Source: Planctomycetota bacterium (lineage in GTDB: Bacteria; Planctomycetota; Phycisphaerae; Phycisphaerales; Phycisphaeraceae). Taken from it: a stretch of 61,438 bases of DNA. Position 1 is the stretch's first letter. Every line of letters starts with the position of its first letter. Shown piece after piece: positions 1-61,438 of the stretch. Location: the NCBI GenBank assembly GCA_024279865.1, contig JAJRRC010000101.1, forward strand, positions 1-61,438, given 5' to 3'. The position numbers were made by a program, and so were the translations under genes. The notes beneath the pieces are model-generated. The model did not search any database, was not told the origin of the DNA, and saw nothing but the letters and a program-made list of their open reading frames with translations.

Positions 1-177
1 CATGACACGATCATAGCCTTTGGCCCCGGCATTGGACTTACGCGGCTTGTGGCCGAGGGTGTCCAGGGTCGGGCGAAATAATTCCCAGTCGATAATTTGA
101 TCGAGTTTGGAGAGCGGGTCGGTATTCTTATCAAGGCGATCAAGTCGAATCTGAAGATCAAATAATCCGGTGAACAT
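1..177 (-). CDS. IS5-family transposase, N-terminal part (cut by window edge)
   Basis: The 59 visible codons read MFTGLFDLQIRLDRLDKNTD and then a stretch with KLDQIIDW, FRPTLDTLG and KSNAGAKGYD. This is the N-terminal domain that precedes the DDE catalytic domain in IS5-group transposases (the IIDW..FRP..L...KSNAG pattern). The enzyme would cut and paste its own insertion sequence. The start at 177 is the first ATG in the frame. The catalytic part lies outside the window, so intactness cannot be judged. The 200 bases upstream should hold one IS end, but I could not identify a terminal inverted repeat without the other end. Confidence 0.8.
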   Translation of the reverse strand, partial: MFTGLFDLQIRLDRLDKNTDPLSKLDQIIDWELFRPTLDTLGHKPRKSNAGAKGYDRVM

Positions 178-354
178 AGGATGCATCCTTGCAAAAGGAA
201 GGAGAGAAAAGAGACACACGCCATCCTTGACGGGCCAAGGGGACATTTTATCAAAAAGTGGCGGAATGACTATTTTTCAAAGAACCCCAAGGTCATTGAA
301 ACCCCTGTGTATGATTATGTGTGATAACTGCAAAAAAACTTGCGCCCTAAGGAA

Positions 355-402
355 AATTCCGGGGTGAATTCCGGGGGGGGGGTCACGGACGGGGGGGGAA
401 TT
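355..402. repeat. G-tract minisatellite, copy 1 (end of the recombinase gene)
   Basis: Two AATTCCGGGG-type units lead into a run of ten G and a second run of eight G. The right half overlaps the last codons of the recombinase on the minus strand and encodes its Pro-rich end (QFPPRP). The same motif recurs at eight other loci in this window. Confidence 0.75.
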
Positions 403-1270
403 GGTGGATCACGCTTTTGAGCTTCGAAGCGTCCACATGGGTGTAAATCTGGGTGGTGCGGATGCTGGCGTGGCCTAGTAATTCCTGAACCACGCGTAAA
501 TCTGCTCCGCCAGCTAAAAGATGGGTCGCAAAGGTATGACGCAGCGTGTGCGGATGGACGTTGGTCAGACCCACACGCTGAGCATATTTGGTGACAATTT
601 GCCAAACGACAATTCGTGTAATGGGGTTGCCCGTGCGTGAAAGCAACAAACGATTGGAGAGTCTGTCCGGACGTACGAGGTGGGGCCGAAGCTCATCGAG
701 ATAAACCTGCGTGGCCTTCATGGCAGGATTGCCCAATGGGACGATCCGTTCTTTGGACCCTTTGCCCATCACACGGGCGACTTGGAGTTCTGATTGAATG
801 CTATCAATCTCCAAATCCGCCATTTCCGTGGCTCGCAAACCGCCTGCGTAAAGCAATTCAAGAATGGCGATATCCCGTTGGTACAACGCATCCCCCTTCT
901 GAGGAGCTGTTAAAAGCGTTTCCATTTTCTCACGATTGAGATAATCAGGCAGTGGGCGGCCAATGGCTGGCTGAGACAAAAGTTCGCCCGCATCGGTTAA
1001 TACATGTTCATGGGTGAACAAAAACCGGGTGTACACACGGATCGAGGCCACATGGCGTGCAATGCTCCTTGTGCTCAAGCCGTTATCAGACAGTGATTTA
1101 AGATGGTCTGCAATGCGGTCATGGTTTAACATGTCCCATTGCGTAAACCCTTTCTGTACCATCCATTGCCACAAATCTCGAAGATCTGCTGCATAAGCGG
1201 ACAGGGTTGCTGGCGCAAAGCCGCACTCAATGCGACAATAGCTTAAAAATTCGCGCACGGACCTGGCCAT
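383..1270 (-). CDS. Tyrosine recombinase, XerC/XerD family
   Basis: A 295-residue tyrosine recombinase, the usual XerC/XerD length when started at the ATG at 1270 (MARSVREFLSYCRIE). The N-terminal SAM-like core-binding domain covers about residues 1-90. The catalytic domain shows the expected residues: Arg in LLYAGGLRATEM, Lys in GKGSKERIVPLG, the HTLRHTFATHLL His-x-x-Arg box, the second His in LLGHASIRTTQIYTH and the nucleophile Tyr in QIYTH. Such enzymes resolve chromosome dimers or integrate mobile DNA. A transposase lies next door and no integron or phage genes are seen, so a housekeeping role is as likely as a mobile one. XerC cannot be told from XerD here. The frame is open upstream to 1426, but homology starts near 1270. 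Confidence 0.88.
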   Translation of the reverse strand: MARSVREFLSYCRIECGFAPATLSAYAADLRDLWQWMVQKGFTQWDMLNHDRIADHLKSLSDNGLSTRSIARHVASIRVYTRFLFTHEHVLTDAGELLSQPAIGRPLPDYLNREKMETLLTAPQKGDALYQRDIAILELLYAGGLRATEMADLEIDSIQSELQVARVMGKGSKERIVPLGNPAMKATQVYLDELRPHLVRPDRLSNRLLLSRTGNPITRIVVWQIVTKYAQRVGLTNVHPHTLRHTFATHLLAGGADLRVVQELLGHASIRTTQIYTHVDASKLKSVIHQFPPRP

Positions 1271-1536
1271 CGCTGGATGTTCGACCCCAATAAGATTGGG
1301 CGTATTTATTTTGGGTGGTGTAATCAAGGAATGCCCGCCTACCTTTGTAAATCTGTAGTTAGATTTATCGACAGGCCACGCAAAAGGAAATTTCTTTCTA
1401 GTACAAATATCCCTATCGGACATCACTTCATCGAAAAAGGGGATTTCTCGGCTAAATTCTACTTAAATTTTCTCAAAGCCCTACCTGAAAAAAGAGGGAC
1501 GCAACGAACTTTTAAATAAAATCCGAGCAATTGAGC

Positions 1537-1564
1537 TTGCCAACAGCGACCTGTTTGCTATTCT
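1537..1564 (+). promoter_or_regulatory. Putative sigma70-type promoter for tRNA-Met
   Basis: TTGCCA at 1537-1542 and TATTCT at 1559-1564 are separated by 16 bases. The expected transcription start is about 7 bases downstream, just before the mature tRNA at 1576. The call rests on motif position alone. Confidence 0.4.
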
Positions 1565-1575
1565 TTACCGCTTGG

Positions 1576-1648
1576 GGCGACGTAGCTCAGTTGGTAGAGC
1601 AAGGGATTCATAAGCCCTGGGTCACAGGTTCAAGTCCTGTCGTCGCCA
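1576..1648 (+). tRNA. tRNA-Met (anticodon CAT), elongator type
   Basis: A 73-base cloverleaf. The acceptor stem GGCGACG (1576-1582) pairs with CGTCGCC (1641-1647), followed by discriminator A. The D arm is GCTC...GAGC, the anticodon loop TTCATAA gives CAT, and the T arm is ACAGG TTCAAGT CCTGT. The first base pair is G-C and the G-C run of the anticodon stem is not in the initiator position, so this is an elongator tRNA. It closely resembles bacterial elongator tRNA-Met. A lysidine-modified tRNA-Ile2 is the only other option. CCA is not encoded. Confidence 0.93.
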
Positions 1649-1703
1649 TTTGATTCGAAAATCGATGCCCGTAAAACCCTTTTTTTCTTAAAGGACTCTC
1701 ACC

Positions 1704-3040
1704 ATGGCCACTGCCACGCAAGTGAAACGCTATGCCATTGTCGGAACTGGCGGACGTATCGTCATGTTTCTGGAACCCATCTGCAAAGATTTCGCCGAAG
1801 AGACAGCCCTTGTCGGTATGTGTGACGTGAATCAAGGACGGCTGGATTATTATCAGAACAAAATCCAAAAAGATCATGGCTACGACAAAGTACCAACCTA
1901 TCTGGCTAACGACTTTGACAAAATGATCGACGAAACCAAACCCGACACCGTCATCGTCTGCACCACCGATCAATTCCACCACGAATATATCATTCGCGCA
2001 TTGGACAAAGGCTGCGATGTCATCACCGAAAAACCAATGACCATTGATCACGAAAAATGCAACGCTATTTTTTTGGCAGTCAATCGTACCGGTAAGAATG
2101 TGCGAGTTACGTTTAATTACCGATGGGGACCTGGGCCGTCCCTTGTCAAAGAACTCCTCCAAAAAAATACCATCGGCGAAATTATTCACGTCGATATGGA
2201 ATATCTGCTCAACACCAGCCATGGCGCGGACTACTTCCGACGCTGGCATCGTGAAAAAGAAAAATCAGGCGGCCTGATGGTCCATAAATCCACCCATCAC
2301 TTTGATCTGGTCAACTGGTGGATTGATGCAGCCCCTCAAACCGTCTTCGGGATGGGACGACTGGCCTTCTATGGCAAAGAAAACGCCCAAAAACGTGGCG
2401 TGGATTCCCCTTACGAGCGATATCTCGGTGCTGACACCAGCAAAGATCCCTTTGCCCTCAAAATTGAAGATGACAAAACACCAAAGCCCTCTATCTCGAC
2501 AATGAAAAATATGATGGCTATCACCGAGATCAAAACGTCTTTGGAGACAACATCACCATCGAAGACACCATGAGCGTCTTGGTCAAATATCGCACGGGTG
2601 CGGTCCTTAACTATTCGCTCAACGCATATTTGCCACGCGAAGGGTTCCATGTTTCGATCAACGGAACCAAAGGACGCATTGAATACACCGAGTCCCATGC
2701 GTCGCACATCATCACCGGACAAAGTGAATCTGAACTGGCTGATACGATGAAATGGAAAACCCAACTGCTGGTTCAACCCATGTTCGGCGAAGCTTATGAA
2801 GTCGAAATTCCCTCCGCCAAAGGTGGACATGGCGGCGGTGATCCTAAAATTCAGGAACAAATGTTCAGCAATACCCCCCCAGAGGAAATCCTCGGCCGCA
2901 ACGCAGAACACGAACAAGGTGCAGCCTCGGCTCTGATCGGCATTGCTGCCAATCAATCCTTTGTCAGTGGACTGCCGGTGCAGATTGAAGAATTATGCCC
3001 AGACTTGCCAAAAGTCGCTCATATGCACGAACTTAAATAG
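1704..3040 (+). pseudogene. Gfo/Idh/MocA-family oxidoreductase, interrupted by a 2-base frameshift
   Basis: The first frame (1704-2573) begins YAIVGTGGRIVMFLEPICKD, a Rossmann NAD(P)-binding start, and contains the EKPMT motif typical of this family and THHFDLVNWW in the C-terminal domain. Homology then jumps frame: after KIEDDKT the other frame reads [20 protein letters not shown] and runs on to the stop at 3040, giving about 445 residues in total. The break lies at about 2475-2483, where AAAACACCAAAG stands for an expected AAAACCAAAG, an apparent 2-base gain. These enzymes oxidise or reduce sugars, inositols or related compounds with NAD(P). Either the gene is inactive or the base call is wrong; the remainder is well preserved, so the lesion is recent or artificial. 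Confidence 0.8.
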
Positions 3041-3067
3041 CTGTTTTCGTGTATCATCCGACCCATT

Positions 3068-4354
3068 ATGGCAATGAACATCCTTATCCTCGGCAGCGGC
3101 GGGCGTGAACACGTCCTCGGCTGGAAACTAAAACAGTCCCCTAAGTGTGGCAAACTTTTCTTTGCCCCGGGCAATGGTGGTACAGCCTCACTTGGGACCA
3201 ATTTGGATATGAACCCTGAAGTGGTCAACACCAAGTTGGTGGATGAGATTAACTATTTTTGCCGTCATAACGATGTCGAGATGATTGTCATCGGGCCTGA
3301 GGACCCGTTGGCGCAGGGCTTGGCGGATCGTCTGGCGAAGCCTGGTCGTATTATCTTTGGCCCAGAAGCCGCTGGCGCCCGACTCGAAGCGGACAAAGCC
3401 TGGGCCAAACAGCTTATGAGAGCGGCTGCGATCCCCACTGCCGAGGCTAAAATCGTCGACAACTACGAAGCGGCCGTCGCCTATATCGAAACCCGTGAAC
3501 ATGGCCTAGTTGTCAAAGCTTCTGGTCTGGCCAAAGGCAAAGGCGTGATTGTTTGTGATACCCCCGCCCAAGCCCTCGATGCCGTCAAACTCATCATGGT
3601 AGATCGAGCCTTCGGCGACGCAGGCAACCAAGTTATCCTTGAAGAAAAACTCAACGGCCAAGAGCTAAGCATCCTTGCCCTAGTCGACGGACACAACATC
3701 TTTGTCCTCGAACCTGCTCAAGACCACAAACAAGCCTACGAAGCAGACAAAGGCCCCAACACCGGCGGCATGGGTGCGTATACCCCCACCCCCTTGCTCA
3801 CCGAGGACCTTCGCTCGATTATCGAACGGCAAGTCCTTGTCCCTGTGGTTGACGCGCTCAAGCGAGACAACGCCAACTTCAAAGGCGTTCTCTATGCGGG
3901 CCTGATGCTCACGCCAGGCGGCCCCAAAGTGCTGGAATTCAATACCCGCTTTGGTGACCCTGAAGTCCAGGCACTCATGATGCGACTCAAGGGTGACCTG
4001 GTGGACATCATGATCGCCACCGCACAAGGAACCCTCGATAAAGTGAGCATCGACTGGGACAAACGCTATTGCTGCTGCGTGGTCATGGCCAGCGGCGGCT
4101 ATCCTGGCCCCTACGAAAAAGGACACCTCATCCTGGGCCTTGACGAAGTTGCCAAACTTCCCGACATCAAAGTGTTCCACGCAGGAACCAAACAAAGCGG
4201 CAAAGAAATCCTCACCAACGGTGGACGCGTCCTCAACATCTGTGCCATGGGCAAAACATTGGCCCAAGCACAAGAAAAAGCCAACGCTGCTTGTGACATG
4301 ATCCAATTCAAAGGCGCCCACTTCCGCCGAGACATCGGCTATCGCGTGATGTGA
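3068..4354 (+). CDS. purD: Phosphoribosylamine-glycine ligase (GAR synthetase)
   Basis: A 428-residue PurD of normal length. It joins glycine to 5-phosphoribosylamine using ATP, the second step of purine synthesis, in the cytoplasm. It starts MNILILGSGGREHVLGWKL (the N-domain GSGGREHAL box). It also shows VVKASGLAKGKGV, GPNTGGMGAYTPTPLL, VLYAGLMLTPGGPKVLEFN and FGDPE(V/A)Q, all ATP-grasp core motifs. The first ATG (3068) is followed by another at 3074, and either could serve. It lies 27 bases after the broken oxidoreductase. A TCAG-type repeat follows its stop at once. Confidence 0.95.
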   Translation: MAMNILILGSGGREHVLGWKLKQSPKCGKLFFAPGNGGTASLGTNLDMNPEVVNTKLVDEINYFCRHNDVEMIVIGPEDPLAQGLADRLAKPGRIIFGPEAAGARLEADKAWAKQLMRAAAIPTAEAKIVDNYEAAVAYIETREHGLVVKASGLAKGKGVIVCDTPAQALDAVKLIMVDRAFGDAGNQVILEEKLNGQELSILALVDGHNIFVLEPAQDHKQAYEADKGPNTGGMGAYTPTPLLTEDLRSIIERQVLVPVVDALKRDNANFKGVLYAGLMLTPGGPKVLEFNTRFGDPEVQALMMRLKGDLVDIMIATAQGTLDKVSIDWDKRYCCCVVMASGGYPGPYEKGHLILGLDEVAKLPDIKVFHAGTKQSGKEILTNGGRVLNICAMGKTLAQAQEKANAACDMIQFKGAHFRRDIGYRVM

Positions 4355-4361
4355 TTTTTTC

Positions 4362-4402
4362 AAGTTATCAGTTTTCAGTTCTCAGCTATCAGTAAGAGAA
4401 TA
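4362..4402 (+). repeat. TCAG-rich interspersed repeat, copy A
   Basis: AAG followed by four degenerate units of about 7 bases, each containing TCAG, then AGAGAAT(A). It closely matches copies at 8828-8867 and 18273-18311. It sits 8 bases after the purD stop. Confidence 0.65.
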
Positions 4403-4460
4403 CGTACAAGAAGAGGCGTTCTTGGGGGTGTTGGTGTCGTTTGATAATGACCAAGCCACT

Positions 4461-4488
4461 CTCTGAAGTCTTCTGGAAGAGGTGGATT
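4461..4488 (-). repeat. AATCC...GAAGACTTCAGAG interspersed repeat, copy 1
   Basis: Read on the minus strand it is AATCCACCTCTTCC followed by AGAAGACTTCAGAG. Near-identical copies lie at 15885-15911 and 29344-29370, and a shortened one at 57874-57897. Confidence 0.6.
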
Positions 4489-4544
4489 CGCTTTGTGAAC
4501 GCCAGCGGCCGTGCGCTGGTGGCTATTCGTGTAAAATCTATCCC

Positions 4545-6608
4545 GTGATACAAACCGCTTGCTGTAAATCTTCTCGCATTTGGCTGGGCATGGCCTTCTT
4601 AATGCTCGCCACGTTGGTAGCCTATTTCCCTGCCACGCAAGCAGGCTATATCTGGGACGATGACTCCTACCTGACCGAAAACCATTTGCTAGAAACAGGC
4701 CAAGGACTTGCAAAACTTTGGTTTGAGCCAGGGTCCCATCCCCAATATTACCCGTTGGTCCATACGACTTACTGGCTCGAAATGCGTCTGTGGGGACTGA
4801 ACCCCATGGGCTACCACCTCGTGAATATTTTATTTCATAGCCTCAGCGCGTTGCTCATCTGGCGTATTGTGACACTCTTAAAAATTCCGGGGGAAATTCC
4901 GGGGGGATTTCCGGGGGGGCTTCCGGGGGGGCTTCCGGGGGCTGTGGGATGGGTTGCTGCCGTCGTTTTCGCGTTGCATCCGGTGGGTGTTGAATCGGTG
5001 GCATGGATTACTGAACGCAAGAATGTGCTTTCCACCTTTTGTTATTTACTGGGGTTTTTGAGCGCTATTGGGCTGTTTGGTCTTGATGGTGAAAAGGACC
5101 GGGTGCATTGGCGATGGCTTTTGCCGACGCTGTTGTGTTATGTGCTGGCGTTATTGAGTAAGACGGTGACGGTTTCGTTGCCTGCTGCGATTTTGGTGGT
5201 GGTTTGGTACAAGTGGGGAAAATTGCATTGGCGTCATGGCCTGGCGATGTTGCCGCTACTGATCATTGGTCTAACGATGGGTTTGCATACCGCTCATATG
5301 GAGCAGCTTCATGTGGGGGCAGTGGGTCAGGACTGGGACATCAGTTTTCTTGAGCGTTGTCTTATTGCCGGCCGTATTGTGGTGTTCTATGTTGAAAAAC
5401 TGCTTTACCCGGCCAACTTAATTTTTATCTACCCACGATGGAACATTCAAGTGAGCAACTGGCTGGATTGGCTCCCTTTGCTGGGCGTGATTGCAGCTCT
5501 TTTGTTTTTACTTTTCACCCATCGAAAAATTGGACGTGGCCCGTTGGCGGCCGCCCTTTTGTTTGGCGGCACGTTGTTTCCCGCACTGGGGTTTTTCGAT
5601 GTGTATCCCATGCGGTTTTCTTTCGTGGCGGATCATTTTCAATACTTACCCAGCATTGCCTTGATCGTACTGGTGGTCGCGGCTGTGACCACGGGGATTC
5701 GCCGATTGCATTGGCCCCGTTTGGGGTTAATCGCAACGGTGGTCATGATACCTGCGTTGGGATGGACGACCTATCAGCGATGTTATGCTTATGAAAATGA
5801 AAAGACTTTGTGGCTTGATACCGTCTTGGCCAACCCTCAAGCAACCATTGCCTATTACAACCTAGGCAGCATGGAGATGAAAGCTGATGCCCCGATCAAT
5901 GCCATCTTGCTGTTCAAACAAGCGATTCAGGTTCAACCGGGACATCCTCTTCCCTACATCAATCTCGCAGCAGCCTACAAACAAAACAAGCAAATTGATT
6001 CAGCCATAGGAGCCTATGAAACCGCCATTTCACTGTACACGGGTTTAGAACCTGAACGGGGAGGCGCTCATTTTCATTTGGGTAATCTTTTACTGGCTCG
6101 TTTGCAATACGCTCAGGCTGCGGAGCAATTTCGTTTGGCCTCGCTTTGCCGTCCCAAGCATGCGGACACTTACCGGTATTGGGGAGATTGTTTGTTACAA
6201 CTCAAACAATACGCTCAAGCGAGTGAATCGCTTCGCCAAGCCACTGTCTTAGGCCAACACGAAGCCCAAACATGGTATAATTTAGGCGTGGCGTTACAGC
6301 AATCGCGACAACCTTTCGAGGCAACCCAAGCGTATCAGCAGGCCATTAGAGCTGATCGCCAATTTGCCAAAGCTTATGCAAATCTAGGCATTCTTCATGC
6401 CATGGCTGGCCGTCTTCCCACAGCCATTGGTTTGCTGACCCAAGCGGTGAAGATTCAACCGACGCGGCCGGTGCTTTTGAATTTAGCGAAGATGTTACAA
6501 CAACAAGCTTTGGTTTTAACCAAAAGCGGACAACCCCGTCAAGCGACACAACTCAACCATCAGGCACTACAATGCATCCAACAAGCGCAATCTTTACAAT
6601 TTAATTGA
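4545..6608 (+). CDS. Multi-spanning membrane protein with C-terminal TPR repeats
   Basis: About 687 residues. The N-terminal two thirds has many hydrophobic segments and an early luminal-type motif YIWDDDSYLTEN followed by WFEPGSHPQYYPLVHTTYW. This is the layout of GT-C-like / TMTC-type planctomycete membrane proteins that may transfer sugars from lipid carriers. The C-terminal 250 residues form about six tetratricopeptide repeats (for example AKAYANLGILHAMAGRLPTA). The start is uncertain: an ATG at 4482 falls in a repeat element, GTG 4545 gives a charged residue pair before the first helix, and ATG 4590 is also possible. An in-frame G-tract repeat encodes PGEIPGGFPGGLPGGLPG in the loop after the second helix. 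Transfer activity is not demonstrated. Confidence 0.75.
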   Translation: MIQTACCKSSRIWLGMAFLMLATLVAYFPATQAGYIWDDDSYLTENHLLETGQGLAKLWFEPGSHPQYYPLVHTTYWLEMRLWGLNPMGYHLVNILFHSLSALLIWRIVTLLKIPGEIPGGFPGGLPGGLPGAVGWVAAVVFALHPVGVESVAWITERKNVLSTFCYLLGFLSAIGLFGLDGEKDRVHWRWLLPTLLCYVLALLSKTVTVSLPAAILVVVWYKWGKLHWRHGLAMLPLLIIGLTMGLHTAHMEQLHVGAVGQDWDISFLERCLIAGRIVVFYVEKLLYPANLIFIYPRWNIQVSNWLDWLPLLGVIAALLFLLFTHRKIGRGPLAAALLFGGTLFPALGFFDVYPMRFSFVADHFQYLPSIALIVLVVAAVTTGIRRLHWPRLGLIATVVMIPALGWTTYQRCYAYENEKTLWLDTVLANPQATIAYYNLGSMEMKADAPINAILLFKQAIQVQPGHPLPYINLAAAYKQNKQIDSAIGAYETAISLYTGLEPERGGAHFHLGNLLLARLQYAQAAEQFRLASLCRPKHADTYRYWGDCLLQLKQYAQASESLRQATVLGQHEAQTWYNLGVALQQSRQPFEATQAYQQAIRADRQFAKAYANLGILHAMAGRLPTAIGLLTQAVKIQPTRPVLLNLAKMLQQQALVLTKSGQPRQATQLNHQALQCIQQAQSLQFN
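4883..4941. repeat. G-tract minisatellite, copy 2 (in frame inside a membrane protein gene)
   Basis: Five units of the form (A/C)TTCCGGGGG(G), each 12 bases, keep the reading frame. They encode IPGEIPGGFPGGLPGGLPG in the loop between two membrane helices. Unit length a multiple of three explains why copy-number change would be tolerated here. Confidence 0.85.
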
Positions 6609-6648
6609 CGGAGACAGCTCCCAAACCTATCCTTTAGGTATACGTTTC

Positions 6649-7506
6649 ATGCCTCATTCTGACCCATCATCTCGATCTCGTCCTTCGCAACGTTTCTTTT
6701 TGCGAGGCTTAACGATCCTGCTTCCCAGCGTGCTAACCATCTGGATTTTGATCGCTGGTTATCAATTTATGCAGCAGCGAATTGCCGAACCCATCAACCG
6801 AAGCATTCGCGTTTCGATGGTCCAATGGTCTCCTTGGCCTACGGCATCCGAAACAGAAATGCGCACGGCCCTCAAAGGGCTCAGCCTCCAAGACCATGCC
6901 AAATGGCAAACCGCCATGGACAAGGCCGCTTGGACCAAGCAATACGTCAAGACCCAGAAGGTTCAACGATTGTGGTCCGACTATCAATTCCCCTTGGATT
7001 TGCTGGGGCTTATTGTCGCGATCATTTTGATTTATATCGTTGGCATGTTGCTAGGGAGCTATATCGGCCATCGGCTTTATCGACGCGGCGAGCAACTGCT
7101 TCAGCGTCTTCCATTGATTAAGCAGGTTTATCCTTCGGTCAAGCAGATTACCGACTTTCTCGTCGCAGGCAACAACGACAAACATCAATTTAGCCGCGTC
7201 GTGGCAGTTCAGTATCCTCGCGAAAGGGTCTGGGCCGTGGGGTTTGTCACCGGGGATACATTCAATGCCATTGACCAGAGCATTAACGAACCCTGTGTCA
7301 CGGTGTTTATTCCCAGCTCGCCGACTCCGTTTACAGGCTACACCACAATTATTCCCAAGCGGGACACGATTGATCTGCCGATCACTGTTGAAGAGGCCAT
7401 GCGATTTACCGTCAGTGGTGGCGTGGTTGCGCCACCTTCTCAGCGTACGGTAGCAATGCCGGTCCCTCAAATGGCCGATGAAGACAGTAAGTCAACGAAG
7501 AATTAA
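6649..7506 (+). CDS. DUF502-family membrane protein
   Basis: 285 residues. A membrane helix (about 18-40) follows a short charged N-terminus. A long loop of about 80 residues comes next, then a second helix (LLGLIVAIILIYIVGMLLGSYIG) and the family core LPLIKQVYPSVKQITDFL. A soluble beta-rich domain follows with VVAVQYPRERVWAVGFVTGD and VFIPSSPTPFTGYTTIIPK. These motifs define DUF502, whose biochemical role is unknown. The loop between the two helices is longer than in most family members, judging from memory. It is followed by hpf 27 bases later and may be cotranscribed with it. Confidence 0.85.
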   Translation: MPHSDPSSRSRPSQRFFLRGLTILLPSVLTIWILIAGYQFMQQRIAEPINRSIRVSMVQWSPWPTASETEMRTALKGLSLQDHAKWQTAMDKAAWTKQYVKTQKVQRLWSDYQFPLDLLGLIVAIILIYIVGMLLGSYIGHRLYRRGEQLLQRLPLIKQVYPSVKQITDFLVAGNNDKHQFSRVVAVQYPRERVWAVGFVTGDTFNAIDQSINEPCVTVFIPSSPTPFTGYTTIIPKRDTIDLPITVEEAMRFTVSGGVVAPPSQRTVAMPVPQMADEDSKSTKN

Positions 7507-7533
7507 ATTTTTCACTCTCACAAGGAGCTTTTT

Positions 7534-7836
7534 ATGCAATTCACCATCACAGGCAAACGCTTGGAAGTCACCCCTCCGATCCATCAGTACGCCGAGGACA
7601 AAACCAACCGTTTTCCTCGCCTGTTTGATCGAATTCAGCAAGTCCACGTCATCATTGACAAAGCAGACAACCATGCTCATGAAGAAGTAGAAATCATTGT
7701 GCATATCGAACATGCAGCCCCGCTGATCGCCTCCAAGGCTGGGCCTGATCTCTATGCGTGCATTGATGATGCTGCGAGCAAAATTGAACGCCAACTACGT
7801 GATCACAAAGAAAAACTTCGCGATCACAAGCACTAG
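7534..7836 (+). CDS. hpf: Ribosome hibernation promoting factor, short form
   Basis: 100 residues, the length of the short HPF/YfiA family. It begins MQFTITGKRLEVTPPIHQYAE, and ends with a conserved region (GPDLYACIDDAASKIERQLRDHKEK) that forms the second helix of the beta-alpha-beta-beta-beta-alpha fold. These proteins bind the decoding region of the 30S subunit and silence ribosomes in starvation. A good ribosome binding site (AAGGAG, 6 bases before ATG) supports the start. It lies near PTS genes, as hpf/raiA does next to ptsN in many Proteobacteria. Confidence 0.92.
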   Translation: MQFTITGKRLEVTPPIHQYAEDKTNRFPRLFDRIQQVHVIIDKADNHAHEEVEIIVHIEHAAPLIASKAGPDLYACIDDAASKIERQLRDHKEKLRDHKH

Positions 7837-8042
7837 GTCACGTATTTCCAGACCGCTTCGGTCAACAAACCAAGCTGCCCGTTGTTACAATTAGGACGCT
7901 GAACACGTTTCATCGTTTCCCAGTTGTCCTCATTGGGTATAAAATATCCCGCAAGGACAAAGAATTGAATGCCTGAGATAAATTGCTGTGTACGCAAGTG
8001 ATCAGGAACCTTCAATTGCAATTGGTATAAAAGAGCACGCTT
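7833..8042 (-). pseudogene. Possible C-terminal remnant of an unrecognised gene
   Basis: The minus strand between hpf and the EIIA gene has an open frame with protein-like composition (LLYQLQLKVPDHLRT, FVLAGYFIPNEDNWETMK, LLTEAVWKYVT) ending at a TAG that overlaps the hpf stop. No start codon lies inside the gap; the frame only opens by running into the EIIA coding sequence. I do not recognise it. It may be a truncated gene or chance. Confidence 0.25.
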
Positions 8043-8513
8043 ATGAAACTCCAGGACTTTATTACTGCCGAAACAATCGTCCCACAACTCGTCGCCACCG
8101 AGCGTGACGACGTGATTAGCGAATTGGTGGACGCATTGGTGGCTGGGGGAGCCGCCCCGAAAAACCTACGTAACACGTTGATCCAAGAGATCATCGACCG
8201 CGAGAAAAAAGGTTCGACGGGCTTTGGCAAAGGGGTTGCGGTCCCTCATGTGAAGCATGAAAAGATCAAAAAAATTGCCGCTGCCGTCGGCATCAGCCCC
8301 TCAGGAGTAGACTTCAATGCTCTGGACAAGAACCCTGTGTATAGCGTGGTTTTGCTGCTGAGTCCCAAGGACAAGCCCGACGAGCATTTACAGGCCATGG
8401 AAACCGTCTTTTCCAACCTGCAAAAAGATATGTTCCGTCGATTCCTTCGCCAAGCCACCGACGTTCAGGCGGTGACAGACCTGCTCGAAGAAGCTGACTC
8501 TCAGCAATTGTAA
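8043..8513 (+). CDS. PTS EIIA component, fructose/nitrogen (PtsN-like) type
   Basis: 156 residues, one EIIA type-2 domain. The phosphorylated His is in GFGKGVAVPHVKHEKI, matching the GxGxAxPH motif of EIIA-Fru/Ntr. The protein starts MKLQDFITAETIVPQLVATE. No EIIB or EIIC domain follows, and HPr (ptsH) is encoded 46 bases downstream, so a regulatory phosphorelay is likelier than sugar transport. Enzyme I and HPr kinase are not in the window. Confidence 0.88.
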   Translation: MKLQDFITAETIVPQLVATERDDVISELVDALVAGGAAPKNLRNTLIQEIIDREKKGSTGFGKGVAVPHVKHEKIKKIAAAVGISPSGVDFNALDKNPVYSVVLLLSPKDKPDEHLQAMETVFSNLQKDMFRRFLRQATDVQAVTDLLEEADSQQL

Positions 8514-8559
8514 AATTGACATTCATCTGCCTTATTCAGATCAATACAGACCTTATTCC

Positions 8560-8823
8560 GTGAAAATACGCGTTACCATCCTCAATCAGCTTGGCCTCCA
8601 TGCACGACCTGCGATGGCCTTTGTCGACTTGGCCAATCGCTTTAAAAGCGACATTCGTGTCAGCAAGGGCAAGCAAGTCGTTGACGGCAAAAGCATCATG
8701 CAAATGATGATGCTTGCCGCCACGCAGGGGACCGAGCTTCTTATTGATGCCGATGGGGCTGATGCGTCCAATGCTTTGGCTGACCTTGAAAACCTGGTCA
8801 ACCGCAAATTTGACGAAGAATAA
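8560..8823 (+). CDS. ptsH: HPr phosphocarrier protein
   Basis: 87 residues with a GTG start. His in LGLHARPAMAF is the site phosphorylated by Enzyme I. Ser in DGKSIMQMMMLAA matches the HPr-kinase site (GKSIM). The protein passes phosphate from Enzyme I to EIIA proteins in the cytoplasm. It directly follows the EIIA gene, so the two probably form one unit with hpf. It ends just before TCAG repeat copy B. Confidence 0.93.
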   Translation: MKIRVTILNQLGLHARPAMAFVDLANRFKSDIRVSKGKQVVDGKSIMQMMMLAATQGTELLIDADGADASNALADLENLVNRKFDEE

Positions 8824-8827
8824 ATTG

Positions 8828-8867
8828 AAGTTCTCAGCCTTCAGCGATCAGCTTTCAGCAAGAGAAT
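8828..8867 (+). repeat. TCAG-rich interspersed repeat, copy B
   Basis: AAGTTCTCAGCCTTCAGCG and two further TCAG units, then AGCAAGAGAAT. It is placed between two convergent genes, 5 bases after the ptsH stop. Confidence 0.65.
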
Positions 8868-8884
8868 GATCGGGGGGTGGTTTG

Positions 8885-9751
8885 TTAAGATCGGGTCCGA
8901 AATCGCCAGCCTCGTTTGAGTAGATACATCGCTGGTGCGGACAAGGTATAAGTGACAAATCCGACTGCCATGCTGATCTGTGGGGCAGAGAGTAGCAGCA
9001 TGACTACCATTAAGATCATGGCAAACACGCCGAACTTGGCCCGGCCACGGACGTAGCGGTTCGCCACATGCACATATTGCAAACGCCCCACCATCGCCCC
9101 AGCCATCAAGAGCATGATGCCCACCATGGCCACCGAGGTCAATTGAATCAACCAGTGATGTGAATCCAACTGCGACAGAAAATGCTGATGCAGCAGAACC
9201 AAACTTCCCACCGTGCCAGCGGCCCCCGGCGAAGGTAGGCCGTTAAAAATCAGGTGGTCCACTTCGTCAGGCTCATCAAGTTCTGCATTGAACCTCGCAA
9301 GCCGTAATGCCACGCAAGCGACATAAATTCCCGCAGCAGCCAGTGAAACACGGTCCAGATAAGCATCCCCCTGAAGTGACAAAAACGGCGTCTGAACCCC
9401 CATCAGTTGAACCACAATAAAAGCAGGCGCCACGCCAAAGGTCACCATGTCTGCCATCGAATCAAGCTGTTCGCCCAATTCACTGGTCTGGCGAGTCAAT
9501 CGAGCCACGCTGCCATCCAGGCCATCAAAGACCATCCCCACGAATAAAAAAACTGCCGCAAACGTCAGCGGGGTCCACCCCCAAGGCAACGGAGTCTCCA
9601 GCGGACGGCTCGCAAGGAACACCGCAAAAAAACCACAAAGCAAATTGCACAACGTCAACGTCGAAGGCAAGATCGCCACCGTCCGTTGACCGGCACTTAG
9701 ACGACGCTCGCCATCAGGCTTTAATTCTCGTTGAGGTGAATGTTCGCTCAT
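8885..9751 (-). CDS. pssA: CDP-diacylglycerol-serine O-phosphatidyltransferase
   Basis: About 288 residues from ATG 9751 (MSEHSPQRELKPDGERR). The CDP-alcohol phosphatidyltransferase signature is complete in FDGLDGSVARLTRQTSELGE followed by QLDSMADMVTFGVAPA (D-G-x2-A-R-x8-G-x3-D-x3-D). Several membrane helices follow. It makes phosphatidylserine from CDP-diacylglycerol at the membrane. The opening TLTLCNLLCGFFAV matches the PssA subgroup rather than PgsA. It diverges from the DUF2752 gene with only 22 bases between starts. An upstream ATG at 9793 would overlap that gene. Confidence 0.9.
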   Translation of the reverse strand: MSEHSPQRELKPDGERRLSAGQRTVAILPSTLTLCNLLCGFFAVFLASRPLETPLPWGWTPLTFAAVFLFVGMVFDGLDGSVARLTRQTSELGEQLDSMADMVTFGVAPAFIVVQLMGVQTPFLSLQGDAYLDRVSLAAAGIYVACVALRLARFNAELDEPDEVDHLIFNGLPSPGAAGTVGSLVLLHQHFLSQLDSHHWLIQLTSVAMVGIMLLMAGAMVGRLQYVHVANRYVRGRAKFGVFAMILMVVMLLLSAPQISMAVGFVTYTLSAPAMYLLKRGWRFRTRS

Positions 9752-9773
9752 AATTGGCGTATCATAGCCGTAA

Positions 9774-10223
9774 ATGACAAACGCATCATCCAATCAAGCC
9801 TCATCATGGAGCCAGCGCCTGCTGTCAGCAGCCATTTTTGCCGCGAGCCTGGCGGTCTTGGTCGTCGCGGCATCACTGGCGTCGGACCCTGCCGGACATG
9901 GCACGCATCAACAGTTGGGCTTGCCGCCTTGTGGTTTTTTAGCCGGGACAGGCTTGCCTTGCGCGACCTGTGGCATGACCACCGCCTTTAGCCATGCAGC
10001 CCACGGCCGCATCTTTACCGCCATGATTACCCAGCCCGCAGGAGCAGTTCTCAGCCTCCTCACCGCCATGATGACCCTCATCAGTGCCTACACCCTCTGG
10101 CATGGCATCGGACTCGGAGCCCTGTTCCAATGGCTCTGGCAACCTCGATCGGTCGTCAGCTTGCTGATCCTTTGTGCCCTGGCGTGGGGATACAAAATCG
10201 CCCGCGTTACCTACGGCTTCTAA
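9774..10223 (+). CDS. DUF2752 small membrane protein
   Basis: 149 residues. A first hydrophobic helix precedes the family motif LPPCGFLAGTGLPCATCGMTTAF (Cys-rich C-P/A-x-C-G-x-T), then two further helices. DUF2752 proteins are common in Planctomycetota and Bacteroidota and have no known function. It diverges from pssA and may share its promoter region. Confidence 0.85.
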   Translation: MTNASSNQASSWSQRLLSAAIFAASLAVLVVAASLASDPAGHGTHQQLGLPPCGFLAGTGLPCATCGMTTAFSHAAHGRIFTAMITQPAGAVLSLLTAMMTLISAYTLWHGIGLGALFQWLWQPRSVVSLLILCALAWGYKIARVTYGF

Positions 10224-10263
10224 ACTTTTTTTCATAATTTTCTGATGCCCCCCAGATGCCCCC

Positions 10264-10292
10264 CAGACGCGCAAGCTGTTAGCTTGCGGCTA
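10264..10292 (-). repeat. Palindromic CAGACGCGCAAGC...GCTTGCGGCTA repeat, copy a
   Basis: GCAAGC and GCTTGC form a stem around TGTTA. Preceding it are two GATGCCCCCCA units. Related copies lie at 14275-14310, 14356-14385 and 57821-57850. It sits between convergent genes. Confidence 0.7.
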
Positions 10293-10368
10293 CGACAACT
10301 CACCCGCACTCTCATAAGAACGCCAGACAACTATTTTAAATCAACGTAAAAGTGAACCGCCAACCCAA

Positions 10369-11253
10369 TCAGCAAGCTTTAAGTCCATGCTCCCCAAGCA
10401 AGGCTTCTAAAACCTTGTGGTTGTCAGCATCCATCTCGCACATCGGCAAACGCACCACGCCACGATCCATTCCCATGATCGCCATGGCAGTCTTGATCGG
10501 AATTGGATTCGTTTCGATGAACATGCCTTTGAACAGACTAAACAAAGCCAGATGCAACGCACGGGCCGCAGGATAATCACCGGCCAGCCCTGCATCGGTC
10601 AATGCTTTGACACGACTGGGAACCAGATTCGACAGTACGCTCACGACACCTTTGGCGCCCACCGACATCAACGGCAACGTCAACGAATCATCGCCTGACA
10701 AAATTGTAAAGTCATCAAGGCCACAAAGCTGAGCAATTTCCGATGCCATATCCAATTGGCCTGTGGCTTCCTTGACCGCGACAATCTGAGAATGCTGCGC
10801 TAAACGGGCAATGGTTTGCGGGGTCAACGTCACACCCGTGCGGCCGGGAATGTTGTAAAGCACCACGGGAACGCCCACGTCGGCAATCTGCATAAAGTGC
10901 CGATAGAGACCTTCCTGGGTTGGCTTGTTGTAATAAGGATTCACGCTCAGCACCGCATCAACGCCCACGCCCTTGGCATGACGGGTTAATGCAACTGCTT
11001 CGGTGGTGGAGTTCGAACCTGCCCCGGCGACGATGGTGACTTGCCCAGCGGCCGCTTCAGTCACGGTTTCGATGACCTGACGATGTTCATCATGGCTCAA
11101 CGTGGGGGATTCTCCGGTTGTGCCACAAGGCACCAAGCCGTCGATTCCTTGCTCAATTTGATAAGCCGTGTTGGCCTTGAGTTGTTTCTGATCCACCTGT
11201 CCATCAGCGGTGAATGGGGTAATCATGGCCGTCAAAGCGCCTTGGAGTTTCAT
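10369..11253 (-). CDS. dapA: 4-hydroxy-tetrahydrodipicolinate synthase
   Basis: 294 residues from ATG 11253 (MKLQGALTAMITPF), the normal DapA length. It condenses pyruvate with aspartate semialdehyde in lysine/diaminopimelate synthesis. Visible key parts are the PCGTTGESPTL loop (Thr pair), VVLYNIPGRTG (catalytic Tyr) and the Schiff-base Lys in IVAVKEATG. A ribosome binding site AAAAGGG precedes this start, so the further upstream codons in the frame (to 11310) are not used. The paralogous N-acetylneuraminate lyase family is less likely because the DapA-type motifs are complete. Confidence 0.94.
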   Translation of the reverse strand: MKLQGALTAMITPFTADGQVDQKQLKANTAYQIEQGIDGLVPCGTTGESPTLSHDEHRQVIETVTEAAAGQVTIVAGAGSNSTTEAVALTRHAKGVGVDAVLSVNPYYNKPTQEGLYRHFMQIADVGVPVVLYNIPGRTGVTLTPQTIARLAQHSQIVAVKEATGQLDMASEIAQLCGLDDFTILSGDDSLTLPLMSVGAKGVVSVLSNLVPSRVKALTDAGLAGDYPAARALHLALFSLFKGMFIETNPIPIKTAMAIMGMDRGVVRLPMCEMDADNHKVLEALLGEHGLKAC

Positions 11254-11357
11254 CGTTGGATCCCTTTTCAAATAGACCAATATGCGCACAATGTAAATGG
11301 CTTCTAGCAACGGATCAACCAGGGGCTATAATAATTCCATTCTTTTGGAGTCTTTTC

Positions 11358-12281
11358 ATGTCCCAAAATATCACCCTCAGCCTACTGGCGCCGACTCCAT
11401 TTCAGCCTCAAACGTCAAGCCATCAGGACATTGCATCCCAAATCCTAGCGTTCTGGCAAGACCAACTCCAAGCTGTTTGGCCAAGTCGACCAGACCTTGT
11501 GCTGCTGCCTGAATGCTGCAACCTGCCCCATGAATTTCCAATCGAACAATGGCGGCCTTACGCAGAACAGACCCGCGATCAGTTTGAGGTGTTCTTTGGC
11601 GAGCTGGCCCGGGAGCATCAATGTTACATCGCTTTTGCGCCTTGTCGGCTAAACCCCAATGGAACCTTGCTCAATTCAGTCCAGATGCTTGATCGCACAG
11701 GGCAAACGCTTGGCCAGTATGACAAAACACATCTGACCCTAAGTGAAATAGACGAAGGAGGGCTCGTTTGTGGCCAAGGGCCCGTCCTCTTTGAAACGGA
11801 CTTCGGCCGCATCGGAACCGCCATCTGCTTTGACCTGAATTTCGATAGCCTCAAACAACGCTATCAAAAACTCAAGCCCGACCTGATGCTTTTCTCGTCC
11901 ATGTTTCATGGTGGACTCCAACAAACATCCTGGGCGTACGATCTGCGATGCCACTTTGCCGCAGCCATCTGGGATCTGCCTAGTGCGATCCTTTCCCCCG
12001 TCGGCCAAACCCTCGCCACCACCACCAATTACACCCGCCACGTCACCGAGACGATCAATCTGGACTGCCAACTAATCCACTTGGACTACCACGCGGAAAA
12101 ACTTCGTGCAATGAAAAAGAAATATGGCCAAGCAGTCACCATCACAGACCCTGGCCTTCTCGGCTCGGTCCTTGTCACCAGTGAATCTCCGGACCGGACC
12201 GCCATGGATCTCTTCGTAGAATTCCAAATGCAGCCCCTCGATGCCTATCTCCAACAAGCATTGACACAGCAACAAGCCTAA
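11358..12281 (+). CDS. Carbon-nitrogen hydrolase (nitrilase superfamily)
   Basis: 307 residues from ATG 11358 (MSQNITLSLLAPTP), preceded by TTTTGGAGTC as ribosome binding site. The nitrilase triad is present: Glu in LVLLPECCNLPHEF, Lys in QYDKTHLTLSE and Cys in IGTAICFDLNFD. Such enzymes hydrolyse amides or nitriles in the cytoplasm. Substrate cannot be told from sequence. It is divergent to dapA and is followed by cdsA 63 bases later. Confidence 0.85.
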   Translation: MSQNITLSLLAPTPFQPQTSSHQDIASQILAFWQDQLQAVWPSRPDLVLLPECCNLPHEFPIEQWRPYAEQTRDQFEVFFGELAREHQCYIAFAPCRLNPNGTLLNSVQMLDRTGQTLGQYDKTHLTLSEIDEGGLVCGQGPVLFETDFGRIGTAICFDLNFDSLKQRYQKLKPDLMLFSSMFHGGLQQTSWAYDLRCHFAAAIWDLPSAILSPVGQTLATTTNYTRHVTETINLDCQLIHLDYHAEKLRAMKKKYGQAVTITDPGLLGSVLVTSESPDRTAMDLFVEFQMQPLDAYLQQALTQQQA

Positions 12282-12344
12282 AAACATACACCCTCCCAAA
12301 AGAACCCACAGCGTATGCCTCGCGGCCATGCTACCATAAGAACC

Positions 12345-13301
12345 ATGCTCAAATACCGTCTTATCTTTGGCCCGATCATGATTGCTTCACTGCTTGGGAT
12401 CTTTTATCTCGACAACCAACTCGACCGTATCGACATCACGGGAACCATCTGGTCGGACCTTTTTGGCGGACGAAGCTACCTTCCCTCAGGCTTATTACTA
12501 CTGGCGAGCTTTCTGGTCCTTATTTGTCTTGGAGCGGGTGAACTGTGCAACATTTTCAAAGCTAAGAACATCCATGCCGACCGAACCATTGTCACGGTTG
12601 CGGGGGTGAGCGGCTGTCTTCTCATGTTTGCCATGCCTCACACGCTGGATGCTCAATCAGCGATGGCGATTTTTGCCACCCTGCTCATCGGCCTATTTAT
12701 CTTGGCGTTGCTCAAACATAGCTGGATCACCAAACGTACCGAAGGCGCGGTGGGTGCTGCTGCGGTCACAATGTTTTCATTGATTTATCTGGGACTGATG
12801 CCTGGCTTTTGGGTCACGATCCGCCGCTGGCACAGTGCGTGGGTCGTCGTGGCGGTGTTATTGATTATCAAGAGTTGTGATATTGGCGCGTACTTCACCG
12901 GCCGAGCGATCGGCAAACACAAATTGATCCCTTGGCTCAGTCCAGGCAAAACATGGGAAGGGCTCGCCGGCGGGGTCCTGCTCTCGGGCTTGGTCGCAGG
13001 CAGCCTTGCCTGGCTTAGCAACCACTTCGGCGTGGCGGGCGTTTATCGACTTGAAGAAGGCACACGCATTTTTCATCCGGGCAACTATGATGTCCTGCGT
13101 TCAGTTGGAGCGGGCCTGCTCATGGGGGCCGTGGGCCAGTTCGGCGATTTGACCGCCAGCCTGTTCAAACGGGATGCTCAAATCAAAGATTCAGGCAACG
13201 CCATTCCCGGATTCGGAGGCATTTTGGACGTGATCGACTCCCCGGTCGTTGTTGCTCCCGTGGCCTACTGGCTCTTAAAATGGGGAACGCAATGGCTCTG
13301 A
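12345..13301 (+). CDS. cdsA: Phosphatidate cytidylyltransferase
   Basis: 318 residues from ATG 12345. Multiple membrane helices run through the protein. The C-terminal signature appears as SLFKRDAQIKDSGNAIPGFG followed by GILDVIDS, and the SPGKTWEG box lies upstream of it. The enzyme makes CDP-diacylglycerol from phosphatidate and CTP, supplying the substrate of the PssA encoded 3 kb away. Signature residue changes (FGG for HGG, DVID for DRID) are seen in non-proteobacterial CdsA. Confidence 0.9.
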   Translation: MLKYRLIFGPIMIASLLGIFYLDNQLDRIDITGTIWSDLFGGRSYLPSGLLLLASFLVLICLGAGELCNIFKAKNIHADRTIVTVAGVSGCLLMFAMPHTLDAQSAMAIFATLLIGLFILALLKHSWITKRTEGAVGAAAVTMFSLIYLGLMPGFWVTIRRWHSAWVVVAVLLIIKSCDIGAYFTGRAIGKHKLIPWLSPGKTWEGLAGGVLLSGLVAGSLAWLSNHFGVAGVYRLEEGTRIFHPGNYDVLRSVGAGLLMGAVGQFGDLTASLFKRDAQIKDSGNAIPGFGGILDVIDSPVVVAPVAYWLLKWGTQWL

Positions 13302-13474
13302 AGCCCCCATTTTCTTCTTTTTTATGGCCTTTTTTACAAAAAAACATTTCAATCTATCATTTTTTGCCTATTTGGCCACCACTGTTGATTCGAATGGGTA
13401 TAATTGACCGATTGGTATGAGAAAGGCTGCCCGTGTGGGTCGCCTAGGATTATATTTGAATCTGGAGAGATATC

Positions 13475-14161
13475 ATCGCTAGAAGAGGCTTTCGACCGAG
13501 TCCGCGAGAAGCGGGTAAACGGCTACGTGTCAACGAATTTATCCGGACACCCACTGTCTTTTTGATTGGTGAGGAAAACGAAAAAATTGGCCTGGTCCCT
13601 ACCGACGAAGCCAAGCAGCGTGCGCGCGATGCGGAGATGGACCTTGTCGAAGTCTCTCCCAACTCCGACCCGCCGGTCTGTCGCATCATGGACTACGGCA
13701 AGTGGAAGTACCAACAGAGCAAAAAAGAACAAAAAGCTCGCACCCACAGCAAACAAAGCGAACTCAAAGAAGTCCGCTTACGTCCAAAAATCGACAAGCA
13801 CGACTTGGAAATCAAAACCACCCGAGCCACCCGCTTTCTCAATGAAGGCCACAAGGTTCAGTTCACCATGCTCTTCCGCGGTCGTGAAATGGCACATCAG
13901 AACCTCGGCATGGACATCATGCGAGGCATCGTCGAGTTGCTCGAACCTTCCAGCAAACTCGAAACCCCGCCACGCATGGCCGGCCGTCGCATGATCATGA
14001 TCCTCGCACCGGATAAAACCGGCAGCGAAAAGAAAAAAGCGAAAAAAGCAGCAGCCGCCAAGGTAGCCAAAGCAGCCAAAGCAGCCGCCAAGGAAACACC
14101 CCCCGTAGCCGCCGCTGCTGAGGCAGCTACCACGGCAGCCCCTGAAGCTCAGTCTGCTTAA
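13475..14161 (+). CDS. infC: Translation initiation factor IF-3 (AUC start)
   Basis: IF-3 binds the 30S subunit and checks start-codon choice. Conserved IF-3 sequence (RLRVNEFIRTPTVFLIGEEN) begins well upstream of the first ATG/GTG/TTG that could start it. The frame is closed by TGA at 13457, and between that stop and the conserved region there is no standard start. ATC at 13475 follows GGAG (13464-13467) by 7 bases and gives (M)ARRGFRPSPREAG. A rare start codon is the hallmark of infC autoregulation. The C-terminus carries an extra tail of about 45 residues rich in Lys and Ala (KKKAKKAAAAKVAKAAKAA) not found in E. coli IF-3. rpmI and rplT do not follow; a strong terminator does. Confidence 0.93.
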   Translation: MARRGFRPSPREAGKRLRVNEFIRTPTVFLIGEENEKIGLVPTDEAKQRARDAEMDLVEVSPNSDPPVCRIMDYGKWKYQQSKKEQKARTHSKQSELKEVRLRPKIDKHDLEIKTTRATRFLNEGHKVQFTMLFRGREMAHQNLGMDIMRGIVELLEPSSKLETPPRMAGRRMIMILAPDKTGSEKKKAKKAAAAKVAKAAKAAAKETPPVAAAAEAATTAAPEAQSA

Positions 14162-14193
14162 AGCTCAAACATCGCGGTAACCTAAAATTACCC

Positions 14194-14253
14194 AAAGGCA
14201 CAAAGACACAACCGATCTGACCACCAGATCCCCTCGTGTCTTTGTGCCTTTTT
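14194..14253 (+). terminator. Rho-independent terminator of infC
   Basis: AAAGGCACAAAGACAC (14194-14209) pairs perfectly with GTGTCTTTGTGCCTTT (14236-14251). A small inner hairpin (GATCTG/CAGATC) lies between, and T residues follow. It ends the infC transcript, so infC is not cotranscribed with the next genes. Confidence 0.9.
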
Positions 14254-14274
14254 TCTGTTTTTAAGGTTTGAAAT

Positions 14275-14310
14275 TAGCCGTACGCTAACAGCGCCCCGGG
14301 GGGGGCATCC
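14275..14310 (+). repeat. TAGCCG...CGCTAACAGCG repeat with G8 tract, copy b
   Basis: Related to the reverse complement of copy a (TAGCCGCAAGCTAACAGC), followed by CCCCGGGGGGGGCATC. The shared GGGGGGCATC flank ties it to the copy at 10243-10292. Together with copy c it fills most of the 309-base gap between infC and the methyltransferase. Confidence 0.55.
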
Positions 14311-14355
14311 GCAGAATTGCTTTTTTCAATGATGTTAATTTCGTTCACATCACGT

Positions 14356-14385
14356 CAGACGCGCAAGCAAGTTTGCTTGCGGCTA
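14356..14385 (-). repeat. Palindromic CAGACGCGCAAGC repeat, copy c
   Basis: CAGACGCGCAAGCAAGTTTG then CTTGCGGCTA. The arms GCAAGCAA and TTTGCTTGC form a longer hairpin than in copy a. Orientation matches copies a and d. Confidence 0.7.
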
Positions 14386-14470
14386 AAGCTCAAACAAAAT
14401 GATAAGCAAGTATTGTTTATACCACAGCTCGCAATGACAGAAAATTTCTCACTTCAAACGATGCGTCAAA

Positions 14471-15370
14471 CTATGCGTCAAACAAGGTGCTTTCTTGCCC
14501 GTTGTCTACGGCGGCGTTAATTCGTTGGGTTGCTTTTTCGGCATATTCTTCGGATATCTCACAGCCGACCCAATGGCGATCTAATTGATTGGCAACGGAC
14601 AACGTTGTCCCACTACCGACGAAGGGATCGAATACCAAATCACCTTCATTGCTTGATAGTTTGACAATGCGTTCAAGCAATGACTCAGGGAGTTGGCAGG
14701 GATGCCATTGCTGGCGTTCGCGGAAGGTGCCACACAAACGTGAGAGATACCAGGTATCTTCATCGGCTCGGAAGTAACGAGCGAGTTCGTCGGCTTGGGC
14801 GTTTTGGGGACGGAGGTACCATGTATCGTCAGGCAATTTACCCTTGGGATTGGCGCGTTTGTCATTGTAGGTCGTTTGACGGGCCGAGGCGACGGCAATG
14901 GCTTGCCTATTAAACGTGAACGGCATTTTTTTAATGATATTCTTGCAACCCACGGCAGCTGAACCCACACAATAAAACAAATGGGCGTGCGAACGATTGA
15001 ATTTAATTTTACAGTTCTGGCCAAACGTGTAATGCCAAATGATCCAGTTGCGGAAGACCAGTTGGCCTTGACGTTCGAGATGTTTGAGATGCAAGCGGAT
15101 TTCAGCAGCATATTCGTCGCCGATGAGGATATAAAAACTGCCGCTGGGCTTGAGCAAACGGGCGCAGCCGTCGATCCAATGCTGGGTCCATTGGATGTAT
15201 TCTGCATCGTCGCGTTTGTCTTCGTATTGGTCGTACTGGTAGCCAATATTGTAAGGCGGATCTGCAAAAATCAGGTCTACCGAGTCGGCAGGCCAGTTGG
15301 CCATGGTTTGAAGGCAATCGCCTGGGGCAATGGAATCACAATGCATGTTTGAGGAGGTTTGGGTGGTCAT
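14471..15370 (-). CDS. Solitary DNA methyltransferase (beta-class amino-MTase)
   Basis: 299 residues from ATG 15370 (or 308 from 15397). Catalytic motif IV DPPYNIGYQYDQYED lies near the N-terminus. The AdoMet-binding motif I FDPFVGSGTTLSVA lies near the C-terminus, the beta-class order. It methylates adenine N6 or cytosine N4 at a specific site in double-stranded DNA. No restriction endonuclease is encoded nearby, so it is an orphan of the CcrM kind or a remnant of a restriction system. Its stop lies at 14471, inside two direct copies of TATGCGTCAAAC-like sequence. The recognition site cannot be predicted. Confidence 0.87.
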   Translation of the reverse strand: MTTQTSSNMHCDSIAPGDCLQTMANWPADSVDLIFADPPYNIGYQYDQYEDKRDDAEYIQWTQHWIDGCARLLKPSGSFYILIGDEYAAEIRLHLKHLERQGQLVFRNWIIWHYTFGQNCKIKFNRSHAHLFYCVGSAAVGCKNIIKKMPFTFNRQAIAVASARQTTYNDKRANPKGKLPDDTWYLRPQNAQADELARYFRADEDTWYLSRLCGTFRERQQWHPCQLPESLLERIVKLSSNEGDLVFDPFVGSGTTLSVANQLDRHWVGCEISEEYAEKATQRINAAVDNGQESTLFDA

Positions 15371-15448
15371 GGCTGCGATTTTAACAGAACTGGACAAAAC
15401 GGGTAGAATACCGTTCTAACCAAAACCCTCAATCAAAGGTCCGCACTT

Positions 15449-15844
15449 ATGAGCCTTAACCGCCCGACACCATCTGAAGAAGAACCAAGCGTTCAGATTA
15501 AGTTTACGTTTGAAGATCCCCATGCCATGGGACAAACCGAAAGTAAAAAGGTGATCCCCGCTCGTTTGGGCGATTCTGTCTTGGGTGCTGCTCTGGATGC
15601 GGGCATTGAAGTGGAACACGCGTGTGGGGGCGTGTGTGCTTGTTCAACTTGTCATATTTATGTAAAGCAAGGCGAATCGCTTTTGTCCGAGGCTGATGAT
15701 GATGAATTGGATCGCGTGGAAGAAGCCGCGGGTTTGCAGATGAACAGTCGGCTATCTTGCCGCACGGTGATTGAAGAGAATGGGGAGATTCATATCATCG
15801 TCCCCGCGTGGAACCGCAATGCGGTCAAAGAGCAGCCGCACTAA
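15449..15844 (+). CDS. [2Fe-2S] ferredoxin, adrenodoxin type
   Basis: 131 residues. The cluster ligands are in HACGGVCACSTCHIYV (C-x5-C-x2-C) and the fourth Cys in SRLSCRTV, the pattern of Isc/adrenodoxin-type ferredoxins. It carries electrons in the cytoplasm, typically for Fe-S assembly or hydroxylases. An N-terminal stretch of about 15 residues (SLNRPTPSEEEPS) precedes the domain. No isc genes lie nearby, so the partner is unknown. Confidence 0.92.
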   Translation: MSLNRPTPSEEEPSVQIKFTFEDPHAMGQTESKKVIPARLGDSVLGAALDAGIEVEHACGGVCACSTCHIYVKQGESLLSEADDDELDRVEEAAGLQMNSRLSCRTVIEENGEIHIIVPAWNRNAVKEQPH

Positions 15845-15884
15845 AGCGGGCTCTGCCTCCCTGCCATCTATGAATAAAGATATG

Positions 15885-15926
15885 AATCCGACTCTTCAGA
15901 AGACTTCAGAGTTCGGCGTTGTGATG
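15885..15926 (+). repeat. AATCC...GAAGACTTCAGAG interspersed repeat, copy 2
   Basis: AATCCGACTCTTCAGAAGAC then TTCAGAGTTCGGCGTTGTGATG. The last 12 bases (GGCGTTGTGAT) are shared with the shorter copy at 57874-57897, which lacks the central block. It lies in the 170-base gap after the ferredoxin gene, which shows no gene. Confidence 0.6.
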
Positions 15927-16014
15927 AATACACGCTCACGTATTGGGACTGGGAACACACCTTGGGCTCAATGGCATGGGTGTTCAGGTCAGAGCGAAGC
16001 CCCTATTATCCGCT

Positions 16015-16938
16015 TTATTTATTTGCAATCCCAAAGGGTACATGGACCATGGGGAGGTTCCCGGCATCTGAGTGGAGATGGTCTTTTTGGTCATCAAAGA
16101 ACATGTGAGGTTTTAAGACTGACAGAATACGGTCTTTTTTCATACCGCCTAGGAAAAAGATTTCATTGGCACTGACACCCCAGTTTTCCAAGGTGGTAAT
16201 GACCCGCTCGTGAGCTGGGGCATTTCGGGCGGTCACGATGGAAATTCTCAAAATACGCTGATACTGATTGTCGTGTTCCACTTTTTCATCTTCACACTTC
16301 TGAAGAAAAGAGAGTTTTTTGAACAGATCCGCCAAGGGGCCTGGCTGATGGGATATGTCTGATTTTTCAAATTCATTATTTTGAAATTTTGCGATGCCTT
16401 GCTTTTTGTACAACACTTCTGACTCGTCGTCGGCAATCACGCCGTCGAAGTCGAAGGCGATGCGAAGCCCTTGATCCGTTTCGTCATCCTCCACTTTGCA
16501 TGGCAACACCGTGCCCGCTGGATATCCATTATCAATGGCTTTGCGAACATCGACATCATTGGCGGACAAAAACAAAGATGCGTTAAAAGCGGGGATATAT
16601 TCGTAGGGAGACTTGCCCTCCATAAAGGCAGCCCGGGAAATATCCAGGCCATAATGTTTGATGGATCGAAAGACGCGTTGGCCTGTGGCAGCGGAGTTTC
16701 TCGATAGCAGGACGACTTCGACGGGTCTGGTTTCTTCAAACCGTTGATTGATTTTTAGAAATCGTTTGATAAACGGGAAGGCCACGCCTTTGTTTAAAAC
16801 GTGATTGATATTTTCTTCTTGAAATGTTTTGTACGCGTTGTGGCCTTGGGTTTCAAAAACGGTATTGGATTCATCAAGGTCAAACAAGGCACTGGACGAA
16901 ATGGCGATGACCAGCTTGTTTTCGATTGGATATTCCAT
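16015..16938 (-). CDS. Cytosolic 5'-nucleotidase I family protein
   Basis: 307 residues from ATG 16938 (MEYPIENKLVIAISSSALFD). It shows AISSSALFDLDESN near the start, VVLLSRNSAATGQRVF, FMEGKSPYEYIPAFNASLFL, and RIAFDFDGVIADDESE (a HAD-type DxD aspartate motif), followed by FFLGGMKKDRILSVLKPHMF and FFDDQ. These are the marks of the NT5C1-like 5'-nucleotidase family, which dephosphorylates nucleoside monophosphates. It is the last gene of a compact minus-strand run (gap of 13 bases to the VOC gene). Confidence 0.88.
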   Translation of the reverse strand: MEYPIENKLVIAISSSALFDLDESNTVFETQGHNAYKTFQEENINHVLNKGVAFPFIKRFLKINQRFEETRPVEVVLLSRNSAATGQRVFRSIKHYGLDISRAAFMEGKSPYEYIPAFNASLFLSANDVDVRKAIDNGYPAGTVLPCKVEDDETDQGLRIAFDFDGVIADDESEVLYKKQGIAKFQNNEFEKSDISHQPGPLADLFKKLSFLQKCEDEKVEHDNQYQRILRISIVTARNAPAHERVITTLENWGVSANEIFFLGGMKKDRILSVLKPHMFFDDQKDHLHSDAGNLPMVHVPFGIANK

Positions 16939-16951
16939 CAATTTCTCTCTA

Positions 16952-17422
16952 TTAAACCGACGATGTATACGAACACAGTTCCAGTAGGTTCCCCTGGGGG
17001 TCTGTAAAATAGACCAACCGTTTTTGGATACCTCCATCATAAGTAACTTGTGCGTCAGGAACGGTCATGGGTTGGCCGACCAACCGAACCCCTGCTTTTT
17101 TTAACTGGGCCACCATCAGGTCCAAATCGTCCACTTCAAAGGCCATGTGTCGCAGGCCCGGATGATGGGGCGATCCTGCGGGCAAAGTCGGGCTAACTGG
17201 ATTGTGATAGTCGATCAGTTCGAGCCTTGGCCCTGCGGGTAATTGAAGATAGACCACGTGAGCTTTGACATCGGGGAGGCTGACGACTTGTTGAATCCAG
17301 TTGCCTTGGATAATGACATCTTTGGTTTTTTGGAATCCCAGGACATCGCAATAGAACGCGATCATGGCATCCATATCATGCACGACGATATTGATATGGT
17401 CGATGGTTTTAAGCGTCAACAT
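16952..17422 (-). CDS. VOC-family protein (glyoxalase/dioxygenase fold)
   Basis: 156 residues from ATG 17422. Two beta-alpha-beta-beta-beta modules are visible. The first begins IDHINIVVHDMDAMIAFYCD and the second contains HMAFEVDDLDLMVAQLKKAG. Candidate metal ligands are His in DHINIV, Glu in RLELIDYHNP, His in LRHMAFEV and Glu in GNLLELCSY. It could be a lactoylglutathione-lyase-like or methylmalonyl-CoA-epimerase-like enzyme; the substrate is unknown. Its start overlaps the NUDIX stop by 14 bases, so translation is probably coupled. Confidence 0.85.
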   Translation of the reverse strand: MLTLKTIDHINIVVHDMDAMIAFYCDVLGFQKTKDVIIQGNWIQQVVSLPDVKAHVVYLQLPAGPRLELIDYHNPVSPTLPAGSPHHPGLRHMAFEVDDLDLMVAQLKKAGVRLVGQPMTVPDAQVTYDGGIQKRLVYFTDPQGNLLELCSYTSSV

Positions 17423-17891
17423 GCGATTGCACCAATTCCACAATACGGTCACGATGCGTTTGGAGAAGTTCTTTTTGTTCAGGCCAGCACATAGAAGGCA
17501 GGTCATTGATATCGAACCATTGCGGTTGGCCGTGGCGGTGTTCTTCTTCGGGAACAACGTCGATTTGGGATGTCACAAAGAGGAAGAAATGTTGGGTGAC
17601 CCAACAGGACTTTGCCCCGTTTAGGCGTGAACGGGTTCCTAGGTCAACCAGTTGAACCAATTCGGTGAAGCCTGCTTCTTCGGTGATTTCTCGATGGGCT
17701 GCTTCGAGGATGGTTTCCCCGTCTTCAACGCCACCTTTGGGCAAAACAAAACCGGGATGGCCGTCTTGGGTTCCCATGGCAATGAGAACGCGGCCGTCAC
17801 ATTCTCGAGCCACGACACCACCTGCGGCGGTGCGTTTTTTGATTTTTTCAGGTTTGACGTACCAGGAATCATCAATGGCCTTCATCGGCAA
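17409..17891 (-). CDS. NUDIX hydrolase
   Basis: 160 residues with a perfect NUDIX box, GVEDGETILEAAHREITEEA followed by GF (G-x5-E-x7-REUxEExGU). The upstream strand GGVVARECDGRVLIAMG and PGFVLPKGG match the diadenosine polyphosphate / ADP-ribose type domain. It removes a nucleoside diphosphate from a linked group. It may share nucleotide salvage with the 5'-nucleotidase of the same operon. The start overlaps the preceding gene by 20 bases; ATG 17885 is an alternative. Confidence 0.88.
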   Translation of the reverse strand: MPMKAIDDSWYVKPEKIKKRTAAGGVVARECDGRVLIAMGTQDGHPGFVLPKGGVEDGETILEAAHREITEEAGFTELVQLVDLGTRSRLNGAKSCWVTQHFFLFVTSQIDVVPEEEHRHGQPQWFDINDLPSMCWPEQKELLQTHRDRIVELVQSHVDA

Positions 17892-18261
17892 ATGCTCCCT
17901 GCAAGAGTTGCTCGGTTTGAGGCTTGCCTAGTTCACTTTTACCAAACCCTTGCAAAGCACCCGCCATGACGGCTTGAGCTTGGGCATCTGCAAAATCAGA
18001 AATGAGCATCATCTTCGGCACATCAGCTTGACTTGTAAGCCTTCCAATAAGATCAATGCCTGTCCCTGGCTCAAAAATCCCGCCGTCAAGGACGCGATTG
18101 ATCAGCAACAAAGTGCGGCCGGTGAGCTGTCCTTCTAAATCTTTTTCGTCATTGATCACTTTGACCGGCACGTTGGGTAAAACCTGCTCGACTTTAAACT
18201 TCAGCATATAGGTATCAGGCCCACAATGGCCTACGAGAATCACTTGGTCTGCTTGAGACAT
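17872..18261 (-). CDS. Small protein of unknown function (receiver-like fold possible)
   Basis: 129 residues, first gene of the overlapping run that continues with NUDIX, VOC and 5'-nucleotidase. It alternates beta-like (QVILVGHCG, TLLLINRVLDGG, KMMLISDFADAQ) and helical stretches, as in a receiver or Rossmann-like domain. The acidic pocket and Lys of true receivers are not evident, and I do not recognise a named family. A TCAG repeat lies just upstream at 18273-18311. Confidence 0.65.
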   Translation of the reverse strand: MSQADQVILVGHCGPDTYMLKFKVEQVLPNVPVKVINDEKDLEGQLTGRTLLLINRVLDGGIFEPGTGIDLIGRLTSQADVPKMMLISDFADAQAQAVMAGALQGFGKSELGKPQTEQLLQGAFADEGH

Positions 18262-18272
18262 TGTTTTTTTCC

Positions 18273-18311
18273 AAGCTGTCAGCTGTCAGCCTTCAGCGTT
18301 TCGTAAAAGAA
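18273..18311 (+). repeat. TCAG-rich interspersed repeat, copy C
   Basis: AAGCTGTCAGCTGTCAGCC and a further TTCAGC unit, then GTAAAAGAAGATC. It resembles copies A and B and lies 11 bases upstream of the unknown gene ending at 18261. Confidence 0.6.
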
Positions 18312-18336
18312 GATCATTCAACACAAATTATACTAT

Positions 18337-18615
18337 TTATTCCGTCACCCAACGTTTAAAGACATTAAGCATGGCCTGTTGCATTTGCTTGGTTTCATTG
18401 ATGCTTTTGCGAAACGCTTGAACGTCACGAAGCGTCACCACTTCAAATACCTGGCCTGTACGAGCTTTAAAGCGATGGACTTGCATGTTGCCTTTGTTGA
18501 TCGCTTGGCGTATGACGAGGGGCTTGAGACCTGTCAGCGTGGGGATCATGTTCACAGGCACAGGGTCCTTGAGTCTCTTGAACCATTGATGTAGCGTGGT
18601 CGATTTGCCTGACAT
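18337..18615 (-). CDS. Small protein of unknown function after nth
   Basis: 92 residues from ATG 18615 (MSGKSTTLHQWFKRLKDPVP). It lies 20 bases after the nth stop in the same direction, which suggests translation with nth. The middle (LKPLVIRQAINKGNMQVHRF, then FEVVTLRDVQAFRKS) resembles the layout of a small helix-turn-helix/excisionase-type domain, but similarity is weak. Function unknown. Confidence 0.55.
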   Translation of the reverse strand: MSGKSTTLHQWFKRLKDPVPVNMIPTLTGLKPLVIRQAINKGNMQVHRFKARTGQVFEVVTLRDVQAFRKSINETKQMQQAMLNVFKRWVTE

Positions 18616-18635
18616 AAGTAATGCACTCCTGCTCT

Positions 18636-19289
18636 TTACTTCGGCAAAATCTGTGGGCAGTCTTTGATGAGCGTGCAATTTTCACAGTCAGGCTTGCGAG
18701 AAGCACAGACCTGACGGCCATGAAAAATGAGCAAATGCGAGAGCAATGTCCAATTTTTCTTCTCAAACAACCCCATTAAATCCTGCTCAATTTTTTTAGG
18801 GTCTTTCTCAGTCGTCAATTCCATCCGTCGAGCGAGCCTCCCCACATGGGTATCGACCACGACACCTTCATTTTTCCCAAAAGCATTGCCCAAGACCACA
18901 TTAGCGGTCTTTCGGGCCACCCCGCCAAGGGAAAGTAAGTCGTCCATGTCCGCAGGCACTTCGCCCTCAAAATGCTCTGTCAATCGTTTGGCTGCCGCCA
19001 GAATATTTTTAGATTTATTGCGGTAAAACCCCGTGGAATGGACGAGTTCTTCGAGTGATTCTTGTGTAGCCTGGGCCATTTTGGCAGGCGTTGGGTATTT
19101 TTTAAAGAGTGCGGGCGTGACCTTATTAACCCGTTCATCGGTGCATTGAGCGGATAGGATTGTCGCCACGAGCAATTCAAAGGGGTTGCGATGGATCAAG
19201 GCACAAGTCGCATCGGGGTATAACTTGAGCATGGCCCGGTATAGCCGACGCGCCCGTTTTTTCAATTCCGTAGATGGAGCCTCACTCAT
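18636..19289 (-). CDS. nth: Endonuclease III
   Basis: 217 residues from ATG 19289. It removes oxidised pyrimidines and nicks abasic sites in base excision repair. The helix-hairpin-helix LLSLGGVARKTANVVLG carries the catalytic Lys, and VVDTHVGRLARR carries the catalytic Asp. The C-terminal Fe-S loop CASRKPDCENCTLIKDC has the exact C-x6-C-x2-C-x5-C spacing. Its ATG overlaps the moaE stop (ATGA). The frame runs further upstream only through a G-tract repeat. Confidence 0.95.
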   Translation of the reverse strand: MSEAPSTELKKRARRLYRAMLKLYPDATCALIHRNPFELLVATILSAQCTDERVNKVTPALFKKYPTPAKMAQATQESLEELVHSTGFYRNKSKNILAAAKRLTEHFEGEVPADMDDLLSLGGVARKTANVVLGNAFGKNEGVVVDTHVGRLARRMELTTEKDPKKIEQDLMGLFEKKNWTLLSHLLIFHGRQVCASRKPDCENCTLIKDCPQILPK

Positions 19290-19780
19290 GCGGTCGCTCC
19301 GGGCGAGCTGGGGGTTCCGGGGGCGGGGGTTCCGGGGGGATGGGATTGGCCGGTTTCCCAAACTTCTTGTTTCCAGACAGGGAGTTCTTGTTTGAGGCGA
19401 TCAATGAGATAGCGGCAAGCCTCAAACGAAGCTCCACGGTGTGGGGTCGCCACTTGAATCACCACACTGGCCTCGCCGATGGCGACTTTGCCTTGGCTAT
19501 GGATCATACGGATGGCCCGGGCATCGAACCGTTCTGCCGCATCCGCCACCATAGCATTGAGTAGCTTCAGGGCCATCGGTTCGTACACTTCATAATTGAG
19601 GTATTGCAACGGCCCCATTTGCGGATGCGTCTGGGCCCGCGTGCGACCGAGAAAAACACACTCTGCACCACAAGCCTCAGGCCAATCCAATGCCACTGCC
19701 TCGACACCCCCGGGGGGACCGGGGGGACCGGGGGGACCGGGGGCGAGCTGAACATCAAAATGTCGTAAAATTTCCGTCAT
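19286..19780 (-). CDS. moaE: Molybdopterin synthase large subunit MoaE with Pro/Gly tails
   Basis: About 164 residues. MoaE, with MoaD, adds sulfur to precursor Z to make molybdopterin. Recognisable parts are CVFLGRTRAQT, YLNYEVYEPMALKLL, MIHSQGKVAIGEASVVIQVA, TPHRGASFEACRYLIDRLKQ and the catalytic Lys in LPVWKQEVW. Two G-tract repeats add APGPPGPPGPPGG near the N-terminus and PPGTPAPGTPSSPG at the C-terminus, outside the conserved core. No other molybdenum cofactor gene lies nearby. The start may be ATG 19780 or 19801. Confidence 0.9.
   Translation of the reverse strand: MTEILRHFDVQLAPGPPGPPGPPGGVEAVALDWPEACGAECVFLGRTRAQTHPQMGPLQYLNYEVYEPMALKLLNAMVADAAERFDARAIRMIHSQGKVAIGEASVVIQVATPHRGASFEACRYLIDRLKQELPVWKQEVWETGQSHPPGTPAPGTPSSPGATA
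19310..19340. repeat. G-tract minisatellite, copy 4 (3' end of moaE)
   Basis: GGGGGTTCCGGGGGCGGGGG followed by TTCCGGGGGG. It encodes the Pro-Gly-Thr C-terminal tail of MoaE and lies just before the nth start. Confidence 0.8.
19706..19743. repeat. G-tract minisatellite, copy 5 (5' end of moaE)
   Basis: Three perfect 9-base units GGGGGGACC after CCCCC. In frame it encodes Pro-Gly-Pro repeats near the N-terminus of MoaE. Confidence 0.85.
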
Positions 19781-19819
19781 GGCCGTATTGTAACGAGCCA
19801 TGAGAAGATCGTCTTGGAC

Positions 19820-21238
19820 TTAGGATTTTTCTTGAACGTGAGGCGTTGTAAAAGTTCCATTCGAAGTCATTTGAGGGGAAGGAACCGGGGGAACCGGGGG
19901 AACCGGGGGGACCGGGGGTAAGCTTCCGGGGGCATTGCCGGGGGCGGGGGAAGGGAAGTGAACGGGATCTTCACTGAGTGGCTCTTCGGGGAGGGCATCG
20001 TCTGAGTCTTCTGGATGCTGCTGCTTCATGAGCACCTTGTTCTGAGCGGACTTGATGGCTGTTACTGCCACAAAAGCAAAGAGCACAAAGAAGATCGCCA
20101 AGACATATCGCCATCGCAAGAAAACCATCAAGCAGCCAATGACTGCAAAACCCAAGGACAGGGTGTACAACGTCATGACCGTTTGTTTAATCGTTAAGCC
20201 ACTTTTACGGAGCTGGTGATGGAGATGCCCTTGATCGGGACTAAAAATCGGACGGCCGGCAATCTTCCGCCTAAAAATCGCCAACGTGGTATCCGTAAAC
20301 GGCATGGCAAAAACCACCAATGCCGCCATCACCAGAGCTGGAGCAGGACCCGGCGCATGAGCCAACAACAAAATCGTGGACACACACAAATAACCCAACA
20401 ACAAGGAACCGGCATCGCCCATAAAAATATTGGCGGGATGAAAGTTGTAAGGCAAAAATCCTAAAATCGCCCCCAAGATTGCCAAACACATCACCAACCG
20501 AATCGGACTGGTAATCAAGTCGACCCCCGGCAACTCCGCCTGCGGATTGGATAACCCAATGGCCACAATAATTGAAATCACCAAAAACCCTGTGGTGGCA
20601 ATGGCACTCACACCCGATGCCAAGCCATCCATCCCATCAAGCAGGTTCACAGAATTACATCCGCCAAGCACCAGGACCGTAATAAAAATCGCGCCCAGCA
20701 CATAGGCTGCGGTATCCATATAAGGGAACACAATCCCAAGTGATTTAAAAGAATCGGATACCAATTCCGTGCCTAAATCACCAGACACCAAGGCTGCTGC
20801 TGCAAAAAGCTGGCCACCGATTTTGATTCGAGGCGTGACGCTGTAAACATCATCAATCACGCCGGTCAGGATAATCACCGTCGCACCAATGGCAATGGCA
20901 AAGGGGAATTTGACATGCATCATCCCCATGGCAACCACACGTGAATCGTGGGGTTGAATCACAAAACACATTAGAAGCCCCGCCAACCAGCCAAAGAACA
21001 ACGCCAGCCCGCCAAGATAAGCGACCGGTTGAAGATGAATCTTTCGTTTGAAGTCAGGCAAATCGACCACGCCGTTGCGGATCGCCAACATGCGGACCAG
21101 AGGGGTTGCCAACAGAGTCACAAAGAAAGCCACAAAGAAAACAGACATGTAGGGCGCAAGCACATCGCTGGCGGTGAGCTTTGCAACTGAATCTGTACTG
21201 GCTGTTACCAGTTGACCTATCGTCAACAGGGGATCCAT
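19820..21238 (-). CDS. Polyprenyl-phosphate sugar-1-phosphate transferase (WecA/TagO-like, GT4 family)
   Basis: About 472 residues from ATG 21238, with around ten membrane helices. The enzyme would move a sugar-1-phosphate from a UDP-sugar to undecaprenyl phosphate, the first step of a surface polysaccharide. Family motifs are YLGGLALFFGW, GVIDDVYSV, NLLDGMDGLASGVSA, NFHPANIFMGDAGSLLLG and the cytoplasmic HLHHQLRKSG. The C-terminal 70 residues are soluble and low in complexity (PAPGNAPGSLPPVPPVPPVP), encoded by a G-tract repeat. It is the last gene of the exosortase/exopolysaccharide run. WecA and MraY cannot be told apart by eye alone, but the HLHHQ motif favours the WecA group. Confidence 0.87.
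   Translation of the reverse strand: MDPLLTIGQLVTASTDSVAKLTASDVLAPYMSVFFVAFFVTLLATPLVRMLAIRNGVVDLPDFKRKIHLQPVAYLGGLALFFGWLAGLLMCFVIQPHDSRVVAMGMMHVKFPFAIAIGATVIILTGVIDDVYSVTPRIKIGGQLFAAAALVSGDLGTELVSDSFKSLGIVFPYMDTAAYVLGAIFITVLVLGGCNSVNLLDGMDGLASGVSAIATTGFLVISIIVAIGLSNPQAELPGVDLITSPIRLVMCLAILGAILGFLPYNFHPANIFMGDAGSLLLGYLCVSTILLLAHAPGPAPALVMAALVVFAMPFTDTTLAIFRRKIAGRPIFSPDQGHLHHQLRKSGLTIKQTVMTLYTLSLGFAVIGCLMVFLRWRYVLAIFFVLFAFVAVTAIKSAQNKVLMKQQHPEDSDDALPEEPLSEDPVHFPSPAPGNAPGSLPPVPPVPPVPPVPSPQMTSNGTFTTPHVQEKS
19874..19950. repeat. G-tract minisatellite, copy 6 (3' end of the sugar-phosphate transferase gene)
   Basis: Units GAACCGGGG and GACCGGGGG, then TTCCGGGGGCATTGCCGGGG and GCGGGGG. It encodes the Pro-rich tail GNAPGSLPPVPPVPPVPPVP of the membrane enzyme. 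The longest in-gene array of the window. Confidence 0.85.
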
Positions 21239-21295
21239 GATGCCTCGCTGTTTCTGCCCCTCCAAGGGCGGTAAGCATGGCCGCGTGAATTTGCG

Positions 21296-21321
21296 AAACA
21301 CCGCCTAATGGGGCGGTGTTT
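21296..21321. other. Perfect hairpin between the Wzc-like gene and the sugar-phosphate transferase gene
   Basis: AAACACCGCC (21296-21305) pairs with GGCGGTGTTT (21312-21321) across a 6-base loop. On the plus side a T-rich run (21325-21338) follows; on the minus side, the direction of the genes, no T-run follows. It could be an RNA stability or attenuator element in the 5' leader of the sugar-phosphate transferase, or a plus-strand terminator. Confidence 0.5.
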
Positions 21322-21402
21322 CACTTTTATTTTTTTTGCACTGTGTTCAACACATCATTACACAGTTTTTCATACAACGGCCTTCCTCAACAGGAGAACG
21401 TT

Positions 21403-23697
21403 TTAGACCTTGCGATCTTCATCATCTTCATCACTTGGCGAACCCTTGAGATCGGTGATTGAATCGGATGTTAACAAGGAAGATTTCACGTCATCCTGAT
21501 AGGCCACCGCATCGAGCGATCCATTTTGACGGTACTGCCGAAACGCTTCATAGTTCTTGCGGAAGTAGCCGCCGGCACTGGATTCCACGGCATTGAGGAT
21601 GATGCCTAGCATCACCGCGGCATTGCCGTCGAGCATACGAAGCATACGACTCACCATCCCTCGTTGATCTCGAGCAGCCCGCACCACCACTGCCACCGCA
21701 TCAACATGCTTGGACAGGATCTGTGCTTCACTGGTCAACAACGCAGGAGGTGCATCAATGAGAATCACATCATAACGGGCTCGACAATCATCAAGCATCT
21801 GTTGGAAGGCGCGGCCTTCGAACAGTTCTGGTGCAACGGCAGAGCTACCGCCTGCTGTCAAAACATCCACGGATGGATCAACCATGTGCATGATCGCATT
21901 GTCCAACGTGCTAGTCCCTCGAAGTACTTCAGCAAGCCCAGTACTACCACGAACACCAAAGAGCCGATGCTGCACAGGTCGACGGAAGTTGGTATCAACC
22001 ACGAGAACCTTGCGGCCGTCATGCGCCAAGCTCAAGGCCAGGTTATTGACCACCGAAGAAGTTCCTGATTCAGGCTGCGGACCGACGAGCATGATGGCAC
22101 AATGACCACTGCGTTCAGCGGCGGTGAGAATTGCGGTGCGCACCTGCCGGAAGGATTCCGCCATGAGGCCGGTGGGATCTTTCTGGACCACGTTTTCAAT
22201 TTCACGTGGACCCAATTCATCTTCACTGGCCAAGGGCAATACGCCCAACACCGTCGCATGAGGAATCAACATCACGTCACTTGGACTCTTGACGCGTTGG
22301 TCAAGCAGTTCTTTGACGAAGATAAAGAGCAAGAAGAATGCTTCAAGCAACACCACGGTGGTAACGATCACGCCCGCTTGGGTGGGGAAGGTCAATCGTG
22401 GTGTGGTCGCAGCCAAATGGTTGGTCACGCCCGCACTATCAGGGCGGCTATCACGAATGGCCATGTCGTCGAGCAATTTTTGAGCTTTGTTGCGTCGAGC
22501 GATGATACTTTTGGATTTTGCTTCGATGACATTGTATTCGGTGAGGGTTTCGGTCAGATCGCGTAATCTAGCGCGGGATTCTTCGAGTGCCGGTTGCATG
22601 CCGATGATCTGACCTTCGTAGGTTGCGACCGCTTTTTGGGATTGATCCAAAGCGACTGCCTGGCGTTCACGCAGCAAGTTATCCACTTCGCGTTTGCGTT
22701 CGACTTCGGTGGCTGCAATTGTACGATCCACTTCTAGCACCGCTCGATGATCTTTTCCAAATCGGTGCATGAACACATCACGTTTTTCACGCAAAACACG
22801 TAGCCGTTCATCACGACCCGAAATGGCAGGGTCCGCTTCGACCTTCGCCAAAGCATCAGGGCCAATGGCAATGCGACCTTCTGCGTGAGCAGCCTTCAAA
22901 GCACGGTACACTTCACGCGAGGTTTGTAGATTCACCGCAATCACCGAAGCCTGGGAAGCCAATTCGTTGTAGGTCAGATTGGCTTCATCATTGGCTGTGT
23001 GGAGCGTCGCCAAGTCATGTTCTTCGCGGAACTGTTTGAGCTGCTGCTGAATGTTTTGATATTCGTCTTCAGCTTTATCTCGTTCACGGACAAATACTTT
23101 CCGCACGTTGGAAGTATCGGTTCGCTTACGGTTTTCATATTGATCGCGATAAGCTTCAATAATGCTGTTCAAAACCAATTGAAGGTCCTGTGACTGATTG
23201 CCTCGCAGCTTGAGCTGAATCAGAGTTGAGCCAATGATCTGGTTCGCAAAGAAATTCTCCCGGAGTGTTTCCTTGGCCTTTTGCACATCGGTGCCGAAGT
23301 GGCGGAACCATCGTGTTTCACGGAGGGCTGGTTTTTTAATTGCAGCTTCGATCACGTCATCGGACTTGATCATGATCACTTGGTTCTTGATAAACGCACG
23401 CAATACATCAAGACGTTGCTGCTTGGGGCTACCCCCCACGGAAGGTTCTTCGTAGGCATGGGTCAGCGAACCGGTCACCAGCAATTGAGCTTGTGAGGTG
23501 TACTGAGGCCACGCAAATTTCAAAACGAAGAATAAAACCAGTCCCAATACAATGCCAAGTACCAACATGCCGATCAGTCGCGTCATGTATTGCCGTAAAA
23601 CACGCACTGGGTCCAACGGCGTAAACCGGGTGGATATAGATGATGCGGGTACTGAATTTACCATAACGGGTGATGGTGATAATGGGTTTGCGGTCAT
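21403..23697 (-). CDS. Wzc-like polysaccharide co-polymerase/tyrosine autokinase with degenerate P-loop
   Basis: 764 residues. The N-terminal Wzz domain has membrane helices near residues 40-60 and 440-460, with a long coiled-coil periplasmic region between. A cytoplasmic BY-kinase-like domain follows. Walker A' (VLVVDTNFRRP) and Walker B (VILIDAPP) are clear, and a Tyr-containing tail follows (GGYFRKNYEAFRQYRQNG). The position of Walker A reads GPQPESGTSSVVNNLA at about residue 539, so the Lys of GxGK(S/T) is replaced by Thr. Wzc/CpsD proteins control chain length and export of polysaccharides by cyclic autophosphorylation; this one may lack kinase activity. It lies between the TPR protein and the sugar-phosphate transferase. 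Confidence 0.85.
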   Translation of the reverse strand: MTANPLSPSPVMVNSVPASSISTRFTPLDPVRVLRQYMTRLIGMLVLGIVLGLVLFFVLKFAWPQYTSQAQLLVTGSLTHAYEEPSVGGSPKQQRLDVLRAFIKNQVIMIKSDDVIEAAIKKPALRETRWFRHFGTDVQKAKETLRENFFANQIIGSTLIQLKLRGNQSQDLQLVLNSIIEAYRDQYENRKRTDTSNVRKVFVRERDKAEDEYQNIQQQLKQFREEHDLATLHTANDEANLTYNELASQASVIAVNLQTSREVYRALKAAHAEGRIAIGPDALAKVEADPAISGRDERLRVLREKRDVFMHRFGKDHRAVLEVDRTIAATEVERKREVDNLLRERQAVALDQSQKAVATYEGQIIGMQPALEESRARLRDLTETLTEYNVIEAKSKSIIARRNKAQKLLDDMAIRDSRPDSAGVTNHLAATTPRLTFPTQAGVIVTTVVLLEAFFLLFIFVKELLDQRVKSPSDVMLIPHATVLGVLPLASEDELGPREIENVVQKDPTGLMAESFRQVRTAILTAAERSGHCAIMLVGPQPESGTSSVVNNLALSLAHDGRKVLVVDTNFRRPVQHRLFGVRGSTGLAEVLRGTSTLDNAIMHMVDPSVDVLTAGGSSAVAPELFEGRAFQQMLDDCRARYDVILIDAPPALLTSEAQILSKHVDAVAVVVRAARDQRGMVSRMLRMLDGNAAVMLGIILNAVESSAGGYFRKNYEAFRQYRQNGSLDAVAYQDDVKSSLLTSDSITDLKGSPSDEDDEDRKV

Positions 23698-23751
23698 AAG
23701 TGATACCCCCTCTCAATTGGGTATTGCTTTCGAAAAATCGTCATTTTGAGT

Positions 23752-26700
23752 CTATCGTGTCATTTGCTTAAGTCGTTGGTTAATCTTCTGAAGCATCTGC
23801 TCATCTTTTGTTTGTTCGGCAAATTGTCGTGCCATATCCAGTAACTCCGTAGCATATTGTGTATTTCCTGCTTTTAGTAACACTTCAGCCAAGTGATACG
23901 TATTGGCAGAAAACGGTTTAATCCTCACACTTCGACGCAGCGTTTTCTGAGCTTGGTCGGATTGGCCGTTCAAAAACTGAATCCATCCAAGCGTGTCAAG
24001 CACCTGCGAATCGTTGGCAGCCTTCTGAGCTGCCTCGGTCGCCAAAGCCAAGGCTTCGGATTTTTTCCCAAGATTCATCGCCAATAAATATGCCAAGTTA
24101 TTCATGGCGGCAAAGTTATCGGGCTGTTCCTCTAGAACCTGACGATACACCTCGGCAGCATTTGCAAAGTCACCGCTATTGTGAAGCGCCAATGCCAGCA
24201 ATCCACGAAATTGCGACTTTTCTTCTGTTTTGATGCGACCTTTAATCCGTTTAAGACGATTAGCCGCCTGATCATACTTCGACGCAGAGAGTTCTCCGCG
24301 TGCAATCGCCATTTGAATCCAGCTATCGGACGTTGAAATAGCTCTCGAACCAAGGTCCACCGTCGCCTGTGACAAGCCCGCAGCAGCAATCCACTGGTCG
24401 GTGACCTCAAGCATCTGGTCCAAACGAGAACAGGCCCCGATGGCAGCCTCAAACAGCTGCTTGGCCTGAGCATGACGCCCCTGCTTATGGTGCGCCCTGG
24501 CAAGGACTGCCTGAAGCACCGGCGATTGAGACAGCAAGGATGCCTGCGCCTCGATTGCTTTTTGAGCTCGATTGGGCTGAGAAATCGCAATCCATTGCAA
24601 ACCCAGCGTGGCAAGTGTTTGAGCCGTCGGCTCAAGGGCAAAAGCTTTGGACAAATATTTGATCGCTTGGCGATGGTTTTTCTGCTTGATCGCCAAATTG
24701 GCTTGCAACTGAGGCCAACGTATTTCCTCCGGGAATCGCCTGGCACTATCACTCAGCAAGGTCCGAGCCGCGAGCATGTCCCGTTTGTCAATATACATTG
24801 TTAACAAATTCAGCCGGGTGGGGATATCGTGGGGCTGGCGTCGCAGCAGTGACTCAAGCTGACTGACCGCTTGTTCAAAACTGTCACGTCGCAGGTAAAT
24901 CTGAGCCAGCAGCCGATGGGCCGCACTGAGATTGGGATTGAGTTCTAAGACCTTGCTCAAATCTTCAATCGCCCGATGTTCCGTCTGAGGGTTTGAAGCA
25001 AGCAAGGTCGCCCGCTGGAAATACACCATGGCTTTGCCTGGCATCTGAGCAATTGCGTGATCCAGCATCGCCAGTGCTTCAGAGGGTTTGCCTGCTAATT
25101 TGGCCACTTGAGATCGCAACAAAAAGGAGGTCACACTCGGCCCGTCAGACAGTTTATCTATTTCGTCGAGTGTTTGTAATGCCGCATCTGTTTGCTTGTG
25201 GCGAAGCTGAGCTTCGACGAGGCGATAGCCCACCTTGGTATCCGTGCGATCCAATTCCCAAAGGGTTTGGTATAACAACACCGCTTCTTTGATTTCACTG
25301 CGATCAAACATAGCATCCGCCAACTCGCGTGTTGCGATATGGCGTTCGGATTGATCGAGCTTGATGGCTTGGCGATAGGCTTCAAACCCGCCTGGCGTAT
25401 CTTGTACGTTGAGTAAAAAGCGGCCCAGCATGAGCCAATCCTTGGCCGCCACTTGCGAACCACGAGATGCTACATAATTTTTCAAGACGAGCTTGGCTTC
25501 ATCCATTCGATGAGCCACCGCGAGCACCGTGGCTTTGGCGCCATAGTTCTCGCGTTCATTGGGGAACTGGGTCAACAACGCGTCCAGCACGTCGCTCGCC
25601 TGGGCAAACCGGCCCATGTGAGCGTACAACACCGCCAAGCCGCGACGATTCACGTGGTCCTCAGGTTTGGATTGAGCCAATTGACGACGCATCTTCAATG
25701 CTCGATTCGGATCACCCCAACGCTGCTCATAAAGCAAATACTGCTCACGCAAAACCGCATCACCCGCAAAAAAAGCCATCGCCTGTCGCCAAACACGCAA
25801 TGCGTCATGATGACGACCCGCGTGCGCCAACGTGGCGGTGAGCCCTTGATACGCTTTTAAATTGTCCGGCCGTTGCTTGATCGCACGTTCATACGAAATT
25901 TCTGCGGCAGCCAAATCGCCCGCCCCCTGCTGCGCCAAAGCCAGCAAACGCCAACCCTCAGAATAAACAGGCCTGGCAACCAAACCGCGAACCAACAGTC
26001 CCACGGCACGTTGCATTTGACCTTGGGCCATCTCCAAACGACCCGCAAACAAAAGGCCCCCAGCGAGGTCGGTGTTCTTGACCTTGGCTTCTTCAATAAG
26101 CTCATGAGCTTGGTCCCAATCCGATTCTTCCATCGCACGCTGAAACTTTGCCTCAGCGACCTGGGGAGAACCCGGACGCAACTGAGCTGCCACGTCCAGA
26201 GCCGCAACCATTTCTTGAGTCTTGCCCAACTGACGATTCAGATTGTAATGACCCATCGCTCGATCAAATGGATCTTCGATCTGATCGACAATTTTTGTCA
26301 CCGCACCAATGGCCACCTGCGTGGACGCTTGGCTTGGGTCTCTCGCTTGAAGCAACGCAAGGGCATTGCGGTCGGCGCCCGCCTGCTTCGCCTGTTGGAA
26401 ATAGGCCTTGAGTTCACTCTTGTTCGTCACACATTGACTTAGCTCACGTAGCAAGGCCAAATTTGATGGCGCGATACGAAAATGATGGTCCAACAATTGC
26501 CGAGCCACCACTTTTTGATCCGCAGACAAATACAAACGGGCCAATCGCAAAGCAATGTCCAGGTTTTCCCAAGGCTTAAGCTGATTGTAAATCTCGATTG
26601 CTTTGCCCAACTCATTGACCTGTGCAAAATAAACCGCTTGCAACTGGAGCGCATTGGGATCGGCCCCATTGGCGCGCAATAAAATGTCAATTTGCGTCTT

Positions 26701-28218
26701 CGCCTTGGCGGGCTGAGCGAGTCGAAGTTGAAGTTTCGCCAATTCAAATCGAGCGGGCAAGTAGCTTGCACGAATTTTTAAAAGTGATTCAAGGCGAGTG
26801 ACTGCCGCTCCCAATTCACCGAGCTTGGCACAGGCAGTGGCAGACAGCAACAAGACGTCAGGCTTGCGATCTTGAAATTGCGTACTGGCACGATCCAAAT
26901 GCGCCAAAGCAGTGCCCCAGGATTGGCGTGCCAATTCTAACTTGCCTAAAAGCATGCTCACATAGGCGGTTTCTCCCACATCAGCCTGCATTTTTTCAAT
27001 GAGTTCTCTCACTTGAGTCAATGCTGTTTCACGGTTGGCCCCTGTCTGGAGATCCGCATCGCGCAAAACCAAATCGACATAATGAACCATGGCGGCGCGT
27101 TGTAGCTGGACAAACTGATAAGCCACCAAAGGTAGTGCTTTAAGCTTCAGATTTGCCGCCTGTTCAAAGACCTTTTTGGCTTGATCGAATTGACTTGTCA
27201 TGGTGAGAATTTGGCCGTGAAGTACCTGTAAACGAATATCTTGGGGATGAGCCTCCACCGCCTTCTGGACCAACGCTTGAGCCTTGATTAGGTTCGGCGT
27301 TTTTTTCGGAGCTTCGGCTTGTACGTGGCGACCACTCCATGCTAAATGTCTCACCACTTCCAGTATCAACTGCGCCGAATCCGGGGCCGCCAAAAGCTGA
27401 CGTTGCAACTGATCGGCTAGTTTGTTGGCCTCTTCGCTCAATCCCAATTGTGCGAGCACGCGAAGATGATAGACCTTGATCTGGGCATCATCAGGATATT
27501 GTTCAAGCAACGCCTTGGACCATTTCAAAGCCAAGTCCCGTTGAACTTTCATTTTTTTCGTGTTGCCGCCGGGCTTGTCCAAACGCTTGTATTCAATCAC
27601 ATGCCAAAGAGCCAAATGATGGTCAATCAACGGTTCATTTGAAAACGCATTTTTGGCTTCGGTGAGATCTTTCAACGCCATCTCTCGGTCCCCAAGCAAC
27701 ACCGAAAGCACAAACATCCGGTTCACTTGAGCAATCCCGCGGTATTCCCGGGCAACCTGACTCGTCGGATCACTCAACACCGTGGTGTTGGTGATTTTGA
27801 AAAGTTGATCCCATGCGTCCAGATCACCGAGCTCTCGACCGAGCCTCATATAAATATTGGCAATCGCGTGCATCGCGGTCGCGTTTTGAGGCTCCACATC
27901 CAACACTTTTTTGTAGACATCCAAGAGACGAGCGATCATCGCCTGTGCCCCACGCGAATTGGAAACTTCCAATTGGCCCATGGCCTCGGCATGTTTCAGT
28001 AGCAAATTCACGTCGCCCGGCCGACCGGACCTTGCCCGGCGATAATACTCCACCGCCTTGACGTACTGCCCCTGAGCCACCAGCGCATCAGCTCTGGCGA
28101 TGTACTCTGCGGGGTCCGTTCGAACGAACAGATACCACACGCCTACCAAACTAATAATCATCCCCACCAGTGTTGCACTGAGGATCACCACAAACTTTGT
28201 ATTCACCCGTCCAGCCAT
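23752..28218 (-). CDS. Giant TPR protein of an exosortase locus (PrsT-like)
   Basis: 1488 residues from ATG 28218 (MAGRVNTKFVVILSATLVGM). One N-terminal membrane helix (about 8-30) anchors it, and the remainder is a near-continuous series of tetratricopeptide repeats, for example ALVAQGQYVKAVEYYRRARS. Proteins of this size and build accompany exosortases in Gram-negative bacteria and are named PrsT in the PEP-CTERM system. There is no lipobox Cys, unlike typical PrsT, so the anchor is a helix. It probably acts as a scaffold in the periplasm for polysaccharide assembly. It is 70 bases downstream of the exosortase and 54 upstream of the Wzc-like gene. Confidence 0.8.
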   Translation of the reverse strand: MAGRVNTKFVVILSATLVGMIISLVGVWYLFVRTDPAEYIARADALVAQGQYVKAVEYYRRARSGRPGDVNLLLKHAEAMGQLEVSNSRGAQAMIARLLDVYKKVLDVEPQNATAMHAIANIYMRLGRELGDLDAWDQLFKITNTTVLSDPTSQVAREYRGIAQVNRMFVLSVLLGDREMALKDLTEAKNAFSNEPLIDHHLALWHVIEYKRLDKPGGNTKKMKVQRDLALKWSKALLEQYPDDAQIKVYHLRVLAQLGLSEEANKLADQLQRQLLAAPDSAQLILEVVRHLAWSGRHVQAEAPKKTPNLIKAQALVQKAVEAHPQDIRLQVLHGQILTMTSQFDQAKKVFEQAANLKLKALPLVAYQFVQLQRAAMVHYVDLVLRDADLQTGANRETALTQVRELIEKMQADVGETAYVSMLLGKLELARQSWGTALAHLDRASTQFQDRKPDVLLLSATACAKLGELGAAVTRLESLLKIRASYLPARFELAKLQLRLAQPAKAKTQIDILLRANGADPNALQLQAVYFAQVNELGKAIEIYNQLKPWENLDIALRLARLYLSADQKVVARQLLDHHFRIAPSNLALLRELSQCVTNKSELKAYFQQAKQAGADRNALALLQARDPSQASTQVAIGAVTKIVDQIEDPFDRAMGHYNLNRQLGKTQEMVAALDVAAQLRPGSPQVAEAKFQRAMEESDWDQAHELIEEAKVKNTDLAGGLLFAGRLEMAQGQMQRAVGLLVRGLVARPVYSEGWRLLALAQQGAGDLAAAEISYERAIKQRPDNLKAYQGLTATLAHAGRHHDALRVWRQAMAFFAGDAVLREQYLLYEQRWGDPNRALKMRRQLAQSKPEDHVNRRGLAVLYAHMGRFAQASDVLDALLTQFPNERENYGAKATVLAVAHRMDEAKLVLKNYVASRGSQVAAKDWLMLGRFLLNVQDTPGGFEAYRQAIKLDQSERHIATRELADAMFDRSEIKEAVLLYQTLWELDRTDTKVGYRLVEAQLRHKQTDAALQTLDEIDKLSDGPSVTSFLLRSQVAKLAGKPSEALAMLDHAIAQMPGKAMVYFQRATLLASNPQTEHRAIEDLSKVLELNPNLSAAHRLLAQIYLRRDSFEQAVSQLESLLRRQPHDIPTRLNLLTMYIDKRDMLAARTLLSDSARRFPEEIRWPQLQANLAIKQKNHRQAIKYLSKAFALEPTAQTLATLGLQWIAISQPNRAQKAIEAQASLLSQSPVLQAVLARAHHKQGRHAQAKQLFEAAIGACSRLDQMLEVTDQWIAAAGLSQATVDLGSRAISTSDSWIQMAIARGELSASKYDQAANRLKRIKGRIKTEEKSQFRGLLALALHNSGDFANAAEVYRQVLEEQPDNFAAMNNLAYLLAMNLGKKSEALALATEAAQKAANDSQVLDTLGWIQFLNGQSDQAQKTLRRSVRIKPFSANTYHLAEVLLKAGNTQYATELLDMARQFAEQTKDEQMLQKINQRLKQMTR

Positions 28219-28288
28219 CTTGCTGTACTCCTCTCCTTGGTTTAGGAGATTCAATCACGCACTAAAAACAGACGCGTCCGATAAAAAA

Positions 28289-30370
28289 TTATCGTTGAGC
28301 GTCCAATCCATGAGGAGGCCATCGCCCCTCGGTTACATCGTCCCAATCAGGCAGACAAGCCATGATCTGGGGTAAAATTTCTGATAAAAAGTCCGATGCC
28401 CGTTGGCGTGCCAGTTCGGGGTCTGCTACGAGATGGACCCCGATTTCGATTTTGCAGTAGAAACTATATTCATCTGTCAGCGAAAATCCACCGAACCGGA
28501 CATGGTCAGGCGAAGGCAGAAAATTGCCGTTGGCGACAAAAAAGTAAATCACATTTGATTGCAACTTGGGTTGCTTCACAGGGCCAAAGGAAAACACCGT
28601 GGCAGGAATATCGATCTGAGGAATCCGCACCAGTTTCTTCGAAAGAGGGCTTGAAGCGAACCATTTGCCATCCACTGATCGGTAGTTTGGCCCTCGCATG
28701 TTCAAAATAGATTGGCTTTTACCCCGAGGCGATAAGCCCGCTGCCACGAAACAACGGTCAGGCACATGAGGCACCGTATCAGGCGTGCCCGTGTAATACG
28801 CCACATGCAAACGCACCGTCGAACCCGGCTCTGTAATCGGCATGGCGGTATCCCGATACGTCCGCGAAATATATTCACGCGTCCGAAGTTCTTCAAGAAT
28901 TTCATTAGACAAACGCTCATCATCAATCATCTGCCAACGACCAAATGACTGAGGCAACACCACCAGCGACTGACGCACAGGCACGGGTTTTTTAATCAGC
29001 ACCGCCTTCGTCACCCCCACCACAGTTTGCAACCCCACCACGGCCGTCACCAACACCCCCACGCACGCCGCCTGGGCTAAAACAAATTGGCCGTGGGACC
29101 TCAACATGCGACGAAAGCCCCATCCCCCCACCGCCACCCCTGCCACCGAGACACAAAACAGTCCCACGACGAGGGGCTTCTGAATTTCAAAACCAAGTAA
29201 ATGAGGGCGAAAACAAGCCAAAAACAGGCCGTAACTCAGACCGATGAGCAAAGCCAAACATAAACCCGCGCCCAATCCCCACATGATTCGCCAGCGTGAA
29301 ACCAAGCTCTGCTCGGCAGTGGTCTGGGACCTCGCCGGGAGAGAATCCGGTTCTTCAGAAGACTTCAGGGCTTGGTCTTGAAGGTCATCATCACTTGTTT
29401 GTTCATCTGGTACAGCGTCAGAGCAAGCATCCATCTCCAGAGATTCGTCATCTTGCAGAATCAGTTGATCCAAAATCCATGCGACGCACAAGAAACCCAA
29501 CAAGGCAGGGATCAACATCAACATCCCCACAAAAGTATGCACATCGCCCGCAGCCCACTGCTTGTCAACAAGATGGAGCAAGCCCAAGGCCGTCACCCGT
29601 CCCACATTCACCGCCACCGCAATCGGCAACGTCAATACCACCAACGTCCAACGCTGCCACCACGCCCGATCCGCCAAAAAGGCCACCGCCACCCCCAACG
29701 CCATAAAAGCCGCCAACATCCGCAAGCCCGAGCAAGCTTCTGCGACGTTCAAGACTTCGACAATCCATTGGCCATCCTTTTCAAAGGACAACCTGATAGT
29801 AGAACCGGTGACGGAAGCTTCGAGTTTGAGAAAAACGCCGAAGAAATTCAGGGCTGCCGTCGCAGCCTCCGCGGCAATGAGCTGAAGCTTCCAGGCAATC
29901 TGCTCCCAGATTCGGTCGGATACTTTCACTGCAAAAATCATGTAAGCCACGGGGAACCATAAAATCCGCATGCGTGACCAGCCCTGTAAAAACAGGACCA
30001 GGCCAAACAAAGCAATAATCATGCTATAACCCTGAAGCATGTCATTACGCCCGGGATAAATCCACCAGGCATAACTAAAAATACCCATGAATAAAACAGC
30101 CAAGCCTGTCCCTGATATCTTGCGTGGCTTAAGATCTAAACGACCCTGTTGTTGATAAACATACCAACCGGCAATGAGAGGAATGACCAGTGCATGGGAC
30201 CAGTCGCCGCCCCAACGGCTCATGGCAATCAATGCCATGCGAACCAAAAAGTTGCGAAACAAGATACTAAATAAAATGCCGATCAGACCCAGCCATAGCC
30301 AACTACTCCGAGTCATCAGACGCTTCGGCGTAGCAATATCAATCGATTGGATGGCAGGCGTTGTGGTCAT
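28289..30370 (-). CDS. Exosortase fused to EpsI domain
   Basis: 693 residues. The N-terminal 300 residues form the eight-helix exosortase/archaeosortase domain. Catalytic residues are Cys213 in VAEACSGLRMLAAF, Arg258 in VNVGRVTALG and His278 in DVHTFVGML. A charged linker (about 308-350, rich in D/E/S) and further helices follow. The C-terminal 200 residues form an EpsI domain (PQSFGRWQMIDDERLSNEIL, LHVAYYTGTPDTVPHVPDRC). Exosortases cleave and anchor proteins bearing a C-terminal sorting signal, and EpsI-type domains are tied to exopolysaccharide export. No protein with an evident PEP-CTERM-like tail is encoded in this window, so its substrates lie elsewhere. Confidence 0.9.
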   Translation of the reverse strand: MTTTPAIQSIDIATPKRLMTRSSWLWLGLIGILFSILFRNFLVRMALIAMSRWGGDWSHALVIPLIAGWYVYQQQGRLDLKPRKISGTGLAVLFMGIFSYAWWIYPGRNDMLQGYSMIIALFGLVLFLQGWSRMRILWFPVAYMIFAVKVSDRIWEQIAWKLQLIAAEAATAALNFFGVFLKLEASVTGSTIRLSFEKDGQWIVEVLNVAEACSGLRMLAAFMALGVAVAFLADRAWWQRWTLVVLTLPIAVAVNVGRVTALGLLHLVDKQWAAGDVHTFVGMLMLIPALLGFLCVAWILDQLILQDDESLEMDACSDAVPDEQTSDDDLQDQALKSSEEPDSLPARSQTTAEQSLVSRWRIMWGLGAGLCLALLIGLSYGLFLACFRPHLLGFEIQKPLVVGLFCVSVAGVAVGGWGFRRMLRSHGQFVLAQAACVGVLVTAVVGLQTVVGVTKAVLIKKPVPVRQSLVVLPQSFGRWQMIDDERLSNEILEELRTREYISRTYRDTAMPITEPGSTVRLHVAYYTGTPDTVPHVPDRCFVAAGLSPRGKSQSILNMRGPNYRSVDGKWFASSPLSKKLVRIPQIDIPATVFSFGPVKQPKLQSNVIYFFVANGNFLPSPDHVRFGGFSLTDEYSFYCKIEIGVHLVADPELARQRASDFLSEILPQIMACLPDWDDVTEGRWPPHGLDAQR
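29344..29370 (+). repeat. AATCC...GAAGACTTCAGGG interspersed repeat, copy 3 (inside the exosortase gene)
   Basis: AATCCGGTTCTTCAGAAGAC then TTCAGGG, matching the intergenic copies at 15885 and 4461. Here it lies in the coding sequence and encodes the linker ALKSSEEPDS between the exosortase and EpsI halves. Short chance similarity is possible. Confidence 0.45.
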
Positions 30371-30524
30371 CTACAGTGATCTCTACCTAGAAAAATAGCT
30401 CTAACCGGCTCCAATTCAAGGTATCGGCAAAACCAAAAGACGATTCAATTTCGAATTTTATAACTGGCCAGCAATGGCTTTACACAAACCGCACAACCGT
30501 CACAAACCAACCAAGAAAGGCTTT

Positions 30525-32078
30525 TTACTTTTTCTCAGAGCCAACCGAAGGATCGCTATCAGGGTTGTACAACGCAACCAACTGACCTGCCTGAGCCTGT
30601 TCGATATTGTGAACGCCACCATGCGGCTGCACACTGAGTAAAAACCAGCCCGGCCCCAATAAATCAGACGCATCAATAATCCCAGAGGATTCCACATTGC
30701 GTGTAAACGGCAACGTGGGCTTGCGATCCAATGATCCAAAACGAACTGGATCAAGTTCCGCCAAACACTTCGCAGTCCCATCAGCAATGGTGTATTGCCA
30801 AACCTTGGGGTTGCGTGGGGAATTGGCGGTGTCTTCGAGCATCAAGACATGTCCAAAGCGATCCATGGCAATATTGTCGAGCATTTGGATATCGCAGGTT
30901 TGACTATCAAGCAACACTTCAAGGGTTCCGCCGAGCATCAGATTTTGACGATCTTTAAAACGTAAACGCCACAACCGGGTGCGGCCGACCTGATCAGCCG
31001 TCTTGCCAACTTTAAGTTTCACCAATCGTTGACGAACCTCAGGGTCCGGATATCGAGCGATGTCATAGCGGTCGGTGGTGGTGAAATAAAAATCAGTTAA
31101 ATGGCTCGGATCCCAATGTCCATCTTCGGGACGATGAAACGCGGTCACGCCCAGGCGAACACTTTTTTCTTCAAGAGCCATGCCTTTGATCTGGGCCCCA
31201 TTTCCAAGTAAAACCAAAGAAAACGAACGCGGATTGGGGCCAATACCTTGCTCACGGCTTTCGGCAGGCACGCCTTGAACTGCGATGCCGTAGAGCTGGC
31301 CGTTGGTGAGGCCGGCTTTTTCGATAACGTTGCCGGTGCGTTGTTTCTGGCCTTGATAGAGATAAAGTTGGCCACCCATTGAGTCATCTAAGCTAATGAG
31401 AATGGTGGCTGCGCCCGTCGCGGGATGCGGGACAACATTTTCCCATGCAGCTCGGCCAAGCCGTGGCAATTCGTAACTTGTACGGGCTTGGGGGCCATCC
31501 ACAATATGAACATAGGCATAGCCGCCATGCTTAATTTCTTCGCCGTTAAAGTAGAGTCGTTCATGGGTTCCGAGGCCGGTCGCCTGATCGAAGAACGCGT
31601 GTTTGGGCATCAACGTCGCAGAGCATAAATATTCGAACGCTTTGGGACTTGCTGCTTTATATTGTTGTGTTTGTCGATCCCAGTTGATGACTTGTTGTAC
31701 AAGGTCTTCGCCGTGAATCACGCGTGTGGTTTTTTTGTGAATGATCCATTTGGAGACAAACGCGCCTCGCTTGCCATGGACTCGTTGAATGCCTGTTTTT
31801 TTTCCAAATTCATGATTGACCAGCAGGGTGAAAGTCCCGTCGCCGTTATCAAAAGCGCCAAGCCCGTCAGGCGTGCCTGACAGGAGGTAAGGCGAACCAT
31901 CAGCACGTTTGTTCACAGAATCGCCAGCCGTCAGGATCGCGTGGGTTTGAACACCTTGAGCCACGGGAACCACATAAGACGTATCACTGCTACTAGGCCC
32001 TTGCCCAGAAACCTCCGCGTGAACTTGCCCCGCAACCACCGCAACTAGACAACAAGCCCAACCCAACCCATGTCTCAT
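30525..32078 (-). CDS. Exported PhoX/DUF839-family protein
   Basis: 517 residues with a signal peptide (MRHGLGWACCLVAVVAGQVHA). The beta-propeller-type family shows GTFTLLVNHEFG, the WENVVPHPATGAATILISLD segment followed by DSMGGQLYLYQG, LEDTANSPRNPKVW and ASDLLGPGWFLLSVQPH. Members include the calcium/iron-dependent phosphatase PhoX, which releases phosphate from phosphoesters in the periplasm. The canonical PhoX active-site residues cannot all be placed by eye, so a phosphatase function is only likely. No Tat-type double-Arg signal is present, unlike typical PhoX. It stands alone downstream of a response-regulator gene, separated by a terminator. Confidence 0.72.
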   Translation of the reverse strand: MRHGLGWACCLVAVVAGQVHAEVSGQGPSSSDTSYVVPVAQGVQTHAILTAGDSVNKRADGSPYLLSGTPDGLGAFDNGDGTFTLLVNHEFGKKTGIQRVHGKRGAFVSKWIIHKKTTRVIHGEDLVQQVINWDRQTQQYKAASPKAFEYLCSATLMPKHAFFDQATGLGTHERLYFNGEEIKHGGYAYVHIVDGPQARTSYELPRLGRAAWENVVPHPATGAATILISLDDSMGGQLYLYQGQKQRTGNVIEKAGLTNGQLYGIAVQGVPAESREQGIGPNPRSFSLVLLGNGAQIKGMALEEKSVRLGVTAFHRPEDGHWDPSHLTDFYFTTTDRYDIARYPDPEVRQRLVKLKVGKTADQVGRTRLWRLRFKDRQNLMLGGTLEVLLDSQTCDIQMLDNIAMDRFGHVLMLEDTANSPRNPKVWQYTIADGTAKCLAELDPVRFGSLDRKPTLPFTRNVESSGIIDASDLLGPGWFLLSVQPHGGVHNIEQAQAGQLVALYNPDSDPSVGSEKK

Positions 32079-32244
32079 AACAAAACCTTTCTCACGCGAA
32101 AAACGATCCGATGAAGTTTCTATTGTAGCATTGGAGAGAGAGCTGTTTGTCTACCAAACAAATTTTATTTTTCTGCCATCTCAATTTGTAGAGAAAGGAA
32201 AATCGTTGAAAGCGGGCTGTTTTTTGGGGAAAGGAATGGAATCG

Positions 32245-32288
32245 AAAAAAAAGCTCAGCCGTGCGGGGTAAATCGCACGACTGAGCCT
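32245..32288 (-). terminator. Rho-independent terminator of the HTH-receiver gene
   Basis: On the minus strand GGCTCAGTCGTGCG pairs with CGCACGGCTGAGC (one mismatch inside a 12-base-pair stem), followed by a run of eight T. It lies 37 bases after the stop at 32325. Confidence 0.85.
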
Positions 32289-32324
32289 GTTTGATGGTTG
32301 ATCTTTTGGAATAAGGCAGCGAAA

Positions 32325-32903
32325 TCAATACGCGACAGCGTTGGCCTGTTCAATTGATTCGATTACCTGGCGAACGTGGAACGGCTTTTTGAGATAATGA
32401 TCAAAGCCGTTGTTGAGCAGGTGCTGAGCTTGGCCGTCGGTGAGCTTGCCGCTCATGGCGACCACGCGTGTCATCTGAAGCTCGGGGTTTTCCCGAACCA
32501 ATTTGAGCACATCTTCGCCACTGACGTCAGGCAAGTGCATGTCCAGTAGGATGACACTGGGTTTGAATTTTTCACATTCAAGACCCGCTGCAAAACCACT
32601 GTGAGCAACAGACACTTCGTAATTAGCCTGTTCTGTCAGTACTTTTTGAAGCACATCAACGATTTCTGATTCATCATCGACGATTAAAATTCGTGTGCGA
32701 CCACTTTGCAATGCATCCATTGGGATGTGGTGTGCTTTCATGAATTTAATCAACGAACTGATCGGAATTCGCCGGTCCTTCGACCCGGGAATGCGATAGC
32801 CGCGTAGTTGGCCCGAGTCGAACCATTTACTGACTGTACGAGGAGCAACGTTACATATTTTTGCAACTTCGCCCGTGGTAAGGATGTCTTTTTGTCGTGA
32901 CAT
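32325..32903 (-). CDS. Response regulator with N-terminal excisionase-type HTH
   Basis: 192 residues from ATG 32903, preceded by GGAG at 8 bases. Residues 1-60 form a MerR/BldC-like winged helix (LTTGEVAKICNVAPRTVSKW, then GYRIPGSKDRRIPISSLIKF). Residues 70-190 form a receiver with RILIVDDESEIVD, phospho-acceptor Asp in VILLDMHLPDVSGED, MSGKL and Lys in HYLKKPFH. This order (HTH before receiver) is unusual and is common in planctomycetes. It probably binds DNA under control of an unlinked kinase. The open frame upstream to 33194 only reads through a G-tract array and is not part of the protein. Confidence 0.88.
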   Translation of the reverse strand: MSRQKDILTTGEVAKICNVAPRTVSKWFDSGQLRGYRIPGSKDRRIPISSLIKFMKAHHIPMDALQSGRTRILIVDDESEIVDVLQKVLTEQANYEVSVAHSGFAAGLECEKFKPSVILLDMHLPDVSGEDVLKLVRENPELQMTRVVAMSGKLTDGQAQHLLNNGFDHYLKKPFHVRQVIESIEQANAVAY

Positions 32904-33030
32904 AAGCTTTCTCCGTAATCTCCAAATGCTGGGCATGTCCTCCGTCCCAACACTGGTTTCATCGGACATTGCACCAGACGGGTTAACCGTTACGACATGA
33001 AAAAATGACAGAATAGTCAAAAGAGACACA

Positions 33031-33100
33031 ATCCCCCGGTAATTCCCCCGGCAATTCCCCCGAAAAGTGCCCCGAAAATTCCCCCAGAAGCGTCCCCGAA
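33031..33100. repeat. G-tract minisatellite, copy 7 (upstream of the response regulator)
   Basis: On the plus strand AATCCCCCGGTAATTCCCCC then GGCAATTCCCCCGAAAAGTG and further decayed units of about 12 bases. Units are best preserved at the left and decay to the right. It lies in the untranslated leader. Confidence 0.8.
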
Positions 33101-33289
33101 ACCCATCTCTCGCCAAGGCTGCTAAACAATGACAGACCATGCGTTCGAATCTTTTTACGTCTTTTTTCGTTTTTGAGGGAGATGAAACCTGCATCCCTCT
33201 TCTTTACAGCAGGAGAAGAATTCGGCCCTTCGGCAGACCTTAGGACTCGGCTTGGAGGAAAAACTCTAATCATCTCAGAAAGTTTCTCG

Positions 33290-33370
33290 AGAACTTCCAG
33301 AGAAACTTCCAAGAGGACTTCCGGGGAACTTCCGGGGGAACTTCCGGGGGGGGGGGGGGGCTCCGGGGGT
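33290..33370. repeat. G-tract minisatellite, copy 8 (3' of truD), with a G15 run
   Basis: Five units AACTTCC plus 4-5 bases become steadily more regular left to right, ending in a run of 15 G and CTCCGGGGG next to the truD stop. The 466-base space between the response regulator start (32903) and truD stop (33370) holds only copies 7 and 8 and no gene I can support. Confidence 0.85.
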
Positions 33371-34620
33371 TATTGGGCTTTCATGATTTCTCGTAAAACA
33401 ATCGTGGCGAAACAACCACGATCCATTTCAAAAGAAAGACGAATGTAAGGCCCATTCTCATCACTGCCACCACAAAGGTCCGGATAACGAATCAATGTTC
33501 GTAAAGATCGACGAGCCCCAGAAACATGCTTCCAATCGGTCTCGGCCATGCCTGCTTCGTGAAGCAGAGTCTGTTCAACTTGGCCGACGGAATTTTGAGC
33601 TTGCATCATTTTTGAGCCCCACAAGGGACCCGTGGGGGAAATTTCATGGGTCGTCATGCGGCCATCTGCCTGCATCTCCAACCCTGCAACCTCATCATCC
33701 ACCAGAAAAACACTGTGGTTTTCATGCTTCAATGCCAAGTCACCTGGCAAAATCTCTGCAAATTGGCCGTCACGCAATCTTTGATCCAATACACGGTTAA
33801 AAAGATCACTCTGAGCAGCGGCGATCAAAAACTGACGCTGGGTTCGGTCCATGGCCATCACTGCATCACGAGGCGATTTTCCCTGACGCAAAGCATTTAA
33901 TGCTCTGCATTCTTGATCCATCCCGCGAGGCCAATGGGCGATGGCCTTGGTAAAATCCCCTGCGTCATAGGCTTGGCGAGCTTCAAAGGTAACCTCTGCA
34001 TGGCAAGTCTCTGCTTGTCCGAGCATCTGATCGAGGAAGCCTTGGTATTGTTCGCGGAGTAGGTGTTGACCTAGGAGGTGGTTGTTTTGGCTGATGCCGA
34101 AGCGTTGATCGCCGAGGTAATTGGGAATGCCCTGGGTGGTCAATTGATCCAAGATGGCTTTGGCTCGGATCACATGGGTGGGTTCGACATCTCTGATATA
34201 GATCACAAACTGGTTGGCAGCGAGGTGTCCTCGTTTGAGTTTGTTCTCATGGCGTTGGGACCAGAGAATCCCGGGCAATTCTTTCTCTGCGAGGGCTAAT
34301 TTTTCAGCGTCTTGTTTTTCTTGGCCTGGTAGCCAGACGGTGAGGTGTTGGCGGGTGACGGCTTGTTTGTCTTTTAAGCCTGCATAGCCGATGTCACGGG
34401 GCTTGATATTCCAGAGACGTGCAAGGCGGCGGACAAATTGTTGGGTGGTAAGTTGTTTTTTTTCGATGAAGAGCATCAAGTGCTCGCCGTGGCCGACGGG
34501 CTGGTAGAGGGGTTGTTCTTCAACGAGAAAATCTTCGGGCCGTTGTTTGACACTGCCGCCGATACCGGGCAGGTCAGCGGTGAGATAGGTTAGTTCAGCA
34601 GTTACAGAAGACGGGTTCAT
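33370..34620 (-). CDS. truD: tRNA pseudouridine(13) synthase
   Basis: 416 residues from ATG 34620. It makes pseudouridine at position 13 of tRNA-Glu. The catalytic Asp is in DIGYAGLKDKQAVTRQ. KQRPEDFLVEEQPLY, RGHLAANQFVIYIRDVE and PNYLGDQRFGI(S) are further TruD motifs. Length is a little above the E. coli enzyme (349). It is followed on the same strand by a G-tract array. ilvE ends 27 bases upstream of its start, so the two could be cotranscribed. Confidence 0.93.
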   Translation of the reverse strand: MNPSSVTAELTYLTADLPGIGGSVKQRPEDFLVEEQPLYQPVGHGEHLMLFIEKKQLTTQQFVRRLARLWNIKPRDIGYAGLKDKQAVTRQHLTVWLPGQEKQDAEKLALAEKELPGILWSQRHENKLKRGHLAANQFVIYIRDVEPTHVIRAKAILDQLTTQGIPNYLGDQRFGISQNNHLLGQHLLREQYQGFLDQMLGQAETCHAEVTFEARQAYDAGDFTKAIAHWPRGMDQECRALNALRQGKSPRDAVMAMDRTQRQFLIAAAQSDLFNRVLDQRLRDGQFAEILPGDLALKHENHSVFLVDDEVAGLEMQADGRMTTHEISPTGPLWGSKMMQAQNSVGQVEQTLLHEAGMAETDWKHVSGARRSLRTLIRYPDLCGGSDENGPYIRLSFEMDRGCFATIVLREIMKAQ

Positions 34621-34647
34621 AAGATGCACACAAAGGGGTTAATCGCT

Positions 34648-35532
34648 TTAGTCTTCTGGCGCGTTTTGGCTGACCAGATCATGGAAGGCTTTTTTGAGTT
34701 GATCGGTAACAGCACCGGGTGTTCCGTTGCCAATGGTTCGTCCGTCGACTTTGGTCACAGGGACCACTTCGGCAGCAGACCCGGTGAGGAACATCTCGTC
34801 GGCCGTGTAAAGATCGTACTTGGTCATATCCATGCGATGTACGGGGATTTGAGCCTTTTGAGCCAGTTCGATCACCAGGTTCATGGTGATCCCTTCCAGC
34901 ACGCCGGCATGCAACGGCGGAGTCATCAGGGTGATTTTCCCTTCCCATTCCCGCACGATGAAAATATTATCACCTGTGCATTCAGCGACAAAGCCCAGAT
35001 GGTTGAGCATGACAGCTTCCATGACACCTGCGTCGATGGCTTCGATTTTGGCGAGGATGTTGTTGAGATAGTTGAGACTTTTCACGCGTGGGGAGAGTGC
35101 TGCGGGATGGTTACGGATCACCGAGCTGGTGATGATGGCCATGCCTTGCTCGTACACTTCCTGGGGATAGAGCGTGATGGTGTCTGCAATGATAAAGACG
35201 CTGGACTTTTCACAGGTAAAGGGGTTTAGGCCCAAGGTCCCTGCCCCGCGAGTGACGCATAAGCGGATGTAGCCATCGGTGATCTGGTTGGTTTGAACTA
35301 AGTCCCGCATCCCTGCGATAATTTCATCTGCGGTATAGGAGATGGGCAATCGGATGGCGGTTGCCGAGTCAAAAAGTCGCTTGATATGGGTTTCGCATTT
35401 AAGAATCCGGTTGTTGTAGACGCGGATTCCTTCAAACACGCCGTCGCCGTAGAGAACGCCGTGATCGAACACGCTGATAGACGCTTGTTCCTGAGGAACT
35501 TTTTTGCCGTTGAGCCAAACTTGCCGAGTCAT
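34648..35532 (-). CDS. ilvE: Branched-chain amino acid aminotransferase (fold class IV)
   Basis: 294 residues from ATG 35532 (MTRQVWLNGKKVPQEQASIS). It exchanges amino groups between glutamate and the keto acids of leucine, isoleucine and valine. The opening VFDHGVLYGDGVFEGIRVYN, the PLP Lys in SPRVKSLNYLNNILAKIEA, and LNHLGFVAECTGDNIFIV are diagnostic, with TGSAAEVVPVTKVDGR near the end. D-amino acid aminotransferase is the alternative within the family, but the motifs fit IlvE better. Confidence 0.92.
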   Translation of the reverse strand: MTRQVWLNGKKVPQEQASISVFDHGVLYGDGVFEGIRVYNNRILKCETHIKRLFDSATAIRLPISYTADEIIAGMRDLVQTNQITDGYIRLCVTRGAGTLGLNPFTCEKSSVFIIADTITLYPQEVYEQGMAIITSSVIRNHPAALSPRVKSLNYLNNILAKIEAIDAGVMEAVMLNHLGFVAECTGDNIFIVREWEGKITLMTPPLHAGVLEGITMNLVIELAQKAQIPVHRMDMTKYDLYTADEMFLTGSAAEVVPVTKVDGRTIGNGTPGAVTDQLKKAFHDLVSQNAPED

Positions 35533-35859
35533 GGGATGGGGTTTCCTTCTATTATCTTGTTGCATCTATTTTATACATCAGTTTCAAGTGAAGGGATTAT
35601 ACGCGATAGACCGGCCCGGTTAAAAAACGGGGTTTTAATACCTAGATTGATTGGTGGGTCTTTCTCTGTGCTTGAGGAGGTAGAACGATATCGCGGGCAA
35701 CTTCGACCCAGCGTCACATGCCGATGGTGATATCGGTCATCTCCAGTTCCCACCATTTCGTGCCACGGGCTTCGGGTCGTTGATCGGCATGATGGTTGTT
35801 ACACTGTCACGTTGTACACGATTGGCCTTGTAAACCTGTCCCTGTAGGAATTTGCTGCT

Positions 35860-36564
35860 GTGAAAAAAATACTTTGCTTTCTAACGCTCAGCCTCATGGT
35901 GACACCGCTGGCCCGAGCAGGCCAAAATCCCACACTGGTAGAACAAATTGACCAATTAAAAGCTGAAAACCAGCAACTTCGCCAACAAATTATCCAGCTC
36001 CAAGAGCAAAAACAGCAAGCCATCGCCCAAAAGCAGGCTGTCTACTTGGTTAAAACCGTGGACAAAACGACCCATCTCACCACCATTCGCTCCTATGAAC
36101 GGGCGTTAACCATCACCCACGGCCGCAAACAGCGCTACTGGTATCAAATCCAGACACGTGCCCCCGGAAGTACCCCCGGAAGTGTCCCCCAAAGCGGTCC
36201 CGGAGACACCTTGCAGAACGCTAATCCAAGCCCCTCTGTTGAAATTCAGATGCAACTTCGCGCTCCCACGTCCCAAGGACAACTTGGCCAAATCAAAAAA
36301 CTGATGTTAGAAGTCGATGGTCAAAAAATGGCCTTGCCTGTCATCAAGCATACCGCTCGTCGCAGGCGATCAGGCGTCGGCCGCACCAAAGTGCGACTGG
36401 TGAACGAAACTCTGATCTTAAAACTAACCATCGCGCAAGTCGTGCAACTAAGCCAAGCTAAAACCGTTACAGGCCAATTCTCAGGCACTCGCTTTCGCTG
36501 GGCGCGAGAGGATTACAACCTGTTTCGTGCGTTGGCGGTGGAGTTGGCTCCTGTGTCCCAATGA
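35860..36564 (+). CDS. Exported coiled-coil protein of unknown function
   Basis: 234 residues with a GTG start, a signal peptide (MKKILCFLTLSLMVTPLARA), a coiled coil of about 45 residues (LVEQIDQLKAENQQLRQQII), and a C-terminal beta-rich domain ending in WAREDYNLFRALAVELAP. A Pro/Gly/Ser stretch (APGSTPGSVPQSGPGD) is encoded by a G-tract repeat. I do not recognise a family. It lies alone between ilvE and the hybrid kinase. Confidence 0.7.
   Translation: MKKILCFLTLSLMVTPLARAGQNPTLVEQIDQLKAENQQLRQQIIQLQEQKQQAIAQKQAVYLVKTVDKTTHLTTIRSYERALTITHGRKQRYWYQIQTRAPGSTPGSVPQSGPGDTLQNANPSPSVEIQMQLRAPTSQGQLGQIKKLMLEVDGQKMALPVIKHTARRRRSGVGRTKVRLVNETLILKLTIAQVVQLSQAKTVTGQFSGTRFRWAREDYNLFRALAVELAPVSQ
36160..36203. 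repeat. G-tract minisatellite, copy 9 (inside the coiled-coil gene)
   Basis: CCCCCGGAAGTA repeated as 12-base units (CCCCCGGAAGTG, CCCCCAAAGCGG), here with the C-rich strand in the sense direction. In frame it encodes PGSTPGSVPQSG in a loop of the exported protein. Confidence 0.75.
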
Positions 36565-36724
36565 CATCTGGCCTACAATCCATACAACCCATACAGGCCA
36601 AGCCTCCCATTGAATTCCCCTTGTTTTTCGTCCTAAGCGACGGGGCTAACGTAAATATATCCAAAGAAGTAGCCGATCAACAACGCTAAGGGAGGTCCAT
36701 AAACACGCATTCTGGGGAATGTGA

Positions 36725-38884
36725 ATGGACGATAGGGAAAATATAAATTTTGAGCTGGATGTAAACGCCATGGGTCGCCAAATCCCCCTCACATTCCGAT
36801 TTCTGTTCATCGCAGGGACCATGCTGGTCCTGATGAGCTTGTTTCCTGTTTTAGAAAACAGCAACTACAAAAGCTCTGCTGACTTCCACTCTATTATTGA
36901 AATTACAGGCTCGATGATCGGCTTGGTTGTCGGCCTGGCATTTATGCTACGATTTTATACGATGGGCAATCGGCTATATCTGTTCATCGGCCTGGCGTTT
37001 TTTATCAATGGCATTGAAGATTTGATTCACGGTTGTCTGGCTTTTCGATTCCTCAGCCAATGGTTCGGCATGCCTGCGAGCACCTTCAAACAATTCATCC
37101 CAGGCACCTACGTCACGGGAAGAATCCTTCATGGGGTCCTCCTGATCCTAGCTCCCTTGGCTCCGGCATTGTGGGGGCAATGCAACAATCCCAAAAAAGA
37201 AACAATCTGGACTTCTACCATCGTTCTGGCTCTGACCGCGGTGGCGACCTTCTTTGCCTTTATCACCCCCTTGCCTCGCTTTATCTATCCGGACAACCTG
37301 ATTTCCCGACCCGTCGATTTGCTCTCTGCAGGCGTGCTGTTCATTGCCATGCTCGGGCTTCTCCACTATTTCAAAAAAACACGCGACCCGATCACTTGGT
37401 GGATTGCTCTATCACTAGGCATCAATGTGGTTGGCCAGATTCAAATGTCATTTTCTAAATCGTTGTTCGATGCCTTTTTTGATATCTCACATGTCTACAA
37501 AGTACTGGGCTATCTGGTCCCAATGGTCGGCTTTACCATTTACCAAATTGCATTGCTGCGTGTGAACCAAAAATCCATGGCCGCCCTTCAAGCCACCGCA
37601 GAAGATGCCTCCATGGCCAAAAAACAGGCCTGCAACCGCTTGATTAAACTCGAAGCACAAACCCGTGACCTCGAAGTAGCACGTGAAGAAGCCCAGGCAG
37701 CGAGTCTTTCCAAATCCACTTTCTTAGCCAACATGAGCCATGAAATCCGGACACCCATGACGGCCATCCTTGGTTACACGGATCTCTTGCTCGACCCCAC
37801 TGAATCCAAATGCAAGCAAAAGCTTTATGTACAAACCATTCAGGACAACGCCAAGTCACTGATGGCCATCATCAATGACATTTTAGATCTCTCAAAAATC
37901 GAAGCGGGAAAAATGTCCACTGAACGCATCCCCTTCTCCATTTGCAGCCTTGTGAGCGATGTGGCATCGCTGATGCGAATTCGCGCACAAGAAAAAAATC
38001 TTGAGCTAAGCGTTGAATATGCCACGCCGATGCCTCTGAACATCCAATCCGATCCGGTTCGCTTAAGGCAAATTTTGGTGAACCTCGTGGGCAATGCCAT
38101 CAAATTCACCGAACAAGGCGGCGTTCGACTCATCGTACGCTGTAGCTCGCCAGCAGATGCCAACCCGGTCCTGGCGGTCGATGTACTCGACACCGGCATC
38201 GGCATGACCGAAAAACAACAACGTTCACTCTTCCAGCCGTTTACACAGGCGGACACTTCCACCACCCGAAAATTCGGCGGAACAGGTTTGGGACTCACCA
38301 TCTCCAAACGATTGGCGGAAATCCTTGGAGGAGATATTCAACTGCAAAGCAGCCCTGAATGTGGAAGCTGCTTCAAAGTTTCAATTGACCCAGGAGATCT
38401 CACACAAACCACCATGCTCTTAGACCCCACCGAAGCAGTCACCTCACGGTCTGCTGCCACGACCGGTGCGAACCTCACGCCACTGTGTGGCCGCGTCTTG
38501 GTAGCTGAAGACAACCCCGTCAACCAGAAATTAATTCGACGCATCCTCGAAAAAATGGGCTTAAATGTCCATGTTGCCAGCGATGGACTTGAAGCTTTTA
38601 ATTACACCATAGACTCACTGAAATCCAACCAGCCAATTGAACTGGTCTTAATGGATATGCAAATGCCCGTGATGGATGGCTGTACTGCCATGTCCAAATT
38701 AAGAGAAGCGGGCTTCACCGGCCCCATCGTCGCCCTGACCGCCAATGCCATGGCTCAGGATCGCCAAAAATGCTTTGATGCTGGAAGCAATGCCTTTGTC
38801 ACCAAGCCCATTGATCGTGAACAACTCAATAAAACGCTGATGCAATTTTTGCCGACCCGTACACCCATCAAAGCCTCTGCCTAA
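36725..38884 (+). CDS. Hybrid sensor histidine kinase with membrane sensor domain
   Basis: 719 residues. The N-terminal 280 residues contain about seven or eight membrane helices in a MASE-type sensor layout (FHSIIEITGSMIGLVVGLAF). A short coiled coil follows. The kinase core has the H box STFLANMSHEIRTPMTAILG, N box ILVNLVGNAIKFTEQGG, G1 DVLDTGIGMTEKQ and G2 GGTGLGLTISKRLAE. A C-terminal receiver has VLVAEDNPVNQKLIRRILEK, Asp in LVLMDMQMPVMDG and Lys in FVTKPID. It senses a membrane-associated signal and passes phosphate to its own receiver. No output regulator is adjacent. The upstream 160 bases show no gene. Confidence 0.93.
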   Translation: MDDRENINFELDVNAMGRQIPLTFRFLFIAGTMLVLMSLFPVLENSNYKSSADFHSIIEITGSMIGLVVGLAFMLRFYTMGNRLYLFIGLAFFINGIEDLIHGCLAFRFLSQWFGMPASTFKQFIPGTYVTGRILHGVLLILAPLAPALWGQCNNPKKETIWTSTIVLALTAVATFFAFITPLPRFIYPDNLISRPVDLLSAGVLFIAMLGLLHYFKKTRDPITWWIALSLGINVVGQIQMSFSKSLFDAFFDISHVYKVLGYLVPMVGFTIYQIALLRVNQKSMAALQATAEDASMAKKQACNRLIKLEAQTRDLEVAREEAQAASLSKSTFLANMSHEIRTPMTAILGYTDLLLDPTESKCKQKLYVQTIQDNAKSLMAIINDILDLSKIEAGKMSTERIPFSICSLVSDVASLMRIRAQEKNLELSVEYATPMPLNIQSDPVRLRQILVNLVGNAIKFTEQGGVRLIVRCSSPADANPVLAVDVLDTGIGMTEKQQRSLFQPFTQADTSTTRKFGGTGLGLTISKRLAEILGGDIQLQSSPECGSCFKVSIDPGDLTQTTMLLDPTEAVTSRSAATTGANLTPLCGRVLVAEDNPVNQKLIRRILEKMGLNVHVASDGLEAFNYTIDSLKSNQPIELVLMDMQMPVMDGCTAMSKLREAGFTGPIVALTANAMAQDRQKCFDAGSNAFVTKPIDREQLNKTLMQFLPTRTPIKASA

Positions 38885-39291
38885 TGCAACCCAATCTCTC
38901 TGATTCGGCAAGCTCAATTCCCACAGACAAAATTAAACAAACGGATCACACCCCGTAAGAGTATTTCGCGTTATGATTGACTGCCTTTGATGCTCTAGAA
39001 AACTCTCAAGTAAGCCGCGAACAACCGAATTAAAAATGGAAAATTTCCTCTACCAATCCACCCCAAGACGGTCAGTATGACAAGATCCAAGCTACAATAT
39101 TGCCTCATTTTCAATGATATTTAAACATACAAGAGTTGCTTTTGAATAAATCAAGGCTAATATGTTCGGAACTCAAAACGATCTTGAGTCGCTCTTTTGA
39201 ATTCATGCCAGCAAACCAGTAGCCATCGATCCTGCAAAAAAACATCTCAGCCTCGCTTTTTGCCTTATTTACACCAAAAGAAAATCAAACC
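38885..39291. other. Intergenic region with no supported gene
   Basis: 407 bases between the kinase and the first gene of the carbohydrate island. It is A+T rich with stops in all frames. No tRNA, terminator or strong promoter pair was found. The only visible feature is low-complexity A/T stretches before the start at 39292. Confidence 0.5.
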
Positions 39292-41733
39292 ATGAAACTG
39301 AACAACATTATATTAGAAATGAGCCTCAAGCCGTTTTGGGATGATTCGCCTCAAACCATGCAGGCCATCTGCTGCACCTTATTCAAACAATGGGCGACCC
39401 TTTGCGAACAGGCAGACAAGGTTTCTGTCTTACTGTGGATTTCCGATGGCTCGGAGATACTGGACTACCAAGGGGACCTCTCAGCCCATTTTGAGTGGGC
39501 CAAGTACATCGGGGTAGCCAATCCACGTACCGGCCAAACAAACGATGAAGACCCCCAAGGCCTTTCCATTCACCATCGGTCATACCTTTATAGGGAGAAC
39601 CCACCTCAGTTCACCTATGCTTGGCTCAAGCAATTGCTGGTGGTTCTCAAGGAAACAGGCCAAACCATGACGGGCAAGCCCATTGAGGTGGGAGCCACTT
39701 TTGACCCGGGGCCGGAGTTTGCCAAATCATCTTTCAAATACGAACGGCACAACGAAATTTGCAGCGGCAATACCATTGGTGAAAAAAGCTTTGTGTGCTG
39801 CTATGCCACACTCAACGAAGACACCCACGCCTATGCGGGCTTCCCTGATGGGATTCCTGGGGATCTTCCTTTTGGCGCTTTTTTAGGGAAGCAGAGCCAA
39901 TGTTTTTCGGATGATTTAGGATTTGATTATCTTTGGCTTTCCAACGGATTTGGATTTGGCCTTGAAACATGGGGCATTTGCGGCGCGGTGTTTGATGGAA
40001 AAACCTTCAGCACCGAGCATTGTGCGGATATCAAAGAAAAGAGTCTGCTGTTTTGGAAATCATTTCGAGCAGGCTGTCCAAACTTGCCTCTCCAAACGCG
40101 TGGGACAAATTTATCGACGGGGATGGACCTTTCATCGGACGCGGTTCCGTTACGGGAAATTTATGAAGAAGGCTATGGGATTGAGCCGCCGCCGAACTCG
40201 CCTTGGGCCGCGTTGAATGGGGATTGTGGTTTGGAGATGGTGGGTTGGATGTCCCACATTGCCGAGCTTCCGGGGAACACTTTTCCGTTTCGTTTTTATA
40301 CCCATGATCCCTGGTTTTTAAATAGTCCTTGGATTGATCGTTATTGTCGCGAGCCGTATGACATTTACTTGCCGTTGTCGGTCGCAAGGCTAGACGAAGC
40401 AGGCCAGTTGCAAACGCCTTCGTCCATTGCTTTTTTAACCGTGGATGATTCCTATGGCCGCATGCCTGATCTGGTTCCCAATGAAGTGACCCCCTACATC
40501 CTTGACTGTCTAAATACCAAGCCCGATCAAACCAGTCCCTTGATCTGGGTCTATCCCTTTGATGAATATCATGACATCACCGACCAGGATTCAACCCGTC
40601 TCAACGAGGTCTTTTTTGGCGATTGGTTCATGCGTTCAGTCGTCAACCATGGCGTTCCGCTTAACACCGTGATCAGTACCGCCAATTTTGTTTCCGCAAG
40701 ACAAGCAGGGGCCGACGCATTCGACGGAGCCGTCCTGATTATGTCCACGACAATCAAAGGTGCCACACTTGATACCTTAGAACAGTTTTTAGAAGACGGC
40801 GGGCAGGTTCTTCTTTACGGACCTTTGGAAAATGCAGACCCACGCTTGACCCATATGTTGGATTTATCAATTGCTTCGCCCATTTGGGGGGAAATGCAAT
40901 TCACCACAACCTTGACAGGCGATGCGGTGGAACAAGCATGCCCTGACAAAATCAAACACGATCCGTTGTTGTCAGGCGGCAACATTTGTGCAGTACAAAA
41001 AGACAAGACAAACCATATCACCCAAATCCTCGCCAGCGTTCAACAGGAAAGCCAAACGCGAGCCATCGCGGTCAGTCGTCACGACGACCGATGGAACGGC
41101 GGCTGTTTAAGCTGGGTCCGAGGTTCCAATTCATTTACGCTTAATGACCCGCCCGGCCATCAGCCCCGCATGCAGCCGGCAGATCAATACGTCCATACCG
41201 AATTACTCATGCGTCACATCCTGTCGGAATTTGGATACCGTTTTTATGTTTCAAAGCGTGAACACAATCAGAAAAATCCTGTCAATGTGATTTCACGTCA
41301 CAACAATGCGTTTTATTTTGCAGGCTTTTCCCCGGATATCACCGTGTCACAATCTTTTTGCTGTCCGCAGGGTGCGCCTCTTTTTCTCGACACAGAAACA
41401 TGGCTCAACAAGGGGTGTTCGACCTATCACTTGCCTCGCGCTTGGCGAAAAGAGTGTCGCGTTTTTGTGAAACAAGCCGAAGGCCAAGTTCGCTGCATTG
41501 AACGCCCGTCGATCATGCCAGGTGTCAAACGCCGCTTCTATTTAGCGGGCCTGAAAAACGCAACGGTGACATTCTTTCACGAGCCGGGGTCTGAGGGCCA
41601 TGTCAAAATGCTCCGTCAGCCTTCGGGGCCTAATCTCGTCGGGGATTTTATCGAATTCACACAACGACAAGACCCGCAAGGCCCTTGTCTCGTTGCCCAA
41701 AACATCAGTGATGATTTACTCATTTCATGGTAA
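39292..41733 (+). CDS. Large conserved protein of unknown function, possible glycosidase-like enzyme
   Basis: 813 residues, no signal peptide. The N-terminal half (MKLNNIILEMSLKPFWDDSP, LVVLKETGQTMTGKPIEVGA, FDPGPEF) reads like a TIM barrel. The middle has a Rossmann-like sheet (GADAFDGAVLIMSTTIKGAT, GGQVLLYGPLENAD), as in the trimerisation domain of GH42 enzymes, and the C-terminus is beta-rich. I know no named family. It ends 24 bases before the arabinose-isomerase-like gene and is likely in one transcript with it, so the pair may handle a sugar inside the cell. Confidence 0.65.
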   Translation: MKLNNIILEMSLKPFWDDSPQTMQAICCTLFKQWATLCEQADKVSVLLWISDGSEILDYQGDLSAHFEWAKYIGVANPRTGQTNDEDPQGLSIHHRSYLYRENPPQFTYAWLKQLLVVLKETGQTMTGKPIEVGATFDPGPEFAKSSFKYERHNEICSGNTIGEKSFVCCYATLNEDTHAYAGFPDGIPGDLPFGAFLGKQSQCFSDDLGFDYLWLSNGFGFGLETWGICGAVFDGKTFSTEHCADIKEKSLLFWKSFRAGCPNLPLQTRGTNLSTGMDLSSDAVPLREIYEEGYGIEPPPNSPWAALNGDCGLEMVGWMSHIAELPGNTFPFRFYTHDPWFLNSPWIDRYCREPYDIYLPLSVARLDEAGQLQTPSSIAFLTVDDSYGRMPDLVPNEVTPYILDCLNTKPDQTSPLIWVYPFDEYHDITDQDSTRLNEVFFGDWFMRSVVNHGVPLNTVISTANFVSARQAGADAFDGAVLIMSTTIKGATLDTLEQFLEDGGQVLLYGPLENADPRLTHMLDLSIASPIWGEMQFTTTLTGDAVEQACPDKIKHDPLLSGGNICAVQKDKTNHITQILASVQQESQTRAIAVSRHDDRWNGGCLSWVRGSNSFTLNDPPGHQPRMQPADQYVHTELLMRHILSEFGYRFYVSKREHNQKNPVNVISRHNNAFYFAGFSPDITVSQSFCCPQGAPLFLDTETWLNKGCSTYHLPRAWRKECRVFVKQAEGQVRCIERPSIMPGVKRRFYLAGLKNATVTFFHEPGSEGHVKMLRQPSGPNLVGDFIEFTQRQDPQGPCLVAQNISDDLLISW

Positions 41734-41757
41734 TCACATACCAAAAGGATTTCTCTC

Positions 41758-43218
41758 GTGGCCATTCAAAGAAAAAAAGAATTATCTGCCAAGGTTGGCA
41801 TTCTAGGGGTTGGACTGAACACCTATTGGGACCAGTTTGAAGGTCTTCTCGATGAGATGCTTCACAAGCTCGACATCTTTGCAAACAAAGTCAAAAACAA
41901 CGGCGTCAAGGTTCAAAACTTTGGCATGATCGATCATGCCGAAAAAGCATACGCGGTGTTGCCGAAGCTCAAAGCAGCCGACCTTGATCTGCTTTTTGTG
42001 GACATGGTGACCTACGCGACCTCGAGTACCTTTGGGTGTCTTGTCCGCGAGTTGGATGTGCCGATTGTGCTTGTGTCAATGCAGCCGTTAGAGGCGTTGG
42101 ATTACGCCAACGCGACGACCTATATGCAGTTGTGCAATGATGATTTCTGCTCCGTGCCTGAATTTACAGGCGTGGCAATTCGCATGGGTAAAAAAGCGCC
42201 CCCGGTGATCATCGGAACCTTGGAAAATGACCCAATCGCTGATGCGGAAGTGGCCCAGTGGTGTCAGATCGCTAAAGTGCTCAGTGATTTAAAACGGGCG
42301 AGACTTGGACACATGGGACATGTGCTTGAAGCCATGCTGGATATGCACACCGATCCCACCGCATTGACCGCTGCGTTTGGATGCCATGTCGTGCAATGTG
42401 AACCAGATGATGTCTTTCGACACTGGGCTCAAACACCGGGGGATGACCCACTGGTTATCGACAAAAAAAAGGAAATCACTTCGTTTTTTGATGCCCCTGA
42501 TCCCGTGTCCGACCCGCTGACATGCAAGCTCAAAGAGGAAGATCTCGAAGTAGCTGCGCGGGCGGCGGTGGCTCTCGAAAAATTCATTGAAGACAAAAAA
42601 CTCGATGGACTGGCCTATTACTACGAAGCGAGCAAAGACTCGGAGATGCGAAAACTTGTCACCAACTTCATTGTGGGTAATTCACTGTTAACCTCAGCAG
42701 GCTTTCCGATGTGTGGCGAGTTCGACATTAAAACATGTGTGGCCATGCTGATCATGGACCGACTGGACGTCGGCGGGAGCTTTGCTGAATTCCACCCCAT
42801 TGACTTTAAAAAAGGCTCCGTACTCGTCGGCCATGACGGACCTCACCATTTGAACATTGCCGACAGCAAGCCGGTGATTCGAAGCCTCGACAAATACCAT
42901 GGCAAGCCTGGCTCAGGAGCCAGCGTTGAGTTCAAAATCAAAGAAGGCCCCATCACCATGCTCAGCATCAGTGTCAAAGGCGATGGAAAATTCAAAATGA
43001 TCATTGCCGAGGGAACATCCGCAGCAGGCCCCATCCCCCCCACCGGCAACACCAACACCCACGGCTATTTCACCCCCGATGTACGCACCTTCCTCAAACG
43101 CTGGGTCGCTCAAGGCCCCACCCACCACTTCGCCCTGGGCGTGGGTCATTGCGCCCAAACGATCCAAAAAATTGCAGATATTCTAAACATCGAATCCGTC
43201 ATCATCCCAGCAGACTAA
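41758..43218 (+). CDS. L-arabinose isomerase-like protein (L-fucose/L-arabinose isomerase superfamily)
   Basis: 486 residues with GTG start after AAAAGGAT. It resembles AraA in length and in metal-site layout: Glu321 in FPMCGEFD, Glu344 in GSFAEFHPID, His359 in LVGHDGPHH and His in GPTHHFALGVGH near 456 (E. coli AraA uses E306, E333, H350 and H450). It should interconvert an aldose and a ketose with Mn2+. Overall identity to true AraA appears low, so the sugar is unknown. It is downstream of the 813-residue gene, and the LacI-type regulator follows. Confidence 0.72.
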   Translation: MAIQRKKELSAKVGILGVGLNTYWDQFEGLLDEMLHKLDIFANKVKNNGVKVQNFGMIDHAEKAYAVLPKLKAADLDLLFVDMVTYATSSTFGCLVRELDVPIVLVSMQPLEALDYANATTYMQLCNDDFCSVPEFTGVAIRMGKKAPPVIIGTLENDPIADAEVAQWCQIAKVLSDLKRARLGHMGHVLEAMLDMHTDPTALTAAFGCHVVQCEPDDVFRHWAQTPGDDPLVIDKKKEITSFFDAPDPVSDPLTCKLKEEDLEVAARAAVALEKFIEDKKLDGLAYYYEASKDSEMRKLVTNFIVGNSLLTSAGFPMCGEFDIKTCVAMLIMDRLDVGGSFAEFHPIDFKKGSVLVGHDGPHHLNIADSKPVIRSLDKYHGKPGSGASVEFKIKEGPITMLSISVKGDGKFKMIIAEGTSAAGPIPPTGNTNTHGYFTPDVRTFLKRWVAQGPTHHFALGVGHCAQTIQKIADILNIESVIIPAD

Positions 43219-43314
43219 CCTCTCCGGGCCAATCGCCCCGAAAATGCTCTAAACCCAAGAATAAACCACAACACAACAAAAGATAAAACGACAAGCAAAA
43301 AAAATCTCAAAAGC

Positions 43315-43343
43315 TTGACGGAGCCATTGCCTCGGCCTACAAT
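43315..43343 (+). promoter_or_regulatory. Promoter of the LacI-type regulator
   Basis: TTGACG (43315-43320) and TACAAT (43338-43343) are separated by exactly 17 bases, close to the sigma70 consensus. The expected start point is near 43350, at the left edge of the palindromic operator. Confidence 0.75.
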
Positions 43344-43349
43344 AACCCA

Positions 43350-43363
43350 TTCAAACGTTTGAA
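43350..43363. promoter_or_regulatory. LacI-family operator
   Basis: TTCAAACGTTTGAA is a perfect 14-base palindrome with the central CG typical of LacI/GalR operators. It covers the predicted transcription start of the regulator gene, so binding would block its own transcription. No second copy was found in the window. Confidence 0.75.
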
Positions 43364-43451
43364 CAAGCCTAAATTGTTACGTCAAGGCCGTTTTGGGAAT
43401 CCATGCAAACCACCTCACAAAAGGTGCATACAAAAGGATCTGAGCAAATCA

Positions 43452-44498
43452 ATGGCATGTCGACTTTCAGATATTGCAGAGCGTGTGGGCGTGGATATTT
43501 CAACCGTCTCGGTCATCCTCAACAACAAGCCTATCGCTCAAAAGTTCAAACCTCAAACGCGGAAACGCATTCGAGAAGTGGCTGAGCAACTAGGCTATCA
43601 GCCCAATGCCACCGCCCTTGCTTTAAAAGCACAACGAACCGGCAGCATTGGATTTATTTTCTCAGATGATAACTCCAACGCATGGGCCAATACTTACTAC
43701 GCCAGGCAGCTCGCGGGCGTTGAACAGCATTGCCGTGACCGAGGCTACGGCCTACAGATCAGCCGGTACAACCTTCAAAATCTCGATCAATTTGTCTTCC
43801 CAAAACAAGTCGGCCAACGTGCGATTGACGGCCTGATTTTAACAGGCTTTCTGGCCTCAGCCGTCTTGCTTCGCTTTGCAGAATTTGGTATCCCATGCGT
43901 TTGCCTTGGTGACAACGCAGAAGAAAATCGCCCCAATATCGCCATGGCCAGCTCGGACATTGTAACGGGCTTAAAACAGGCACTGGCCTATCTTGCAAAA
44001 CTGGAGCATTGCCGTGTGGTGCGTTTTGTATCCAATCATCCCCGCGGATGCGAAGTCCGAGACCTCGTCTCAAAAGACCCCACCCAAACCGAGGGATGCT
44101 CATTAACTCATCTCGAAATCGCCCCCAAAAGCCATGAAACAGAGACGGCAAAAGAGGGCTTGGACCAGATATTAAAGATGCCCCCCAAAGTTCGCCCCAC
44201 CGCCATCATCACCCACGACCGACTTTGCTTGGCGATCATCACAGAAATGGAACGCCGAGGCCTAAGCTACCCTCAAGACCTAAGCATTATTTCCTTGTCC
44301 GATAGCGATCTATGCCTGTACGCCAGACCTGCCTTAACAGCCTTGCAGATGGATCTCGAAGACATCGGGGCTGCAGCAACCAAACTATTGCTTGACCATC
44401 TAGAACATGGCAAACCACTCGACAGCGAACAGTTATACATGCGTTTTCCGACCAAACTTGCAATTCGGGAATCATGCGTGCCACCTCGAAATCAATAA
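43452..44498 (+). CDS. LacI-family transcriptional regulator
   Basis: 348 residues from ATG 43452. The N-terminal helix-turn-helix and hinge are LSDIAERVGVDISTVSVILN and YQPNATALALKAQRTGSIGF. A periplasmic-binding-protein-like sensor domain follows, with FGIPCVCLGDN and SIISLSDSDLCLYARPALTA. It probably represses the sugar-use genes around it and itself, through the palindrome 90 bases upstream. The frame extends upstream (43359) but homology starts at 43452, preceded by AAAAGGAT. GH20-like and prepilin genes follow directly. Confidence 0.9.
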   Translation: MACRLSDIAERVGVDISTVSVILNNKPIAQKFKPQTRKRIREVAEQLGYQPNATALALKAQRTGSIGFIFSDDNSNAWANTYYARQLAGVEQHCRDRGYGLQISRYNLQNLDQFVFPKQVGQRAIDGLILTGFLASAVLLRFAEFGIPCVCLGDNAEENRPNIAMASSDIVTGLKQALAYLAKLEHCRVVRFVSNHPRGCEVRDLVSKDPTQTEGCSLTHLEIAPKSHETETAKEGLDQILKMPPKVRPTAIITHDRLCLAIITEMERRGLSYPQDLSIISLSDSDLCLYARPALTALQMDLEDIGAAATKLLLDHLEHGKPLDSEQLYMRFPTKLAIRESCVPPRNQ

Positions 44499-44549
44499 GT
44501 AAACTTCGTGCCAAGACACACTATTTGGATCATGCTCAGGAGAACATAC

Positions 44550-46766
44550 TTGAATTTGCGTTGCAGCCAACAGAAAAAACGACTCCCCCAAACCCAGCGT
44601 CTACAACCCTTTGCTCGCATGAGCATGAGCGTTCTGATTGCAATGGTTTCATTCCTTTGCATTCATGATCACGCATTTGCAAACAAGCAAGAAAGCCCCT
44701 TTGCCATCCGGGCCTTTCACATCACCTTTCGCCCCCAATTTCAAACACCCGCTTTCTACCAAGGGGTCATCGATCAGGCCAGCAAACTAGGATACAACGC
44801 ACTGATCCTCCATACCGGCGGCATGGGAGCCGCCTCATTTACCATGCCCAAACCCGGCGTGGTCCGCTTTCACAAATGGACCAACCAACAAGTTTCAGAC
44901 CTCCTGGACTATGCTCAAAAAGCAGGACTCGAACCCATCTGCGATGTCAAAATCATCGGCAAACACAAAGCGTTTCTCACGCCACTGGCAAAAAAATATC
45001 CCGGCCTACTCAAGCCCGGCAAGTACGGCGTAATGAACCCTGCCTACCGATTCCCCAACGGAAAAGATTCCTACGATGTCATCGAACTACCCATGCTCGA
45101 TCATTTCATCGCGCTGCATGGAAAAAATAAACCAAAATACCTACTGCTTGGAACCGATGAAATATCAGTGGAACAACTGGAAATTTGTGCCAAGGAAATG
45201 AACACAACTGTTCCCAAAATGTTTGCCCAATTGATCAATCGATGCAGCCAACACCTCTTAGACCAAGGCATCACGCCAATCATCTGGGGTGACATGCTAC
45301 TGGGAAAACAACTCGGCAAACCCGGACACGGCATCAACGGCTTTAAGCATGACCCACGCATCAAAGGTGGACATGCAACCTTTTTCAGCAAACAAAAAAA
45401 CACCTCTGGCACACTCACTGCTATGAACGATCTCACCAATCGAAACAAAATCATTGTGGCAGATTGGCATTACAACGCGCCCACCAGTGGCGAATATCCC
45501 AGTGTGGATTATTTCCAAGCCATGAAGTTCAAAGATGTCTGGGGAACCACCTGGTACAACGATGACGGCATTCGCCTCTTTGCCCGATATGCCGCCAAAC
45601 GAAAATGCGGCGGCATGATTGCCACCGCTTGGCATACGTCCATCTCACCAGCAGTGAGCCATCAGTTTGAACCGATCTTGCACAACTCAGCTGTCTATTT
45701 TCGCAACCCCGCATTCAATCCCCCCAAAGCAGCCATCTCTTACCGTTTAGCACCCACACAAAAAGAAAATACGGTCGCAGCGGCCACCGCTCAACAAACC
45801 GGTGTCTTCCTCAAAGCCACACAAACGCTTCCCTACCAAGTCCAACTGCCAAAGGACTATACGCCAGCCCCGGGCGCAACCCTTCAACTGCGGCCACACA
45901 AGGAAAATCAAAAAGGTGCGGTTCTAACCTTTGATCAAAAATCGCATCGCCTCACTGGCTCGATCACTTTGGGACCACGCAAAGGCAAACTTCCACATCC
46001 CTATGACACCATTTTACGCTGGGTCGATCAAGATAGCGGGTACATGTCTCAGGCCTATCGCGCTTCCCATTTTAATATTACCAATCACACACCCGCCCAA
46101 GCGGGAACGGCTAATCCCGCAGCATGGTTTTCTGCTGACTTTTCAGAACTCTCCGGCGAGGCCTTCACCAACGGACTGATCTACTCCACGGGCCAACTGC
46201 CACTGCTCCTGCAAATTGAACAATCCAAGGTAAAAATAGAACCCACCAGCGGCGCCCTCAACACACGCATAACCTCGGCATGGAGCAGCCAACCGAAAAA
46301 ACTTTGGAAAAACATTGTCAACCAAGGCATGCAACTAGACGTGACCTTCAAAGTCACCGACCCACTGGCCAAAGGTGAATTTTGTGCCTTGGTTTCCCTT
46401 GGAAACTACCAAGAAGGCTTCCGCCTGTTAATGGTCCAAGATCGAACCTTGCTACTCCAATTCGCCAAACAGAAAAAAGGGCCCCAGTGGATCACCCTCG
46501 CACACAAAGTCCCAATGGACCAATGGACCTCCGCTCGCGTCACACTCACGCCAGCCAAGGGCGATCAACCCCCGGTGGCCACACTGGCTTTTAACGATCA
46601 CAAGCGTATCCAAGTCAAACTGCAACGTGCTTTATCAGAAAAAAACCAGGCTTCGCTGGGACTCGGCATCGAATTCTTGCCTCACGGCTCCACCCTCAGT
46701 GGCTGGGCTAATTTCCCTGGACTCATCCAGAAAGTCACCATCAAACCTTATCAATTATCTCACTAA
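44550..46766 (+). CDS. Exported GH20-like glycoside hydrolase
   Basis: 738 residues if started at TTG 44550, which has GGAG 7 bases upstream; the frame opens at GTG 44508. An N-terminal signal peptide (SMSVLIAMVSFLCIHDHAFA) follows a basic stretch. A TIM barrel spans about residues 60-400. The Asp-Glu pair in YLLLGTDEISVEQL matches the catalytic DE of GH20 hexosaminidases, and GITPIIWGDML and VWGTTWYNDDG fit later barrel strands. The C-terminal 300 residues are beta-sandwich-like. The likely role is removal of terminal (amino) sugars outside the cytoplasm. It starts soon after the LacI regulator and runs into a prepilin-like gene 15 bases later. Confidence 0.7.
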   Translation: MNLRCSQQKKRLPQTQRLQPFARMSMSVLIAMVSFLCIHDHAFANKQESPFAIRAFHITFRPQFQTPAFYQGVIDQASKLGYNALILHTGGMGAASFTMPKPGVVRFHKWTNQQVSDLLDYAQKAGLEPICDVKIIGKHKAFLTPLAKKYPGLLKPGKYGVMNPAYRFPNGKDSYDVIELPMLDHFIALHGKNKPKYLLLGTDEISVEQLEICAKEMNTTVPKMFAQLINRCSQHLLDQGITPIIWGDMLLGKQLGKPGHGINGFKHDPRIKGGHATFFSKQKNTSGTLTAMNDLTNRNKIIVADWHYNAPTSGEYPSVDYFQAMKFKDVWGTTWYNDDGIRLFARYAAKRKCGGMIATAWHTSISPAVSHQFEPILHNSAVYFRNPAFNPPKAAISYRLAPTQKENTVAAATAQQTGVFLKATQTLPYQVQLPKDYTPAPGATLQLRPHKENQKGAVLTFDQKSHRLTGSITLGPRKGKLPHPYDTILRWVDQDSGYMSQAYRASHFNITNHTPAQAGTANPAAWFSADFSELSGEAFTNGLIYSTGQLPLLLQIEQSKVKIEPTSGALNTRITSAWSSQPKKLWKNIVNQGMQLDVTFKVTDPLAKGEFCALVSLGNYQEGFRLLMVQDRTLLLQFAKQKKGPQWITLAHKVPMDQWTSARVTLTPAKGDQPPVATLAFNDHKRIQVKLQRALSEKNQASLGLGIEFLPHGSTLSGWANFPGLIQKVTIKPYQLSH

Positions 46767-46781
46767 AAAAGGTGACTAACC

Positions 46782-47453
46782 ATGTCAACCGCCCACCTCA
46801 CCAACCATCGAAAAATACAAGGATTCACGCTTATTGAGCTGCTAGTTGTCATTTCGATTATTAGCCTTTTGGTCGCTATTTTGCTTCCAGCGTTGGCCAA
46901 AGCCCGCGAAACTGCTCAAGATGTGCAATGTAAATCCGCTCGCAAGCAAATGGAATTGATCACCAGCATGTACGCAGGTGATAACAAATCGTTCTTACCT
47001 TCGGGCCAACAAATCACCGGAACACTCTGGAAACTTTACAACGTCAACCGAGACTCACTGCGATGCCCCTCAGCATATCTGGTCTATCCTTCATCAGGCA
47101 TCCGAACCGACTGGGGAACCAACAGTGGTAAACGAGCCACCGCTTGGGGTGGTGCTGAGGTTACCCAGCGAATTGCCAACGGCAAAACCAACTGGCGTCT
47201 GGATTCGATCCACCAGCAGTCCAACAAAATGCACATCACCGACACCCCCTGGAAAGTCACCACCGGCGGAACATGGGGATGGGCCGAGGCATACTGGTCC
47301 ATGCGACCCAACAAAACCGTGGTGTTGATTCAATACCGCCATCGTGATTTGACCACGACCAACATGTCATTCCTCGACGGACACGTCAGCACCATTCGCA
47401 AAGATGAAAAAAGCCTCATTACCGAAGACAACATCACCTTTGAAGAACTGTAA
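46782..47453 (+). CDS. Prepilin-like exported protein, H-x9-DG type (first copy)
   Basis: 223 residues. The N-terminus has the type IV prepilin signal [20 protein letters not shown] with cleavage after Gly, then [20 protein letters not shown]. The C-terminus carries YRHRDLTTTNMSFLDGHVST, an H-x-DG type motif typical of large prepilin-like families in Planctomycetota, Verrucomicrobiota and Lentisphaerota. A ribosome binding site AAAAAAGGTGA is 9 bases upstream. Such proteins may coat or line the envelope and bind polysaccharide; their role is unproven. It lies directly after the GH20-like gene. Confidence 0.9.
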   Translation: MSTAHLTNHRKIQGFTLIELLVVISIISLLVAILLPALAKARETAQDVQCKSARKQMELITSMYAGDNKSFLPSGQQITGTLWKLYNVNRDSLRCPSAYLVYPSSGIRTDWGTNSGKRATAWGGAEVTQRIANGKTNWRLDSIHQQSNKMHITDTPWKVTTGGTWGWAEAYWSMRPNKTVVLIQYRHRDLTTTNMSFLDGHVSTIRKDEKSLITEDNITFEEL

Positions 47454-47501
47454 TTCAAACGACCACGTAAGAGGCCTTGAAGTATCGCGTCTTACAACGC
47501 T

Positions 47502-48353
47502 CTAAATCGTGGGCCAAGTCGTCCCACGATAAGCCTTGGGCGTAAACCCCGTGCAATGCTTAAAACTCTTGCTAAAGGTGAAGGAATCTGCAAATCCAAG
47601 TTCTGCTGCAATTTCCGACAGCGTGAAACCGGTGGACAGCAACAACGCTTGAGCCTTTGCCATTTTTTTCTTGCGTGTGTATGCCAATGGCGAGACTCCC
47701 ACAGCCTGCTTGAATTGACGATGAAAGTGAAACGGCGATAACTTGACCTGCTCGGCAAGCTTGCTCAACGATATCTTTTCATCCAAATGCTCATTAATAT
47801 AACTAAAAATCGGCGAAAAACGTTCCAAGCTCACCAGTTTCTCCGTGATATCAATGTCTGTTTGAGCGTGCTCCAAAATAGTTCGAAGAATTGAAAAACC
47901 CAAAGATTTCACAGCCACCATCCTGGCGAGGGCTTCATGCCCCGGGTCCAATTGATCGAGCCTCGCAAGTTCGCCAAGCCACTGAGCCAATTGTGCGCTT
48001 ACTTTTTTTGGAAAAAAAATGGGTTTGAGTCCCAGCAATCCCAGCAAGTCCACATCATGCAAGATCGTGAATTGCAAGTGAGACCAGCAATACAGGTTGG
48101 TGGTTGGATGCGGCACGGCTGAACGACGTGCGGTTCCCGCTGGAATAAAAAAAGTGTCCCCCTGACATCGTTGAACCACTTGCCCCATGCCTTCAAAAAA
48201 AATAGGGGATTCCCCCGCATTCACCCTAGAGGACAAAACGTTGTCAGGACTTGCCATCCAAGTGGTGGGATCGACGGCCTCGGTTTGTTCCCCGCCACGC
48301 AAATAGCGAAACCGAAGCGTCTCATCCACCAATTTAAATAGTTCTTTATTCAT
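47502..48353 (-). CDS. AraC-family transcriptional regulator
   Basis: 283 residues. The C-terminal 100 residues hold two helix-turn-helix motifs (ISLSKLAEQVKLSPFHFHRQ and FTLSEIAAELGFADSFTFSK) with the AraC signature ending FTPKAYRG. The N-terminal part is a cupin-like ligand domain (GDTFFIPAGTARRSAVPHPT). It is divergent from the alpha-galactosidase gene (119 bases apart) and likely controls it in response to a sugar. Confidence 0.93.
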   Translation of the reverse strand: MNKELFKLVDETLRFRYLRGGEQTEAVDPTTWMASPDNVLSSRVNAGESPIFFEGMGQVVQRCQGDTFFIPAGTARRSAVPHPTTNLYCWSHLQFTILHDVDLLGLLGLKPIFFPKKVSAQLAQWLGELARLDQLDPGHEALARMVAVKSLGFSILRTILEHAQTDIDITEKLVSLERFSPIFSYINEHLDEKISLSKLAEQVKLSPFHFHRQFKQAVGVSPLAYTRKKKMAKAQALLLSTGFTLSEIAAELGFADSFTFSKSFKHCTGFTPKAYRGTTWPTI

Positions 48354-48472
48354 ATAAGAGCAATATTTGACATGAAAAAGACAATCTAAGCTATTTCAAA
48401 AAACACATCAAGACCTAAAATTACATCGGAATATAAATAAAATCAAGAAAAATAACCAAGGGTTCGACTCTC

Positions 48473-50947
48473 ATGAAAAACCATCTCGATTGCAACGGCA
48501 ATAAAAAACCACAAGAAATAACATGGAACTGGGCGGCTGATCAAAAAAGCTTTGAGATCAAAGCACGGCATCACCATGCGGTACTCCTCCAAGGCCTAGG
48601 CGGCTCTGTTCAAATCAATGGGGAAATGCGATCTCTTGCGGACAGCCAAGACATTTCGCATTCAGAAGAAAAAACGGACGAGGGCCATGCCGTCCATCAC
48701 ACGCAATACACACTTCGCGGAATCGACTGTCTTTGGAATTGGAAAATTCAACCAACCCCTCATGGGCTCGAAATCAGCACCACCTTACACAACACAGGCA
48801 GCATGCCGTTGACCCTTGAACATTGGAATATCCTTCATCTCTCCAAAAGCATCGGAGGAAACTTTCAAGTTAGCGAAGCCCCGGATCAGGTTCGATTTTT
48901 TCGATGGCGTTCATGGGATATGCGCGTTGAACTTCTTTCGAGCGAAGAAGGCTTGCATCATTCTGAAAATCTCTGTCACTTGTTCGACCCCCTTTCCAAA
49001 CAAACGTTTCTGTCTGCTTTTTCCACGATGGACCGCATGCGATGCCATCACCAGATCAACTATTCAAAAGACCACGGGATACAGGAATACAAAGCCACCT
49101 GCGACTTCGGCAAATATGAACTTGCACCGGGCCAAAAATTGGACTCTGAAAAACTTTACATTGCCTTTTATGAAAGCCCATACGCTGCATTAGAAGGATG
49201 GGCAGAGTGTCTCTTCCAAATCAAAAAACCTGTTTTCCCAGAGCTACCTCCCGTAGGTCTTATCTGCCAAGCATGGACTGACACCTACAACGACCGAGAA
49301 GGTGACTACACCGAAGTCCATTTAGAAAACGCGAGAGCTGTTCGTGAAAAGCTTAAAGGCTTTGAAATTCGTTATCTACGTCCAGGCGGATGCGTGGCTC
49401 CTTTAAAAGATCACATTCCGGGGAACTGGATTGTGGAGAATCACAAAGCGTTGCCCAAGGGCTTGAAGCATTTTTCCAAAGAAGTGCAAGAGCTTGGCTT
49501 TGAGCTGGGTTTATGGGTTTCACCTTTTTGGTTTTGTGGTGAAGCAGAAGAAGCGTTGAAAGAAAATAAAGAGAACCTCCTCTGCGACAGAGAGGGCAAC
49601 GCCATTTGTGAGCCGTTGAATTGGGCGGGGGATTTCGGCGACACCGCGCCCTTGTCTGAATTAACAAAATATTATTTAGATGCGACGCATCCCAAAACAC
49701 TGGCATTTATCAAGAAGGTGTTTGCGTATTACCGGGAAGCTGGCATTCGCTTTTATATGTTGGATTTTCTTGGTGTGCCGGAAAACTGCCGCCTTAGAGA
49801 CCCTTCTCAGACACCGTTACAAGCAGCGACAGAAATCTTAAAAGCCATTCGTGAAACTGCCGGCAAGGACACGCACCTTCAAACGGCTGTTTCCTCTACG
49901 CCTGGATTCAGCGGCCTCATCAATGCGGCAAGAGTCGGACGTGATTTTGGCGAGGGGCGTCCTCTACAAGGTTCACCTCTCAGTGATTTTCGCAATGCCA
50001 CGTTTGCCTTGCATGATCGCCACTATGCCAACACGCATTATCTTTTACAAAATGGGGCAGCCTCTTATTTCACCCATCGCAAGTTATATATCAACGACCT
50101 GAATCTTCTGTCCGTCGATAAACCCATTCCACTGGAACATGCCAGAATCTCAATCACCACGTTTGGCCTTTGCGGAACACCGTTGATGCTTGCAGATGAT
50201 TATCGAAGGATCAATGAAGAACGCTTGCGTATGGTCAAGTTATGTCTACCCCGAACGCAAAACATGCCGATCCCGGTGGACTTGTTTGAGAATGTGTATC
50301 CAGACAATTATTGCCGCTACCTCAAACTTTCAGTGGAAACATTGTGGGATTCTTATCTGCTGGTAGCAGTCTTTAATATGGACGACACGGCTTACGATGC
50401 GGAGCTTGATTTCGCCAAATTAGGATTAGACCCAGCGGACAATTATCGTTTGTACGAATTTTGGACGGAAGAATATTGTGGCACTTACACGGAGCGGTTT
50501 AAAGCGGTGGTCCCTCCCAATGCTTGCCGACTGTTCCGCATTTCTAAAGCAAAATCACATCCTTGGTTACTAACCACAGACATGCACATTCAGCAGGGTG
50601 CGGTAGAACTAAAATCCCTGCAATGGGATGAAAAGAAGATGCGACTGTCGGGTGTTGCCACGCGTCCAGCGGGCGAAGTGGGCAATTTATTTTTCCTCAT
50701 GCCTCGAAAAATGCGTGTGATCAATGACAAAGGATTGTGGCTCTTAAAAGAACTCATTGATATGAATGTCATCATACGCAAAGAAATCAAATTCAAAGAA
50801 GACTGCGAAAGCTTTGATATTTTCTTTGAGCCTTGGGAAGAAAAATATGTCACTGCAAGACCCTTGATGCCTTATGCGACCGAAGCACAATGGCTCGAAT
50901 ACGCTGAACAAAACCGCAAACCCGGCGACACAAGAGTCATTGAATAA
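48473..50947 (+). CDS. GH36-like alpha-galactosidase
   Basis: 824 residues without a signal peptide, so likely cytoplasmic. The N-terminal 270 residues form a beta-sandwich. The barrel contains WTDTYNDREGDYTE, LGLWVSPFWFCGEAEEAL (substrate-binding), a nucleophile Asp in FYMLDFLGVPENC and an acid/base Asp in ARVGRDFGEGRPLQG, matching the KxD / RxxxD layout of GH36/GH27. A C-terminal sheet follows. It would release terminal alpha-galactose (or a related sugar) from oligosaccharides. It is divergent from the AraC regulator, which is its probable controller. Confidence 0.82.
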   Translation: MKNHLDCNGNKKPQEITWNWAADQKSFEIKARHHHAVLLQGLGGSVQINGEMRSLADSQDISHSEEKTDEGHAVHHTQYTLRGIDCLWNWKIQPTPHGLEISTTLHNTGSMPLTLEHWNILHLSKSIGGNFQVSEAPDQVRFFRWRSWDMRVELLSSEEGLHHSENLCHLFDPLSKQTFLSAFSTMDRMRCHHQINYSKDHGIQEYKATCDFGKYELAPGQKLDSEKLYIAFYESPYAALEGWAECLFQIKKPVFPELPPVGLICQAWTDTYNDREGDYTEVHLENARAVREKLKGFEIRYLRPGGCVAPLKDHIPGNWIVENHKALPKGLKHFSKEVQELGFELGLWVSPFWFCGEAEEALKENKENLLCDREGNAICEPLNWAGDFGDTAPLSELTKYYLDATHPKTLAFIKKVFAYYREAGIRFYMLDFLGVPENCRLRDPSQTPLQAATEILKAIRETAGKDTHLQTAVSSTPGFSGLINAARVGRDFGEGRPLQGSPLSDFRNATFALHDRHYANTHYLLQNGAASYFTHRKLYINDLNLLSVDKPIPLEHARISITTFGLCGTPLMLADDYRRINEERLRMVKLCLPRTQNMPIPVDLFENVYPDNYCRYLKLSVETLWDSYLLVAVFNMDDTAYDAELDFAKLGLDPADNYRLYEFWTEEYCGTYTERFKAVVPPNACRLFRISKAKSHPWLLTTDMHIQQGAVELKSLQWDEKKMRLSGVATRPAGEVGNLFFLMPRKMRVINDKGLWLLKELIDMNVIIRKEIKFKEDCESFDIFFEPWEEKYVTARPLMPYATEAQWLEYAEQNRKPGDTRVIE

Positions 50948-50984
50948 ACGACAATAAAAATACTTGCGTCATCGGAGCCAATCA

Positions 50985-51438
50985 AACGGTTCATCACCCG
51001 GTCAGCCTGCTACACTAGGAGCTTTGGCGAACACTCCAGTCATGCCCGTGCAGGATGGAGATAGTTTGTTGCTGCTTTTAGAAAGAACCACAGGACAAAA
51101 ACAACGGGGCCACACGCCCCATCTTTTCAGAATTGAAAATCCTTGATTCTCCACCGATCCGCATGGTTCGGCGGGGAAGCTGGAAATACACTTATTTCCA
51201 TGGCCTTGCCTGCTCACATTTTTACAATTTGGACAACGACCCTGACGAATTGCACGACCTGTCCGAAGTACCGGAACATGCTACGATTCTTCAGGAATTC
51301 AATGCATTGGAATTTCGTGATTGGAACCCCGTTGAAATTGAACACCCATTTAAAAGGTCCATGAACAATCTCCGCTACATGGCCCAGTGGGGTCGTGAAG
51401 TCGACACGGATCACCTCCCCCAGGAAGCTGTGGCATAG
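50985..51438 (+). pseudogene. Remnant of a sulfatase C-terminal region
   Basis: The frame near 51018-51080 reads TLGALANTPVMPVQDGDSLL, matching the conserved late-sulfatase segment TLLDLAGVP...DGxSLLPLL. After a frame change near 51140 the next frame reads IRMVRRGSWKYTYFHGLACS, then HFYNLDNDPDELHDLSEVPE, the sulfatase C-terminal strand-turn. There is no N-terminal domain with the Cys-x-Pro-Ser-Arg FGly site, so this is a decayed gene. The intact ancestor would remove sulfate esters from polysaccharide. It lies between the alpha-galactosidase and the GH-A clan enzyme. Confidence 0.75.
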
Positions 51439-51528
51439 TTGCCGCGAAAAATTTGAATCCCCCTTGCACACATCGCAAACCCAAGGCTGCCTCTTTCGCC
51501 AATGCCACACGACAGAGCGATACAAGTC

Positions 51529-51561
51529 TTGACTTCGACCAAATCTATGTTAACCTAGGTT
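51529..51561 (+). promoter_or_regulatory. Putative promoter and palindrome upstream of the GH-A clan glycosidase
   Basis: TTGACT (51529-51534), a 16-base spacer and TAACCT (51551-51556) form a weak promoter. The palindrome AACCTAGGTT (51552-51561) overlaps the -10 region and could be an operator. CTAGGT recurs in the leader of the adjacent GntR-type regulator gene, at 53277-53282. Confidence 0.3.
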
Positions 51562-51634
51562 TGGTTTTATTCAATTAATACCCTAAAAAAGCATTTTTTT
51601 ACACTGACCCAATTACCCACAAAAGGTGATCTCC

Positions 51635-53239
51635 ATGGTTTTGTCTCGATTCAATCTCTCCGCCAAGACCCTCGTGCTGCTTTGCCTGTTGACCGTTAGC
51701 CTGATGTCTGCGGATTCAAAGATGGGGGAAGGTCATGAGTATGACGATGTCGACATCAAAGTGGCCGTGGCAATGAAAACGGCCCTGCCGGTCCAAGTCG
51801 CCATTGATGAAAGCCGTGTTGTCGCCCCGTTCCGCAAAGAGCTTTTGGGCTACAACTACACTTGGGTCTGGCTCAATGAAATGACCCTGTCCAAGGACGC
51901 GACCGACGGCAAAACATTTTCCCCGCAGCACCTCAAACTCATGCAAGGCATGTCCATCCCACTGGCTCGAGTCTCCGGCGGCGGGTCCAAAACATTTCAA
52001 TGGAAACATGCCATTGGACCGTTTTCTCAAAGAAAACCGCACCCAGGCCCCAAATGGATGAAGCCTAAAATCCAAAAAGTTGGCCATGTCGAGTGGATTA
52101 AATCCGTACTGGCGACCGATCCCAATGCTCGATTTTCAATCACTTTTAATATTGATGTCGACTCCACAGAAGACTGTGTGGACCTAGTGGAATTTTTAAT
52201 TGGCGACCCAGCCAAAAATCCCAACGGCGGCATGAACTGGGCTGCGAAGCGAGTCGAACTCGGCCTTGAAAAACCTGTCGATGTGGCCGTCTGGGAAATT
52301 GGCAGCGAAGTCGACTGGAGCGAAACCCGAAGCCGCTGGCCTATCGAAAAATATATCGCCAAATGCAAAGACATCCTCACTTCGGTGAAAAAAGATTTCC
52401 CCCACACCACACTTGCCGCCCATGCAGCAACTGCCTTTTCAAGCAAAATTCACGAGAAAAACGGGGGCTGGAGTGTTTGGCATCGACAACTACTCAAAGC
52501 CATCGGCCATCAAATCGACATGATCGCCATCCACCCGTACTATCATTTTGATTACATTGCCAAACTCGAACGAGACTGCGTCGGCCTACTCGCACAGGAT
52601 ATCAAAGACATCACCGGCTCAGACCGTGTGAAAATTTTTGTGTCTGAACATGCCAAATGGCCCAGACAGCGCCCCCATGCCAAATGGTCCGAAAGCTGGT
52701 ACGAAACGCATTCTTTGGCAGGATCGCTTTGCACGGCACAGTGGATCAATCGAATGCTAAACACCCCGGCGGTCACGATGATGACCTACCACAGTTTTTC
52801 CGGCGGGCCATGGGGAATGGTCTATCTTAATAAAACCCAAGACAAGCTCTACACCACGGGCGTCTTTGATGTCTTCAAACTGCTCAATACCATCCCAGGC
52901 ATCAACGTTGTACAAAATGTCGTCTCGGGAAAACGCACCAATACCAATCGCAACACCCTCTCGTTCACTGCAACTGCCCTGACCACTGCCGAGGGCCTAG
53001 ACCTGATCCTCGTGAACAGTGAACCTGAAGTTTCCCGCCAAGTGACCTTCACGTTCAATGGCCAATATGCCCTGACAAAAATCCAAACGCTCAGCGCTCC
53101 CCACATGGATTCATACAACACACTTCAAAAACGCCCGATTACCGTCACTGAAAAAAATGTTTCTCAAAACAACCCTTTCACCCAATACAATTTGCCCGCT
53201 AAATCATTGGTGCTGCTTCGCTTAAAAAAAGTCAAGTAA
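51635..53239 (+). CDS. Exported glycosidase of the GH-A clan (GH39/GH51-like)
   Basis: 534 residues from ATG 51635, preceded by AAAAGGTGA. A signal peptide (NLSAKTLVLLCLLTVSLMSA) is present. The acid/base Glu is likely in VDVAVWEIGSEVDWSE and the nucleophile Glu in VKIFVSEHAKWPRQ. IHPYYHFDY and VTMMTYHSFSGGPW fit other barrel strands. The closest fit is arabinofuranosidase or xylosidase-type clan A enzymes. A beta-rich C-terminal domain ends at LVLLRLKKVK. A regulator gene follows 73 bases later. Confidence 0.78.
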   Translation: MVLSRFNLSAKTLVLLCLLTVSLMSADSKMGEGHEYDDVDIKVAVAMKTALPVQVAIDESRVVAPFRKELLGYNYTWVWLNEMTLSKDATDGKTFSPQHLKLMQGMSIPLARVSGGGSKTFQWKHAIGPFSQRKPHPGPKWMKPKIQKVGHVEWIKSVLATDPNARFSITFNIDVDSTEDCVDLVEFLIGDPAKNPNGGMNWAAKRVELGLEKPVDVAVWEIGSEVDWSETRSRWPIEKYIAKCKDILTSVKKDFPHTTLAAHAATAFSSKIHEKNGGWSVWHRQLLKAIGHQIDMIAIHPYYHFDYIAKLERDCVGLLAQDIKDITGSDRVKIFVSEHAKWPRQRPHAKWSESWYETHSLAGSLCTAQWINRMLNTPAVTMMTYHSFSGGPWGMVYLNKTQDKLYTTGVFDVFKLLNTIPGINVVQNVVSGKRTNTNRNTLSFTATALTTAEGLDLILVNSEPEVSRQVTFTFNGQYALTKIQTLSAPHMDSYNTLQKRPITVTEKNVSQNNPFTQYNLPAKSLVLLRLKKVK

Positions 53240-53266
53240 CCTCCAATCAAACCAAAAACATTGACT

Positions 53267-53295
53267 TTGACAAAAACTAGGTCAACATCGATTAA
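53267..53295 (+). promoter_or_regulatory. Putative promoter of the GntR-type regulator
   Basis: TTGACA (53267-53272), a 17-base spacer and GATTAA (53290-53295). The spacer contains CTAGGT, also in the putative operator upstream of the GH-A clan enzyme. The -10 match is only partial. Confidence 0.35.
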
Positions 53296-53312
53296 AAGGG
53301 ACTGATTATTCC

Positions 53313-54448
53313 ATGAAAAATGCTATTTTTACTGAGACAACACAGGGTGGCGGGTCCAAAGTCCATCAGGTCAAGCAGGCCATTCGGCGGCAAATTCTCA
53401 ACGGCAAACTCAAGCCTGGTCAGAAACTTCCGAGCATGGAAAAACTCAGCAAGCATTTTGGTTGTAGCCTAGGCATTGTCAGGCAAGGGATTTACACACT
53501 GACTGCCGAAGGCGTTTTATATTCCATGCCTCGCAAAGGGGTCTTTGTGGCACAGAAAAAATCGCGAGAGGCAACATTGCTTTGGTCTTGCCGACACTTG
53601 AACTGGAGCACATGGATTGCATCTACCAGAGTTTAAGCCAAAGCTTTGCGGATTTAGACTCCCAACTTCAAATTTTTTCCGCGAGTTCTGACTTTGATGT
53701 GCAAGTTCAATTGATGGACCAGTTGGATGCGAAGACCATTGGCGGGGCGATTATCCCGCCGCCGCCGTTGAATCAGTATGCCCCGGCAATGAATAACCTT
53801 GCCAAGCGAGGCATTCCAGTGGTCCAACTGGCGTACCATCTCAAAGGAGCGACCACCGATGCCGTCGCCGTTGATGGCACAGAAATCGGACGGCTGGGCT
53901 TTGACCATCTTTTAGAAAAAGGCCATCGACGCATCGGCATGGTCAACATGCAAACAGACTATTCCACCTTTTCTAATTTGGAAATGGGTGCGGACATGGC
54001 CTTGCGTTCTTACGGGATGACCTTCGACCAGGTGCCACAAGCATTTGTCAGTCCCACCGATCTGCACACCCAATCGGATTTGGGAAACAACGGCCAAAAA
54101 GCGGCAAACTACCTACTCGCCAAATATCCGGACCTCACTGCCATCGTCGGAATCAACCGTTATGCCACACTCGGTATTTATCGTGCCGTGACCGAACGAG
54201 GCCTCCAAGTTGGAAAGGATATTTCGATTCTCAGCTTGGCCGGTGACTTGCAATACTTTCAAGCAACCACCCCCACCATCTCAGCCATCGTCGCTCCGCT
54301 TGAATTGATCACGCAACGAGCAGCCGTTCGATTGCAACAAATCATGGACCGCGATGCCTATGAAGAACCCCAGATCATCACCCTTGCACCCAAACTGATC
54401 GAACGCCAAAGCGTTTATACACGCCCCCAATTAGCCCCCTCTTTCTGA
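53313..54448 (+). pseudogene. GntR-HTH / LacI-type sensor hybrid regulator, interrupted by a 1-base frameshift
   Basis: The first frame (53313-53580) gives a GntR winged helix (KVHQVKQAIRRQILNGKLKP, then LPSMEKLSKHFGCS). The second (from about 53577) gives the periplasmic-binding-like sensor common in GntR/LacI hybrids (LVLPTLELEHMDCIYQSLSQ, GRLGFDHLLEKGHRRIGMVN). Homology needs KKSREATIALVLPTLE across the join; GAGGCAACATTGC at 53568-53580 is one base short. Total about 378 residues. The gene would otherwise regulate the flanking glycosidase and prepilin genes. Everything else is intact, so either a recent mutation or a base-call error is likely. Confidence 0.78.
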
Positions 54449-54460
54449 AAGGAATAAAAG

Positions 54461-55120
54461 ATGCGAACCCTTCTGTCCTCACCACCAAAAACGACCCATG
54501 CAAAATGGACTACCGGTTTCACGCTGATCGAACTTTTAGTCGTGATTTCAATAATTAGTATTTTGATCGCCATTTTGCTGCCCGCGCTTGCCAAAGCCAA
54601 GGATTCCGCCCGGGACATCCAGTGCAAGTCCATCAAAAGGCAGGTCGGCCTATTGATCTTGCAGTACACCAACGACTTTGAGTCTTTTCTGAACACGGCT
54701 GTAAACACGGGGAATGGTAAAGTTTTCAGCTATTACAAGGTCAACAACAAAACCCTTTATTGTCCAAACTCAGAACTGACTTATCAGGGAACGATTCAAC
54801 GAGAAAATTCCGTGAATGTGGGGGCCAAGATGGTGGGTTCCTCCGATTGGTTCGCGCTCAAAGACCAGTGTTTCAAATTGGATTCTATTGCGAGCCACTC
54901 TGAAAAGTTTTATTACACCGATGCCCCCGAATCGAGTAGTGCCCCCGGATGGTCCTCTCCCTATGTGTACCTGACAACGGGTGGCGCATTGACTGGCGTT
55001 GAGTATCGCCATCGTTCAGGAGCGACCAGCAACATGCTGTACCTCGACGGCCACGTGGCAACACTCCGTAAATACGAAGCCTCTTTGCTGACAGCCAGAA
55101 ACAACCATCTGATGCCATAA
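54461..55120 (+). CDS. Prepilin-like exported protein, H-x9-DG type (second copy)
   Basis: 219 residues. Signal [20 protein letters not shown] with cleavage after Gly is nearly identical to the first copy, followed by [20 protein letters not shown]. It shows [20 protein letters not shown] near the end. It differs strongly in the middle. A ribosome binding site GAAAGGA lies upstream, 12 bases after the regulator stop. It is paired with a small secreted peptide and a GH51-like gene. Confidence 0.9.
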
Positions 55121-55179
55121 TCAAATGATTCCTGACTCTTTTTCACACTATACCGTTAGATACTTAAAAAGGTATTAAA

Positions 55180-55341
55180 GTGAACCACTTTCGAGCATTG
55201 TTATTCAGCCTTGTTTTATGCTCTCTTTTTAGCCATGCAATCACAGGTGACAGTACAACCCCAACACCCACCATTCATAAAAGGCAAAGCAATGCCCAAG
55301 CTCACGCACCTGTTTCCAGCCCGGTCGATGACTGCCATTGA
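55180..55341 (+). CDS. Small secreted peptide of 53 residues
   Basis: GTG start with AAAAAGG 6 bases upstream, in the gap between the prepilin-like and GH51-like genes. The sequence has a convincing signal peptide (NHFRALLFSLVLCSLFSHA) and a short hydrophilic mature part rich in Thr, Pro, Ser and Ala, ending PVSSPVDDCH. Its one Cys lies near the C-terminus. No family is recognised. It could be a short exported factor or a decayed gene. Confidence 0.5.
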   Translation: MNHFRALLFSLVLCSLFSHAITGDSTTPTPTIHKRQSNAQAHAPVSSPVDDCH

Positions 55342-55386
55342 ATTGACAAAAAATTAGAAGATTGAGTTTTCCCCCGAAAAAGGATT

Positions 55387-57772
55387 ATGTTTATGTTTGC
55401 CTCCAGACTATTTTGCCGCCTGTTGATATGTTTGTTTTTGTTGATCACATGGAACAGTCCTCTGCTCGGTGAAGAACAACTAAAAAACCCGACCTTCGAG
55501 CAAGGCCTCGGACATTGGACGTTTTATGTCCCCAAAAAAGTTCAACCCAACGTCACTCACAAAGTAGACCAAAACATTTTAACCCTTGAGTTTTCTTCTC
55601 CCGTCCGACCCAATGACGTTCAATTGATTCAATCGGTCGCGCTGAAAAAAGGGAAACACTATCAATTGGCCTTTGATGCTAAAAGTGATACCAATCAGGT
55701 CTACGTCGAGGTCATGTGCAACCAGCGAAACAAGCCTTGGGGAAATGTCGCATTAGGGACCAAACGCCAGATCATACCTCAATGGGTGCGTTATCGGTTC
55801 AATTTCATCGCAGACAAGACTGATCCACAAAACCCGCCTGTGATTCGATTGATGCTTGGAAATCCTTCGGGAGAAATTCAGCTACGCCAATTTTCTCTGA
55901 CCGAATCACTGCCCAAACAAAACGAACTGAGAAAAGGAACACTTCCCTCGGTTGATCTGAAAAATGGACAGTGGTCCTCCGATCGTGGAATCACCCTCAA
56001 CGATCAGGGCATCCTCACGCTCAAAGGCAATCCCAAAGAAGATCGCAAAACAGAATTGGTCCTCTCCTCGAGCGGATTCGCAGACCGAACGTTCTATCTG
56101 CTTGCAGAGGTCCGGGGAACAGGCATGAAATCCGGTGCCAAGTGGTGGCTCTCGCCCAAGATCGTCATTTCTCGGACCGACAAGCCAAAAGCTGCCCAGC
56201 GGAAAGAATTCACCCAAATTGAATTGCCCCAATGGACCTCCATCGTCTTGGCCTACACACCCAGTACCACCATGCCTGTCGCACCACAATTGAAGTTGCA
56301 ACTTCGCATGGAAAAATGCTATGGCACGATGCAGATTCGCAATGTTCGTCTGACGTTTGACAAGCCTGCCGCCCCGGAATTTCCATGTGCCATCCCACAG
56401 AACCCCGTCTGCAATCTGGCGATCAATACAAGCCAGCGAAAAACATTTAACAATGATCTTCTGGGAATGAATGGGAGCTTTCGACCGTTCGGCAAATGGC
56501 TCCCGCCCCATACCTACAAAAGCCCGGAAATACGCAAGATACTCAACCGCGTCCGTCCGGCAGTCCTTCGCTCCCCCGGCGGGACCATCGCCAACTGGTA
56601 CAACTACGAAACCGACATGTACCAACTCCCCGCCACGCCTGAAGGTTGTCATCTTTTCAATGCCATCCAATGGCACAATAACGCAGGCCACAAATTTGGC
56701 TTTGACGGCTTTGCGACCGTTTGCCGCGATAACGATATTGCCGCTTCGCTGGTATTTAATGTTCTTCAGGACTCTCCCGAAAAATGTGCTGCACGATTAA
56801 AAGACCGCAAAGCCCGTGGCCTGAACATTAAATGGGTCGAACTGGGCAATGAAAACGATACGCCTACGCAACGAGGTCCACAACTCAAAACCGTGCAAGA
56901 CTATATTCGTTTGACCAAGCCGATTGTGAAAGCTCTCAAGGCAGTGGATCCGGACATCCGCTATGCCGTCAACATTGCCAAAGCCAATACGCATGACTGG
57001 GGATTGCCCTGGCCCAAGAAAACTATTACGACGCGGTGGTCATGCACACCTACGGCTTCTTCGGCCAAAAAATAGCTTCCTCGATAGTGCCACCGTTAAA
57101 ATGGCATTTAGCAGCTACGGTAAAGTCCAGACGGCACTTCAAAACTACCGACAAATTTTCAACAACCGACCACTGCTCCTAAGCGAATGGGGACTCAACG
57201 GCAACCGGAACCTCGCGTTTAACCAGATGGCCACGCTGGGTACCTCTGATGTCTGGTTTGCCATTCTCGACGCTTTTGCCGACGGCATGCAAATCGAAAT
57301 GGCGACGATCCATGTTTTCTATGGCGCCCACATGGGACTGTACACCTGGGAGGGATCAGAAAATCCCAATCCCGTTGAAGCCCAAAAAACCACCCTTCGC
57401 AAACACCCTGACGCCGTATGGTTCGACATGGCTACATCCACATTTCGTAATACAGAGTTACTGCTCGCCAAGTCCGATGGCCCGATGCTCGACGAAAACA
57501 ATCCAGGCGTCATCGCCCGCGCCGCGATCAATGCCAAGGACGAAATTCAGATTCTGGCGGTGAATAAATACCCCACGCCATGCGAACTTAAAGTTGCCAT
57601 TGATGAGCAAGCCTATACGGGAACATGGACCCGATCCACACTGACCACACCAGATCCCTTTACACGAACACAATATCAACCCGATGAAGCCCCCTTGGTG
57701 CGAAAGAACGGGGCTGGCCGTATTTTCTTGCCGCCTTATTCGGTGAACCGGGTTGTGCTGAACAATCACTAG
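55387..57772 (+). pseudogene. Exported GH51-like glycosidase with carbohydrate-binding module, two frameshifts
   Basis: About 795 residues in three frames. A signal peptide (FCRLLICLFLLITWNSPLLG) leads into a CBM4/9-like beta-sandwich (LKNPTFEQGLGHWTFYVPKK) and a second beta domain. The barrel has RPAVLRSPGGTIANWYNYET, the acid/base Glu in WVELGNENDTP, MHTYGFFG, and the nucleophile Glu in PLLLSEWGLNGN. Homology moves to the second frame near 57012 (TGGCCC for an expected TGGGCCC) and to the third near 57067 (A6 for an expected A7). Both are 1-base losses in short homopolymers. It most resembles alpha-L-arabinofuranosidase. The last frame ends 57772 with a complete C-terminal domain. Confidence 0.78.
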
Positions 57773-57820
57773 ATCGCTCTCGTACGGCAGAAAACCATCT
57801 GTCGCGTTTTCTATATTTAG

Positions 57821-57897
57821 CAGACGCGCACGCTGTTAACTTGCGGCTTTGGCCAACGGTTGCAGATGAACAGAATCCGATTCTTCGGCGTTGTGAT
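57821..57897 (-). repeat. Composite repeat: CAGACGCGCACGC copy d plus shortened AATCC copy 4
   Basis: CAGACGCGCACGCTGTTAAC then TTGCGGCTTT (57821-57850), in the same orientation as copies a and c. At 57874-57897 AATCCGATTCTTCGGCGTTG and TGAT match the flanks of the 15885 copy with the central block missing. It fills much of the 219-base gap between convergent genes. Confidence 0.6.
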
Positions 57898-57991
57898 AGC
57901 GGTACAACCACAGAATCCTTGCTCACTGATAGCCTAAACACTTCAGTGAAAAGGGTTCTGATTGCCTCACAAATAGTCCACGTCTCGCGGG

Positions 57992-59515
57992 CTACTCTGG
58001 ATTGTGCCAATAGCGGTTGTCTTGGGCCAAAAGGCTGTCCGCAGCCTCTGGACCCCAAGTGCCTGCTGCGTAATTGGGCAGATCCTCTTGAGGGTTGGCT
58101 TTCCAATAGTCCAAGACGGGTTGAACAGCCTTCCAGGCGCATTCGATTTCATCTCGATGTTTGAACAGTGTCTGGTCGCCCCGGATGCAATCGTAGAGCA
58201 AGGTTGCGTAGCCGTCGGGTGGCTTGGCGTTCCATTGTTGTTCGTAATCGAATTCCATTTCGACATCTTTGACGTGCATGCCGTGGCCGGGAACTTTGCC
58301 TTCGAAACGAATGCGAATGCCTTCATCGGGCTGGACGTTGATGACAATTTGATTGGCTTTGTGTTGATGGGCCAACTGACGGAATAGCACATGGGGGGTG
58401 GGTTTGAAGTAGAGCACGATCTGGGTTGATTTTTTAGTCATGGCCTTACCGGATCGCAGGTAGAACGGCACACCACCCCACCGCCATGTATCAACAAACA
58501 TACGCATGGCGGTATAGGTATCGGTTTGGCTTTGCGGGTTGACACCTTGGGTCTCTCGGTAAGATTCAATGGCCTGGTCACCAAGCTGGCCGGCACCATA
58601 TTGACCACGCACAGCCAATTCTGGCACTTCGTCATAGCTTGGGACGCGCATGGCTTTGAAGATTTTAATTTTCTCAGTCCGCACATCCTCCGCATCAAGG
58701 CTCACCGGCGGCTCCATCGCCATGACGGCTAACACCTGAAGCAGGTGGCTTTGCACCATGTCTCGCATCGCCCCGCCGGTGGGACCGTCGTAGTAAGCGC
58801 CACGACTTTCAACGCCCACGGTTTCACTGGCAGTAATCTGCACATGATCGAGATAGCTGCGGTTCCAGATCGGCTCAAAAATGGTATTGGCAAAACGCAA
58901 CACCATCAGGTTCTGCACCAATTCTTTGCCTAGGTAATGATCGATGCGATAAATTTCTTCTTCATCAAAAACCGAGGCCAGGACATCGTTGAGATGGGCG
59001 GCACTGGCGGGATCTGAGCCAAAAGGTTTTTCGACCACAATGCGTTGCCAAGGCGGTTTTTCGCGGTTAATGCTACAGTATCGCCGCCCTTCGGTGACCA
59101 TTTCCGAGGCTCCGATATTCAAAATCGTAGGCTCAAAAAACTGAGGCGCCATGGAGAGATAATAAACCACATTTTCGCCGGTCCCATGGGCCTCGGCGAC
59201 TTGGGAAATGTGCTGTTTGATCCCCGCAAAAGCTTCGAGTTTGGTCGAATCCCCTGCGTGGTAGTGCAAATGGTCGGCAAAAGATTTCCACTGCTCTTTG
59301 TCAGCATAGGTCTGAGGCGAAAACTCATGCACTTTCTGGCGATATTCGTTATCGGTAAAAGCTGTTCGACTGACGCCAAGAATGGCAAATTTTTCAGGCA
59401 ATTGGCCACGGGCATACAAATCAAACAATGCGGGAATTAACTTGCGTTTGGTGAGATCACCTGATGCACCGAAAATCACCATCAGACATTGGCGGGGTGG
59501 GTTTTGAGAATCCAT
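57992..59515 (-). CDS. zwf: Glucose-6-phosphate 1-dehydrogenase
   Basis: 507 residues from ATG 59515 (MDSQNPPRQCLMVIFGASGD), the first ATG before the coenzyme loop GASGDLTKRKLIPALF. The active-site motif is EIYRIDHYLGKELVQNLMVL. KPFGSDPASA, FEPIWNRSYLDHVQIT and GVPFYLRSGKAM are also family hallmarks. It makes 6-phosphogluconolactone and NADPH from glucose-6-phosphate. The C-terminus lies 25 residues beyond a good IELYRP-like region. The upstream frame to 59647 has no support. Confidence 0.95.
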   Translation of the reverse strand: MDSQNPPRQCLMVIFGASGDLTKRKLIPALFDLYARGQLPEKFAILGVSRTAFTDNEYRQKVHEFSPQTYADKEQWKSFADHLHYHAGDSTKLEAFAGIKQHISQVAEAHGTGENVVYYLSMAPQFFEPTILNIGASEMVTEGRRYCSINREKPPWQRIVVEKPFGSDPASAAHLNDVLASVFDEEEIYRIDHYLGKELVQNLMVLRFANTIFEPIWNRSYLDHVQITASETVGVESRGAYYDGPTGGAMRDMVQSHLLQVLAVMAMEPPVSLDAEDVRTEKIKIFKAMRVPSYDEVPELAVRGQYGAGQLGDQAIESYRETQGVNPQSQTDTYTAMRMFVDTWRWGGVPFYLRSGKAMTKKSTQIVLYFKPTPHVLFRQLAHQHKANQIVINVQPDEGIRIRFEGKVPGHGMHVKDVEMEFDYEQQWNAKPPDGYATLLYDCIRGDQTLFKHRDEIECAWKAVQPVLDYWKANPQEDLPNYAAGTWGPEAADSLLAQDNRYWHNPE

Positions 59516-59591
59516 CTCCCCATCATATAGAATAATCACAACCTGGCAGACAAAATAACGCGGCCATGGAATCAAGTAATCTTGTTCTGCC

Positions 59592-60457
59592 TTACCAACA
59601 GGCTTCGCGTTGGAGCGGGGGGTCCATTTGTCGCAACATTTCCACACTGAACTTGTGCATCAACTGGGCTTGAACTTGGGCGACTTGAGGTTGGCCAAAG
59701 AGGTTGGTTAATTCTTTGGGGTCTTCGCGTAGATCGTAGAGTTCGCCTTCGTGGCCGTTGGAACAGACACTGAGTTTGTAACGGTCGGCGACCATCGTAG
59801 ATCGGCAAGGCATACACAACGGCTGAGCGCAATACGCCCGCTGAAAATTAACCCCTTCTTGTGCCAACGCATCGAGGCGAGGCGACTGAGCCAATGGATT
59901 ATCATTGCATCGCAGCGCATCATAGCGCATCCCATCAGCCGTCACCAAAAGAAGATTCGGTTGTTTGGACACAAAACCCCGCACATCCCTCTGGATGGTC
60001 GAGGGCTCCTTGCCCAGTTGGCGAGCGAGAACGGCCGTCGCGTCAAAGGCGGGGTCCTGGGTTTGTTCGCCTCGGATCATTTCCAGAAACCGCATGATGT
60101 GAGCGGGCTCTCCCCAGTGCATGCCGACGAAACGTTCGGGATGACGACGGGTTTTCTGCAAAACTGAAATCGGTAGCACCGATGTATTCGAAGCAATCGG
60201 GACGGTCTGGCCCACAATTTGTTCCAATTGATCAAAGACAGATTGCTTAATCTGGAGATCTTCCACAATACTCTCAATGATAAATTCACAAGGGGCCATG
60301 GCCTTAAGATTGCCCGTGGGCTGATAACGCTGTTCCCCATGTTCCGCATCGGCACAAGGCAACTGCATTTGCTGCTTCATCTGGGCCAAGGCTGCATCAA
60401 TCCCAGCCCAATCACGCCAACAAGAGGCTTGTTTTGTTCTTTGATATTTGCTGGCAT
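59592..60457 (-). pseudogene. Chimeric remnant: 3-hydroxyacyl-CoA dehydrogenase pieces joined to sulfatase pieces
   Basis: Three lesions are visible. The dehydrogenase begins at ATG 60457 (MPANIKEQNKPLVGVIGLGL), its NAD GxGxxG loop, but soon shifts frame and loses its next part, resuming as AALAQMKQQMQ. Then FIIESIVEDLQIKQSVFDQL, ASNTSVLPIS and ERFVGMHWGEPAHIM are typical HAD sequence. At about 59969 RDVRGFV runs into a sulfatase start (KQPNLLLVTADGMRYDALRC), which holds a Cys-x-Pro-x-Arg FGly-type site (CMPCRSTM). At about 59793 it jumps to a sulfatase end (GELYDLREDPKELTNLFGQP). An open frame of 291 codons crosses the last two joins. Three deletions in one place indicate decay, or a faulty assembly. 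Confidence 0.75.
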
Positions 60458-60479
60458 CTTTTCTCACTTTGCAGAGGAA

Positions 60480-61438
60480 TCAGGTCGCCAATTGAATATC
60501 ATGGCCCACACGGTATTGCTCTAAAGCTTTGGGGTCAAGTTGCACGCCAAGCCCGTTTCCATCAGGCACACGCACCAAGCCATTGGCAATATCTAGAGGT
60601 TTTACCAGGAGATCATGTTCACGCACCAGTCGGCCGAAGATATCGCTGGGAATGGTACACCCCTCAGCAGCGGCCGCAGCATGGACGTAGCTTGCTTCGA
60701 GAATCCCCAGATCAACTTCACTACCATGCCAACAGGGCTTGCCCGCCAAATGCGTCATCTCTGCAAGCCTGACAAACGCAGCCATCGGGCCGTTGAAGTT
60801 ATAAATATCACCTGCATCTAGAGCCAACGCTTCAAGCGTGTCCGCAGCATCCTGCCCATGCACGCAATAAGGCAATGACACATGCACTGCTACTTTCAAT
60901 CCACCCACCCCGCGTAAACGTTTGTATTGATCCAGTTGCTTACGATCAATCGGATCTTCAATCGCCAAGACGTTAAAACCTTCGAGCGACTGCATGATTT
61001 CCTTGGCATTTTGATAATCCCCCCAACGCTGGTTGGGATCGAAAATCATTTTCATTGACGGGCCACACTGCGAGTGAATTTCCTGCGCCCAAGCCCGAAC
61101 GTCGTCTTCATCGCTACATTTGAACTTAATGGTATCAAAGCCCATTTGCTGACCTTCAAACGCTTTACGCCCGGCATCAGCAGGCGTGCGCCTGCCTGTC
61201 CACATGCTCACCGCCACGCGACGGCGACACTTCCCGCCCAGCAATTGATAGACGGGAACTTTGAGCCGTTGACCCACGATATCGTAAACCGCCGACTCAA
61301 AACCATCGTATTCACGATCCAATGGAAACGGCAAGTGCGACAACTGGAGCGAGTTCAAAGGCATGCTGAGCAACGCCTCGGCATTGCGATGTAAATTTTC
61401 CAATGAAACGGCACGATAGGTTTCACCCAAGCCCACCA
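60480..61438 (-). CDS. Enolase-superfamily enzyme (mandelate racemase/muconate lactonising type), 5' end outside the window
   Basis: 319 codons visible; the frame stays open to the window edge with VGLGETYRA, normal inner sequence of this family, so the N-terminus lies beyond. The capping part is followed by the barrel. Metal ligands fit Asp in MKMIFDPNQRW and Glu in LAIEDPIDR, and HGSEVDLGI is in the C-terminal strand. The family removes protons alpha to carboxylates, often as sugar-acid dehydratases. The catalytic base set (KxK) is not fully clear (KFKCSDEDD). It ends 22 bases before the dehydrogenase remnant on the same strand, so they were probably one operon. Confidence 0.8.
   Translation of the reverse strand, partial: VGLGETYRAVSLENLHRNAEALLSMPLNSLQLSHLPFPLDREYDGFESAVYDIVGQRLKVPVYQLLGGKCRRRVAVSMWTGRRTPADAGRKAFEGQQMGFDTIKFKCSDEDDVRAWAQEIHSQCGPSMKMIFDPNQRWGDYQNAKEIMQSLEGFNVLAIEDPIDRKQLDQYKRLRGVGGLKVAVHVSLPYCVHGQDAADTLEALALDAGDIYNFNGPMAAFVRLAEMTHLAGKPCWHGSEVDLGILEASYVHAAAAAEGCTIPSDIFGRLVREHDLLVKPLDIANGLVRVPDGNGLGVQLDPKALEQYRVGHDIQLAT

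Follow-up and report, generated by a model that had tools for sequence, protein, structure and literature searches.

A conserved exosortase operon in Phycisphaerae

Four open reading frames, recognized from the ORF list together with family profile matches, lie on the minus strand at positions 19820–30370 of the window, the 61,438-nucleotide stretch of DNA analysed here, which is the entire contig C2. They encode an exosortase fused to an EpsI-like domain (693 aa, 28289..30370; PF09721, 158.6 bits; PF11984, 39.7 bits), a PrsT-like TPR protein of 1500 aa (23752..28254) matched by many TPR families, a Wzc-like fused co-polymerase with a putative pseudokinase domain (764 aa, 21403..23697; TIGR01007, with models that match Wzc and CapAB kinase structures), and a WecA/MraY-type polyprenyl-phosphate sugar-phosphate transferase (493 aa, 19820..21301; PF00953, 111.8 bits).

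The exosortase passes the family cut-offs of PF09721 and TIGR02602, and its Cys213, Arg258 and His278, which we take to be the catalytic residues, occur in 70/70 aligned rows, a count that the window's own gene enters three times. TIGR03008 was discarded as an exosortase model because it is named pepcterm_CAAX, and PF09721 was used in its place. The curated cut-offs of the named exosortase types are not reached, with 165.5 bits for XrtD (cut-off 400), 157.7 for XrtW (425) and 103.5 for XrtA (208). The TPR protein, which has a single N-terminal hydrophobic stretch as judged by eye, stays under the PrsT cut-off (TIGR02917, 231.2 vs 312.2 bits), and the transferase scores under the cut-offs of both the WecA and the MraY models. 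We note that a second exosortase in the same genome adjoins a Lys-bearing Wzc.

The initial annotation read these genes as one coherent module, and this reading has good support: all four ORFs are confirmed and their order is conserved in relatives. The order exosortase, TPR protein, Wzc is found in 38 of 40 wide loci of the window's order, in 7/7 class loci and 3/3 named loci, and, by neighbour clustering, in at least 13 of 18 further class loci; shadow reading frames in the GC-rich DNA disturb this clustering, which makes its counts minimum values. Relatives carry a Wza-like export gene before the exosortase; the Wza-like orthologue of the window's genome is on a different contig from the operon. 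The locus is thus one example of an operon of Phycisphaerae, Wza – exosortase – EpsI – TPR – Wzc (– sugar-phosphate transferase), whose gene order is conserved across the loci read.

None of the genome's 11 PEP-CTERM matches, searched up to E 10, falls anywhere on C2, in agreement with the earlier statement that the locus encodes no such target and that the targets are unlinked. A proteome scan for C-terminal sorting signals finds seven PEP-CTERM proteins over the cut-off, all on other contigs (the tails of five of the seven were viewed), and the idea that targets are absent was therefore rejected. The operon exosortase may process PEP-CTERM proteins encoded elsewhere, a proposal less sure than the pseudokinase assignment, which some relatives suggest and others leave open. 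The genomes G023 (95% complete) and G017 (82%) hold 61 and 41 PEP-CTERM matches, respectively, with the operon Wzc found in neither; other exosortases can therefore serve such proteins, which lowers the operon exosortase from an established PEP-CTERM sortase of the group to a likely one. Searched jointly for Phycisphaer- and PEP-CTERM, the openly licensed literature lists a general review only.

The closest known arrangement is the XrtA/PEP-CTERM system (EpsH, EpsI, PrsT and a tyrosine kinase), which, in the available part of its description, shares exosortase, EpsI, TPR and exopolysaccharide genes with the present locus and has genome-scattered PEP-CTERM targets, as in the window's genome (PMC1569441). 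However, the exosortase, TPR protein and kinase of the locus all score under the XrtA-system cut-offs (TIGR03109, TIGR02917 and TIGR03018).

Kinase motifs and fold of the Wzc-like protein

The Wzc-like protein reaches 122.9 bits against the BY-kinase model TIGR01007 (cut-off 108.05) despite the absence of the catalytic Lys, a warning for annotation, since the name 'tyrosine autokinase' is given to a protein without this residue. Its Walker A motif, GPQPESGTSS (residues 539–548, 22054..22083, minus strand), carries Thr546 (codon 22060–22062) at the Lys position, as initially read, and the loop aligns to solved CapB kinases with no gap. The codon is ACT (22062–22060), at least two changes away from AAA or AAG.

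Walker A', Walker B and the Tyr tail had been described as remaining, which is correct for Walker B, incorrect for Walker A' and partly correct for the tail. Walker A' (residues 566–574, VVDTNFRRP, 21976..22002, minus strand) reads DTNFR in place of DxDxR, the second Asp being replaced by Asn570 (codon 21988–21990), and this change is spread more widely than the Lys loss. Walker B (residues 644–658, VILIDAPPALLTSEA, 21724..21768, minus strand) retains Asp648, present in 114/114 rows of the window's order. The C-terminal tail (residues 704–726, 21520..21588, minus strand) keeps a near-invariant Tyr711 and an invariant Tyr722 in GGYFRKNYEAFRQY, whereas the number of Tyr after residue 703 is reduced, with a median of 3 in the window's order vs 6 in 22 canonical rows.

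Models were built from four sequences, with mean pLDDT of 71.6 and 71.7 and a tail below 50. The best Foldseek matches are Wzc K540M (E 4.9e-19), CapABK55M (5.9e-19) and wild-type CapAB chimeras (6.2e-19), and structural alignment to isolated kinase domains gives Z ~25 across 221–242 residues. Over roughly residues 26–723 the full-length model can be aligned with Wzc chains, though at an rmsd of 17 Å or more. The Wzz domain scores 21.8 bits (PF02706), below the cut-off of 25.5, and the membrane helices were judged by eye.

Distribution and order of the losses

Of 253 frames, 199 were kept after leaving out those that share a 60-residue stretch with an already kept one; among the frames left out are four near-copy proteins of the window's order, all without Lys, and, in addition, second copies of one gene. 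Ten short stand-alone kinases, all with Lys, were then removed as gappy, giving 189 rows, and seven matches from the order stand outside the alignment. In the resulting FastTree phylogeny, 167/189 proteins form the operon's Wzc family, which by profile match (E up to 1e-105) is present in 374/397 class genomes. The window's order is one branch with support of 100, both with FastTree (189 rows) and with IQ-TREE (73 rows).

Comparison with planctomycete homologues reveals that the Walker A Lys is missing across the order (114/114 rows), where both this residue and the acidic residue two positions ahead of it are replaced by small residues. Sister orders have Lys in 35/53 rows and Arg in 13/53, and the canonical outgroup has Lys in 22/22. 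Asn570, by contrast, is found in 166/167 family rows, with Asp in L133; membership of the canonical group was defined by Asp at 570, with L129 added, and the Asp count of this group therefore carries no independent weight. Since Asn570 is nearly universal while Lys is still present in 35/53 sister-order rows, the Asp change seems to have come earlier and the Lys loss later. We counted three changes from Lys/Arg to neither, a number that would shift if families f97 and f99, whose grouping with the order is unsure, were placed differently. The absence of Lys in the whole order and this apparent two-step loss make ordinary ATP hydrolysis by the protein unlikely, in support of the earlier proposal.

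Neither relaxed decay nor a sequencing error is a credible explanation to more than a slight degree. Lys has been lost, and certain rows from other orders have Arg, Ala or Thr at position 546; but the absence of Lys in 114/114 rows, the open frames, the frozen neighbouring residues and a codon at least two changes from Lys all argue against it, and we rejected a single-genome oddity for the same reasons. On the aligned sequences, the substitution is fixed throughout the order as sampled. G545, S/T547, D648, R517 and Y722 are present in 114/114 order rows, E514, N570, R572 and Y711 in 113/114, and D568 in 109/114. With the fold kept, and with little or no variation in the pocket Gly, Ser/Thr, the Walker B Asp, the ExxR motif or the two tail tyrosines, the kinase domain is not decaying.

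The same conservation would suit an active tyrosine kinase of unusual chemistry, in which another basic residue replaces Lys: Arg572, Arg679 and the two tail tyrosines are conserved, and 13/167 family members have Arg at 546. We regard this as very unlikely. The position of Arg679 is Arg/Lys in 21/22 canonical rows and that of Arg572 is Arg in 16/22, so that neither is a new substitute for Lys, and both candidates were rejected. The Asp at 570 is lost as well, and mutation of K540 abrogates phosphorylation of E. coli Wzc in the available part of PMC8285477.

It is possible, if unlikely, that the domain is a ligand sensor, in whose pocket the binding of a nucleotide, perhaps in the absence of Mg, or of some other phosphate ligand shifts ring states in place of phosphorylation, an explanation that overlaps with the pseudokinase reading below. 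Within the order, position 546 varies, with an entropy of 2.22 bits that ranks 132nd of 225, whereas G545, S/T547, D568, R572 and D648 show little or no variation; 546 alone among 53 comparably variable sites is wholly limited to G/A/S/T/C/V/N/I, as if loop shape were under selection; this residue set was picked after viewing the data, and three other sites reach 0.98. Against such a sensor stands the loss of two charged residues, the P-loop Lys being a main phosphate contact. In simulation, as available from PMC8517177, the Walker A Lys bridges to the Walker B Asp and holds the inactive state; its removal may therefore alter binding and not abolish it.

A Wzc-like ring that may work without a phosphorylation cycle

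Since the shape is kept and key chemical machinery lost, the Wzc-like protein probably does the export-switch job without phosphorylation. We judge, at a probability of roughly two in three, that a natural bacterial-tyrosine pseudokinase is here joined to a PCP-2a-type co-polymerase in a single protein that works without a phosphorylation cycle. Such a protein would be unable to run the autophosphorylation cycle by which E. coli Wzc passes from octamer to monomer and back. It would exist mostly as a ring free of phosphate, in which each subunit docks its tail Tyr in the Asn570 pocket of its neighbour, and this ring would support polymerization and Wza-linked export, either constitutively or under the control of a partner, with the TPR protein, the exosortase or a ligand as candidates. 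The frozen pocket residues mean that nucleotide could still be bound or even used. The tail tyrosines are conserved, a conservation that a pure scaffold need not show.

E. coli Wzc K540M is a laboratory mutant of an active kinase, unlike the natural Wzc-like protein, and retains the Walker A' DxD. It shares the fold, the missing Lys and probably the architecture (PDB 7NHR) and, in the available parts of its descriptions, forms an unphosphorylated octamer (PMC8285477, PMC11986026) that is homogeneous (PMC8285477). Greater octamer stability accompanies higher Wzy activity (PMC11986026, in part). However, continuous cycling is reported as necessary for the E. coli capsule (PMC8285477, in part), and a locked octamer alone might therefore not work.

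A cycle could persist with its catalysis elsewhere if a canonical BY-kinase encoded in the genome, such as C1:45871 (SATPQEGKTITS; above the TIGR01007 cut-off), acted in trans on the tail tyrosines. Conservation of Tyr711 and Tyr722 would fit, but no other BY-kinase was found in 6/61 genomes of relatives (92–99% complete), although operon and tail tyrosines are retained in them; such a kinase therefore cannot be the general source of phosphate in trans, and we consider this explanation highly improbable. A kinase of another family may phosphorylate the tail. Searches of the openly licensed literature, judged by listing, showed no paper on a homologue that has this substitution and is a proven kinase, and none that looked relevant by title on planctomycetes and Wzc.

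The pseudokinase reading has precedents. Similar to the Wzc-like protein, EcpK of Myxococcus xanthus has a BY-kinase fold without catalytic residues and is tied to a PCP-2 co-polymerase; these residues are missing in all myxobacterial EcpK orthologues, and EcpK is proposed to act as a scaffold independently of Tyr phosphorylation (PMC12004946, in the part available). According to the same text, EcpK is a separate protein with no Walker motif and no tail Tyr. The Wzc-like protein is instead one 764-aa chain, not a stand-alone pseudokinase of the EcpK/HfsB type; it adjoins an exosortase and keeps the Gly, the Ser/Thr, the first Walker A' Asp, the Walker B Asp and two Tyr. From models and motifs, the BY-kinase fold thus appears retained without the full catalytic residues, with some motifs kept, unlike in EcpK. 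Caulobacter HfsB/HfsA likewise pairs a PCP-2 with a catalytically defective kinase part, and fused PCP-2 pseudokinases, including SMc01795 and VV1_2305, are credited to Cuthbertson et al. (PMC12004946, in part). These belong to other phyla, and the available part of PMC12004946 does not describe stepwise loss with surviving intermediates or an exosortase link. BY pseudokinases are therefore already known (EcpK, HfsB and a few fused cases); new here is one that is fused and belongs to a family matched in 374/397 class genomes, with intermediate states still alive.

A further elaboration, which we hold to be doubtful, is an exosortase-coupled, phosphorylation-free Wzc ring in Phycisphaerae whose Tyr tail, having ceased to be a substrate, would act as a permanent latch on Asn570, opened from the periplasmic TPR/exosortase side and linking polymer length to protein sorting. 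Current models link co-polymerase function to tyrosine phosphorylation cycles; the living states, DxN with Lys, DxN with Arg and DxN without Lys, make it possible to ask what role each residue plays and whether the cycle is needed.

Altered Walker motifs in a conserved exosortase operon

Family matches identify four co-directional minus-strand genes in the window: a fusion of an exosortase with an EpsI-like part at 30370-28289, a TPR protein of 1500 residues at 28254-23752, a 764-residue Wzc-like protein at 23697-21403 and, at 21301-19820, a sugar-phosphate transferase of the WecA/MraY type. The window is the whole of contig C2, from a genome of 3.42 Mb in 122 contigs. Three named relatives, a Phycisphaeraceae, a Phycisphaera sp. 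and a Phycisphaerae MAG, suggest that it belongs to Phycisphaerae, most likely to the order Phycisphaerales. Directly upstream of the exosortase, a PhoX-like gene (30525-32078, minus strand) occupies the slot held by a Wza-like export gene in relatives such as locus L131; the Wza orthologue of the window genome lies on contig C33 (L273), matches PF02563 and shares 79% identity over 501 aa with that of L131.

The P-loop aligns without gaps to solved CapB kinases and places Thr546 at the catalytic Lys position of Walker A, confirming the replacement described in the initial annotation; the codon, ACT, is at least two changes away from a Lys codon. The same annotation regarded Walker A' as retained. 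In fact, this motif, normally DxD, reads DTNFR, with Asn570 replacing the second Asp. By motif, Asn570 should correspond to Asp564 of E. coli Wzc, the active-site marker in excerpts of a recent study (PMC11986026).

A kinase-domain model built from four sequences (mean pLDDT 71.6, pTM 0.73) has as its top matches Wzc K540M (E 4.9e-19) and CapABK55M (5.9e-19), with wild-type CapAB chimeras (6.2e-19) practically level with both. The full-length model (mean pLDDT 71.7, pTM 0.37) aligns to Wzc chains over roughly residues 26-723, but with a large rmsd, because its domains are placed differently. Its tail is of low confidence and hence outside any modelled neighbour contact.

Exosortase, TPR and Wzc genes are adjacent on one strand in 38 of the 40 wide loci of the window's order, the odd loci being L043, which stops at a contig edge, and L083 (genome G049), which has a different, canonical Wzc. 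The transferase comes next in 37/40; L038 (G053) gave no transferase match. All four genes are present in 3/3 named loci. At class level, exosortase-EpsI, TPR and Wzc recur in 7/7 loci without a match to the window-type transferase, and in a further 18 loci all three genes are labelled in 13 and not in the other five, one of which is on a short contig. A Wza-like lipoprotein gene was found in at least 41 of 68 loci, immediately 5' of the exosortase in the loci read, and a GalE-like gene, identified by eye, in 24/68, between the Wzc gene and the transferase where the latter is present.

Apparent order of the two losses and constraint on the domain

With the window protein as query, 58 of the 61 genomes of its family and order gave a match, which in 55 was the full-length protein of this operon (operon Wzc, numbered as in the window protein). 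Among the 61, G017, G023 and G049 yielded other kinases only, and G001, G013 and G019 no match at all. A profile of the 55 proteins matched 374/397 class genomes at E up to 1e-105, a threshold chosen after a phylum search in which 105 of the 294 genomes drawn gave a match at 1e-60 and no genome outside the class scored above 350.7 bits. The 253 matching frames in fetched loci were reduced to 199 by removing shared sequence and to 189 by leaving out ten short stand-alone kinases as gappy. The tree, computed without the motif columns, groups 167 rows as the operon-Wzc family (support 93). The 22 rows outside it, 12 belonging to the class and 10 to other classes, were chosen as root by Asp at 570, plus L129, and their Asp is thus not independent; Lys, which was no selection criterion, is present in 22/22.

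Asn570 occurs in 166 of the 167 family rows, the exception being L133 with Asp, while position 546 carries neither Lys nor Arg in 119, Lys in 35 and Arg in 13. The window's order, a single branch with support 100 both in this tree and in an IQ-TREE analysis of 73 rows, misses the Lys in all 114 rows sampled, seven further order matches lying outside the sample; the Lys is also absent from four near copies that the tree does not include. The 53 rows from sister orders divide into 35 with Lys, 13 with Arg and five with neither, the last in families f97 (3/3), f99 (1/2) and f7 (1/3). Outside the operon-Wzc family, L129 (f7) combines Lys with Asn. Read from these sequences, the natural order of events would be an initial Asp to Asn change, followed by loss of the Lys at the root of the window's order, or close to it, and again elsewhere. 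In the same alignment an acidic residue at 544, two positions before 546, goes with Lys: Asp or Glu is found in 43/48 Lys- or Arg-bearing rows versus 1/119 rows without. As a control, 11 further distinct short kinases carry Lys in ten cases and Arg in one (L062, 274 aa, genome G030).

Judged by its conserved positions, the kinase-like domain is not decaying. G545, S/T547, D648, R517, G680, G710 and Y722 are invariant across the 114 order rows; E514, N570, R572 and Y711 each differ in a single row, and D568 in five. Position 546 itself has an entropy of 2.22 bits in the order (rank 132 of 225), and in the 119 rows with neither Lys nor Arg it is restricted to T, A, V, S, C, G, I or N. It is the sole one of 53 positions of like entropy in the order to fall wholly within that set, which was chosen post hoc; three others reach 0.98. 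The median number of Tyr past residue 703 is 3 in the order; sisters that carry Lys or Arg have 4, and the 22 outside rows 6.

A probably ring-prone Wzc and known pseudokinases

Excerpts of two E. coli studies (PMC8285477, PMC11986026) describe unphosphorylated Wzc as forming octamers whose ring is broken by phosphorylation, Wzc K540M as a homogeneous octamer, and higher ring stability as accompanying more Wzy activity. Operon Wzc without both Lys and Asp would, by analogy, stay unphosphorylated and ring-prone. Phosphorylation cycling is said in the same excerpts to be required in E. coli, and the Phycisphaerae system must therefore either not need cycling or open the ring otherwise. Phosphorylation in trans by a canonical BY-kinase cannot be the general answer, because 6/61 genomes have no other BY-kinase match, a count that concerns BY-kinases and not other kinase families. 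The altered domain may also have a ligand-binding role: simulations show a further effect of the Walker A Lys, that of stabilising the inactive state (PMC8517177, in part).

BY pseudokinases are known: PMC12004946, in excerpt, names EcpK with EpsV, the HfsB-HfsA pair and a few fused PCP-2 proteins, and reports the motifs absent from all myxobacterial orthologues of EcpK. The kind to which operon Wzc probably belongs is thus already described. Operon Wzc adds a family spread across a whole class, an apparently stepwise loss whose intermediates are still living, a pocket and tail that have been kept, and a connection to an exosortase; among titles and abstract openings, we found no paper treating such Wzc-exosortase systems of Phycisphaerae or planctomycetes.

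Other altered kinases may exist. The Wzc-like protein L125, from G108 in a different class of the phylum, has Walker A GEGKDLVS, with Asp at the usual Ser/Thr, and Walker B INSPP, and is possibly independently altered. The Arg-bearing L062 (G030 C1:4749357-4749971), BY-kinase-like, has P-loop EGRAS and Walker B INAPS and is a possible further pseudokinase. In the window genome, a 248-aa frame on contig C118 (1464-2066) gave a BY-kinase-like match of 89.8 bits, under the family cut-off.

Exosortase and sorting targets

Exosortase residues Cys213, Arg258 and His278 are present in 70/70 aligned rows, in which the window's gene is counted three times and L073 adjoins a canonical Wzc. All 61 relatives have an exosortase and 59 have PEP-CTERM proteins, which were found in 0/14 control genomes; the two without a PEP-CTERM match are G049, which is without operon Wzc, and the incomplete G013. 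Seven genomes have a single exosortase match, on the same contig as operon Wzc, with PEP-CTERM matches numbering 34 (G053), 20 (G043), 13 (G038) and 12 (G060), but only 3 (G051), 1 (G052) and 1 (G055). The operon exosortase thus probably suffices for PEP-CTERM proteins in some species. G023 (95% complete) and G017 (82%) have 61 and 41 PEP-CTERM matches, respectively, and exosortases, and operon Wzc was not found in them; both count against a general rule that the operon exosortase serves PEP-CTERM proteins. Their exosortase frames, of 611, 585 and 693 aa, may be of another type.

The order relative G049 (97% complete), with zero PEP-CTERM matches, two exosortase matches, the canonical Wzc L083 and operon Wzc not found, offers a natural contrast to its relatives. 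The window genome has seven PEP-CTERM proteins over the cut-off, none on the window contig, and its second exosortase lies on contig C38 near a Lys-bearing Wzc. There (35435-43634, L181), this exosortase, the Wzc paralogue and a PEP-CTERM protein fall within about 8 kb, making up a second exosortase locus. On contig C83 (10632-11396; L001, L002), a TIGR03008 (pepcterm_CAAX) protein scores at the cut-off, 81.6 bits, with two matched stretches.
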